Assembly (NCBI GenBank): GCA_902602415.1
Contig: CACKQW010000010.1
Location: 1-47,453 of the forward strand
Direction: 5' to 3'
Source: an uncultured Bacteroidota bacterium
GTDB lineage: Bacteria > Bacteroidota > Bacteroidia > Flavobacteriales > Flavobacteriaceae
Length of the DNA stretch: 47,453 bases
Numbering within the stretch: the first letter of the stretch is position 1; each line of letters opens with the position of its first letter. Under the pieces are notes generated by a model, which was given only the letters and a program-made list of their open reading frames with translations, ran no database searches and had not been told where the DNA came from. The translations under genes were made by a program, and so were the position numbers. Below, in pieces: positions 1 through 47,453 of this stretch.

Positions 1-517
1 AAATTGAATCAAGAAATTTCTCATGTTTATTGAAGTTTCTTAATTTATTTCTTACATCAGAAATATCATAAAAATCTTTTGGAATTTTCACAAATACAAC
101 TTTATATATATTATCTTTTAATTTAAATAAGTCAATGTTTTTCTTGTATAAATTTTCAATTTCAGTTGTGTCAATTTCTGAGTTAATCGAAGAATTAATT
201 AAAGCATCTAAATATGCTGTTGAATATAATTCAGACTTATATTTTTCAACTAATTTGTCAAGCGAACTAAGATCTTTAGCGGTAAGATTCAATTCTGCTT
301 TTTCAATTAGAATATTGTTTACAGCCCATTCATTAATAACTTTATTTGTTGTTATTATTGAATCTTCATAATTGCTATCTCTCACTAATTCGTTAAGTTG
401 ACTTTTCTTAAGAACTTGTCCCTTATATTTTGCTATATTTTGAGATTTATCATCTTTGAAATTATTACAAGAAAATAAAACTAAAACTAAAAGAGTATAT
501 AATTTTAACTTAATCAA
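1..517 (-). CDS. Putative periplasmic folding lipoprotein (SurA-like N-terminal region), 3' end outside window
   Basis: The frame is open from a TTG start at 515-517 to the window edge, giving 172 codons with the C-terminus missing. The N-terminus is a lipoprotein signal: a short basic start, a Leu/Val-rich core and a lipobox ending VLFSC. After it comes a sequence reading AKYKGQVLKKSQLNEL, which resembles the start of SurA-type chaperones, followed by helical sequence rich in charged residues. It begins only 7 bases after the stop of the two-domain parvulin gene, so the two are probably co-transcribed with guaB. From established knowledge, flavobacterial genomes often carry consecutive SurA-like genes behind guaB, which fits. 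No rotamase motif is visible in the part present, so the PPIase assignment is an inference from context. The TTG start is chosen because it is the only one giving a complete signal peptide. Confidence 0.6.
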   Translation of the reverse strand, partial: MIKLKLYTLLVLVLFSCNNFKDDKSQNIAKYKGQVLKKSQLNELVRDSNYEDSIITTNKVINEWAVNNILIEKAELNLTAKDLSSLDKLVEKYKSELYSTAYLDALINSSINSEIDTTEIENLYKKNIDLFKLKDNIYKVVFVKIPKDFYDISDVRNKLRNFNKHEKFLDSI

Positions 518-524
518 CTAATTC

Positions 525-2159
525 TTATTTATACATTTTTTTTAATTTTCTTAAAGCTTTTGGATTGACGATAATAGAATTTGTTTCCCTCAAGTGTTTA
601 ATCCAATTATTTTCTACTTCTTTTTGATAATCTGCGATTATTTTACCCTTATTATTTTCAAAAGAATCATATTTATTGATGTTTTTGGAATAATATTCTT
701 TGAGTGCAATTGAATCTTTTTCATCTATTGACCATACTTTTTCTTGCATAATATTAAACATAAGTAATCCTTCTCTGTACTCAGTTAAAACATTTTTATA
801 TTCAATATTTTCTATTTCTAGATCTTTTTTATATTCTTCAATTAATGTTTCTCTATAAAACCTTGAAAAAAGGTTATCTGCTATTTGTTTAAAATCTTTA
901 CTTGAAATAAAATTTTGATTTTTTTCAACGTACATTAGAAAATCTTTTTGAAAAATAGCTTTTTGGTTAACAGTAAATAATTGCTGTTGAAATTTTTGAT
1001 CATCATAATTAATCTCCCAATTATTTTTAGTTATTGAATTGTTTAATAATGGAATAATAAATTTGTAATCAATATTCTCTGTAGATAAATTATATTTCTC
1101 ATCCAGAAATTGATTAAAAGAATTTGATATGTATTCATTTCTAGCACCTCTTCTAATTTTACTTAATATAGATGGTTTCAATTCTTCAAAACTTTTAATT
1201 TCATTTTTGGACAACAACTTTATAATATGCCATCCAAATTTGGTTTCAATTGGACCGGAAATATCTCCAATATTATTTAAAGAAAACGCAGCATTTTCAA
1301 AAGGAATTGAATTTATCTGACCAGCAGAAAATTTATTTAACACACCACCTCTGGCAGCAGACCTTTTATCTTGGGAGTATATTTTAGCCATTGATTCGAA
1401 GGATTGACCATTATTTATTGAGTCCAGTATTTTACTAATTTTTTCTTTTGCGTTTGAAGTATTTTTATAAATCATAATATGAGCTACTGAAATCTCTCCC
1501 AAAGACTCTCTTTTATCTGTAACCTTAAGAATATGATATCCAAATTTAGTTTTGAAAGGCAGTGAAACATTACCAACTTTAGTATTGTATGCAACATTTT
1601 CAAATTCATAAATCATTTTAAATGCTGAAAAGTAACCAAGATCTTCTACAATAAATTGTTTATCAGTGTTATACTCCTTATTAAATGTTTCAATATTTTT
1701 TTGTTGGAATGGAAGACGTAAATCTAATAACCTATTGTAAATCTCTGTGGAATCACTATTTTGATCATTATTTTTAATTAATACGTGTGAAACTTGAACT
1801 TCATTCTTAGTTCTTTCATAGGCCTCTTCAACTAATCTTTCCTGTGATTCACTATCCGTCAAATAACCCTTTAATAATTGATTTTTGTATTTCTGATATT
1901 CTTCTAGATAATCTTCATTTTGGTCATACCCCAAATCATATGCTTCAGCTAACTTAAGTTTATAATTGATGAAAAGTTCTAAATAATTTATATAATCATT
2001 TTCACTGCTATCTTCAACTAAATCAATATTCTTGTTGTAAACTCTATTAAACTCTTCAAGTGTGGTTTCACTATCATTTATTTTAAATAAAACTAGATCT
2101 TTTCCATTTTGTGAATAAAAAATTGAAGTAAATAAAACAAAAACCAAAAGTGTTTTCAT
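525..2159 (-). CDS. SurA-like periplasmic peptidylprolyl isomerase with two parvulin domains
   Basis: The 544-residue protein begins with a signal peptide (Leu/Val/Phe core ending FYSQ). A helical chaperone-type region follows at about residues 20-118. Two PpiC-type rotamase domains then follow, at roughly 120-215 (starting VQVSHVLI) and 232-316 (starting VAHIMI). Both end in the typical pattern of a conserved GP or LP, then a T-K-F-G-[YW]-H-I block. The C-terminal 220 residues have no clear domain. The order of chaperone region, two parvulin domains and tail matches SurA, which escorts outer-membrane proteins through the periplasm. The gene starts 15 bases after guaB and is followed after 7 bases by a second, lipoprotein-type folding factor. 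The fold and role are secure at family level. Orthology to E. coli surA itself is not, so no symbol is given. Confidence 0.88.
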   Translation of the reverse strand: MKTLLVFVLFTSIFYSQNGKDLVLFKINDSETTLEEFNRVYNKNIDLVEDSSENDYINYLELFINYKLKLAEAYDLGYDQNEDYLEEYQKYKNQLLKGYLTDSESQERLVEEAYERTKNEVQVSHVLIKNNDQNSDSTEIYNRLLDLRLPFQQKNIETFNKEYNTDKQFIVEDLGYFSAFKMIYEFENVAYNTKVGNVSLPFKTKFGYHILKVTDKRESLGEISVAHIMIYKNTSNAKEKISKILDSINNGQSFESMAKIYSQDKRSAARGGVLNKFSAGQINSIPFENAAFSLNNIGDISGPIETKFGWHIIKLLSKNEIKSFEELKPSILSKIRRGARNEYISNSFNQFLDEKYNLSTENIDYKFIIPLLNNSITKNNWEINYDDQKFQQQLFTVNQKAIFQKDFLMYVEKNQNFISSKDFKQIADNLFSRFYRETLIEEYKKDLEIENIEYKNVLTEYREGLLMFNIMQEKVWSIDEKDSIALKEYYSKNINKYDSFENNKGKIIADYQKEVENNWIKHLRETNSIIVNPKALRKLKKMYK

Positions 2160-2174
2160 AATTATAGTAATTTT

Positions 2175-3644
2175 TTATCTAGAATAATTTGGAGCCTCTT
2201 TGGTAATCTTAACTCCATGTGGATGACTCTCAATTATTCCAGAGTTTGTTATCCTTACAAATTTAGATTTTTTTTGAAGCTGAGATATATTTTTACACCC
2301 ACAATAACCCATACCTGCTTTTAGACCACCAATAAATTGGTTAATACTTTCAACTAAGTCTCCTTTGTATGGAACTCTTCCTACAATTCCCTCAGGAACC
2401 AGCTTTTTGAAATCATTTTGAAGGTCTTGAAAGTACCTATCTTTACTACCCTTTTTCATAGCTTCAATTGAACCCATTCCTCTGTAAGATTTAAATTTTC
2501 TACCCTCATAAATTATTGTTTCACCTGGTGATTCTTTTGTACCTGCGAGCATTGATCCCAGCATAACGCAAGATGCACCAGCAGCAATAGCTTTAACTAT
2601 GTCACCTGTATATTTAATACCTCCATCAGCTATAACTGGAATCTTATTTTTTACAGCACTACAAACATCCATTATAGCTGATAATTGTGGCACTCCTACT
2701 CCAGCAACAATTCTTGTTGTACAGATTGAACCTGGACCAATTCCTACTTTTATTCCATCTGCTCCATTTTTTAATAAAAAACTAGCTGCAGCTGCAGTTG
2801 CTACATTTCCAACAACAATATCTGTTTCAGAATGTATTTTTTTTAGTTCCTTCAACAGATCAACCACCCTTTTTGTATGTCCGTGAGCCGTATCAATAAC
2901 GATTGCATCAACGCCCGAACTAATTAATGCTTCAGCTCTCTCAATTGAGTTTGAGGTGACACCAATTGCAGCAGCAACCATAAGCCTGCCATACTTATCT
3001 TTATTAGCAATTGGTTTTAACTTAAGCTTTGTTATATCACTAAATGTTATCAAACCAACAAGCTTATTTGTTTTTGTGACAACAGGTAATTTTTCAATTT
3101 TATTTTCTTGAAGAATTATTTCAGCTTCTTGAAGTGAAGTTCCTTGACCAACGGTAATCAAATTTTCTTTGGTCATTATCTCCGTTATTTTTCTGTCATT
3201 TCTTTTTTCAAACCTTAAATCTCTATTAGTTACAATTCCAATTAAATATCCATCAGAGTCAATGATTGGAATTCCACCAATTCTATTTTCTTTCATACTT
3301 TTTTTAGCATCTTCAACTGTTGAGTTTAAAGGAAGCGTCACTGGGTCGATTATCATACCACTTTCAGCACGTTTTACTCTTCTGATTTTTTCAGCTTGTT
3401 TTTTAATGGGCATATTTTTATGAATAACTCCTATGCCTCCTTCTTGAGCTATTGAAATAGCCATTCTACTTTCAGTAACTGTATCCATAGCCGCTGAAAC
3501 AATTGGGATATTTAATGAAATGTTTCGTGAAAACATTGAGTTTATGTTTGCCTCATGCGGAACTATTTCTGAATAATCCGGAACAAGTAAAACATCATCA
3601 TATGTTAATGATTCAGAAATTATTTTTTTTGAAATTGAACTCAT
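2175..3644 (-). CDS. guaB: Inosine-5'-monophosphate dehydrogenase
   Basis: This enzyme oxidises IMP to XMP with NAD+, the committed step of GMP synthesis in the cytoplasm. The 489 residues are normal length. The N-terminal TIM-barrel start contains LTYDDVLLVPDYSE and SAAMDTVTE. A pair of CBS domains follows at about 95-210, and the barrel then resumes with VIDTAHGH, GNVATAAAA and the catalytic loop GPGSICTTRIVAGVG. By codon count the catalytic cysteine is Cys308. The flap region GRVPYKG and the C-terminal GMGYCG segment are present. It is the first gene of a likely guaB-parvulin-lipoprotein unit and follows the LysE-type gene with an 84-base gap that holds a candidate promoter element. Confidence 0.98.
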   Translation of the reverse strand: MSSISKKIISESLTYDDVLLVPDYSEIVPHEANINSMFSRNISLNIPIVSAAMDTVTESRMAISIAQEGGIGVIHKNMPIKKQAEKIRRVKRAESGMIIDPVTLPLNSTVEDAKKSMKENRIGGIPIIDSDGYLIGIVTNRDLRFEKRNDRKITEIMTKENLITVGQGTSLQEAEIILQENKIEKLPVVTKTNKLVGLITFSDITKLKLKPIANKDKYGRLMVAAAIGVTSNSIERAEALISSGVDAIVIDTAHGHTKRVVDLLKELKKIHSETDIVVGNVATAAAASFLLKNGADGIKVGIGPGSICTTRIVAGVGVPQLSAIMDVCSAVKNKIPVIADGGIKYTGDIVKAIAAGASCVMLGSMLAGTKESPGETIIYEGRKFKSYRGMGSIEAMKKGSKDRYFQDLQNDFKKLVPEGIVGRVPYKGDLVESINQFIGGLKAGMGYCGCKNISQLQKKSKFVRITNSGIIESHPHGVKITKEAPNYSR

Positions 3645-3667
3645 GCAACTATAGAACTAATTGCATG

Positions 3668-3675
3668 CAAATATA
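3668..3675 (-). promoter_or_regulatory. Candidate -7 promoter element upstream of guaB
   Basis: The minus strand reads TATATTTG, an exact match to the flavobacterial -7 consensus TAnnTTTG, 23 bases before the guaB ATG. I did not find a convincing TTG -33 element at the usual distance, so this is a half-site only. Confidence 0.35.
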
Positions 3676-3712
3676 AGATTTAATAGTCAACTTTAATATT
3701 TAATAGACATAA

Positions 3713-3732
3713 ATAATCTTAATAAAGATTAT
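3713..3732 (-). terminator. AT-only hairpin at the end of the LysE-type gene
   Basis: ATAATCTT, a 4-base loop and AAGATTAT form a perfect 8-bp stem that overlaps the stop codon of the LysE-type gene. It sits where a terminator between that gene and guaB would be expected. The stem has only one G-C pair and the run of U after it is weak, so termination is a tentative inference. Confidence 0.3.
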
Positions 3733-4355
3733 GAGGTAAATAAAATTAATAATGCGATTGTAAATAAAACAATGGAGCCTAAGTAGCTTTTTATTGAATT
3801 AAAAAAGTAATTTGATTTTAAATAATTTGAAATATAGTTTGATGCAAAAATTATGATTGAAAAAACAAGAAATGTCGAAATAATAAAGATTAAACCCAAA
3901 ATTAGTATTTGTAAAGAAAAACTTATTTCAGATGAAAAAATAAAATTTGGAAAAAAAACACTAAAAAACAAAAACACCTTTGGATTTAAAACATTCATTA
4001 AAAAACCAGTCATATAAAAATTTATTTTCTGATTTTTTTTAAAATTATCTTTAAAATCAATCTTGGTGTAAAGCAGTTTAATTGACAGGAAGATCAAATA
4101 TACAAATCCAATAAATTTAAAAATATCTAAAACTACTGGGAATTTAGTAATAATCAAATTTAAGCCAATCATCAGAGCGATTGTATGAACTATACATCCA
4201 GTCATCAAACCAAATAAAAATAAAAAGGAATGTTTTTTCTTTTCGATTAAACTTAATGAAAATAAAAACATGTTATCAGGACCCGGGGAAAAAGCAAGGG
4301 CGACGGAGGAAATAAAAAAAGATACTAATTTGAAATCTACAACCACTAAATCCAA
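3729..4355 (-). CDS. LysE/RhtB-family exporter
   Basis: The 208-residue integral membrane protein has about six hydrophobic segments. Near the N-terminus it carries the family signature SPGPDNMF (residues about 23-30). A second characteristic stretch, GFLMNVLNPKVFLFF, lies at about residue 117. Members export amino acids or small metabolites by proton exchange across the inner membrane; the substrate cannot be told from sequence. The start lies 5 bases after the pyrD stop, so it is probably the last gene of a nusB-DUF1573-yajC-pyrD-lysE-type transcription unit. Length and topology are normal for the family. Confidence 0.87.
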   Translation of the reverse strand: MDLVVVDFKLVSFFISSVALAFSPGPDNMFLFSLSLIEKKKHSFLFLFGLMTGCIVHTIALMIGLNLIITKFPVVLDIFKFIGFVYLIFLSIKLLYTKIDFKDNFKKNQKINFYMTGFLMNVLNPKVFLFFSVFFPNFIFSSEISFSLQILILGLIFIISTFLVFSIIIFASNYISNYLKSNYFFNSIKSYLGSIVLFTIALLILFTS

Positions 4356-4360
4356 CGCAC

Positions 4361-5380
4361 TTAAATTTCTTTTAAAATTTGCTTTTTAATTTTTTTTGCA
4401 ATTCCTGGTCCCTCGTAAATAATTCCTGTATACAATTGAACTAAATGGGCTCCACATCTTAGCTTATTGATAGCGTCTTTAGCACTTAGTATTCCACCAA
4501 CCCCTATTATTGGCAACTTCCCATCAGTTTTTTTTGAAATGTATGATATTATTTGATTACTTTTGTTTTGTAATGGAGCACCGCTTAAACCACCTGATTC
4601 ATTTTTACTTTTAGAGACAAGTTTTGGAAAATTTACAGTTGTATTTGTTGCAACTATTCCATCAATTTTACAATGTTTTATTATTTGTAATAATTCATCA
4701 ATCTTATTTTTTTCAAGGTCAGGTGAAATTTTAATCAGAATAGGCTTATATTTCTTTCTCTTTGCTCTTTCAATATTTAAATCTTTGAATAAATCTCTCA
4801 AAAAATTAGGAGTTTGTAATTCACGTAATCTTGGTGTGTTTGGAGAACTAATATTAATTACAAAATAATCTACATAGTCATAAAGTTTTTTAAAACATTT
4901 TAAATAATCTAATTTTGCTTCTGCATTGGGTGTCGATTTATTCTTACCAATATTTCCTCCAATTATTACGTCGTAATTATTCTTTAGTCTTGTTAAAATT
5001 TTTTCTAGGCCCTCATTGTTAAATCCCATTCGATTGATTATTGCATTATCTTTTTCTAATCTAAATAATCTTTTTTTTGGGTTTCCAATTTGTGGTTCAG
5101 GTGTAATTGTTCCAACTTCAACAAAACCAAATCCAAAACTGCTAAATTCTCTAATATGTGCTGCATTCTTATCTAATCCAGCAGCTACACCAACAGGATT
5201 TTTAAAATTTAATCCAAATAACTGCTTTTCTAGTTTTGGATCTTCAAGGGATAAAAAAAAAGAAACTATATACTTAGTCAGGGGGAATTTGAAAGATAGT
5301 TTTAAGAGGATAAAAGTAAAATTATGAACACTTTCTGGATCAAAAAGAAATAAAAATGGTGATACTATCTTCTTGTACAT
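4361..5380 (-). CDS. pyrD: Dihydroorotate dehydrogenase (quinone), class 2
   Basis: This FMN enzyme oxidises dihydroorotate to orotate in pyrimidine synthesis and passes electrons to membrane quinone. The 339 residues include the N-terminal amphipathic segment (residues 1-35) that marks class 2 enzymes and holds the quinone tunnel. Diagnostic motifs are NPVGVAAGLDKNA, FVEVGTITPEPQIGNP, RLFRLEKDNAIINRMGFNN, and NISSPNTPRLR with the catalytic serine. FMN-phosphate binding is shown by IGVGGILSAKDA. It sits between yajC (13-base gap) and the LysE-type gene (5-base gap). That neighbourhood implies co-transcription rather than a functional link. Confidence 0.97.
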   Translation of the reverse strand: MYKKIVSPFLFLFDPESVHNFTFILLKLSFKFPLTKYIVSFFLSLEDPKLEKQLFGLNFKNPVGVAAGLDKNAAHIREFSSFGFGFVEVGTITPEPQIGNPKKRLFRLEKDNAIINRMGFNNEGLEKILTRLKNNYDVIIGGNIGKNKSTPNAEAKLDYLKCFKKLYDYVDYFVINISSPNTPRLRELQTPNFLRDLFKDLNIERAKRKKYKPILIKISPDLEKNKIDELLQIIKHCKIDGIVATNTTVNFPKLVSKSKNESGGLSGAPLQNKSNQIISYISKKTDGKLPIIGVGGILSAKDAINKLRCGAHLVQLYTGIIYEGPGIAKKIKKQILKEI

Positions 5381-5393
5381 GAATATACCAAAT

Positions 5394-5672
5394 CTATTTA
5401 TTTAGTTTATTTGATGCATCCATAGAAATCATAGTACTATTAAACTTTAACTTACCTGCAGTAGTTTCAATCATGCAAGTCCCTTCTTTTGCATTAATAT
5501 CATTTACTCTTCCATGCATACCACTTTTCATAACTACCCGATCCCCTCTTTTTAGCTCTGCAATAAACTTTCTTTCACGCTTGGCCTTTCGCATTTGTGG
5601 TGCAATCATAAAAAAATATATGACCAGAAACATTAAAATAAAAGGGGTTGCTTGCAAGGTTCCTTCCATCAT
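5394..5672 (-). CDS. yajC: Preprotein translocase accessory subunit YajC
   Basis: The 92-residue protein has one N-terminal membrane segment (FILMFLVIYFFMIAPQMRKAKRE) followed by a small cytoplasmic domain with LKRGDRVVMKSGMHGRV, both typical of YajC. YajC associates with SecDF and SecYEG in the inner membrane. The gene starts within the stop codon of the DUF1573 gene (TAATG junction), which indicates translational coupling. Two adjacent ATG codons exist, at 5670-5672 and 5667-5669; the first is used here. Confidence 0.95.
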   Translation of the reverse strand: MMEGTLQATPFILMFLVIYFFMIAPQMRKAKRERKFIAELKRGDRVVMKSGMHGRVNDINAKEGTCMIETTAGKLKFNSTMISMDASNKLNK

Positions 5673-6145
5673 TATCTATTTACCGGTCCGGGTGCCATAG
5701 GTACACCAGGCTTATTAATAAATGCCGTAATTCTCACAGATTCATTTCCCGATTGAGTATTAGCCTTGATCGTAACCGTCTTGGAGGTTTTATTTGCACC
5801 TTTTCCATTAAATTTTACAGTAAATTTTGAGGATTCTCCAGGAAGAAGAGGTGCTCTGCTCCAGTCTTGTGGCACTGTACATCCGCATGTAGATTTTATT
5901 TCACTAACTACTAATGGAGCATCACCGGTGTTAGTGTAAGAAAAAATGGTTTCTACAGGTGTCCCATCATCAATTGTTCCAAAATCATGAACTTTTTTAT
6001 CAAAAGTCATTACAGGGTACTTTGAGGGTGCATTATCTCTAGTTGAGGCTTCAACAACATTTTCAGACTTAACTTTAGAAAATGGATCGTCTCCACAATT
6101 AAGAAACATAATGAAGGCTAAAGTCGTAAGTAATATATTTTTCAT
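5672..6145 (-). CDS. DUF1573 lipoprotein
   Basis: The 157-residue protein begins with a hydrophobic signal ending MFLNCGDD, a relaxed lipobox acceptable in Bacteroidota. A single DUF1573 domain fills about residues 45-140, with the signature FSYTNTGDAPLVV followed by STCGCTVPQDW and then a PGES turn. DUF1573 is an Ig-like beta-sandwich found widely in Bacteroidota envelopes; its function is unknown. The Pro-rich tail ends KPGVPMAPGPVNR. The gene lies between nusB and yajC, an arrangement I recognise as common in flavobacteria. Confidence 0.88.
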   Translation of the reverse strand: MKNILLTTLAFIMFLNCGDDPFSKVKSENVVEASTRDNAPSKYPVMTFDKKVHDFGTIDDGTPVETIFSYTNTGDAPLVVSEIKSTCGCTVPQDWSRAPLLPGESSKFTVKFNGKGANKTSKTVTIKANTQSGNESVRITAFINKPGVPMAPGPVNR

Positions 6146-6194
6146 TTTAATTTTTTTTCAAAATTAACTAAAAAAATTATTGTCTCAAACCTAA

Positions 6195-7124
6195 TTATTC
6201 TTTTGTTAGTTTTTTATTTTTCTTCAAATCTCTGCAAATCTTATCTAAAACCCCATTAATAAAAAAATTACTCTTTTCTGAAGAATAGTCTTTAGCAATT
6301 TCAATATACTCATTTAGACTAACTTTGATTGGTATTGAATCGATGTTTATAATTTCAGAAATTGCAAGACTCATCAAAACCAAGTCAATCCTAGCAATTC
6401 TCTCAACATCCCAATTTTTCAAATATTTATTAATTAATAATAAATTGGATTCATGTCTAGACATTGCAAATTCAAATAAAGAATTAGCAAAATTTTCGTC
6501 AGATTTTGATGAAAATAGTTCAAAAGATAATAAGTTGTCAGAACATTTATTTTTTGAATTTTTTATTGATTTTATAACTAATGAATTAACAAACGGAAAA
6601 TCATCAGACCAAAAAATATTGGTGTCCTGAATGAAATCATATAATTTATCATTTTGAATTATAATTTCCGAGAAAATATTGCTTACAAACTTTTTATCTA
6701 CTTCAAATGAGCTGTTTTGTGTTAAAATATATTTATCATAAATTTCACTAGCAATAATTTCGTTGTAGAGGCTATCAACCAATTTAAAATTAATATCCCA
6801 ACTTACGTTATTTTTATTTGCTATATGATCAGAAATTATAGGATTATTTGTCCAATTCTTTATTAATAAATTTTGAGAAAAGTTTTTACTTAAATATTTC
6901 ATATTTTGAATTCCCGAAATGCTTCTTTTTGAAATATTTAGTTGTTTCTGAGATTTTTTTTGAAGCTCAATAATAAGAGAAATATACATTATAAATAATG
7001 AATTTACAGAGCTAAAGCAATCATTAAAGTATTTCTTATGTACTTTTGTGTCTTCATTTTCAATATATTGAAAACTGTACAAATATTGCATCACTTTAAG
7101 TCGAATGTGTCTACGGTTTATCAT
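6195..7124 (-). CDS. nusB: Transcription antitermination factor NusB, long Bacteroidota form
   Basis: NusB binds the boxA RNA together with NusE (ribosomal protein S10) to prevent early termination in rRNA operons. The 309 residues are about twice the length of E. coli NusB. The family's first helix is at the start (RRHIRLKVMQYLYSFQY). The remaining NusB core is at the C-terminus, with ERIARIDLVLMSLAISEI, IPIKVSLNEYIEIAKDYS and FFINGVLDKI. About 150 residues lie between them. That split layout is what Bacteroidota NusB proteins usually show. The gene is divergent from the ABC exporter and probably leads the yajC-pyrD unit. Confidence 0.92.
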   Translation of the reverse strand: MINRRHIRLKVMQYLYSFQYIENEDTKVHKKYFNDCFSSVNSLFIMYISLIIELQKKSQKQLNISKRSISGIQNMKYLSKNFSQNLLIKNWTNNPIISDHIANKNNVSWDINFKLVDSLYNEIIASEIYDKYILTQNSSFEVDKKFVSNIFSEIIIQNDKLYDFIQDTNIFWSDDFPFVNSLVIKSIKNSKNKCSDNLLSFELFSSKSDENFANSLFEFAMSRHESNLLLINKYLKNWDVERIARIDLVLMSLAISEIINIDSIPIKVSLNEYIEIAKDYSSEKSNFFINGVLDKICRDLKKNKKLTKE

Positions 7125-7141
7125 TTACAAGAACAATTGCA

Positions 7142-7149
7142 CAAATGTA
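7142..7149 (-). promoter_or_regulatory. Candidate -7 promoter element of nusB
   Basis: The minus strand reads TACATTTG, an exact TAnnTTTG match placed 17 bases before the nusB ATG. The same octamer stands exactly 17 bases before sucC elsewhere in the window. No good -33 TTG is seen here. Confidence 0.4.
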
Positions 7150-7175
7150 ATATAGTATTTATAAAAACTACTTAA

Positions 7176-8927
7176 TTGAAAGAATTAAAATATTTAAATA
7201 AATATCTGATTAAATACAGAAAAAGACTTTTGCTAGGTTTTTTTATTGTAATTATAGCAAGAATATTATTATTGTTCACTCCCGGTCTAATCAGAAATTC
7301 CGTAAATGTTGTGGAACTGTATTTAAATGGAACAAATGTTTCTGTAAACGATGTTCAATTTGAGTTAGTAAAAAATATTTTTTTAATTCTAACAGCTTCC
7401 ATTTCTGCTGGTATTTTTACTTTTTTAACAAGACAAACAATAATTAATGTATCAAGGTTTGTTGAATTTGATTTGAAAAATGAAATTTTTGTTCAGTACC
7501 AAAATCTTTCAATGAATTTTTACAAAAAAAACAGAACTGGAGATCTCATGAATAGAATCAGTGAGGACGTTTCTAAGGTGAGAATGTATGTTGGGCCTGC
7601 GATAATGTATTCAATTAATACATTTACTTTGATTGCAATAACCCTATTTTACATGATTCGACAATCACCAGAGTTAACTTTTTACACGGTATGTCCATTA
7701 CCCATTCTTTCATTTGCAATATTTAAAATCAGTAGAAAAATTAATCAAAAGAGTAAAATCGTTCAAGAATCCATCTCTAAATTATCATCTTTCTCGCAAG
7801 AAATATTTTCTGCAATTAAAATTATCAAATCATATGCAATTCAAGAAACAACCAAAAAAAAATTTAATGAAATTTCAAAATTAAATAAGGACAATCAAAT
7901 TGATCTTGTCAGAATTCAGGCCATGTTTTTTCCTCTAATGATTTTTTTGATTGGAATAAGTAATTTATTTGTAATCTATATAGGTGGAAGTAAATACTTA
8001 GATGGAAGTATCCAACAGCTAGGGATAATTGCTGAATTTATTATTTACGTAAATATGTTGACGTGGCCAGTTGCATCATTAGGATGGATTAGCTCTGTTG
8101 TGCAGCAAGCTGAAGCTTCACAAAAAAGAATTAACGAATTTTTAAAACAAAAAAATGATATCATACAGCATGATAAAATTTCAAAAATTATTTCTGGCAA
8201 AATAAAGGTTAATAATTTATCCTTCAAATATGACGATTCTGGAATAAAAGCTTTAAAAAAAATAAATTTTTGTCTTGAGGCAGGGAACTCTTTGGGTATT
8301 ATCGGATCTACAGGATCTGGAAAAACTTCATTAATAAATATCCTTTTACGAACATTAGATTTTGATAATGGTGAAATTTTAATTGATGATTTAAGCATTA
8401 AAAAGTTTCATATCCAAAAGCTAAGGGCACAAATAGGAATTGTGAATCAAGACTCCTTTTTATTTTCAGATTCAATTTCAAATAATATTCGATTCGGATC
8501 AAAAAAAGCAGATATGACTAATATTACAAAGGTTTCTAAAATATGCAGCATACACAATGAAATAATAAATTTTAATGACAAATATAACACACTATTAGGG
8601 GAAAGAGGAGTCAATTTAAGTGGAGGTCAAAAACAAAGATTATGTATTGCTAGAGCTTTGATAAAAAATCCAAAAATATTAATCCTAGATGATTGTTTGT
8701 CAGCATTAGACAATAAAACAGAAAATGAAATTTTAAAGAAAATTAAAAAATCTTATAAAAATTCAAAAATTATTGTTAGCCACAGAATTAGCAGCATTAA
8801 AGATTGTGATAATATAATTGTTATGGATGATGGTGAAATAATCCAGACTGGTAAGCATAATGACCTTATTAATACTAATGGTTATTACAAAAATCTCTTC
8901 CTTGAACAGTCAGACAATAAAGATTAA
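7176..8927 (+). CDS. ABC exporter, fused membrane and ATPase domains (MsbA/MdlA-like)
   Basis: The 583-residue half-transporter has a six-helix membrane domain (about residues 1-315) and a C-terminal ATPase. The ATPase carries the Walker A sequence GSTGSGKTS, the signature LSGGQ, a D-loop (SALD) and the switch His in VSHR. The Walker B segment reads ILILDD, so the usual catalytic glutamate is replaced by Asp506, as in MdlA/YheI-type subunits. Such proteins move lipids, drugs or peptides outward across the inner membrane; the substrate is not predictable. The start is TTG at 7176-7178, followed at once by a basic, membrane-entering N-terminus, and no ATG alternative preserves the first helix. 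It is divergent from nusB and precedes DUF3276. Confidence 0.88.
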   Translation: MKELKYLNKYLIKYRKRLLLGFFIVIIARILLLFTPGLIRNSVNVVELYLNGTNVSVNDVQFELVKNIFLILTASISAGIFTFLTRQTIINVSRFVEFDLKNEIFVQYQNLSMNFYKKNRTGDLMNRISEDVSKVRMYVGPAIMYSINTFTLIAITLFYMIRQSPELTFYTVCPLPILSFAIFKISRKINQKSKIVQESISKLSSFSQEIFSAIKIIKSYAIQETTKKKFNEISKLNKDNQIDLVRIQAMFFPLMIFLIGISNLFVIYIGGSKYLDGSIQQLGIIAEFIIYVNMLTWPVASLGWISSVVQQAEASQKRINEFLKQKNDIIQHDKISKIISGKIKVNNLSFKYDDSGIKALKKINFCLEAGNSLGIIGSTGSGKTSLINILLRTLDFDNGEILIDDLSIKKFHIQKLRAQIGIVNQDSFLFSDSISNNIRFGSKKADMTNITKVSKICSIHNEIINFNDKYNTLLGERGVNLSGGQKQRLCIARALIKNPKILILDDCLSALDNKTENEILKKIKKSYKNSKIIVSHRISSIKDCDNIIVMDDGEIIQTGKHNDLINTNGYYKNLFLEQSDNKD

Positions 8928-8983
8928 AAATCAATAAATTTATTTTTTTTACATTTACAGCAATTAACATTAACAATTATTAG

Positions 8984-9304
8984 ATGGAGAGAGATGAAAT
9001 TTATTCAAAAGCATTAAGAGCTGGTAGAAGAACATATTTTTTTGACGTAAGATCAACAAAAGCAGGAGATTACTATCTTACTGTTACCGAAAGTAAAAAG
9101 TTTACAGAAGAGGACGGTACATTTCATTTTAAAAAGCATAAAATATATCTGTATAAAGAAGATTTTAGTGAATTTAAGAATATTCTAGATGAAATGACTG
9201 ATTATATCATTTCAGAAAAAGGTGAAGAAGTTATAAGTGAAAAACATCAAAAGGATTTCAAAAAAGATGATGAAAATGTTGAGGATGAAAATAATGAGAA
9301 TTAG
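8984..9304 (+). CDS. DUF3276 (Bacteroidota Pur-alpha-like) protein
   Basis: The 106-residue protein matches the DUF3276/PUR-alpha family. The conserved start is EIYSKALRAGRRTYFFDVR, then KAGDYYLTVTESKK and FHFKKHKIYLYKEDF. The tail (about residues 85-106) is highly acidic and lysine-rich. Pur-alpha proteins bind single-stranded nucleic acid, and a similar role is inferred here. The gene lies 56 bases after the ABC exporter and overlaps the start of the M14 peptidase gene by 11 bases. Confidence 0.9.
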   Translation: MERDEIYSKALRAGRRTYFFDVRSTKAGDYYLTVTESKKFTEEDGTFHFKKHKIYLYKEDFSEFKNILDEMTDYIISEKGEEVISEKHQKDFKKDDENVEDENNEN

Positions 9305-11819
9305 TTTCGTAAAACTTTTCATACACATTTTTTTTCTAATAAGTGCTAATCTATTTGCTCAACAGGATTCCTTAAATCTAGAATATTATTTTTCAAGTGA
9401 TCAATTATTAAATCTTGATCCAAAAATTCCCACACCCCAATCTATTCTTGGCTTCGATGTTGGGGAATGGCATGTTTCTCATGATAAATTAGTAAGCTAC
9501 ATGTATGCACTTTCCAAAGCATCAAGCAGAGTATCTATTGAAAATAGAGGAAAGACTTATGAAAATAGAGACCTAATTTTATTAACAATTACTTCTGAAA
9601 AAAATCATTCTAATATTGAAACTATTATTTCTAATAGAAAAAAAATTTATGATAATTCTTTAGATATTTCTAATAGTCCTGCTATTATTTATCAGGGTTT
9701 TTCAATTCATGGAAATGAACCCAGCGGATCAAATTCAAGTTTATTACTTGCTTATTATTTAGCTGCCTCAAATGATCAATTTGTAATTGACTTGCTAAAC
9801 AATTCTGTTATTTTAATTGATCCTTGCATGAATCCAGATGGGTTACAAAGATTTGCAAGTTGGGTAAATAGCAATAAAAGTAAAACTCCTAATGGAAATA
9901 ATTATGACAGAGAATTTAATGAAACCTGGCCTAGAGGGAGGACTAATCACTATTGGTTTGATTTAAACAGAGATTGGTTAGCTGCACAACATCCCGAATC
10001 TCAAGCAAGAATTAAGACATTTAATAAATGGGTTCCCCATATTTTGACAGATCATCACGAAATGGAAACTAATTCTACTTTCTTCTTCCAGCCTGGTGTT
10101 AAAAGTAGAACCCACCCATTAACGTCAAAAGCAAATCAAGATCTAACAAAAAAAATTGCAAAATATCATGTAAAAAATTTTGATAATAATGGAGTCCTTT
10201 ATTTTAGCGGGGAGAGATTTGATGATTTTTTCTATGGTAAAGGCTCTACTTTTCCTGACATTAATGGATCAATTGGAATTTTATTCGAGCAGGCAAGTTC
10301 TAGAGGACACTTTCAAAATTCTGCAAATGGTATATTAACTTTTTCTAAAACAATTAAAAATCAGTTAATTGTTAGTCTCTCAAGCTTAGAAGCATTAGTC
10401 GATTTAAAAGAGGATTTACATAATTACCAACTAGATTTTTTTAAAAATTCAAAAAAAGAATCGAACAAGTATAAAAATGAAGCTATCATCTTTGGCGATA
10501 ACACGGACACATACAGAGTTGACAAAATGGCTGAGGTGCTTTTAAGACATGAAATTGATGTTTATAAACTTGAAGATGATATAATGCATAAAAAAATTGT
10601 TTATAATCGTGATAATTCATACTTAATTCCTAAAAATCAAAAAAAATTCAAATTGATTGAAGCTATATTTGACAAACGGACAAACTTTAATGATAGTTTA
10701 TTTTACGATGTATCCGCCTGGACATTCCCTTATGCTTTTGATTTAAATTTTGATATGGGTGTATCAAACTTTAAACTAGGTAAGAAGCTGCAAAATATTG
10801 AAGATAAAAAATATAAAAAAGTTGAAGATAACGCATATGCTTATTTAATAGATTGGTGTAACTATAATGCTCCTGCAGCGTTAAATCATTTACTGAACAA
10901 TAAAATTATAACCAAAGTTGCAACAAAAGAGTTTGAAATTAATAATAGGTCCTTTAGTTATGGGACACTACTGATTCCATTTGAAATAAACAGATCAAAA
11001 AAAATAAAAAGTGCTTTTGAATATATTAGTAATGAACTAAATATTGAAATACACACAGTAAAATCTGGTGATTCTGATGGACCAGATCTTGGAAGTAATT
11101 CTTTTAAAAAAATAAATAAAAAAGAGATTGCCCTTATTATAGGGAATGGGGTTAATGCTTATGATGCTGGTGAAGTTTGGCATTTGTTAGATTACAGAAG
11201 TTCAATTGCAGTTACAAAATTGGAAATTAATGATTTGAGCTATACAAATTTAGATCAATTTACAACCATAATTTTTCCAGATTATAAAAAAGAAAATGAA
11301 AAAGTTTACAAAAAACTGAAAAACTGGATTGACAGAGGCGGTACTTTAATTTCATACAAAGGAAATCTAAAGTCTTTGAATAAATATGATATGTTGAATA
11401 CAAAAAGTAAATCTAAAGATTTAGTAGCTGAAAAAGTAACTTTTGAAAATAAATCAAATTTTTATGGGGCTCAAGTGATTGGAGGTGCTATTTTTGAAAC
11501 AATTTTAGATCTATCACACCCTATCAACTATGGTAAAACAAGAAGTAAAATGCCAATTTTCAGAAATTCTACAATCTTTCTTGACCCAGACAATCAGAGT
11601 TACAATAATCCAATTGTTTATTCTCAAAATCCATTGCTAAGTGGTTACATCTCTAAAGAAAATTTAGACTTAATTAAAGGAAGTTCAGTAGTTAAGATTA
11701 AAGGAAACGGAAAGGGGAAAATAATTTATTTAACAGATAACACAAACTTTAGAGCATTTTGGTATGGAACAAATAAAATCTTAATGAATGCTATATTCTT
11801 TTCAGATATTATGAATTAG
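9294..11819 (+). CDS. Secreted M14-family zinc carboxypeptidase
   Basis: Starting at the ATG at 9294, the 841-residue product has a clean signal peptide (basic MRISFVKLF, hydrophobic core, ending LFAQQ). The frame is open upstream to 9237, but those extra 19 residues are Lys/Met-rich and would bury the signal. The M14 domain spans about residues 55-390. It shows zinc-ligand motif SIHGNEPSG, the substrate-binding DLNRDW, a third zinc histidine in LTDHHEMETNS, and a catalytic glutamate in GILFEQASSRG. A later region (ALIIGNGVNAYDAGEVW to WIDRGGTLISYKG) resembles the class I glutamine-amidotransferase-like fold often attached to these peptidases. It is probably exported and takes peptides in the periplasm or outside. 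Its 3' end overlaps the convergent gene by 11 bases. Confidence 0.88.
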   Translation: MRISFVKLFIHIFFLISANLFAQQDSLNLEYYFSSDQLLNLDPKIPTPQSILGFDVGEWHVSHDKLVSYMYALSKASSRVSIENRGKTYENRDLILLTITSEKNHSNIETIISNRKKIYDNSLDISNSPAIIYQGFSIHGNEPSGSNSSLLLAYYLAASNDQFVIDLLNNSVILIDPCMNPDGLQRFASWVNSNKSKTPNGNNYDREFNETWPRGRTNHYWFDLNRDWLAAQHPESQARIKTFNKWVPHILTDHHEMETNSTFFFQPGVKSRTHPLTSKANQDLTKKIAKYHVKNFDNNGVLYFSGERFDDFFYGKGSTFPDINGSIGILFEQASSRGHFQNSANGILTFSKTIKNQLIVSLSSLEALVDLKEDLHNYQLDFFKNSKKESNKYKNEAIIFGDNTDTYRVDKMAEVLLRHEIDVYKLEDDIMHKKIVYNRDNSYLIPKNQKKFKLIEAIFDKRTNFNDSLFYDVSAWTFPYAFDLNFDMGVSNFKLGKKLQNIEDKKYKKVEDNAYAYLIDWCNYNAPAALNHLLNNKIITKVATKEFEINNRSFSYGTLLIPFEINRSKKIKSAFEYISNELNIEIHTVKSGDSDGPDLGSNSFKKINKKEIALIIGNGVNAYDAGEVWHLLDYRSSIAVTKLEINDLSYTNLDQFTTIIFPDYKKENEKVYKKLKNWIDRGGTLISYKGNLKSLNKYDMLNTKSKSKDLVAEKVTFENKSNFYGAQVIGGAIFETILDLSHPINYGKTRSKMPIFRNSTIFLDPDNQSYNNPIVYSQNPLLSGYISKENLDLIKGSSVVKIKGNGKGKIIYLTDNTNFRAFWYGTNKILMNAIFFSDIMN

Positions 11820-12180
11820 ATTTTTTTCTATTTTCAATGAAGCTTCTAACAAAATAAATCATCGCAAAAAGAGAACTTAAAACCATTAGGAAAACTCTAA
11901 CAGCAGCGTCCACTCTGCCATTAGAAATAGCTTTAAATAGTGGCATTAGATTAGCAAAAGAAATAATAGTTAACAGCACCGCAATATGAGCAATTAACTT
12001 ATTACTTGTTTTGATTCCATTGTTACATAAAGCGATAAGAACACCAAGGGTAATTGGAATAAATGGGCTTTTATTCTCTATGATGCCGCTAAAAATTTCC
12101 GGATTAATATTGATTAAACCCCAAATGCCCATTATAATTAAAGTTATCGCATTGATTAAACTGGCTTTATGTGCTGTCAT
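11809..12180 (-). CDS. Small four-helix membrane protein of unknown function
   Basis: The 123-residue product has four hydrophobic segments, at about residues 8-26, 40-54, 63-82 and 95-113, and a basic tail (RKKSNS). The first segment starts TAHKASLINAITLIIMGIWG. I do not recognise a characterised family; it looks like an uncharacterised integral membrane protein of a type seen in flavobacteria. It converges on the M14 peptidase gene with an 11-base 3' overlap and is divergent from the thioredoxin-like gene with 47 bases between them. Confidence 0.7.
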   Translation of the reverse strand: MTAHKASLINAITLIIMGIWGLININPEIFSGIIENKSPFIPITLGVLIALCNNGIKTSNKLIAHIAVLLTIISFANLMPLFKAISNGRVDAAVRVFLMVLSSLFAMIYFVRSFIENRKKSNS

Positions 12181-12227
12181 TGTCTGAATTTTTTTGTAAA
12201 ATTACAATTATATATTAATTTAAAAAA

Positions 12228-12782
12228 ATGGCTAAAACACCCTCAAATATGGTCTCTTTGGGAACAACCGCCCCAAATTTCAAACTTCCTGATGTTATTT
12301 CACAAAAAATGGTTTCCTTAGAGGAAACAAGGGGCTTAAATGGAACTTTAATTATGTTTATTTGTAATCATTGTCCATATGTAAAACATGTAAATGCAAC
12401 AATTGTAAATTTGGCTAAAAAATACAAACAAAATGGAATTAATTTTATTGCTATTTCTAGTAATGATGTTGAAAATTACCCTGAAGATAGCCCCAAATTG
12501 ATGAAAGTAAATGCAGTAGAAAATAATTATATTTTCCCTTATTTGTATGATGAGTCACAGGAAATTGCCAAATCGTATGATGCTGCATGCACGCCAGATT
12601 TTTATCTATATGACTCAGATTTACTTTTAGTTTACAGAGGACAACTAGATGACTCACGTCCAGGAAACGGTTTAAGTTGTGACGGAAAAGATATTTCCAA
12701 TGCTATAGAATGTTTGATAAATGAAAAGGAAAATACACAAATTCAAAAACCTAGTATCGGATGTAACATCAAATGGAAATGA
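12228..12782 (+). CDS. Thioredoxin-like AhpC/TSA-family redox protein
   Basis: The 184-residue protein has a peroxiredoxin/redoxin layout with the N-terminal pattern TAPNFKLPDVISQKMVSLEE. The predicted active site is FICNHCPYVKHV, where a C-x-x-C pair (CNHC) sits at the thioredoxin position. Further core features are GINFIAISSNDVENYPEDS and CTPDFYLYDSD, the latter holding the cis-proline-type loop. No signal peptide is visible, so it is probably cytoplasmic. The redox partner is unknown. Its stop is 2 bases from the stop of the convergent immunophilin gene. Confidence 0.85.
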   Translation: MAKTPSNMVSLGTTAPNFKLPDVISQKMVSLEETRGLNGTLIMFICNHCPYVKHVNATIVNLAKKYKQNGINFIAISSNDVENYPEDSPKLMKVNAVENNYIFPYLYDESQEIAKSYDAACTPDFYLYDSDLLLVYRGQLDDSRPGNGLSCDGKDISNAIECLINEKENTQIQKPSIGCNIKWK

Positions 12783-12784
12783 AT

Positions 12785-13714
12785 TTATTCTACTGAAATT
12801 AATTCCACATCAAAAATTAATGTAGCATCGGGAGGGATAACTCCACCAGCCCCTGATTTTCCATAAGCAAGATCACTAGGAATAATAAAAGTAGCTTTTT
12901 CACCAACAGACAATAATGATATTCCTTCATCCCAGCCTTTGATCACCTGACCAACCCCTAGGGTAAAATCAATTGGTTGATTTCTTTTAAAGGAAGAATC
13001 AAAAACGGCACCATCCAAAAGCATTCCTTCATAATGCACTTTTACTTTTTTTCCAGATTCAGCCTTGACCGAATTTTTTCTCTCAATTATTTTATAAAGC
13101 AAACCCGATGATGTTTTTTTAAATCCAGCAGAAATCTTTTTTAATTTTTTTTCTAATTCTTCTCTCTCTTTTTTTTCTCGGTTTTGTTTTTCTGAATTAA
13201 ACTTATCAAACGCAGCTACAGGGTCGTAACTATTAGCATGATTACCTACAGCATTTATCCTAATGGATTTGACCTCATCATTTTGGACAATAGTATTTAC
13301 AACTTCCATTCCTGAAATTACCTTACCAAAAACAGTATGTTTATTATCGAGCCATGGGGTATCAATATGCGTAATAAAAAATTGACTGCCGTTTGTTGAA
13401 GGCCCTGCATTAGCCATTGATAGAATACCAGGACCATCATGTTTTAAGTCAGGGTGAAATTCATCATCAAATTTATATCCGGGATCTCCTGTTCCAGTTC
13501 CCAGAGGACACCCAGCTTGTATCATAAAGTCATTAATTACCCTATGAAATTTAAGTCCATCATAGTATGGAATTCCAATACTCTTAACTTTATTTTCGAT
13601 TTTTCCCAGGGATAAACCAACGAAGTTTCCTACTGTTCCCGGAACTTCTTGATAGAATAATTCTATTTTAATATCTCCTTTATTAGTGCTAATAGTTGCA
13701 AAAAGACCATCCAT
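12785..13714 (-). CDS. Cyclophilin-FKBP fusion peptidylprolyl isomerase (CFBP-type dual immunophilin)
   Basis: The 309-residue protein joins two unrelated prolyl-isomerase folds. Residues 1-157 are a cyclophilin with [28 protein letters not shown] and the [12 protein letters not shown] block. Residues about 160-200 form a charged, Lys/Glu-rich linker, likely helical. Residues 205-309 are an FKBP domain with [33 protein letters not shown] and the AYG...[11 protein letters not shown] end. Dual-family immunophilins in this order have been reported from flavobacteria. No signal peptide is present, so a cytoplasmic role in folding is inferred. The catalytic arginine of the cyclophilin (FHR) is intact. 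It lies downstream of recQ on the same strand. Confidence 0.93.
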
Positions 13715-13754
13715 TTTTTTATTTTTTGCGAATATATCAAAATATTATTGTTTT

Positions 13755-15947
13755 TTAATTTGCCAAATCACTTAAAAATTTTATTCTGTAAAGCCTGATA
13801 TCAAATTCATCGAATTCTTCACTAAGATCTAGAATGCATTGATTAATATTATCAATTTCAGAATTCAAAAAATACTCTTTTAAATCGTCTTGTTGATCAT
13901 CATCTAAATATTGTTCCACACAAAAATCTAAATTAATTTTGGTGCCAGACAATACAATTGACTCCATTTCTTCAATTAATTTATCGATGCTGATTGATTT
14001 TGCATCAGCAATATCATCCAGACTAAGCTTTCTATCTAAACTCTGAATTATAAATAGCTTTAAAGAAGATTTTTTTCCAGAGGTTTTTACAATGATATCG
14101 TCAGGTTTTACAATATTATTTTTATTTACATAATCTTTAATTAGTGTAATAAATTTTTCACCAAACTTTCTTGCTTTTCCTTCACCTACACCATGAATTG
14201 TAGAAAGTTCCTGTAAAGTTGTTGGGTATTTTACACTCATCTCATTTAATGAGATGTCTTGAAAAACTATATATGGTGGTATTGATTTATTTTCAGAAAT
14301 TGTCTTTCTAAGTTTTTTTAACAAATTAATTAATTCTTTATCTGCAGCAGTAAATTTATTATGCTGAGAACCATTAATAGTAATTTTATTTATGTTCTCA
14401 AGCATAAAAAAATCAAATGGAGATTTTAAAAATTGTAATCCAATGCTTGAAATATGTAGATTTCCGTAATCTTCAATCTTTTTATTAATCATTCCCTCAG
14501 TTATTGCATGCCAAATCAAATTATTCCAAAAATCTTCATCTTTATCTTTTCCTTTTGAAAAATAGAAATTTGTTTCAATATTGTGAGAATTTAAGACCGA
14601 AGTCATCTCCCCCATTAGGATATTTATTAAAACTTTTTGTGTGTATATTGAATTTACAGAATTTAATAGATTTAGTAGAGTTACAAGCTCATCTTTAACA
14701 TTAGTTTTTTCTGAATCTTGAACCCGAATATTATCATCCATATTATGACCATCATCATTAGTTGAGTTAAAGTATTCACCAAAATACTTAAGTATATATT
14801 TTCTTCTACTCACTGTTGATTTACAATATCCAACAACCTCTTCTAAAAGCAACATTGATAAATCTTTTTCAGTTTTTGGCTTTGATGACATAAATTTCTT
14901 TAATTTTTCAACATCATTTTCTGAGAAAAATGCTAAACAATGGCCATCTCCACCGTCTCTTCCCGCTCTCCCAGTTTCTTGATAATATCCTTCTAAACTT
15001 TTTGGGATATCATAATGTATAACATATCTTATATCAGGTTTGTCTATACCCATTCCGAAAGCAATTGTAGCAACAATAACATCTATATCTTGCATCAAAA
15101 ATGAATCTTGATTTTGGTTTCTAATTTTTTTTTCCAAACCTGCGTGATATGGAATAGCATTAATATCATTTAATTTTAAAAATTCTGAAATTTCATCGAC
15201 TTTTTTTCTACTAAGACAATAAATAATTCCTGATTTACCTTCATTTTTTTTTATGAATTTTAAAAGTTCATAATTAACATTTTCATCTTTGACTCGTACT
15301 TCATAATATAGATTTGGTCTATTAAAAGAGGATTTAAATTTTTTTGCATTTTGGATTTTAAGATTTTTTATAATATCCAATTGAACTTTTTCTGTTGCAG
15401 TAGCTGTTAAAGCAATTACTGTTGATCTCGGACTTATCTCATCTAAAATTCGTCGTAAATTTCTATATTCTGGTCTGAAATCATGCCCCCATTCGCTAAT
15501 ACAATGGGCTTCATCAATAGCTAAAAAGGAAATTTTGATTGATTTTAAAGAATCAATATTAGACTGCTTCGCAAAAGATTCCGGAGACATATACAATAAC
15601 TTGGTTTTTTTATTTTTCACGTCTAAAAAAACCTGATTAATTTCTGCGCTTGACAAAGAAGAGTTTAATACATGGGCAATAGACTCATTTTCTAGGTATC
15701 CCCTGAGATTATCAACTTGATTTTTCATTAGTGCTATCAATGGAGATATTACAATTGCAGTTCCATCTTTTATTAATGCTGGAATTTGATAACACAAAGA
15801 TTTTCCTCCTCCAGTAGGCATAATTACCATTGAATTATCACCTTGAATAACGCTTAGAATAATCTGTTTTTGCTCTCCTTTGAAGCTTTTAAAGCCAAAC
15901 ACCTTGAGCAAAGTATCATCAATTAAGCTTTCGTAATTAATTTTCAT
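13755..15947 (-). CDS. recQ: ATP-dependent DNA helicase RecQ
   Basis: RecQ unwinds DNA 3' to 5' in recombination and repair. The 730 residues include Walker A at 45-50 (TGGGKS), the DEAH box in AIDEAHCISEWGHDFRPEYR, SALTATAT-type motif III (IALTATAT), and motif VI QETGRAGRDG. The zinc-binding region is altered or diffuse in this reading (YCKSTVSRRKYILKYFGE keeps one part). An HRDC domain is visible around residues 515-600 with a helix-hairpin-like segment ELSTIHGVGEGKARKFGEKF. The last 130 residues are the helical tail found in Bacteroidota RecQ. It is divergent from tatC across 122 bases. Confidence 0.95.
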   Translation of the reverse strand: MKINYESLIDDTLLKVFGFKSFKGEQKQIILSVIQGDNSMVIMPTGGGKSLCYQIPALIKDGTAIVISPLIALMKNQVDNLRGYLENESIAHVLNSSLSSAEINQVFLDVKNKKTKLLYMSPESFAKQSNIDSLKSIKISFLAIDEAHCISEWGHDFRPEYRNLRRILDEISPRSTVIALTATATEKVQLDIIKNLKIQNAKKFKSSFNRPNLYYEVRVKDENVNYELLKFIKKNEGKSGIIYCLSRKKVDEISEFLKLNDINAIPYHAGLEKKIRNQNQDSFLMQDIDVIVATIAFGMGIDKPDIRYVIHYDIPKSLEGYYQETGRAGRDGGDGHCLAFFSENDVEKLKKFMSSKPKTEKDLSMLLLEEVVGYCKSTVSRRKYILKYFGEYFNSTNDDGHNMDDNIRVQDSEKTNVKDELVTLLNLLNSVNSIYTQKVLINILMGEMTSVLNSHNIETNFYFSKGKDKDEDFWNNLIWHAITEGMINKKIEDYGNLHISSIGLQFLKSPFDFFMLENINKITINGSQHNKFTAADKELINLLKKLRKTISENKSIPPYIVFQDISLNEMSVKYPTTLQELSTIHGVGEGKARKFGEKFITLIKDYVNKNNIVKPDDIIVKTSGKKSSLKLFIIQSLDRKLSLDDIADAKSISIDKLIEEMESIVLSGTKINLDFCVEQYLDDDQQDDLKEYFLNSEIDNINQCILDLSEEFDEFDIRLYRIKFLSDLAN

Positions 15948-16069
15948 TAAAAGCTAAATATTTAGTTACTTTAAATTATGATAATCTTTTTGCTTTAAAG
16001 AATATCTTTGGTAAAATTTTTGTTTTTTTGCATTAAATAAATTTTGAATTATAATAAGAAGATTTCTAC

Positions 16070-16888
16070 GTGAGTACAAGTTCTAACAACATGTCTTTTT
16101 TGGAACATCTTGAAGAATTAAGATGGCATATAATAAGATCCATAGCAGCGATAGTCTTTTGTGGATTTATTTGTTTCATAATGAAAGATTTTATTTTTGA
16201 TACAATCATTTTTGGTCCAAAAAAAATGAGTTTTCCTACATACAAATTTTTGTGTCAAGCAGCTACAATTATTGGAGTTGAAACAAACTTTTGCGCTGAT
16301 ACTTTCCCATTTATCATTCAAAATAGGACCATGACTGGCCAATTTTCAGCACACATAATGACATCCATAATCGGTGGATTCATAATTTCTTTTCCTTACA
16401 TTCTTTATGAATTTTGGAAATTCATCAGCCCTGGGCTTTTAAAGAACGAAAAATCTAGCTCTAAAGGTTTTATATTTGTTTGTTCTGCACTCTTTTTTAT
16501 TGGAGTTTTATTTGGTTATTATGTTTTAACGCCTCTTTCAGTTAATTTTTTAGGAACATATCAAGTTTCGAAAGAAGTAATGAATGAAATTGATCTTGGC
16601 TCATTTATTTCACTTGTAAGATCCTCTTCCTTAGCATCTGGGATTATTTTTGAGCTACCTGTAATCGTTTATTTTCTTACCAAAATTGGATTGGTCACCC
16701 CAAAAACTCTTATACAATACAGAAAATATGCCCTGGTTTTGGTATTAATCCTTGCTGCAGTAATAACTCCTCCAGATGTTGCTAGTCAGATCATAGTAGC
16801 AATTCCCATAATAATTTTGTATCAATTTAGTATATTAATATCTAAACTTGTGCTAAAAAAACAAAAGAATGAAATTAAAGGCCTCTAA
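16070..16888 (+). CDS. tatC: Twin-arginine translocase subunit TatC
   Basis: TatC is the membrane receptor for folded proteins with twin-arginine signals. The 272 residues carry the family start MSFLEHLEELRWHIIRS, six membrane segments, and the loop ISFPYILYEFWKFISPGLLKNEK, which is diagnostic. The start used is GTG at 16070. An in-frame ATG at 16091 begins directly at the conserved MSFLEHLEEL block and is an equally good candidate. The gene overlaps lptB by 20 bases. No tatA is present in the window. Confidence 0.95.
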   Translation: MSTSSNNMSFLEHLEELRWHIIRSIAAIVFCGFICFIMKDFIFDTIIFGPKKMSFPTYKFLCQAATIIGVETNFCADTFPFIIQNRTMTGQFSAHIMTSIIGGFIISFPYILYEFWKFISPGLLKNEKSSSKGFIFVCSALFFIGVLFGYYVLTPLSVNFLGTYQVSKEVMNEIDLGSFISLVRSSSLASGIIFELPVIVYFLTKIGLVTPKTLIQYRKYALVLVLILAAVITPPDVASQIIVAIPIIILYQFSILISKLVLKKQKNEIKGL

Positions 16889-17603
16889 TCTTGTAAAGTC
16901 GTACTCTGGTAAAAATGTTGTAAAGCAAGTAAGTGTTGAGTTGAACCAAGGTGAAATCGTTGGTTTATTGGGACCTAATGGAGCGGGAAAAACCACTTCA
17001 TTTTATATGATTGTTGGTTTAATAAAAGCTAACGCAGGGAATATTTACTTAAACAAAAAAGAAATAACAAATTACCCAATGTACAAAAGAGCTCAAAATG
17101 GGATTGGATATTTAGCACAAGAATCATCAGTTTTTAGAAAAATGAGTGTTGAAGACAATATCTTAAGTGTATTAGAATTAACAAATCTTTCAAAAGAAGA
17201 ACAAATTCAAAAATGTGAATCCTTGCTTGAAGAGTTTGGATTGTTAGAGATACGTAAAAGAAGAGGTGACTTATTATCTGGAGGAGAGCGAAGAAGAACT
17301 GAAATTGCTAGAGCATTAGCAACAAATCCAAATTTTATTTTACTTGATGAGCCTTTTGCTGGAGTTGATCCGCTAGCCGTTGAAGACATCCAAAAAATTG
17401 TCAGAGACTTGACAAAAAAAAATATAGGAATATTAATTACTGATCATAATGTTCAAGAAACACTTGCTATCACTGACAGAACATACTTAATGTTTGAAGG
17501 AAAAATTTTACGTCATGGTAGTCCAGAGGATTTGGCTAATGATGAAATGGTAAGAAAAGTGTATCTAGGTAAAAACTTTGAACTTAGAAAAAAAACTATT
17601 TAG
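16869..17603 (+). CDS. lptB: Lipopolysaccharide export ABC transporter ATPase LptB
   Basis: LptB powers extraction of LPS from the inner membrane as part of LptB2FG. The 244 residues have Walker A GPNGAGKTTSFYMIVGL, the LptB-typical Q-loop region GIGYLAQESSVFRKMSVEDNI, signature LSGGERRRTEIARALA, Walker B FILLDEPFAGVDP and the switch histidine in ITDHNVQETL. The ATG lies inside tatC, 20 bases before its stop, so expression is probably coupled. Its 3' end overlaps the convergent pssA-like gene by 8 bases. Confidence 0.97.
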   Translation: MKLKASNLVKSYSGKNVVKQVSVELNQGEIVGLLGPNGAGKTTSFYMIVGLIKANAGNIYLNKKEITNYPMYKRAQNGIGYLAQESSVFRKMSVEDNILSVLELTNLSKEEQIQKCESLLEEFGLLEIRKRRGDLLSGGERRRTEIARALATNPNFILLDEPFAGVDPLAVEDIQKIVRDLTKKNIGILITDHNVQETLAITDRTYLMFEGKILRHGSPEDLANDEMVRKVYLGKNFELRKKTI

Positions 17604-18327
17604 AAGTTTTTCCATAAAAAGTAAAAGTTGACACCACTATATAAATTGTCATGATTAACGGTACAGAATAAAATCCTAACATATATAATAATATAGCAGA
17701 AGTAAATAGAATAAAAATTCTCCGTCTATTACCTTTCCATCTAAATTTATTGAATTTAAAACTTAATAATTTTAAGTTACAAACAAGTAAAAATGATGAT
17801 ACTAATACAAGTAATATAATTGAAGAATAGTTTAAAAAAAGATCTGTATACCTATTATTTTCAGAAACAATAACTGCAATTGAATAAATCAAAATAGTAT
17901 TTGCTGGGGTTGGCAGGCCTTTGAAATAATCAGAGTTTGATTTAGAAATATTAAATTTTGCTAGACGAATTGCAGAAGCAATTGTAACCAAAAAAGAAAA
18001 AAAGGGAACAACTGAGGACAAAATTGACCCAACAGATGACGATGGTGCTTGAATGAATAAATTATAAATTATTATTCCAGGAACAAGACCAAAACTAATC
18101 ATATCAGCTAATGAATCTAGCTGAATTCCAATATCTGATTGCATATTATAGGAACGAGCAATTAAACCATCAAAAAAATCTAAAATCAGACAAATAAATG
18201 TTAAAACAAAAATATATTGAATCTCAAGGTTATTTTCTACGAGAAGTAATACAGTTAAACATCCAAAAAATAGATTTAAAAGAGTTATTATATTGGCCAA
18301 AGAAAATATTTTCATTGAATTATGCAT
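17596..18327 (-). CDS. pssA: CDP-diacylglycerol-serine O-phosphatidyltransferase
   Basis: The enzyme makes phosphatidylserine, the precursor of phosphatidylethanolamine, in the inner membrane. The 243-residue protein has about seven to eight membrane segments. It carries the CDP-alcohol phosphotransferase motif in full: DGLIAR, eight residues, then G, three residues and DSLAD (about residues 53-75). The start SLANIITLLNLFFGC and the segment ISFGLVPGIIIY point to the serine-specific branch. Two methionines near the start are possible (residues 1 and 5). It converges with lptB, overlapping by 8 bases. Confidence 0.92.
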   Translation of the reverse strand: MHNSMKIFSLANIITLLNLFFGCLTVLLLVENNLEIQYIFVLTFICLILDFFDGLIARSYNMQSDIGIQLDSLADMISFGLVPGIIIYNLFIQAPSSSVGSILSSVVPFFSFLVTIASAIRLAKFNISKSNSDYFKGLPTPANTILIYSIAVIVSENNRYTDLFLNYSSIILLVLVSSFLLVCNLKLLSFKFNKFRWKGNRRRIFILFTSAILLYMLGFYSVPLIMTIYIVVSTFTFYGKTSK

Positions 18328-18407
18328 ATATGGTAAAACTAATGATTAATTACAGATAATGTTTTATTTTTAAAACAATATAAATAATTGTATGGTGTTA
18401 TTAAAGT

Positions 18408-19475
18408 ATGAAATTTAAAATTTTAATAATCTTAATTTTTTCTTTGAGTGGATTTTCTCAAAACAGCTCAAAATATTCAAATGAATTTTTAAATATTGGT
18501 GTTGATGCTAAATCTATTTCTATGAGCAAAGCTGTAGTATCAAATATTGATGATGTAAACGCCAGCTATTGGAATCCCGCTGGACTAATTGGTGTTGAAA
18601 ATTCTCAAATATCAATTATGCATTCTAATTATTTTGCAAACATTGCTAATTATAACTATATAGCATATGCAAAAAAAATCGACAGAGAATCTGCTATTGG
18701 TTTTTCAATGATAAGATTTGGTGTTGACAATATATTGGACACTACACAGCTTATCGATAGTCAGGGAAATATTGATTATGATAGAATTGAATTGTTTTCT
18801 GCAGCAGATTACGCTTTTCTATTCTCATATGCTAGGAAAAATCGTTTCATTGGGATAAACTATGGAATTAACGCAAAAGTCCTGAGAAGAGTTATTGGAG
18901 AATTTGCTAACTCTTGGGGTTTTGGATTTGATTTTGGAATTCAATATCAAAGCAAAAATGGTTGGTATTTTGGAATTATGGGTAGAGATATAACAACTAC
19001 TTTCAATACTTGGTCATTTGATGATAGTAGATTAAATGAAATTCAAAATGCAATAACTGGACAAAACCAGACATTACCACAAAAAAGAGAAATAACCATA
19101 CCGAGTATACAACTTGGACTATCAAAAGATTTCTATTTTGAAAATGATTACAGTTTATTAGCTGCATTTGATCTTTTTTTAATGTTTGATGAAACTAATG
19201 ATATTTTAAGTACAAGCATAATAAGCATTAATCCTGCACTTGGATTAGAAATTGGATACATTGATTTAGTTTTTTTAAGAATTAGTGCTGGAAACTTTCA
19301 AAAAGAATTAGACTATTCAGGAGAAAAAAATTTATCCTTTCAACCTAACTTTGGAATCGGCTTCAATTTATCAAACTTTGAAATTAGTTATGCTCTAACA
19401 GATATCGGGGATCAATCAACTGCTTTATATTCAAATATCTTCTCAATCAAATTTGATATATTTAATAGCAGATAA
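18408..19475 (+). CDS. PorV/PorQ-family outer-membrane beta-barrel protein
   Basis: The 355-residue protein has a signal peptide ending SGFSQ. It then shows the family's N-terminal pattern LNIGVDAKSISMSKAVVSNIDDVNASYWNPAGL, here cited only by its parts NIGVDAKS and YWNPAGL. The rest alternates short hydrophobic and polar strands, as expected of a FadL-like barrel. PorV and PorQ are type IX secretion components, but the family also has members of unknown role, so a direct part in secretion is not certain. It lies 9 bases upstream of the cobalamin adenosyltransferase gene. The link with the T9SS-style adhesin at the end of this window is suggestive only. Confidence 0.78.
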   Translation: MKFKILIILIFSLSGFSQNSSKYSNEFLNIGVDAKSISMSKAVVSNIDDVNASYWNPAGLIGVENSQISIMHSNYFANIANYNYIAYAKKIDRESAIGFSMIRFGVDNILDTTQLIDSQGNIDYDRIELFSAADYAFLFSYARKNRFIGINYGINAKVLRRVIGEFANSWGFGFDFGIQYQSKNGWYFGIMGRDITTTFNTWSFDDSRLNEIQNAITGQNQTLPQKREITIPSIQLGLSKDFYFENDYSLLAAFDLFLMFDETNDILSTSIISINPALGLEIGYIDLVFLRISAGNFQKELDYSGEKNLSFQPNFGIGFNLSNFEISYALTDIGDQSTALYSNIFSIKFDIFNSR

Positions 19476-19484
19476 CTTAAATCA

Positions 19485-20033
19485 ATGAAAATTTATACTA
19501 AAAAAGGAGATTCTGGAAATACTTCACTAATTGGTGGGAAAATTGTACATAAACATAATTTAAAGGTTGATGCCTATGGAAATATAGATGAGCTTAATTC
19601 ATTTTTAGGTTTAATAAGAGATTTTTCAGATGATAAGAAAGTAAATAACATAATTATCATTATTCAAAAAAAACTTTTTTCAATCGGATCACTATTAGCA
19701 TACGCTGATTATAAAATTATTCCTAAGATTGAAATTGAAAAACTAAAAATCAAAAAAAGAGATATTGATTTTATTGAAAATGAAATTGATAAGATTGACA
19801 AAAACCTTCCAGTTATAACTAAATTTACAATTCCTGGTGGTCACAAGTTAATCTCATATTTACATATTACAAGATGCGTATGCAGAAGAGCAGAAAGAAA
19901 AATTTCTTATGTGAATGAAATTGAAAAACTAGACCCTAATATTCTTGCTTTTATTAATAGATTATCCGATTTAATTTTTGTGCTATCCAGGTATTTTTGT
20001 AAAAAATTAAAAGTCAAAGAGTTATATTGGTAA
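19485..20033 (+). CDS. PduO-type corrinoid adenosyltransferase
   Basis: This enzyme transfers adenosyl from ATP to cob(I)alamin, making coenzyme B12. The 182 residues carry the family start IYTKKGDSGNTSLIGG (ATP-binding), the segment DAYGNIDELNSFLG, the signature RCVCRRAERKI, and FINRLSDLIFVLSRYF near the C-terminus. Length is typical. The gene is two genes upstream of secA and three upstream of meaB, which protects the B12-dependent methylmalonyl-CoA mutase. The mutase itself is not in the window. Confidence 0.94.
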   Translation: MKIYTKKGDSGNTSLIGGKIVHKHNLKVDAYGNIDELNSFLGLIRDFSDDKKVNNIIIIIQKKLFSIGSLLAYADYKIIPKIEIEKLKIKKRDIDFIENEIDKIDKNLPVITKFTIPGGHKLISYLHITRCVCRRAERKISYVNEIEKLDPNILAFINRLSDLIFVLSRYFCKKLKVKELYW

Positions 20034-20060
20034 ATTGTCAATTATTTTTTTAAGAATCAC

Positions 20061-20090
20061 TTGCACAATTCTACCAAAAAATTATTTTTG
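20061..20090 (+). promoter_or_regulatory. Candidate flavobacterial promoter upstream of the DUF2795 gene and secA
   Basis: TTG at 20061-20063 is followed after 19 bases by TATTTTTG at 20083-20090. Both boxes match the flavobacterial -33 (TTG) and -7 (TAnnTTTG) elements at a usual spacing. The DUF2795 ATG is 15 bases downstream. Confidence 0.5.
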
Positions 20091-20105
20091 CAAAAAAAAT
20101 AAGAC

Positions 20106-20327
20106 ATGTATTGGACTTTAGAATTAGCATCTTATTTGAGCGATGCTCCTTGGCCAGCTACCAAAGATGAACTGATTGACTATTCCATTAGGACCGGTGC
20201 TCCACTAGAAGTTGTTGAAAATCTGCAAGCAATAGAGGACGAAGGTGATCTCTATGAATCCATTCAAGAAATTTGGCCTGATTATCCAACTGATGATGAT
20301 TATCTTTGGAATGAAGATGAATACTAA
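20106..20327 (+). CDS. DUF2795 protein
   Basis: The 73-residue acidic protein fits the DUF2795 family, with PWPATKDELIDYSIRTGAP followed by EVVENLQAI and a Glu/Asp-rich tail (EDEGDLYESIQEIWPDYPTD). Function is unknown. Flavobacterial genomes commonly have this small gene just before secA, as here (97 bases between them). It has its own candidate promoter. Confidence 0.88.
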   Translation: MYWTLELASYLSDAPWPATKDELIDYSIRTGAPLEVVENLQAIEDEGDLYESIQEIWPDYPTDDDYLWNEDEY

Positions 20328-20424
20328 AGATCCTATTAAGACTTCTTATTAAGTACTATTACCTGTCATTAGCCAAACATGTTGTATATTTATAGATGTA
20401 TCTAAGTACTATAAATTTTGTTAA

Positions 20425-23400
20425 ATGATTGGAAAAATTTTAAAGTTTTTCGTAGGAGATAAATCTAAAAAAGATTTAAAATTAATTAATCCAATAATTG
20501 ATAAGATTCACTCTTTTCATCAAGAGGTATCTAATTATTCAAATGACGAGTTAAGAGCTGAGACGATAAATTTTAAAACAAAAATTCATGATGCAACTTT
20601 AAACCTTCATTATGAAATTGATAAAATAAAATCAGAAATTGAGAATCAGACAGACATTATAAAAAAAGAATCTCTCTTTTCAAAAATTGATAAACTAAAC
20701 GAAGAAATATATCAAATTTCTGAAAGTTGCTTACAGGAAATTTTACCAAAGGCATTTGCTGTTGTCAAAGAAACAGCTAGTCGATTTGTAAACAATAAAA
20801 ATATTTCAGTTAAAGCTTCAGATTTTGATTTAAAAATTGCGCAAACTAAAGATTACGTGGAAATTAAAAAAGACCTGGCTGTGTGGAAAAATAATTGGGA
20901 TGCTGCGGGTAAAAATATAGTTTGGGACATGATACACTATGATGTGCAATTGATTGGAGGTGTGGCTATGCATCAAGGAAAAATTGCTGAAATGCAAACT
21001 GGAGAGGGAAAAACACTTGTTGCAACTCTTCCTGTGTATCTCAATGCATTGACAGGTAGAGGTGTTCACTTAGTTACTGTCAATGATTATTTAGCAAAAA
21101 GAGACAGTGCATGGATGGCCCCTATATTTGAGTTTCATGGTCTCAGTGTGGATTGTATTGATTATTATAAGCCAAACTCTATTGAAAGAAAAAATGCATA
21201 CAATTGTGACATAACTTATGGCACCAATAATGAATTTGGTTTTGACTACTTAAGGGATAACATGGCCAACTCACCTGATGACCTAGTGCAAAGAAAACAT
21301 AATTATGCCATAGTTGATGAAGTTGATTCCGTTTTAATTGATGATGCCAGAACTCCTTTGATAATTTCAGGACCAATACCAAAGGGTGACAAACATGAAT
21401 TCAATAATTTAAAACCTAAAATTGAAAAGATTGTATCAACACAAAGGAAGTTTCTGCTTGGAACTCTTTCTCAAGCTAAAAGTCAAATTTCAAACGGTGA
21501 AACAGATGAAGGTTCCTTTAACTTATTAAGAGTTTTTAGAGGCATTCCTAAAAACAAAGCACTAATTAAATACCTCAGTGAGGAAGGCATTAAACAGTTG
21601 CTGCAAAAAACTGAAAATTTCTACATGCAGGATAATAACAGAGAAATGCCTAAAATTGACAAAGAACTTTATTATGTAATAGACGAGAAGAATAATCAAA
21701 TTGAATTAACTGACAAAGGAATTGAATTTTTATCAGGCAAAGAAGATCCAAACTTTTTCATTATGCCTGAAATTGGTATTGAAATTTCAAAAATTGAAAA
21801 TAAAAAACTTAGCAAGGAGGATGAAGCAAAAGAAAAAGATGAGTTATACAGAGATTTTAGTATTAAATCAGAAAGAATTCATTCGATAAATCAATTACTT
21901 AAAGCATATGCGTTATTTGAAAAGGATATTCAATATGTAGTAATGAACAATAAAGTTTTAATTGTTGACGAGCAAACTGGTAGAATCATGGATGGAAGAA
22001 GGTATAGCGATGGCTTACATCAGGCAATTGAAGCTAAGGAAAATGTTAAAATTGAAGCTGCTACACAAACATTTGCCACGATAACCCTGCAGAACTATTT
22101 TAGAATGTATAACAAACTTTCCGGAATGACTGGAACGGCTGTTACAGAGGCTGGTGAATTTTGGGAAATATACAAACTTGATGTCATTGAAATCCCTACC
22201 AATAAACCCATTCAAAGAGATGATAAAGAGGATATAGTTTTTAAAACGAAAAGGGAAAAGTATAATGCCGTTATTGAAAATGTAACGGATTTGTCAAGAT
22301 CTGGTAGACCTGTATTAATTGGAACAACTTCTGTTGAGATCAGTGAATTACTAGGAAGAATGTTGAAAATTCGTAAGATCCCACATAATATTTTAAATGC
22401 AAAGCTTCATAAAAAAGAATCTGATGTTGTTGCAGAAGCTGGAAAGCCTGGACAAGTTACCATAGCCACCAACATGGCTGGACGTGGTACTGATATTAAA
22501 CTAATTGATGAGGTTAAAGATGTAGGTGGTTTAGCAATTATTGGTACAGAAAGACATGATTCAAGGAGAGTAGATAGACAGCTAAGAGGTAGATCTGGTA
22601 GACAAGGTGATCCTGGTAGTTCTCAGTTTTATGTTTCTCTTGAAGACAATCTCATGCGTTTATTTGGAGCTGAGAGAATAGCAAAAATGATGGACAGAAT
22701 GGGATTAAAGGAAGGAGAAGTTATACAACACTCTATGATTACTAACTCCATTGAAAGGGCTCAGAAGAAAGTCGAAGAAAATAATTTTGGCATTAGAAAA
22801 AGACTATTAGAATATGATGATGTCATGAATGCACAAAGAGAAGTTGTTTACAGAAGAAGAAATAATTCTCTTTCCGGGGAAAGACTAAGGATTGATATTT
22901 CAAATATGATCTATAATACCTGTGAAAATATCACTTCTGACAACAAAAATATAAATGATTTTAAAAATTTTGAATTTGAGCTTATCAAATATTTTTCGGT
23001 AAGCACAGATATTGATGCAGATTCATTTGAATCTATGAATATTAATGAAATAACAGAAAAAATATATAAAGTGGTGCTAAACCATTACATGAATAAAATA
23101 GAAAGTAATGCTAAATTAGCTTTTCCAGTAATCAAACATGTCTATGAAAACCAAAGAGAAAAATTCAAAAGAATTGTAGTTCCATTTTCAGATGGAGTTA
23201 AAACACTTCAAGTTATTACGAATTTAGAAAAAGCATTTGAATCAGGTGGTGATCAACTTATCACTGATTTTGAAAAAAACATCACTTTAGCAATTTTAGA
23301 CAATTCATGGAAAAACCATCTCAGAAAAATGGATGAGCTGAAACAGTCTGTTCAACTAGCTGTTCATGAGCAGAAAGATCCTCTTCTAATCTACAAATTT

Positions 23401-23769
23401 GAAGCTTTTGAATTATTTAAAATATTATTAGACGAAGTCAATAAAGAGATTTTATCGTTTTTATTCAAGGCTGAAATTTCTACAAATAACCAGAATGTTA
23501 AAGAAGCAAGTGAAAGAAAACCGGTTAAATTAAACACTTCAAAAGAAGAAATACCAAACTCTGATCAGTTACGAGAGCAAAACAGAGCTATTACAAACAG
23601 AGCTTCAAATCAACAGGTTGAAACAATAGTTAGAACCCAACCTAAGGTTGGAAGAAATGATAGGGTCAATATCAAAAATGTAAAAACTGGGGAAATGAAA
23701 GAATTAAAGTATAAACATGCTGAGAATTTAATTTCTAGTGGTGAATGGATCATGAATAACAAACAGTAA
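20425..23769 (+). CDS. secA: Preprotein translocase ATPase SecA
   Basis: SecA drives protein export through SecYEG. The 1,114 residues exceed the usual 850-900. Walker A (TGEGKT) lies at about residue 192, roughly 90 later than in E. coli, owing to a coiled-coil-like insertion near the N-terminus (about residues 55-95). The helicase-type motif VDEVDSVLIDDARTPLIISGP follows. A second insertion of about 100 residues lies after it. Later motifs include TNMAGRGTDIKL, IGTERHDSRRVDRQLRGRSGRQGDPG and LEYDDVMNAQREVVY; these are cited here in shortened form. The C-terminus ends ELKYKHAENLISSGEWI and has no zinc-binding CxC motif, which is normal for Bacteroidota. meaB begins 4 bases after the stop. 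Confidence 0.98.
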   Translation: MIGKILKFFVGDKSKKDLKLINPIIDKIHSFHQEVSNYSNDELRAETINFKTKIHDATLNLHYEIDKIKSEIENQTDIIKKESLFSKIDKLNEEIYQISESCLQEILPKAFAVVKETASRFVNNKNISVKASDFDLKIAQTKDYVEIKKDLAVWKNNWDAAGKNIVWDMIHYDVQLIGGVAMHQGKIAEMQTGEGKTLVATLPVYLNALTGRGVHLVTVNDYLAKRDSAWMAPIFEFHGLSVDCIDYYKPNSIERKNAYNCDITYGTNNEFGFDYLRDNMANSPDDLVQRKHNYAIVDEVDSVLIDDARTPLIISGPIPKGDKHEFNNLKPKIEKIVSTQRKFLLGTLSQAKSQISNGETDEGSFNLLRVFRGIPKNKALIKYLSEEGIKQLLQKTENFYMQDNNREMPKIDKELYYVIDEKNNQIELTDKGIEFLSGKEDPNFFIMPEIGIEISKIENKKLSKEDEAKEKDELYRDFSIKSERIHSINQLLKAYALFEKDIQYVVMNNKVLIVDEQTGRIMDGRRYSDGLHQAIEAKENVKIEAATQTFATITLQNYFRMYNKLSGMTGTAVTEAGEFWEIYKLDVIEIPTNKPIQRDDKEDIVFKTKREKYNAVIENVTDLSRSGRPVLIGTTSVEISELLGRMLKIRKIPHNILNAKLHKKESDVVAEAGKPGQVTIATNMAGRGTDIKLIDEVKDVGGLAIIGTERHDSRRVDRQLRGRSGRQGDPGSSQFYVSLEDNLMRLFGAERIAKMMDRMGLKEGEVIQHSMITNSIERAQKKVEENNFGIRKRLLEYDDVMNAQREVVYRRRNNSLSGERLRIDISNMIYNTCENITSDNKNINDFKNFEFELIKYFSVSTDIDADSFESMNINEITEKIYKVVLNHYMNKIESNAKLAFPVIKHVYENQREKFKRIVVPFSDGVKTLQVITNLEKAFESGGDQLITDFEKNITLAILDNSWKNHLRKMDELKQSVQLAVHEQKDPLLIYKFEAFELFKILLDEVNKEILSFLFKAEISTNNQNVKEASERKPVKLNTSKEEIPNSDQLREQNRAITNRASNQQVETIVRTQPKVGRNDRVNIKNVKTGEMKELKYKHAENLISSGEWIMNNKQ

Positions 23770-23773
23770 ATCT

Positions 23774-24769
23774 TTGTCCTTTTTATCAAAAAATATTGAA
23801 CAAGTTTGTGATGAAATTATTGGTGGAAACCGAAAGACTCTTGCAAAAGCCATAACTCTAATTGAAAGTAATAACAATGAGCATCGAAAATTTGCTAATA
23901 AAATATTAAGCAAATTAAACAATAAGAAGGATAAAAGTGAATCCATAAGAATTGGAATCACTGGAATACCTGGTGCTGGAAAAAGCACCTTCATTGAAAG
24001 TCTTGGAACTTACTTGCTAAATGATGATGATAATAAAATTGCTGTTTTAGCTATTGATCCTTCCAGCCGAATTAGTAAGGGAAGTATTTTAGGTGATAAA
24101 ACAAGGATGAGTAAATTATCTAATAATCCAAATGTTTTTATCAGACCAACAGCAGCATCAAATTTTCAAGGTGGCATTGCAAAGAATACAAGGGAATCAA
24201 TTTTTTTATGCGAAGCTGCTGGGTTTAATATAATATTTATTGAAACCGTTGGTGTTGGTCAAAATGAAATTAGTGTTTTTGAGATGGTTGATTTTTTTCT
24301 TTTATTGAAAATTGCAGGATCTGGGGATGAGCTTCAAGGAATTAAAAGAGGCATTATTGAGATGTCTGATTTGATTGTAATCAATAAAACAGACGGGGAC
24401 AACATAAATAAATCTATTATCGCTAAAAATGAATTTCAAATGGCACTAAAACTCTTTTCTAAAAAAGAATCAGAATGGATGCCTGAGGTTATGAATTGTA
24501 GTTCAATTGAAAATAATGGAATTATTGAAATTTGGGATAAAATTTCAAACTATTTTAAACTTACTATGACCAATAATTATTTTTATAAAAATAGAATTAA
24601 ACAAAATAAATATTGGCTAAGGGAAATAATTAATCAATCAATTATTGATAATTTTTATTTAAACGAAAGAGTTAGAAAAGAGTATAAGAATCAACTAAAA
24701 AAAATTAACGAAAATAAAGTTGATGTATTTGAAGCTTATCAAAAAATTATTTTGTCTCAAAAAACCTAA
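23774..24769 (+). CDS. meaB: Methylmalonyl-CoA mutase-associated GTPase MeaB
   Basis: MeaB is a G3E-type GTPase that loads and protects adenosylcobalamin in methylmalonyl-CoA mutase. The 331 residues include the G1 loop GIPGAGKST, the family-specific AIDPSSRISKGSILGDKTRM, RPTAASNFQGG and the NKTDG guanine-specificity motif. The start is TTG at 23774, only 4 bases after secA's stop; no ATG lies near the conserved N-terminus. The tight spacing implies co-transcription with secA. The 3' end overlaps the convergent PAP2 gene by 23 bases. The C-terminal helical arm is complete. Confidence 0.93.
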   Translation: MSFLSKNIEQVCDEIIGGNRKTLAKAITLIESNNNEHRKFANKILSKLNNKKDKSESIRIGITGIPGAGKSTFIESLGTYLLNDDDNKIAVLAIDPSSRISKGSILGDKTRMSKLSNNPNVFIRPTAASNFQGGIAKNTRESIFLCEAAGFNIIFIETVGVGQNEISVFEMVDFFLLLKIAGSGDELQGIKRGIIEMSDLIVINKTDGDNINKSIIAKNEFQMALKLFSKKESEWMPEVMNCSSIENNGIIEIWDKISNYFKLTMTNNYFYKNRIKQNKYWLREIINQSIIDNFYLNERVRKEYKNQLKKINENKVDVFEAYQKIILSQKT

Positions 24770-25316
24770 GATTTAAAAATAATCTTGAAAACATAAATCC
24801 TGCAGAAATCCCAAAAATTAATCCAAAGAAAATATCCAATGGGTAATGTTTTCCAAGGTAAATTCTACTATAGGAAAATAGTACAACCCAAAAGAATAAT
24901 AGAATTGAAACTATAGATTTTCGGTAGCTTTTAAAATTGAATAATATATATGAAGTTACGGCTACGGAGTTTGCAGCATGTGCAGAGAAAAAACCATATT
25001 TACCACATCCGATGTCAATATCTCTGAGTAAACCAAAAAGTTCTGGCTCACTACATGGTCTAAATCTTTCGAAGCTTGCTTTGATAAAATTTGTAAACTG
25101 ATCGGTGAATAAAATTAATATAGAAATAGATAAAAGTATTTTTAATGTTTGTTTTAATCCAAAATCTTTTAAGAACCTGTAAATTAGAAAAAGAAAAATT
25201 GGAACAAATGTTAGCTTATCAGTGATCAACAACCAAACAGGATCCCAAAATTCAGACCCTAAATTATTTAAAAACACTAATAATTCTCTGTCAATTTCTA
25301 AAATTCTTTTAATCAT
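24747..25316 (-). CDS. PAP2-family membrane phosphatase
   Basis: The 189-residue membrane protein has five or so hydrophobic segments. The phosphatase motifs are KASFERFRP (motif 1), FFSAHAAN (motif 2, with Ala where many members have Gly) and SYSRIYLGKHYPLD (motif 3), which together supply Arg, His and His catalytic residues. It probably acts on a lipid phosphate or undecaprenyl diphosphate at the periplasmic face. The ATG overlaps the MATE gene's stop by 4 bases (ATGA), so the two are coupled. Confidence 0.88.
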   Translation of the reverse strand: MIKRILEIDRELLVFLNNLGSEFWDPVWLLITDKLTFVPIFLFLIYRFLKDFGLKQTLKILLSISILILFTDQFTNFIKASFERFRPCSEPELFGLLRDIDIGCGKYGFFSAHAANSVAVTSYILFNFKSYRKSIVSILLFFWVVLFSYSRIYLGKHYPLDIFFGLIFGISAGFMFSRLFLNLRFFETK

Positions 25317-26677
25317 TTTCTAATTTTTTGATTAACCAATTGATTAAACCTTAAATATAAAAAAACTGAAGTAAAAAGGAGCCCCGTTAACAGTCCAAAC
25401 CAAATTCCCATTTCTTTAAATTGATCAAAACTTCCAAAATAATAGCTTATAGGAAATCCAATGAACCAATAAGAAATAAATATTATAATTGTGGGTATTA
25501 TAACATCTTGCATTCCTCTCAAGGCCCCTAAAATTATGACTTGAGCACTATCAAAAAGCTGAAATAAGGCAACTATTATAAATAATTTAGAAGCCTTTGA
25601 TATGATACTTAAATTCTTTTGAAAGTTATTGATATCTTCAATATCCACAAATAGATATGGTATAAAACCTCTCATATAAAATATCAATAATGAAAAAATT
25701 AATCCAAATATCAAACCCAGGAAAAGTATTGACAATGATATTCTTTTTAACTCTGCATAATTATTAAGTCCTTTTTGATTTCCAGCTCTAATTGAGGCGC
25801 TCAATCCTAAACCACTTGCTACCATAAATGTAAAAGAAGAAACATTAAGTACAATTTGATTTGCTGATTGCGTAACTTCTCCAAGTAATCCGCTTAGCCA
25901 TATAGCTGAAGTAAAAATACCTACTTCAAAAAGCATTTGAAGAGAAGTTGGGAAGCCTAATGAAATTATATTAGTAACTATTTTTTTATTAATTAAAAAA
26001 AATCGCTTAGTAATATTTTTTATAATCTTATTTTTTTTTAGAAGTAAGATAAGAACTATAAACATCATTATCCTTGAAACAAGAGTTCCTATTGCAGCTC
26101 CTATTATACCTAATTGGGGAAAACCAAACTTTCCAAAAATTAAAACATAATTAACAAGAATGTTAATCAAATTTGCAAATATAGTAGCATACATGGAATA
26201 GGAGGTCATTGATAATCCATCACTATATTGTTTGAGTGCTTGAAACATTAATAAAGGAATTAATGAAAAGGCGACTATATCTAAGTAGGGAATTGCTAAT
26301 TCAACAATAATTTGAGGCTGTCCTAATAATTTTAATAAAGGCTTACATATTAGAATGGATATAAACAGAAAAAAGCCTAGAAATAAACATAAAAGAAAAC
26401 CATTACTAAATGCTTTTCTTAGTCTATCTGAATTATTCTGAGAATCAGCCTCAGCTACTACAGGAGTTATTGCAGCTGAAAATCCAATACCAATTGACAT
26501 TGCAATAAATAAAAAGCTATTTCCGAGAGATACTGCAGCGAGGTTATCAGGATCTAACTTACCAACCATGATGTTATCAACAATACCAACAATTGTATGA
26601 CCAAGCAGGCCAATTATTATTGGAAATGATAACTTCAAGTTATAATTAAACTCCTTGTAATATCTACTTAATACCAA
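25313..26677 (-). CDS. MATE-family multidrug efflux transporter
   Basis: The 454-residue protein has twelve hydrophobic segments. It contains the paired MATE patterns, seen as GLLGHTIVGIVDNIMVGKLDP and GFPTSLQMLFEVGIF; the shorter tags VDNIMVG and GFPTSLQM are diagnostic. MATE proteins export drugs or metabolites with proton or sodium exchange. The gene starts 2 bases before the def stop region and overlaps the PAP2 gene by 4 bases. It is third in the ruvX-def-MATE-PAP2 unit. The substrate is unknown. Confidence 0.92.
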   Translation of the reverse strand: MVLSRYYKEFNYNLKLSFPIIIGLLGHTIVGIVDNIMVGKLDPDNLAAVSLGNSFLFIAMSIGIGFSAAITPVVAEADSQNNSDRLRKAFSNGFLLCLFLGFFLFISILICKPLLKLLGQPQIIVELAIPYLDIVAFSLIPLLMFQALKQYSDGLSMTSYSMYATIFANLINILVNYVLIFGKFGFPQLGIIGAAIGTLVSRIMMFIVLILLLKKNKIIKNITKRFFLINKKIVTNIISLGFPTSLQMLFEVGIFTSAIWLSGLLGEVTQSANQIVLNVSSFTFMVASGLGLSASIRAGNQKGLNNYAELKRISLSILFLGLIFGLIFSLLIFYMRGFIPYLFVDIEDINNFQKNLSIISKASKLFIIVALFQLFDSAQVIILGALRGMQDVIIPTIIIFISYWFIGFPISYYFGSFDQFKEMGIWFGLLTGLLFTSVFLYLRFNQLVNQKIRK

Positions 26678-26679
26678 AG

Positions 26680-27252
26680 TTATTTTACGTATTTCATAAA
26701 ATAATCAACATCAACTTTTCCAACCATAATATTTTGAAGTTTATTTTTAATTATTTTTTTCTTGAAAGGGGAAATCTTATCAGTAAATAATATTCCTTCA
26801 ATATGATCATATTCATGCTGAATTACCCTAGCTATAATACCTGAATACTCTTCTCTAATAATATTAAAATTTTCATCATGGTAGGTAATTTTAATTTTAG
26901 ATTTTCTTACTATTTTTTCTCTAATATTAGGAATACTTAAACAACCTTCTTCAAGAGTTTTATTTTCACCAGACTCATTTGAAATGGTTGGATTGATAAA
27001 AGTTTTTTTTAGGCTTCCAACTTCAAAACCCGTTTCTTTTTCAAACTCTGCATTATCAAAAGGAGAAGTATCAATGACAAATAATCTAATTGATTTTCCA
27101 ATTTGAGGTGCAGCAAGTCCCACACCCTTTGCAGCATACATTGTTTCGTACATATCATCGATTAATTTTTTTAAATTTTTGTAGTCAGATGATATTACAG
27201 ATGCTTTTTGCTTTAAAATATTTTGACCATATGCGTAAATTGGTAAAACCAT
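26680..27252 (-). CDS. def: Peptide deformylase
   Basis: The enzyme removes formyl from new N-terminal methionines. With the ATG at 27252 the product is 190 residues and begins MVLPIYAYG, the normal family start. An in-frame TTG at 27267 would add five residues before it and is rejected. The three metal-site motifs are all present: GVGLAAPQIG, EEGCLSIP (Cys ligand) and QHEYDHIEG (two His ligands and the catalytic Glu). It lies 31 bases downstream of ruvX. Confidence 0.97.
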   Translation of the reverse strand: MVLPIYAYGQNILKQKASVISSDYKNLKKLIDDMYETMYAAKGVGLAAPQIGKSIRLFVIDTSPFDNAEFEKETGFEVGSLKKTFINPTISNESGENKTLEEGCLSIPNIREKIVRKSKIKITYHDENFNIIREEYSGIIARVIQHEYDHIEGILFTDKISPFKKKIIKNKLQNIMVGKVDVDYFMKYVK

Positions 27253-27283
27253 ACAGATTTTTTTCAAAATTACAATTTAAATC

Positions 27284-27706
27284 TCAGGAATTCTTTGTTA
27301 TGTATTCCAAAAAATCTCTTAAAATTATGGTTGCACTTATTTTATCTACAATTTCTTTGTTTGATCTCAATTTTTTTTTTGCCCCGGCCGATAAAATAGA
27401 TTTGGTAGCAATTTTTGATGTAAACCTTTCATCAAATCTAACTATTGGAATATTAGGAAATTTTTTTTCTAACTTTTTTATAAATTTTATGATTTCACTT
27501 TCGATTTCTGAATTTTCTCCAGACATTCTAATAGGTTTACCAACAATAAACTTATCTACATTATTTTCCTTTGTAAAATCAAAAATAAAATCAAAAAAAT
27601 CAATGTTTTTGACTGTTTCAAGTGGAAAGGCAAAAACTTTATTATCATCTGTGACAGATAAACCTATTTTTTTTTGACCATAATCAATTCCTATATATTT
27701 TGACAT
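27284..27706 (-). CDS. ruvX: Putative Holliday junction resolvase / pre-16S rRNA nuclease YqgF
   Basis: The 140-residue protein begins MSKYIGIDYGQKKIGLS at the ATG at 27706; an in-frame TTG four codons earlier is less likely. YqgF motifs include the first Asp (GIDYG), IVGKPIRMSG and FDERFTSKIA, with the last Asp in VDKISATIIL. YqgF acts in 16S rRNA 5' maturation in E. coli. The gene starts the ruvX-def-MATE-PAP2 unit and is divergent from the Sua5/TsaC gene. Confidence 0.92.
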   Translation of the reverse strand: MSKYIGIDYGQKKIGLSVTDDNKVFAFPLETVKNIDFFDFIFDFTKENNVDKFIVGKPIRMSGENSEIESEIIKFIKKLEKKFPNIPIVRFDERFTSKIATKSILSAGAKKKLRSNKEIVDKISATIILRDFLEYITKNS

Positions 27707-27752
27707 AATTTTATTCAATTAAAAATGAATCCATTTTTTTATATAGTATTAT

Positions 27753-27760
27753 TACTTTTG
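27753..27760 (+). promoter_or_regulatory. Candidate -7 promoter element for the Sua5/TsaC gene
   Basis: TACTTTTG matches TAnnTTTG exactly and ends 19 bases before the ATG at 27780. I see no clear -33 TTG. Confidence 0.35.
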
Positions 27761-27779
27761 AAGTAAAGATATTTAACTA

Positions 27780-28349
27780 ATGTCAAAACTAATAGACAAA
27801 GAAGTAGAAAAATCATTTAAAATTATTAATGATGGTGGAATAATATTATATCCAACAGAAACCATTTGGGGAATTGGGTGTGATGCTACTAAAACCCTTT
27901 CCATTGAGAAGTTATTTAATATAAAAAAAAGATCAATGGAAAAACCTATGTTATCACTAGTTAGTAATGTAGAAATGGCTGAAATGTACACTGAAAAACA
28001 AAATGATAAAATAATTTCGATAATTAACAATTTTAATAGACCTACAACAGTGATTTTTAGCAATGCGAAGAATATTAGTCCTTTACTTATTTCAAAAAAT
28101 AATGAAGTGGGATTTAGGATCACCAAAAATATATTTTGTAAAAAGTTAATTAATTTACTGGGTAAACCAATTGTATCAACTTCTGCAAATATTAGTAACA
28201 AACCATTTCCTCAATCATTTGCCGATATTGATGATCAAATTTTATCACAAGTAGACTATGTTGTAAATTTGCCAGTGAAAAACCGGAATATGAAACCATC
28301 ATCAATTGTAAAGATTAAAAAAAATGGTGAGATTCTAAAGATTCGATAG
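27780..28349 (+). CDS. L-threonylcarbamoyladenylate synthase (Sua5/YwlC/TsaC family)
   Basis: The enzyme makes threonylcarbamoyl-AMP for the t6A tRNA modification. The 189 residues carry the YrdC-fold start GGIILYPTETIWGIGCDA, the segment IFNIKKRS-type loop (FNIKKRSMEKPM), and VGFRITKN with VSTSANISNKP near the C-terminus. The length corresponds to the short TsaC form without the Sua5 tail. It starts a five-gene chain with very small spacing (3 bases to the next gene). Confidence 0.93.
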   Translation: MSKLIDKEVEKSFKIINDGGIILYPTETIWGIGCDATKTLSIEKLFNIKKRSMEKPMLSLVSNVEMAEMYTEKQNDKIISIINNFNRPTTVIFSNAKNISPLLISKNNEVGFRITKNIFCKKLINLLGKPIVSTSANISNKPFPQSFADIDDQILSQVDYVVNLPVKNRNMKPSSIVKIKKNGEILKIR

Positions 28350-28352
28350 ATT

Positions 28353-29768
28353 ATGATATTAAATAAGTTAGTAGAATTAGATTTTTTCAAAAACCTTTCA
28401 AAGGTTTCTATTGAAAACAATATCGAATGTTATGTAGTTGGTGGGTTTGTTAGAGACTACTTTTTAAAACGAAAATCAAAGGATATTGATATAGTAGTTG
28501 TTGGTGATGGTATTTTTTTAGCCAAAAAGTTTGCAGCAGATCTAGATAAAAAAATTAAAGTGAATATTTTTAAAAACTTTGGAACTGCTAATCTAAAATA
28601 TAAAAATTACGAAATTGAGTTTGTTGGAGCCAGAAAAGAGTCTTACTCAAGAGATTCTAGAAATCCAATTATTAAACCCGGAAGTTTTCATGATGATATT
28701 GATAGAAGAGATTTCAAAATGAATTCATTGGCTGTTTCTTTGAATGCGAATAACTACGGAGAACTTATTGATTTTCATAACGGTTTGAGAGATATTAATG
28801 AGAAAATAATTAATACACCATTAGATTCAAAATTGACATTTTCAGATGACCCCTTAAGAATTTTTAGAGCGGTTCGGTTTGCTTCACAACTTAAGTTCAA
28901 AATACATGAAAATCTAATCGGCTCAATGTCAATTTTAAGAGACAGAATTAAAATTCTCAACTCTGAGAGGATTGTTGATGAATTACATAAGATTTTAATG
29001 TCAAACAAACCATCTATTGCTTTTATTACACTTGATAAAGTTGGTATCCTTGAGTTAATTATACCAGAGCTCACAAATCTAAAGGGAATTGATGAAGTAG
29101 ATGGTCAAAAACATAAAGACAATTTTTATCATACACTTGAAGTACTTGACAATATTTGCCATAGTACAAAAAATTTGTGGCTCAGATGGGCAGCACTATT
29201 ACATGATATTGGAAAAGCACCTACAAAGAAATTTAATAAAAAAGTTGGATGGACCTTTCACGGTCATGAATTTGAGGGGAGTAAAATGGTATATAAATTG
29301 TTTAAGAGATTAAAAATGCCGCTGAATGATAAAATGAAATATGTTCAAAAACTTGTTTTAATGAGTTCTAGACCAATTGTGTTAGCTAAAGATTATATAA
29401 CCGATTCAGCGGTCAGAAGATTAATCTTTGATGCCAATGAATCTGTTGATGACCTTATGACATTATGTGAAGCAGATATTACCACAAAAAATATCAATAG
29501 ATATAAAAAATATCACGAAAACTTTAAAACCGTGAGAAAAAAAATAATCGAAGTTGAAGAGCGAGATCACATAAGAAATTTTCAACCTCCTGTTTCAGGT
29601 GAAGAAATAATGAGAACATTTAATCTCAAACCATGTAAAACAATTGGCATTATTAAGGAAAATATTAAAGAGGCTATTTTGGATGGGGTTATTGAAAATG
29701 ATTATCACCAGGCTTATGAATTAATGATTAAAGAAGGAAATAAATTAGGCCTCTCTAATGGAAAATAA
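28353..29768 (+). CDS. CCA tRNA nucleotidyltransferase / poly(A) polymerase-family protein with HD domain
   Basis: The 471-residue protein has the class II nucleotidyltransferase head: GGFVRD at about residue 31, then DIDIVVVGDG with the catalytic aspartates, and RRDFKMNSLAV. The RNA-binding neck follows with DDPLRIFRAVRFASQL. An HD domain lies around residues 255-300 (LLHDIGKAPT). It probably adds or repairs the CCA end of tRNA. The start lies 3 bases after the TsaC stop, and the 3' end overlaps ctaA by 11 bases. Confidence 0.93.
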   Translation: MILNKLVELDFFKNLSKVSIENNIECYVVGGFVRDYFLKRKSKDIDIVVVGDGIFLAKKFAADLDKKIKVNIFKNFGTANLKYKNYEIEFVGARKESYSRDSRNPIIKPGSFHDDIDRRDFKMNSLAVSLNANNYGELIDFHNGLRDINEKIINTPLDSKLTFSDDPLRIFRAVRFASQLKFKIHENLIGSMSILRDRIKILNSERIVDELHKILMSNKPSIAFITLDKVGILELIIPELTNLKGIDEVDGQKHKDNFYHTLEVLDNICHSTKNLWLRWAALLHDIGKAPTKKFNKKVGWTFHGHEFEGSKMVYKLFKRLKMPLNDKMKYVQKLVLMSSRPIVLAKDYITDSAVRRLIFDANESVDDLMTLCEADITTKNINRYKKYHENFKTVRKKIIEVEERDHIRNFQPPVSGEEIMRTFNLKPCKTIGIIKENIKEAILDGVIENDYHQAYELMIKEGNKLGLSNGK

Positions 29769-30786
29769 GTTTAAATTTTTAACTAGGCTTTCTCTAGTTC
29801 TAGTTTACCTAGTTATACTCGCTGGGGCTACAGTGAGAATGACTGGCTCAGGGATGGGCTGTCCTGATTGGCCAAAGTGCTTTGGATATTATATTCCACC
29901 AATTGAACAATCACAAGTTTTATTTCAACCTAATTCTAAATATAAAAAGGGAGAAATGATAATTTTCAACGAAGAAAAATTACTTGTAGCAAAATCAAAT
30001 TTTAATAGTTCAGATCTAATTGATTTAAAAAATTGGGATACTTACGAAAAACATGATTATATAATTTTTGATCCTGTCCACACTTGGATAGAGTATATTA
30101 ATAGACTGATTGGTGCAATATCTGGAATTCCGATATTATTATTTACAATTATTTCAGTTGTTTATTTTAAAAAATATAAACATTTGACATTTGTTTCTAT
30201 TTTGACTGTAATATGCATGGGTTTTCAGGCATGGCTTGGAAAAACAGTAGTTGATTCTAATTTAGCTCCTTTCAAAATAACATTTCACATGTTAATGGCG
30301 CTTCTAATAATAGCTCTTTTGATCTATTTGGTGAACTCTTCATCGAAATATACTATCAAAAAAAATAAGATTTTTACAAATTTCCTTTTTGTTGCAATTA
30401 TACTCACGTTAGTTCAAATAGTTCTTGGCACACAGGTTAGGCAATTTGTAGACGAACAGGCAAATGTATACTATGATAAATTTGAGTGGTTCAACGAAAT
30501 TCCAAAGGTTTATGAATACCACAGAACATTTTCACTTGTGGTAATAGCCGTTAATTTTGGATTATTTTACCTGAACAAAAAACTTAATCTTGGTAACAAT
30601 TATATTTCCTATGTGATAGTGCTTTTATTTATTGAAGCTTTAAGTGGAGTAGTTATGTTTTATTTTAATTTTCCCTTTGGATCACAAACTATACATCTGT
30701 TTATCGCCAGCTTAATATTTGGTTTTCAATTTTTAATATTACTACAAAACATAACATTTAAAAATAAATTGAATTATGATGTATAA
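29758..30786 (+). CDS. ctaA: Heme A synthase (COX15/CtaA)
   Basis: The enzyme converts heme O to heme A for cytochrome oxidase in the inner membrane. The 342 residues have about eight membrane segments. The diagnostic start is LAGATVRMTGSGMGCPDWPKC, where Arg, Ser and Cys features of the family are visible. Conserved histidines for heme appear in DPVHTWIEYINRL, TFHMLMALL, EYHRTFS and TIHLF. It overlaps the upstream CCA gene by 11 bases and the downstream gene by 11. It is larger than Bacillus CtaA, matching the COX15-type. Confidence 0.93.
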   Translation: MENKFKFLTRLSLVLVYLVILAGATVRMTGSGMGCPDWPKCFGYYIPPIEQSQVLFQPNSKYKKGEMIIFNEEKLLVAKSNFNSSDLIDLKNWDTYEKHDYIIFDPVHTWIEYINRLIGAISGIPILLFTIISVVYFKKYKHLTFVSILTVICMGFQAWLGKTVVDSNLAPFKITFHMLMALLIIALLIYLVNSSSKYTIKKNKIFTNFLFVAIILTLVQIVLGTQVRQFVDEQANVYYDKFEWFNEIPKVYEYHRTFSLVVIAVNFGLFYLNKKLNLGNNYISYVIVLLFIEALSGVVMFYFNFPFGSQTIHLFIASLIFGFQFLILLQNITFKNKLNYDV

Positions 30787-31237
30787 AATCAGAGTTATTC
30801 TTGACAATGATAATGATGAAGATGTGTTCAAAGATTTTGAAGTATCAAAAAATATTAACTTAACAAAATTTCATGAGTACATCAAAAAAGAATTCAATTT
30901 ACAAGGAAGTGAAATGGCGTCTTTTTACTCCGTGGATGAAAACTGGGATACTTTGATTGAATATTCATTAGTTCCATTTGATGATAATTCCGTATCCATG
31001 GAAAAACTTAGTTTACATGAAATATTAAATAATAATGAATCCAGTATATTATACGTTTATGATTTTATGAATATGTGGACTTTTTTTATTGAGTTACTCA
31101 GCGAGACAAGCAAAAATAAAAATGAATCTCATTTTAGTCTTATTTTTTCAAAAGGTGATATCCCCAAAATTCCTCCGAAAAAAAAATTCACACATGATGA
31201 CAAGGATATTTTCTCAAATGATTTTAATATTTTATGA
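30776..31237 (+). CDS. PRiA4_ORF3 / IS1096-TnpR-like family protein of unknown function
   Basis: The 153-residue acidic protein matches the pRiA4b ORF-3-like family: YKIRVILDNDNDEDVFKDFEV, then EMASFYSVDENWDTL and LYVYDFMNMWTFFIEL, cited here as short tags only. The name comes from a plasmid and an insertion sequence, but I see no transposase, inverted repeats or recombinase residues. It overlaps ctaA by 11 bases and uvrB by 4, which suggests a settled chromosomal gene. Two adjacent ATGs (30776, 30779) exist. Function is unknown. Confidence 0.82.
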   Translation: MMYKIRVILDNDNDEDVFKDFEVSKNINLTKFHEYIKKEFNLQGSEMASFYSVDENWDTLIEYSLVPFDDNSVSMEKLSLHEILNNNESSILYVYDFMNMWTFFIELLSETSKNKNESHFSLIFSKGDIPKIPPKKKFTHDDKDIFSNDFNIL

Positions 31238-33231
31238 AATTTAATTTAAAATCTGAATTTATTCCTACTGGAGATCAGCCAGCAGCGATTAATGATTTAG
31301 TGGATGGTATTCATAAAAATGTATATCATCAAACTTTATTAGGAGTAACTGGATCGGGTAAGACATTCACGGTTGCTAATGTAATTGAAAAAGTAAATAA
31401 ACCTACTTTGGTTTTAGCGCATAACAAAACACTAGCAGCACAACTGTATGCAGAATTTAAAAATTTTTTTCCAGAAAATTTAGTTGAATATTTTGTTTCC
31501 TACTATGATTATTATCAGCCTGAAGCCTATATTCCAACAACTGGAATATATATTGAAAAGGATTTATCAATTAATGAGGAAATTGAAAAACTAAGATTAA
31601 GTGCAACATCTGCTCTTCTTTCTGGAAGAAAAGATATTATCATTGTTGCATCTGTTTCATGTATTTATGGAATGGGGAACCCTGAATCATTTAAAAGTAG
31701 TATAATTGAAATAGAAGAGGATTCTAATATTTCAAGAACAGATTTATTAAATAAATTGGTCCAAAGTCTATATTCAAGATCCATAACAGATAACTTTAAA
31801 CAAGGTAAATTTAGGATTACAGGGGACACGATTGATATTTTCCCTGCGCACACAGATCATGCCTATAAAATTCATTTTTTTGGGGATGAAATAGAAGAAA
31901 TTGAAAAATTTGATCCTGAAACAAATGAAACTTTGGAAAGAATGCACAGAATTACAATTTATCCAGCGAATATTTTTGTTACAAGTCCAAATATGATCCA
32001 TGATGTAATTAAAATGATTCAAGACGATTTGATTAAACAATATGACTACTTCATGGAAATAGGGTCCAATTTAGAAGCAAAAAGGATAAAAGAGAGAACC
32101 GAATTTGATATGGAGATGATTAAAGAATTAGGATACTGCTCAGGAATTGAAAATTATTCTAGATACTTTGACGGACGTAAACCAGGGACAAGACCATTTT
32201 GCCTTTTAGATTACTTCCCTGAAGATTATTTAATGGTTGTTGATGAAAGCCATGTTACCATACCCCAGGTTAGAGCCATGTATGGTGGGGATAGAAGCAG
32301 AAAAGAAAATTTAGTTGAATATGGTTTTAGACTTCCTGCTGCCATGGACAACAGACCTTTAAAGTTTGAGGAATTTGAAAGTTTACAAAATTCAGTAATA
32401 TATGTAAGTGCTACACCTGCTGATTATGAACTAGAAATGAGCGAAGGTATTATAGTTGAACAAATAATTAGACCTACAGGGCTTTTAGATCCCAAAATTA
32501 TTATTAAATCTACAAAACATCAAATTGATGATTTAATTGATGAAATTCAAGAAAAAGTTAATTTGAAAGAAAAGGTTTTGGCTACAACTTTAACCAAGAA
32601 AATGGCAGAAGAGCTTAGTAGATTTTTAAATAACATTGAAATAAGATCTAAATATATCCACTCCGACATAGATACAATTGAAAGAGTAGAAATTATGGAG
32701 GGATTAAGAAATGATGAATTTGATGTTTTGATCGGAATTAATTTATTGCGTGAAGGGCTCGACTTACCTGAAGTGTCTTTGGTAGCAATTTTAGATGCTG
32801 ACAAAGAAGGTTTTTTAAGATCACATAGATCTCTAACACAAACAATTGGAAGAGCAGCTAGACATGTCAATGGGATTGCAATCCTTTATGCTGATAGAAT
32901 GACAAAAAGTATTAATAAAACTATTGAGGAGACTAATTATAGAAGAAAAAAACAGATTGAGTTCAATACAAAAAATAACATCACCCCAACTCCAATCATT
33001 AAGCATGTTAAAAATCCGTTAACCGAAAGACTTATCAAAAAACCTGATCTTCTTCCAAACGATGACATCATTGATTTTGTTATTCCCGAGAAGCCTAAAG
33101 AATTTGATAAAAAGATAAGGGAATTGAGAAAAGAAATGGAAAGATCCGCAAAAGAATTAAACTTTAAGCTTGCTGCAACATTCAGAGATCAAATTAAAAA
33201 AATGAAGGAAATTAAATCAGCTAGATCTTAA
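31234..33231 (+). CDS. uvrB: Excinuclease ABC subunit UvrB
   Basis: UvrB is the damage-verifying helicase-like subunit of nucleotide excision repair. The 665 residues carry FIPTGDQPAAI, Walker A GVTGSGKTFTVANV, the beta-hairpin region YYDYYQPEAYIP, DESHVTIPQ, LLREGLDLPEVSLVAILDADKEGFLRS (motif V-VI, shortened tag LREGLDLPEV), and a C-terminal UVR motif around residues 628-662 for UvrC contact. It overlaps the preceding gene by 4 bases and converges on sucC with a 15-base 3' overlap. Length is standard. Confidence 0.98.
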   Translation: MKFNLKSEFIPTGDQPAAINDLVDGIHKNVYHQTLLGVTGSGKTFTVANVIEKVNKPTLVLAHNKTLAAQLYAEFKNFFPENLVEYFVSYYDYYQPEAYIPTTGIYIEKDLSINEEIEKLRLSATSALLSGRKDIIIVASVSCIYGMGNPESFKSSIIEIEEDSNISRTDLLNKLVQSLYSRSITDNFKQGKFRITGDTIDIFPAHTDHAYKIHFFGDEIEEIEKFDPETNETLERMHRITIYPANIFVTSPNMIHDVIKMIQDDLIKQYDYFMEIGSNLEAKRIKERTEFDMEMIKELGYCSGIENYSRYFDGRKPGTRPFCLLDYFPEDYLMVVDESHVTIPQVRAMYGGDRSRKENLVEYGFRLPAAMDNRPLKFEEFESLQNSVIYVSATPADYELEMSEGIIVEQIIRPTGLLDPKIIIKSTKHQIDDLIDEIQEKVNLKEKVLATTLTKKMAEELSRFLNNIEIRSKYIHSDIDTIERVEIMEGLRNDEFDVLIGINLLREGLDLPEVSLVAILDADKEGFLRSHRSLTQTIGRAARHVNGIAILYADRMTKSINKTIEETNYRRKKQIEFNTKNNITPTPIIKHVKNPLTERLIKKPDLLPNDDIIDFVIPEKPKEFDKKIRELRKEMERSAKELNFKLAATFRDQIKKMKEIKSARS

Positions 33232-34416
33232 CACCTCTTGAACTTTATCGGCTGCTTCTTTGAATTCAATAGCACTGTGAAAATTAAGACCAGATGAATC
33301 AATAATTTTTTTAGCTAGATCTGAGTTAGTACCCTCCAATCTAACAATAATGGGAATAGAAATTTCATCTTTCATCTTTGTGTAGGCATCTACAACTCCA
33401 TTTGCAACTCTGTCACATCTCACTATTCCACCAAAAATATTTACCAAAATTGCTTTTACCTTAGAATCTCTTAAAATTATTCTAAAAGCTTTTTCTACTC
33501 TCTCACTATCAGCAGTTCCACCTACATCTAAAAAATTTGCGGGCTCTCCCCCAGCCTGCTTAATTAAATCCATAGTTGCCATTGCAAGCCCAGCACCATT
33601 TACCATGCAACCAACGTTTCCATCTAAATCAACATAATTTAGACCTGCTTCTCTTGCTTCAACTTCTATGGGATTTTCCTCTCGCAGATCACGCATTACT
33701 AAATAATCTTTATGTCTAAATAAAGCATTATCATCAATAGTCACCTTTGCATCTACAGCTAGGACTTTATTATCACTTGTTTTTAAAACTGGATTTATCT
33801 CAAAAAGAGATGCATCTGACTCACTGTATGCTTTGTAAAGAGCTTTAATAAACGAAGTCATATCTGCATGAGCATCACCTGACAGCTTTAAATTAGTAGC
33901 TACTTCAACAGCATTATTTTCTGTTAAACCAATTTTTGGATCAATATCAAGCGTATGAATCAAATGCGGTGTCTTCTCAGCAACTGTTTCGATATCCACT
34001 CCACCTTCAGTTGAATACATAATCATATTTCTCGCATTTGCTCTATTGAGTAATACAGAAACATAAAATTCTTCTGTTTCCGATGGACCAGGATAGTAAA
34101 CATCTTCCGCAACTAATACCTGATGTACCTTTTTTCCTTCCTTTGAAGTTTGAGGGGTTATCAAATTCATTCCAATAATTTGATTGGAAATTGATAATAC
34201 TTCGTCAATGGATTTTGCTAATTTAACGCCACCTCCTTTTCCCCTTCCACCCGCATGAACTTGGGCTTTTATAACGTAAAAATCTGTACCGGTTTCTTCA
34301 TGTAGTTGATTGGCTTTGTTTACAGCTTCTTCAGCGCTGGTAGCAACGTAGCCACGTTGAATTTTTACACCGAAACTATTTAAAATTTTTTTGGCCTGAT
34401 ATTCATGTAAATTCAT
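33217..34416 (-). CDS. sucC: Succinyl-CoA synthetase beta subunit
   Basis: This TCA-cycle enzyme couples succinyl-CoA cleavage to nucleoside triphosphate synthesis. The 399 residues have the ATP-grasp start MNLHEYQAKKIL, the nucleotide site KAQVHAGGRGKGGGVK, the metal-ligand segment FEINPVL and the C-terminal CoA-ligase part with NIFGGIVRCDRVANG. The alpha-subunit gene is not adjacent. A good promoter candidate stands just upstream. Confidence 0.97.
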   Translation of the reverse strand: MNLHEYQAKKILNSFGVKIQRGYVATSAEEAVNKANQLHEETGTDFYVIKAQVHAGGRGKGGGVKLAKSIDEVLSISNQIIGMNLITPQTSKEGKKVHQVLVAEDVYYPGPSETEEFYVSVLLNRANARNMIMYSTEGGVDIETVAEKTPHLIHTLDIDPKIGLTENNAVEVATNLKLSGDAHADMTSFIKALYKAYSESDASLFEINPVLKTSDNKVLAVDAKVTIDDNALFRHKDYLVMRDLREENPIEVEAREAGLNYVDLDGNVGCMVNGAGLAMATMDLIKQAGGEPANFLDVGGTADSERVEKAFRIILRDSKVKAILVNIFGGIVRCDRVANGVVDAYTKMKDEISIPIIVRLEGTNSDLAKKIIDSSGLNFHSAIEFKEAADKVQEVLRSS

Positions 34417-34433
34417 AAATCAAAAATTTGAAA

Positions 34434-34466
34434 CAAATGTAATAAAGATTGGTATTTAGTAACAAA
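34434..34466 (-). promoter_or_regulatory. Candidate flavobacterial promoter of sucC
   Basis: On the minus strand TTTG (34466-34463) is followed after 21 bases by TACATTTG (34441-34434), an exact -7 consensus. The sucC ATG starts 17 bases further on, giving a very short leader. Confidence 0.5.
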
Positions 34467-34521
34467 AACTTTGGTATTATTTGTGATAAGTTATGAAGAA
34501 TTTATACTTAGTTTTGCAGGC

Positions 34522-35622
34522 ATGAAAAATATACCTTTTGTTATTATTTTTTTACTAATTCTTGGATGTAAATCTAAAAAGACTCCAATTCATTTTGCAA
34601 TTAAATCTTCCAAACCCTCTATCTCTAACGTAAAAAAGAATTTAAAAGATCATAAAATTCAGATCAAATTAACAGTGATAAATAAAGATGGAAATATTGA
34701 TTATGAATATAATGTTGATAACGAAGAATATTTCTATCCTGCAAGTACCGTAAAACTTCCTATTGCTTTACTTGCTATAGAAAAAGTAAATGAATCGAAA
34801 TTCATAACATTAGATACTCCATTTAGAGTGGAAAATGAAAGTGAAAAATATACATTACGAGATGAAATATTTAAAATGTTTGTTATTAGTGATAATAAAT
34901 CCTTTAATAGAATTTTTGAATTTTTAGGACAAGATTATATTAATGGTAAGTTAAATGCTCTTGGATTTAAAAATACTACAATATTTCATCGGCTTTCAGT
35001 TGTGGATTCCGACAATTTAAAAACTAAGAAGGTATACTTTTATATTGAAGAGGACAGTATTTCTTATCAGACTTTTAATCGAGAAATTGATGCTAATCAA
35101 ATAAATGGATTAAAGAAAGGCAAAAAGTTTTTTAACAATAAGAATGAATTAGTAAAAAAACCGATGGATTTTTCTAAAAAAAACAGAATTTCAATCAATG
35201 ATTTACATGAAATGACCACTCAAGTTTTTCTCCCTGAAAACTACCATAATAAAAATTCTTTTAAGCTTGAAAATAAACAAAGAGATTTTATTTGGGATGC
35301 TATGTCCGCATTACCAAGAAAACTCGGACTTAGCGAAGAAAAGTATCCCGGTAATTTTGTTAAATTTTTTGTAAGAGGAGATGAAAATGTAAATGATACA
35401 ATTAATAACAATCTAAAAATATACAATAAGGTTGGCTCTGCATATGGACAACTTACTGAAACTGCATTTATTGATTCTGATAATCAAAAAATCATTCTAA
35501 CAGCTAGCATGTACGTTAATGATAACAAAATAATTAATGATGATATCTACGAATATGAATCAGTTGGAATACCATTTTTTGCTTCATTAGCAAAGGAAAT
35601 CTTATATCATTTAGAAAAATAA
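34522..35622 (+). CDS. Class A beta-lactamase-fold serine hydrolase lipoprotein
   Basis: From the ATG at 34522 the product is 366 residues and begins with a lipoprotein signal ending LILGCKSKK. An in-frame TTG at 34471 would add 17 residues and bury the lipobox, so it is rejected. Active-site motifs of the family are visible: PASTVKLP (the S-x-x-K nucleophile), SDNKSFN (the SDN-type motif) and KVGSAYG in place of K-T/S-G. Between the second and third motifs lies a long insertion-like stretch rich in Lys and Asn. It is probably anchored to a membrane; activity on beta-lactams or on peptidoglycan cannot be told. It is divergent from sucC and precedes the giant gene. Confidence 0.83.
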   Translation: MKNIPFVIIFLLILGCKSKKTPIHFAIKSSKPSISNVKKNLKDHKIQIKLTVINKDGNIDYEYNVDNEEYFYPASTVKLPIALLAIEKVNESKFITLDTPFRVENESEKYTLRDEIFKMFVISDNKSFNRIFEFLGQDYINGKLNALGFKNTTIFHRLSVVDSDNLKTKKVYFYIEEDSISYQTFNREIDANQINGLKKGKKFFNNKNELVKKPMDFSKKNRISINDLHEMTTQVFLPENYHNKNSFKLENKQRDFIWDAMSALPRKLGLSEEKYPGNFVKFFVRGDENVNDTINNNLKIYNKVGSAYGQLTETAFIDSDNQKIILTASMYVNDNKIINDDIYEYESVGIPFFASLAKEILYHLEK

Positions 35623-35716
35623 CTGCTTCTCTTATATTTCAGAAATTATAATGTTTATTATATAATTTGGGAGAATTCGTTATATGTTATATTTTAGAGT
35701 TTCCATTTAACTTGAA

Positions 35717-38700
35717 TGAATATTAAACTATCCACACTGTTATTATTGATTTTGCCTTTTATTGGGCTTTCTCAAATCAATGATTCTAATATTCAAGATG
35801 CGGTTAATTTATGGGTTTCTGATCAAGAGGCTGCCATCTCCGCCTACGGAAATATTTCTGAATGGGATGTGAGTGATGTAACTGATATGTATCAATTATT
35901 TAAGAATAAACAAAACTTTAATGATGATATTTCATCATGGAATACAAGTAATGTTACAAATATGGCAGAGATGTTCAACTTTGCTGTTTCTTTTAATCAA
36001 GATATTGGTTCGTGGGATACTAGTAATGTTACTAATATGCATGGAATGTTTGCCTATGCATCTTCATTCAATCAAGATATTGGAGGTTGGAATACATCGA
36101 ATGTAAGTCTGATGTATTACATGTTTGATAATGCAACATCATTTAATCAGGATATTGGATTATGGGACGTATCTAATGTTATTAGCATGGATAACATGTT
36201 TGTTGAAACTCCATTTGACCAAGATATAAGTTCTTGGAATGTTAGCAATGTCACAAGTATGAGCAGGACTTTTCTTGGATCTACTTTTAATCATAATATT
36301 GGATCTTGGGATGTAAGCAATGTAACAATCATGGAGAAAATATTTGCTTCCAATCATGATTTTAACGGAGACATTAGTGGATGGGATACAGGGCAGGTGA
36401 CAAATATGTCTGGGGCTTTTTCTGCAGCTCATGCATTCAATCAAAATATTAGTTCCTGGGATGTTTCAAATGTAACTGACATGTCCGAGATGTTTAGTCA
36501 CGCTAATTCTTTTAATCAAGATATTGGATCATGGAACACGTCAAGTGTCACTGATATGTCTGAAATGTTTTTCAGTGCAGATGTATTCAACCAAGATTTA
36601 AATTCTTGGGATGTTTCTAGTGTAACGAACATGAATAGCATGTTTCATGATGCTGGAAACTTTAACGGGAACATATCTTCTTGGAATACTTCTAATGTAA
36701 CTGATATGTCTAACATGTTCAGAGGAACTTCAAACTTTGCTCAAGTCATTAATAGTTGGGATGTAAGTGGTGTTACAGATATGAGTGGAATGTTCAGAAA
36801 TTCAACATTTAATACCAATATCAGTTCTTGGAATGTTGGAGGTGTTCAAAATATGGAATACATGTTTAGTAATGCTGTTGTCTTTAATCAAAATATTAGT
36901 GAATGGGATGTAACATCTGTCACATCTATGAATTGGATGTTTAACAATGCGTATGTATTTAATAAGAATTTAGGTTCATGGGATGTTAGTAATGTTACAA
37001 GCATGGTAAATATGTTTAGTCAGTCTGGATTATCTTTTGAAAATTACGATAACCTTTTGATTGGTTGGTCGCAACAAACATTACAATCTGATGTAATTTT
37101 TGGTGCTGAAGGAGTTTTCTACTGTTTAGCTGATTCAGAAAGGCAGAGTATTATTAATAATTTTGGATGGACAATTAACGATGCAGGAGCTACTATTGAT
37201 TGTAATGTACCCGACAATACTACGCCGGTTTCAGTTAATCAAAACGGATCGGCCTTCACAGCTGTCCCAGCAAATATTCAATTACAGGTTAGTGATCAAG
37301 ATGGGGATGCACTTACCTATACTATCATTGATGCGCCAACCAATGGAACGGCTGTAATTACAGAAACACAAGCAGGTGGAGTCCTTACTTATACTTCCAA
37401 TGCTGGATTCACAGGGAATGAAACATTTACCTACAAAGCAAATGATGGAACCTCTGACAGTAATATCGGTACTATATCTATTGAGGTGTTTGAAAAAGAT
37501 GCCGCTCTAAATTGGGCTACACACTATGCGGGACAAGATTGGTTAAAAGATCAACAAAGAGATGATTTGGGGAATATGTATGTGGTAGGAAACTTTTATG
37601 ATTTTTCTAATTTTAAAGATAACACCACCTTAAATGCAATCTACTCAAGAGGAAATCGAGATGGTTACATCGCGAAATATGACGAAAACGGAGAATTACA
37701 ATGGGTGAATACTTTTGGAGGAAATTACAACGATTATGCTGATGCCATCAAAATCGATGGTGACGGAAATCTTATTGTTGCAGGAAGAATAACGCAAGTT
37801 GCTACATTTAGTGACGGGGAAGAGCTAGGAAATACAGACTCTCCTACCAGTCAACACAAGCAGGTAATTTTAAAATTAAACGGTAATACAGGTGATCTTT
37901 TATGGAAAACATACACTGACTACATACCTCAATATAGTAACAATAACAATTACCATTATGATAATAATATTGTTATTAAAAGTGATGGAACTATCGTTTC
38001 AATGGTTAATGAATTTAACTGGAATGAAAACAATACAATAAAAGTATTAGAGATTAGTTCAGCTAACGGGACTTTTAATTTGGTAAATGAAGTTCCGTTT
38101 ACAGCGTATATTACGGACATAGAGTTAGATAATAACGATAACATATACTTAGCTGGTCGAGATATAAGTTACTTTAATGACAGTTGGAACTATTCGGGTG
38201 TTTTAACAAAGCTTGATGCTAATTATAATGAGACTTGGGAAGCAATGATGACAGGCTCTGATGTTTACTTATTTAATGTTGAATATGATTCTGTCAATGA
38301 TTTAATCTATGTAACAGGTAGAGGAACCGGAATTAACTATAATCCTTTAGGAGAAACCTATACACTTGCCAATCCAGAAAGTATCGGAGCATTTTTTGCA
38401 AGCTATAACGCTCAAGGTATTATGCAATCTGTACACTTATTTGCTAATAGCTCAGTAAACAGGGTTGAAGAGCAAATGTCGATGAGTATAATGGAGAATA
38501 GATTACTACTTTCAGGAACATTTTACGGATACCCTGATTTTGATGTAACCAGTGAACAATTCTACCCTGTTCAAAACTATAACGGTACGGGAAGAACATT
38601 TGTGTCCATTTATGACTTAGAAGGGGGTCTTGAGCTAACTGGTCAATATTTTGTATCAGATTATAAGTCTGAATTTTATCTAAATGGAAATAATTTAACA

Positions 38701-41700
38701 AGAGCCTATCAAAATGCTTCTGGTGATAGTCAATTATACGGCTACAGTCATGAGCAAATTGTCAGTATTACCAATATACCTAGCCGAAATAATAACAGTG
38801 TTGGTGAAATGAGTGGAATCGTTAGTTATACTATTGATTTAGAAGATTTTCCTTCGAATACAGCACCTATTGTTAGTAATGCTACTAGTAAGAGTGCCTT
38901 TACAGGTATTGCTGCAAATATTCAACTAGAAGTTAACGATCAAGATGGGGATGCGCTTACCTATACCATTATTGATGCTCCAACTAATGGAACGGCTGTA
39001 ATTACAGAAACACAAGCAGGTGGAGTTCTTACTTACACTTCCAATGCTGGATTCACAGGGAATGAAACATTTACCTACAAAGCAAATGATGGAACCTCTG
39101 ACAGTAATATCGGTACTATATCTATTGAGGTGTTTGAAAAAGATGCCGCTCTAAATTGGGCTACACACTATGCGGGACAAGATTGGTTAAAAGATCAACA
39201 AAGAGATGATTTGGGGAATATGTATGTGGTAGGAAACTTTTATGATTTTTCTAATTTTAAAGATAACACCACCTTAAATGCAATCTACTCAAGAGGAAAT
39301 CGAGATGGTTACATCGCGAAATATGACGAAAACGGAGAATTACAATGGGTGAATACTTTTGGAGGAAATTACAACGATTATGCTGATGCCATCAAAATCG
39401 ATGGTGACGGAAATCTTATTGTTGCAGGAAGAATAACGCAAGTTGCTACATTTAGTGACGGGGAAGAGCTAGGAAATACAGACTCTCCTACCAGTCAACA
39501 CAAGCAGGTAATTTTAAAATTAAACGGTAATACAGGTGATCTTTTATGGAAAACATACACTGACTACATACCTCAATATAGTAACAATAACAATTACCAT
39601 TATGATAATAATATTGTTATTAAAAGTGATGGAACTATCGTTTCAATGGTTAATGAATTTAACTGGAATGAAAACAATACAATAAAAGTATTAGAGATTA
39701 GTTCAGCTAACGGGACTTTTAATTTGGTAAATGAAGTTCCGTTTACAGCGTATATTACGGACATAGAGTTAGATAATAACGATAACATATACTTAGCTGG
39801 TCGAGATATAAGTTACTTTAATGACAGTTGGAACTATTCGGGTGTTTTAACAAAGCTTGATGCTAATTATAATGAGACTTGGGAAGCAATGATGACAGGC
39901 TCTGATGTTTACTTATTTAATGTTGAATATGATTCTGTCAATGATTTAATCTATGTAACAGGTAGAGGAACCGGAATTAACTATAATCCTTTAGGAGAAA
40001 CCTATACACTTGCCAATCCAGAAAGTATCGGAGCATTTTTTGCAAGCTATAACGCTCAAGGTATTATGCAATCTGTACACTTATTTGCTAATAGCTCAGT
40101 AAACAGGGTTGAAGAGCAAATGTCGATGAGTATAATGGAGAATAGATTACTACTTTCAGGAACATTTTACGGATACCCTGATTTTGATGTAACCAGTGAA
40201 CAATTCTACCCTGTTCAAAACTATAACGGTACGGGAAGAACATTTGTGTCCATTTATGACTTAGAAGGGGGTCTTGAGCTAACTGGTCAATATTTTGTAT
40301 CAGATTATAAGTCTGAATTTTATCTAAATGGAAATAATTTAACAAGAGCCTATCAAAATGCTTCTGGTGATAGTCAATTATACGGCTACAGTCATGAGCA
40401 AATTGTCAGTATTACCAATATACCTAGCCGAAATAATAACAGTGTTGGTGAAATGAGTGGAATCGTTAGTTATTATGCAAACCCTGATAACCTTAATCTA
40501 CCCCCTGTTGCGATTGATCAAGAGGTAACTACAGAAGAAAATACACAAATCGAAATAACATTAGAAGCAACAGATGAAAATGGAGATGAGCTTACCTACA
40601 TCATCGTTGATCAACCGACAAACGGATCTATTGAAATATCTGGAAATACAGTGGTTTACACTCCTGAACTTTTCTTTGACGGGGATGATAGTTTTACGTT
40701 TATGGCAAATGACGGTCTATTGGACAGCAATATAGCAACAGTTAGTATTACTGTAAATAATTGCTTATTTAATCTATCCACTGCAGATGCGCTTGAAGTT
40801 TGTGATTTTGATGACAACGGGTTTGGAGTTTTTGATTTAACAGTTGCTGAAGCTCAAATTTTTGATGGAGTTGATATTGGAGACACCACACCTGATGAAT
40901 TAGTTGGAGAATTTATTCATGAAGTAACATCTGCTGCACAAGAAACTTTTGAAACTGAAGTTGGACAAAATTACAGATTAGAAATTTCAGGAGAAGTTTT
41001 TGTGGGTGCAGGAGCGGGAATTGATGCTGCTTATTTAACCTCAACAGGGTTACCAAGAGCGCCCACATGTGATGATTCTATATATACCTCGTTATATTGT
41101 GATGATCCCAATCTAAGACCTACTCCAGATGAATATGATCCTGAGAACCATACTTATAACTATTATTTCACAGCAGATTCTGCATCTATATATGTTGGAT
41201 TTATGGACTTTGGTCCTTTCAGTGATAATAGCGGAACTATAACTTTTAGATTATTTAAAGTTTTTGGAGATTACACGATTTCCTATCACCCAACTTCAAA
41301 TGATGCTCAAAATAATTCGAATCAAATATCCGATCCTACATCATACACAAATGATGTTGCTTATTCAGATGAAGTTTTCCTTAGAATACAAACTGTAGAA
41401 TCTGAACAAAGTGATTGTTATAATATTTCAAAAATTGATTTAAATGTGGTTTCTACCAGTGACGAAATTCCCGCCCCTACTGGAAATGCTATTCAAACTG
41501 GTTGTAGTGACTTTACTGTTGGTAACAATAATAATATTTTTGAGGGCCAAAATTTCAATTACTATAGCTCATTAAACTCAACAATACCTCTTGATGAAGA
41601 TACACAATTAATAGATGGTGCTTTTTATTATTTATCTCAAACTATAAATGGATGTGAGAGTGCTGACAGACTAGAATTCCAATATTTTGCACCAGAACCA

Positions 41701-44700
41701 ACGATTACAATTTCTGATCCTATCATCTGTGAGGGTGAAAGTACAACAATAAGTGTTACTTCAAATCCTTTCGCTGGAACAGTAAGCTACATTTGGAATT
41801 CAGATCAAAATATAACTTCTGAGAGTATTACAGTATCCCCTACTGAATCTGGAAATGGATGGGTTGATCTTGCTTGGACGTATGAATCAGCAGGTGAAAT
41901 ATATGAAACGCTATGTAGATATTTCTATACTATAACTGTTATAAATATAGATATGCCAGAAACAGACTGGCCAGAAAACACTGTTATATTTTGTGATCAA
42001 GATGATTTAACTATTGTAGATTTAGCAGCTGGGCAAACAGCTACAAATGCCATATGGTATGAAACAGAAACTAGTTTAACTCCAATTCCTGAGACTACAG
42101 AATTAGTAGACGGAGAAACGTATTATGTTTCAAATTTTGATGAAAATTCAGGTTGTGAATCTGCTCGACTAGATTTGACTGTTATCATTGAGCCACTTGA
42201 AATTGAATTAGGTGAAAATATAACTGCTTGCACAGGAGATGTAGTTATTTTGGATGCAGGATCAGATTTTGATGGCTATTTATGGAGTACTGGTGACACC
42301 ACGCAAACAATACTTGTTTCAGAACCAGGTAATTATTCAGTTACTGTTGATGCATCTTCATGTGAAGGATCAGATGAAATATCGGTTGAATTCACTGAAA
42401 TTGAATCTGTAACAGGTGAAAGTGAGCAAAATTTCTGTATTGGAGCAACAATTTCTGACCTTAATGTTGAAGGAGAAAATATCCAGTGGTATAGTGCTGC
42501 AGAAAATGGTGCTTTGTTGGATCCTGATTATATTCTTAGTGATGGTGAGACTGTTTATGCTTCACAAACTTTGGAAAATTGTGAAAGTCAAGAACTATTT
42601 GCTGTTTTGGTTTCAATAAACGAATCTGAAACACCAGCCGTAACTGGGGATAATATTCAAGTATTTGATATTGAGCCTATGATTTCAGAAATTACTGTAA
42701 TTGGTGAAAATATTATTTGGTATGATGCACCAGTTAACGGAAACATTTTAGAGCAAAGCTTTGTTGTTTCTAATGGACAAACAGTATATGCTTCTCAAAC
42801 CATTGAGGGGTGTGAGAGTGATGAGCTATTTTCTGTGACAATTCAAATAAGTACGGATGGTGATGACCCACCAATAATCACTTCACAAGGAAATGAAATT
42901 TATTGTCCGCAAACGGAGCAAAATATTGTAACCTCATTCAATATTCAAGACCCTGATGATATTGAATTAGATGCTTTATATGTACAAATTTCTCAGGGAT
43001 ATGTTGTTGGTGAAGATATTCTTACGTTAACAGGAAGTCACCCAGGAATAACAACAACTTGGAATGTCAGTGAAGGTAAATTAGAAATTGCTGGAAATGG
43101 TGGACCAGCACTTATCTCTGATATTATAGCTGCTGTTTACGATATTGTATTCTTCTCCCCGAATCCAAACCCCGTTGATAAATATTTCTCATTTACGATT
43201 GGAAATGTGAATTATCTCCCATCAACAGGTCATTATTACATATACTTTGAATCAGTTGGGATAACATGGATTCAGGCCAGGAGTGCCGCTGAAAATTCAA
43301 CATATTATGGTCTTCAGGGATATTTAGCAACAATTTTATCTGCAGAAGAAAATCAAATTGCAGCAGAACAAATTGGTGGAGCTGGATGGATTGGAGCAAG
43401 TGATCAAATTGTGGAAGGAGAATGGAATTGGGTTACTGGACCTGAAGCTGGAACTAATTTCTGGAACGGAAATTTTACAGGCAGTGCAGTAGATGGTATG
43501 TATACTAATTGGAATGAATTTGAACCAAACCAAGCAGGAGATGAAGATTACGCACATATTACTGATGATTCTATAGGAATAATTGGCTCTTGGAACGATT
43601 TATTAAATGATGGAGCATTTGAAGGTCCTTATCAACCCAAAGGATATATTGTTGAATATGGTGGTATGCCTGGGGACCCAGTACTAAATCTTTCATCAAG
43701 CACAAGTTTACTTTCCGTTCCTAATATTGAAACCACTCCTTTTGACGGATATGACTGTGATGAGGTTGAGTTAATTGCATTTTCCGATTATGAAGATGGG
43801 GATGTTTATTGGTATGATTCACAAGAGGGTGGAGAACCAATTTTCTATGGAACTAATTTTTATCCTGAAATTTCGGAAACTACTACATACTGGGTTTCTA
43901 ATTTTGATATTGGAGAATGCGATGATTATCCGCGAACAGAAATCGTTGCAAACATTACCCCTGTTCTTTCGGAGGTAGTAACTCCAAATGTATATGTTAA
44001 TGAGGTGTGCTACACTGTAGAAGAACTTGTTACTGATGTTTTGATTAATAACCCTTGCGCTAATGTTTCAAATATTACATTCACAAGTGGAAATGACTTT
44101 AACGATGTAAATGGTATTGGTCATTTTATTGAGCCTAGTGGATCCTTCCCTTTCAGTGAGGGTATAGTTTTATCAACTGGAAATGCCTTATTAGCATCAG
44201 GTCCTAATACAGGTATTGGTGATGCCAGTACGGGAGATAATCAGTGGCCCGGAGATAATGATTTGAGTAATTTAATTGGTGAAGAAACATTCAATGCTTC
44301 AACCATTGAATTTGATTTTGTTCCTATTTCAAATAATTTGAGTTTTAGGTTTATTATGGCATCTGAAGAATACGATCAGGGATTTTATGAATGTGAATAT
44401 TCTGATGTGTTTGCGTTTTTATTAACAGACTCTAATGGAAACACCACAAACCTTGCGGTGATCCCTGAAACTGATATTCCAATTGCAATCACTAATATTC
44501 ATCCCGCAAATGATGTATGTGATGCTGTCAATGAAGAATATTTCCACGGATATACCCCTTTAAATCAACCTGATATTGGGTATGATGGTAGAACCATTGC
44601 TTTTGTTGCTCAAGCGGATGTAACTATTGGTGAAACATATCATATAAAACTTGCTGTTGCAGATGCATCAGACTCTGTATTAGACTCAGCTGTTTTCCTT

Positions 44701-47453
44701 GAAGCTGGTAGTTTCGATCTTGGATTATATTTAGGTGATGATATTTTAGTAAGCTCAGGTGAATCTGAATGTCAAGGAGATCCAGTAATACTGGATACGC
44801 AAATTGATGAGAGTAATGAAAACATTTCATTTGTTTGGACATATGAAGGTGCAGTTCTTAATGACGAAAATTCACCCTCATTATCAATTTTTGAATCTGG
44901 AAATTATGGTGTGGTTGCAACATTATCTGAAGATTGTGTTTTATCAGATGAGATATATGTAGAATTTTATGTTCCGATAGAATTAGAACCATTAAATGAT
45001 CTTGAGTCCTGCGATAATTTTAATGTTGATGGAAGTGGAATTTTTGATATAACGGAACAAACGCAAAACATCCTTGAACAAATTAACTCCGAAAATTATA
45101 TTATCAACTATTTTGAATCTGAAGAAGATGCAATAAATAATACTAATGCAATAGAATCATTAAACTTTTATGAGAATATTACACCATTCAATCAAACAGT
45201 ATTTGTTAGTTTATATGAACCTGAATATCCAGAGTGTACCACAATTTCGAGCTTTAATTTAGTAACAATTGACCCACCATCATTTGTAGTTCCTACTCCA
45301 CTTGAGGAATGTGATGATGATTACGATGGTATTGTTTCCTTCTTTGATCTATCTCAAAAAACAGAGGAAATACTAAACGGACAAACCGGAATATCTGTTT
45401 CTTACCACGAAACTCTATTTAATGCAGAAAGTGGTGAAAATCCTATCGAAGGTCTATACACCAATATTGAAGCGGATACGCAAACACTATATGTAAGACT
45501 GGTTGATGATGAAAGTAGTTGTATTACTTCTACTGAGCTACAACTAATCGTCAACCCTATTCCTACTGTACTAGTAGGCCCTGCTTACGAAGTGTGTGAT
45601 GATGATTACGACGGTATTGGATCTTACGATCTTAGTACACTTGATGAAACGCTTCTTGATGGTCAAACTGGTGTATCCATCTCTTACTACGAATCCCAAG
45701 AAGATGCAGACAATGCAACCAATGTATTAGATGTGAATTATCAAAATACTGTCCCAGACAATCAAACACTATATGTAAGACTAGAAGTAGACGAGACAGG
45801 ATGTTATGCTACTACTACTCAAGATCTAATCGTCCATCCGCTGGCTGTAATCGAAGTAAGTGATTATGAATTATGCGATTACACGAATCCTGGAGATTTA
45901 ATAGAAGTATTTGATATTACAACTAAATCTGATGAAATTGTCAATGGACAAGATGTAGTACTAACTTACTTTACTTCATTATTAGATTCTCAAAATAATA
46001 CCAACCCAATAAGTAATGAGGAATTAGCTGCTTATTCTAATACAGAGCCAACAGAAACAATATATGTTACTTTGGAACAAAATACTACGGGATGTATTAC
46101 CTATGGATCCTTTGATATTATTGTTAATCCACTGCCTAATGTTATCGAAAATACTGACTTAGTACAATGTGATATTGATGATGTACAAGACGGAATATCT
46201 ATTTATAACTTGGAAGAAGCTGCAGAGAATATTGTTATAGGAGATGATCCTAATAACTATGTACTTACCTTCCATTTATCTCAAGAAGACTTAGATGCTG
46301 GAATCAATGCCATTGAAGAGCCAACAGCATATGTGAATGAAACACCACTACAAAATATATACTGTAGAGTAGAAAATATAAATACCGGATGTTACACAAC
46401 TTCATACTTCTATTTAGAAACAGTATTTAATCCAATACCTGATGATGCTGGATTAGTAGTTTGTGATGACAGTGAAATGAATGGAACAGATGCAGATTAC
46501 AATGGTCTGGGACTCTTTACATTAAGCGATGCAGATGAATATGTATTATCACTAATTGTAGCAAATCCAAATAATGATATAACAGATGCGAGTGAACTGA
46601 CAGTTACTTATTACCTAACGGAACAAGATGCACTATTGGAGCTCAATCAATTGCCAAATGAATATATCAGTGAAGTGCCAAATCAACAAGAAATTTATTT
46701 AAGAGTAGAAAGAGGTAACGACTGCTTTGGAATCAATAGTATGACTCTAGAAGTATTACCCGTGCCAAGTTATGTTGATATTCCAGATCAAATCTTGTGC
46801 TCCATGACCCCAGGATTCTTTGATATTTTGCTATCTGATTATGATGTTCAGGTCTTAAACGGTCAAAATCCTGATCAATATACCATAACCTATCATACAT
46901 CTATAGATGATGCTGAAAATGGAGTAAATCCATTAGAAAATGCATATACTGTAGTAGATCAAGTAGACTTGTTTGTACGTGTTCAAGACAATGTAACAGG
47001 ATGTTATATTTCTAATATTGACTTTACACTTACTGTTGAACCAAAACCTTTATTTACGCCCCCTGACCAGCCAATCGTTGTATGTGATGAGGATACTGAT
47101 GGTTTCACAACTATAGATATTTCTATTATGACCGAAGATATAATGAGAGGTCCTGATGGAGCTATTATTGAAGAAAATATTGTCACCTACCACGAAACAG
47201 CTGAAGATATGAACTTAGGAACCAATGCTATCGAAGATCCTGCAGCTTATGTAAATATTACTAATCCTCAAATAGTTTATGTAAGAATCGAAGATGATAT
47301 GACTCCTTCTACAGGGTGTTATGGAGACACAACTCTGGAGATAATAGTGGAAACTCCTCCAGTTGTAAATGAGCCTTCAAATTTAGAGTATTGTGATCCT
47401 GATGCAGATGGGTTTGGTGTCTTTGATCTTACAACTGCAAATGCAGAAATTGC
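35717..47453 (+). CDS. Giant modular secreted/surface adhesin-like protein; 3' end outside window; apparent frameshift in the signal peptide
   Basis: An ATG at 35717 opens a clear signal peptide ([14 protein letters not shown]), but that frame ends at a TGA at 35870-35872. The frame one base over (codons starting at 35758) supplies the rest of the signal (FIGLSQ) and continues without a stop to the window edge, about 3,900 codons in all. One extra base between about 35741 and 35763, in T-rich DNA, would join them. Without it the first usable starts are GTG 35869 or ATG 35887, which lack a signal. Modules in order: 16 DUF285 repeats, cadherin-like plus beta-propeller twice, a third cadherin-like domain, a module with an inserted beta-sandwich, CHU_C-associated Ig-like modules, a C-type lectin-like domain, a choice-of-anchor L domain, then repeats of about 95 residues. 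Comparable flavobacterial proteins end with a type IX secretion sorting domain; that is expected beyond the window, not seen. Adhesion is inferred. Confidence 0.88.
35741..35763 (+). other. Probable single-base frameshift site in the signal peptide of the giant gene
   Basis: Reading from the ATG at 35717 gives a hydrophobic leader up to ILP. Reading in the downstream frame gives [11 protein letters not shown], a standard flavobacterial cleavage region. The frames differ by one missing base. Adding one T to either the TTTT at 35751-35754 or the TTT at 35758-35760 restores a continuous protein. Confidence 0.75.
35854..37029 (+). repeat. Sixteen BspA-type DUF285 repeats
   Basis: Units of 24-25 residues follow the pattern [16 protein letters not shown], two or three residues, MF and a short variable end. 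I count sixteen, from [12 protein letters not shown] to [17 protein letters not shown] cap ([11 protein letters not shown] to [13 protein letters not shown]) closes the array at about 37203. The units differ at the DNA level, so the array is old rather than freshly expanded. DUF285/BspA repeats form leucine-rich-repeat-like solenoids often involved in binding. Confidence 0.9.
37204..37500 (+). other. Cadherin-like / Ig-like domain 1 of the giant protein
   Basis: The segment contains [38 protein letters not shown] and ends ISIEVFEK. This is the common bacterial tandem cadherin-like fold. Its second half is part of the identical repeat block. Confidence 0.8.
37393..38829 (+). repeat. Direct repeat, copy 1 (1,437 bases, reads identical to copy 2)
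   Basis: The block encodes the end of cadherin-like domain 1 and a beta-propeller-type domain with [23 protein letters not shown] and [11 protein letters not shown], recalling SBBP repeats. Copy 2 lies 1,644 bases (548 codons) downstream in the same frame. Line-by-line comparison over the parts I checked found no difference. Confidence 0.92.
39037..40473 (+). repeat. Direct repeat, copy 2 (1,437 bases, reads identical to copy 1)
   Basis: This is the second copy of the propeller unit. Identity begins after a T/C difference (37392 against 39036) and ends at 38829/40473, after which copy 1 runs into [10 protein letters not shown] and copy 2 into YANPDNLNL. The cadherin-like domain 2 just before it (about 38854-39144) is homologous to domain 1 but not identical. 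Confidence 0.92.
40498..40761 (+). other. Cadherin-like domain 3 of the giant protein
   Basis: Residues read [40 protein letters not shown] and ISITVNN-type end (VSITVNN). It is a diverged relative of domains 1 and 2, placed where a third unit would start, but no propeller follows it. Confidence 0.78.
40762..41450 (+). other. Repeat-type module with an inserted beta-sandwich
   Basis: It opens [16 protein letters not shown], the same signature as the terminal modules near the window end, then carries an insertion of roughly 110 residues ([19 protein letters not shown] to [11 protein letters not shown]) before the module resumes with [15 protein letters not shown]. The insertion resembles a pre-peptidase-like beta-sandwich, but I cannot name it firmly. 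Confidence 0.55.
41482..42850 (+). repeat. String of CHU_C-associated Ig-like modules
   Basis: At least four modules show the pattern W/F-Y-x(n)-L, DG-x-T/F-Y-Y-x-S-Q/N, and C-E-S, for example [11 protein letters not shown] with [14 protein letters not shown] and [11 protein letters not shown] with [14 protein letters not shown]. Interleaved PKD-like modules carry [12 protein letters not shown]. Such modules are spacers typical of large secreted Bacteroidota proteins. Confidence 0.75.
43228..43665 (+). other. C-type lectin-like domain in the giant protein
   Basis: About 146 residues read as a [21 protein letters not shown] (first strand and helix), [54 protein letters not shown] and GSWNDL, ending KGYIVEYGG. 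The EPN motif that sets mannose-type sugar preference in animal lectins is present, as is a following W-N-D. Sugar or ice/protein binding is possible; the ligand is not predictable. Confidence 0.85.
44005..44724 (+). other. Choice-of-anchor L domain in the giant protein
   Basis: The domain shows [36 protein letters not shown] (shortened tags DFVPIS and FIMASEEY), [17 protein letters not shown], and [17 protein letters not shown] with [11 protein letters not shown]. This family is known from surface proteins that carry varied C-terminal anchors, including type IX sorting domains. Confidence 0.88.
44980..47453 (+). repeat. At least nine tandem modules of about 95 residues, last one cut by the window
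   Basis: Each module opens with a C-D-x-D/N-x-D-G-x(3)-F-D-L block, then a GQ turn, V-S/T-Y-Y/H-x-S/T, an E-DA helix-like stretch, N-P/A-I, an aromatic Y-x-N, Q-T-L/I-Y-V-R-L/V-E and T-G-C-Y, closing with V-x-P-x-P. Eight complete copies and part of a ninth are visible. A cysteine near the start and one in TGCY recur, which suggests one disulfide per module. Copies differ at the DNA level by much more than the propeller repeats. Confidence 0.85.

Follow-up and report, generated by a model that had tools for sequence, protein, structure and literature searches.

The 3′ end of the window, meaning the whole 47,453-nucleotide stretch analyzed here, is occupied by a single reading frame which is still open where the sequence ends. 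This raises the questions of whether the frame represents a genuine gene, what type of protein it specifies and which of its properties set it apart from its relatives.

The reading frame and its missing tail

The frame, referred to here as gene A, initiates at an ATG at position 35,716 and is open in translation to position 47,451, thus comprising 3,912 codons. The first-pass annotation had assigned it at least 3,900 codons from position 35,717; the length holds, and the start is corrected by one base upstream because numerous stops interrupt the frame at 35,717. That the frame runs off the window is equally apparent, as the window ends where its contig, C10 (47,453 bp), ends. This contig is one of 28 in a 1.27-Mb assembly (G000) which is 74% complete. 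Gene A has a G+C content of 0.349, compared to 0.288 in the rest of the window. Its features are as follows.

31234..35622, either strand: locus landmarks uvrB (+), sucC (-) and a beta-lactamase/PBP-like gene (+); ORFs upstream of gene A
35716..47453, +: gene A, giant type B surface protein of the type IX secretion system (T9SS), 5′ 3,912 codons; runs off the contig end, length via G018
35716..35772, +: likely signal peptide of 19 residues; translation read by eye
35773..37155, +: DUF285/PARCEL (BspA-like) repeats; PF03382, TIGR02167, 75-nt direct repeats
36793..42285, +: putative recombinant tip, about aa 360-2190, edges approximate; identity profiles and fourfold sites, G010-like and largely missing in the nearest relative, G018
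37204..38850, +: cadherin-like domain 1 and beta-propeller 1; Big_9/Cadherin matches, predicted propeller fold
38851..40497, +: cadherin-like domain 2 and beta-propeller 2; tandem copy of unit 1
40498..40770, +: cadherin-like domain 3; Big_9 at aa 1594-1679
40783..41460, +: module split by an inserted domain; HMM match at aa 1837-1914, 46 bits
41461..42870, +: Ig-like spacers of the CHU_C-associated type; sequence reading
42871..43695, +: conserved core, consisting of a preceding domain and a C-type-lectin-like domain with EPN, ED and WND motifs; ortholog alignment A1, PDB profile
44035..44715, +: choice-of-anchor L domain; NF038133, 166.6 bits
45010..47361, +: stalk modules 1-8, each of about 95 aa and with a predicted alpha/beta fold; HMM, AlphaFold model of a module pair
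47392..47453, +: start of module 9, directly preceding the shared tail; contig C9 (gene C) ends collinearly

The three landmark genes, which we take from their sequences to be uvrB, sucC and a beta-lactamase/PBP-like gene, precede gene A in 13 of the 16 genus genomes bearing its core (the window included), the contigs of the other three being too short to show them. The beta-lactamase/PBP-like gene (34471-35622) shares 78 to 79% identity with those of the two closest species and 40 to 52% with those of other members of the genus; it is a fast-diverging neighbor compared to uvrB, which retains 79 to 97%.

Two orthologs are complete. That of G018, situated at the uvrB-sucC locus, specifies 3,613 aa with a signal-peptide-like start, DUF285, Ig, lectin-like and choice-of-anchor L domains, 17 modules and a terminal TIGR04131 domain; that of G006 specifies 2,686 aa with 17 modules and TIGR04131, and no DUF285 match was obtained within it. 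Residues 1912-3912 of the window protein align to G018 residues 498-2518 at 86% identity. A second contig of the window's genome, C26 (3,041 bp), encodes 1,013 aa, is open at both ends and is 94% identical to G018 residues 2568-3580, so that it appears to represent the missing tail of gene A. Mapped on G018, 49 codons are unaccounted for between C10 and C26 and a further 33 after C26, which terminates 100 nt ahead of the stop codon in G018 numbering. The sum of both contigs and these gaps predicts a whole product of approximately 5,007 aa. The type IX sorting domain anticipated beyond the window edge is present in both complete orthologs, which end in TIGR04131 (112.6 bits in G018 and 122 in G006), and C26 covers the first 57 of the 85 positions of this model with 74.9 bits (cut-off, 35); the type B domain is thus assigned to the window gene through C26 and orthology.

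The length of the frame, its repeats and its position at a contig edge might be taken to indicate a decaying gene or a chimeric product of assembly. Such an origin is considered extremely improbable, given 3,912 codons without a stop, dN/dS values of 0.05 to 0.25 for the tip domains compared with G010, and complete orthologs at the same locus.

Domains, stalk modules and anchoring

The DUF285, cadherin-like and Ig-like units initially read from the sequence were recovered as Pfam matches to DUF285, Big_9, Cadherin_5, Cadherin_4 and Ig_7. PF03382 (DUF285; E value 5e-156, 510.8 bits) and the NCBIfam PARCEL repeat TIGR02167 (2.5e-47, 158 bits) both exceed their cut-offs, and Ig_7 matches two stretches, more strongly at aa 2694-2749. 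The choice-of-anchor L domain, likewise proposed beforehand, lies at aa 2774-3000, the cut-off of its model being 27 bits. The proposed C-type-lectin-like domain is supported by a profile of 11 orthologs (alignment A1), which matches 54 PDB sequences at E ≤ 0.1 (best, 2.2e-5), all C-type-lectin-fold proteins by their names and presumably of one common fold. Pfam Lectin_C scores 21.8 bits in the window protein, just below its cut-off of 22.6, and 23.0 bits, above it, in that of G003. The columns of the EPN, ED and WND motifs show no variation among the orthologs (11 of 11); we take these motifs to mark a calcium/sugar site, and lectin-like binding by the core is putative.

Although no Pfam model matched the propellers at E ≤ 0.1 in the window protein, the propeller assignment gains support from an AlphaFold model of moderate confidence (pLDDT 69.8, 4 sequences), for which the enzyme CylK ranks first, accompanied by many beta-propellers, among the 50 PDB matches listed; CylK also matches by sequence (E value about 1e-3). 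The cadherin-propeller unit is duplicated in tandem at a spacing of 1,644 nt, with zero mismatches between 37,393-38,829 and 39,037-40,473. Within the window the two propellers show full identity over 1,437 nt, and within G010 they show 99.7% over 1,562 nt; between these two genomes they share 61% protein identity. The pair thus seems to have been homogenized within each genome, a likeness which the assembler may have exaggerated. Positive selection on the propeller was considered and rejected (dN/dS 0.25, with a window peak of 0.71 that never exceeds 1).

The 95-residue module, of which at least nine copies had been counted, is present in eight whole copies (aa 3099-3882) according to an HMM built for this study; nine is reached only when partial copies are included, namely the interrupted one at aa 1837-1914 and that which starts at the window edge, from aa 3893 on. 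The module matches no Pfam or NCBIfam model and, at E ≤ 10, no PDB chain by sequence. It was detected in 20 of the 148 genomes of the phylum sample and merits its own family entry. AlphaFold predicts an alpha/beta domain for a module pair (pLDDT 95.4, pTM 0.80), for which no convincing PDB fold match was obtained, the best E values being those of cadherin and Ig pairs with TM-scores of 0.22 to 0.29. By query TM-score, the neck and a fragment of the Aureispira grappling hook protein GhpA rank highest (0.48 and 0.45) among the 50 PDB matches listed. GhpA is a giant multidomain protein of marine Bacteroidota, as is the gene A product, and the latter might by analogy serve as a capture device. This is regarded as very unlikely, as the TM-scores lie below 0.5 and the PDB search at E ≤ 10 returned no sequence match, so that the two are not placed in one fold or sequence family.

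Secretion of the gene A product is predicted to begin with Sec export, its N terminus being signal-peptide-like as judged by eye from the translation, and to continue through the type IX translocon SprA, which is present in the window's genome (TIGR04189, 2737 bits). Anchoring would then follow from the binding of the type B C-terminal domain by a PorP/SprF-type shuttle. Three PorP/SprF genes are encoded in this genome, one of which (G000:C1:92907-93860) has no type B gene beside it and is a candidate common shuttle; another lies downstream of two type B genes arranged in tandem (1,076 and 1,096 aa) at positions 1813-8413 of G000:C2:118000-129000 (L039). The 5′ 1,298 nt of that tandem pair are 99.8% shared, followed by divergence, which is the opposite of the pattern described below for gene A and its paralogs. 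No PorP/SprF gene was found among the ORFs of at least 100 aa in the 3.2 kb downstream of gene A in G018. In Flavobacterium johnsoniae such a gene directly follows 9 of 12 type B genes, an arrangement which is common and not required. According to the available part of PMC12618676, three orphan type B proteins of that organism use one orphan shuttle, Fjoh_1677, to which the unlinked gene on C1 may be compared. As far as the available parts of PMC12618676 and PMC9143113 describe SprB and other type B proteins of F. johnsoniae, these comprise a signal peptide, to which the likely one of gene A would correspond, and likewise a large repetitive body and a type B C-terminal domain; unlike them, gene A combines a lectin-like/choice-of-anchor L core, alpha/beta modules and a DUF285-propeller tip, and belongs to a set of three loci with near-identical 3′ ends. 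On the cell surface, a stalk of 17 alpha/beta modules would hold up the lectin-like/choice-of-anchor L core, on top of which the window's species would carry an extended tip in which DUF285 repeats are joined by cadherin-like domains and two propellers.

Distribution of the core and history of the tip

The combination of domains had been considered unusual, and the exact head architecture is indeed rare, whereas the core is widespread in the genus and has shorter relatives in cultured flavobacteria. The core (lectin-like domain, choice-of-anchor L, modules and type B tail) is present in 16 of 21 genus genomes; it was absent from G011, G012, G013, G014 and G017, which are 65 to 68% complete. 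Among 119 genomes searched, strong matches to the cadherin-propeller unit were confined to three of the 21 genus genomes (G000, G010 and G003), with weak matches (E values of 1e-11 to 1e-13) in five others. The core follows directly upon a short leader in 10 of the 16 gene A copies; three (the window, G018 and G003) carry a long head from the start, two (G010 and G020) retain parts of a head with the start missing, and G001 is assigned to none of these classes. Only two of the 16 copies are complete, the other 14 being broken by a contig end.

Within named collections, relatives possessing the entire core are found in several marine flavobacterial metagenome-assembled genomes (MAGs), and cultured flavobacteria possess shorter relatives with a lectin-like part, 0 to 10 modules and a similar C terminus. 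Short type B proteins of Yeosuana, Mangrovimonas, Flagellimonas and MAR_2010_72 resemble gene A in their N-terminal core domain, lectin-like motif, module and C terminus; the complete ones span 646 to 1,951 codons with 0 to 10 modules, match the core over approximately 320 to 370 residues and, unlike gene A, show no DUF285-like pattern. Relatives of the module and of choice-of-anchor L are widespread in cultured Flavobacteriaceae (L058-L059, L115-L137), and a Polaribacter MAG contains a 1,901-codon frame with 10 modules. In the open-licence literature, judged by title and the start of the abstract, no description of this family was found.

The tip and the core differ in their affinities. Outside the propellers, the tip of the window protein is 88% identical to that of G010, with 194 of 299 fourfold sites (65%) identical, compared to 64% protein identity and 94 of 247 fourfold sites (38%) for the core (Fisher p 4.6e-10 for the fourfold sites). 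A housekeeping gene at 20425-23769, presumably SecA-like, agrees with the core (109 of 284 fourfold sites, 38%). Relative to G018, protein identity of the core is 93 to 98%, and most of the tip (approximately codons 360 to 2190) is missing or diverged. As the tip is far closer to G010 than the core or the housekeeping gene are, and is mostly missing in G018, it follows that the tip and the remainder have different histories, and the tip looks recombined. T9SS-exported surface proteins of Porphyromonas gingivalis are also diversified by domain rearrangement and allelic exchange, according to the available part of PMC5266723; those proteins (gingipains and HagA) are different, and that part of the source makes no mention of a stalk shared by three loci.

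Three loci and their common tail

When the stalk was used as the query, its modules were also recovered at other places in the genomes, attached there to different heads. Three giant type B genes can be distinguished in the genus, which differ in their heads and have their 3′ end in common: gene A, linked to uvrB; gene B, with 16 modules, which lies beside what we take to be htpG and is complete in G011 and G012; and gene C, with a CUB and PKD head and 10 modules, which lies beside a presumed secDF and of which G017 and G004 contain complete copies. In the window's genome, contig C10 carries the head of A, C9 that of C and C22 that of B, and C26 is the single tail contig. The ends of C9 and C10 are collinear, with two identical bases left over in each, and a single collapsed tail appears to continue both A and C; this sharing is deduced from contig ends, and as SPAdes may pop bubbles, the tails are possibly not exactly identical. 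The evidence favors this arrangement over C26 being the tail of gene C alone, which is considered less likely. One misfit is that C22 (gene B) breaks before its first module, where C10 is unbroken.

Two tails of one genome were assembled separately in G002 only, a metagenome assembly which may mix strains and in which C29 and C1, the contigs of gene A, are 98.8% identical where they overlap. Here, the A and B tails, on separate contigs, differ by 5 mismatches in approximately 3,541 nt to the stop codon and diverge thereafter (the 3,555 aligned nt contain 10 mismatches, five ahead of the stop and five right behind it). Their identity is 0.998, compared to 0.815 and 0.729 with the A tails of G006 and G018, so that in this one genome paralogs are more alike than orthologs between species, the relation by which concerted evolution is recognized.

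Tails of different species are 68 to 98.5% identical, mostly below 88%. These comparisons draw on a table in which 14 rows are tails, eight others (A_G000, A_G001, A_G002cut, A_G003, A_G004, A_G009, A_G019 and B_G010) having been set aside as mid-stalk matches. Tail and uvrB identity are positively correlated (Spearman 0.60) over 35 between-species pairs from 9 tails and 8 genomes, pairs which are non-independent and of which 21 involve collapsed tails of unassigned locus. The mean of tail minus uvrB nucleotide identity is -0.005 for tails of different loci (n=10) and -0.025 for those of the same locus (n=4). Tail identity, therefore, follows species distance and not locus, which is the pattern of concerted evolution.

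The positions of contig ends bear on the same question. Paralog contigs end at the same homologous base in four of the six genomes with two truncated paralogs, G010 and G008 showing no such coincidence, and an origin of the ends by chance was rejected because, in independent genomes, they recur at G006 codons 850-851 (four gene A contigs) and 1632-1633 (three). The gap between A and the tail is 145 nt in three of four genomes (G000, G005 and G019) and approximately 290 nt in G003, as mapped through G012. It is proposed that 145 nt reflects the trimming of 2 × 100 bp minus an assembler k which we take to be 55. The ends of C26, and of C7 and C20, which begin 36 and 45 nt past the stop of the relatives' genes, lie where expected if 100-bp ends were trimmed from graph neighbors. 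Trimming of 100 bp from contig ends is stated for one single-cell pipeline in the available part of PMC9771814. An exact shared suffix at contig ends was found in only two of 24 directed comparisons, both in G002 (70 nt); its absence elsewhere is expected under such trimming and is no direct proof of it.

By our reading of the ORFs, the usual 3′ flank follows gene A in 3 of 3 cases, gene C in 2 of 3 and gene B in 4 of 5. The flanks of gene C in G004 (C6, L213) and gene B in G012 (C20, L210) are those usual for A and C, and result either from misassembly through the shared tail or from real exchange.

Taken together, gene A is proposed, with a probability of roughly 0.7, to encode a modular T9SS surface adhesin of a marine flavobacterium with a small genome, one of three with a recombination-homogenized stalk and tail and different, exchangeable heads. 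Homologous recombination would keep the stalks and tails of A, B and C near-identical within each genome, while tips would diversify and pass between lineages and the anchor would stay common, a common anchor that would allow all three products to use one shuttle. An unlikely alternative is that gene A encodes an SprB-like type B adhesin of the ordinary kind and that the near-identical tails are an artifact of collapsed repeats, strain mixing or chimeric amplification. The contig breaks in 14 of 16 gene A copies, the single-cell names of several genomes and the two unexpected flanks among 11 would fit such an origin; however, collapse itself requires near-identical sequence, the two G002 tails have different 3′ flanks as well as five coding mismatches, tail identity tracks species rather than locus, and the coincident ends of paralog contigs fall at homologous bases.

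The preferred reading of three adhesins with a homogenized stalk may tentatively be extended to a head-exchange system, in which the identical stalk-anchor DNA acts as recombination arms, one anchor and an orphan shuttle serve every head, and heads and 3′ flanks are movable from one of the uvrB, htpG and secDF loci to another as well as from species to species. Were this rather improbable extension true, the odd flanks of G004 and G012, the mosaic tip and the homogenized propeller pair would be its traces. Comparable to genes A, B and C are the bab adhesin genes of Helicobacter pylori, likewise paralogs with near-identical ends, a divergent part and gene conversion between loci, termed concerted evolution in a reference title there (PMC4552749, available part). 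Going by the same part of that source, the bab products are small outer-membrane proteins with a variable middle, unlike the far larger T9SS proteins described here, in which only the 3′ end is shared and the heads are unrelated.

It is the behavior of the family, more than the list of domains, which is unusual: three loci encode different heads on near-identical 3′ ends, and the tip looks recombined. Gene A is most probably a real giant adhesin and a variant of the type B T9SS surface proteins, its apparently homogenized multilocus stalk being the notable part. Coding for its product would take up approximately 1.2% of the 1.27-Mb partial assembly, which is costly for a genome of small size, and up to three giant genes of this type are maintained in the genus. 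If the shared stalk is real, such proteins are under-counted because single-cell and metagenome assemblies cut them short, and the shared, homogenized stalk would provide a model of how streamlined ocean bacteria vary their surface recognition while keeping one secretion anchor.
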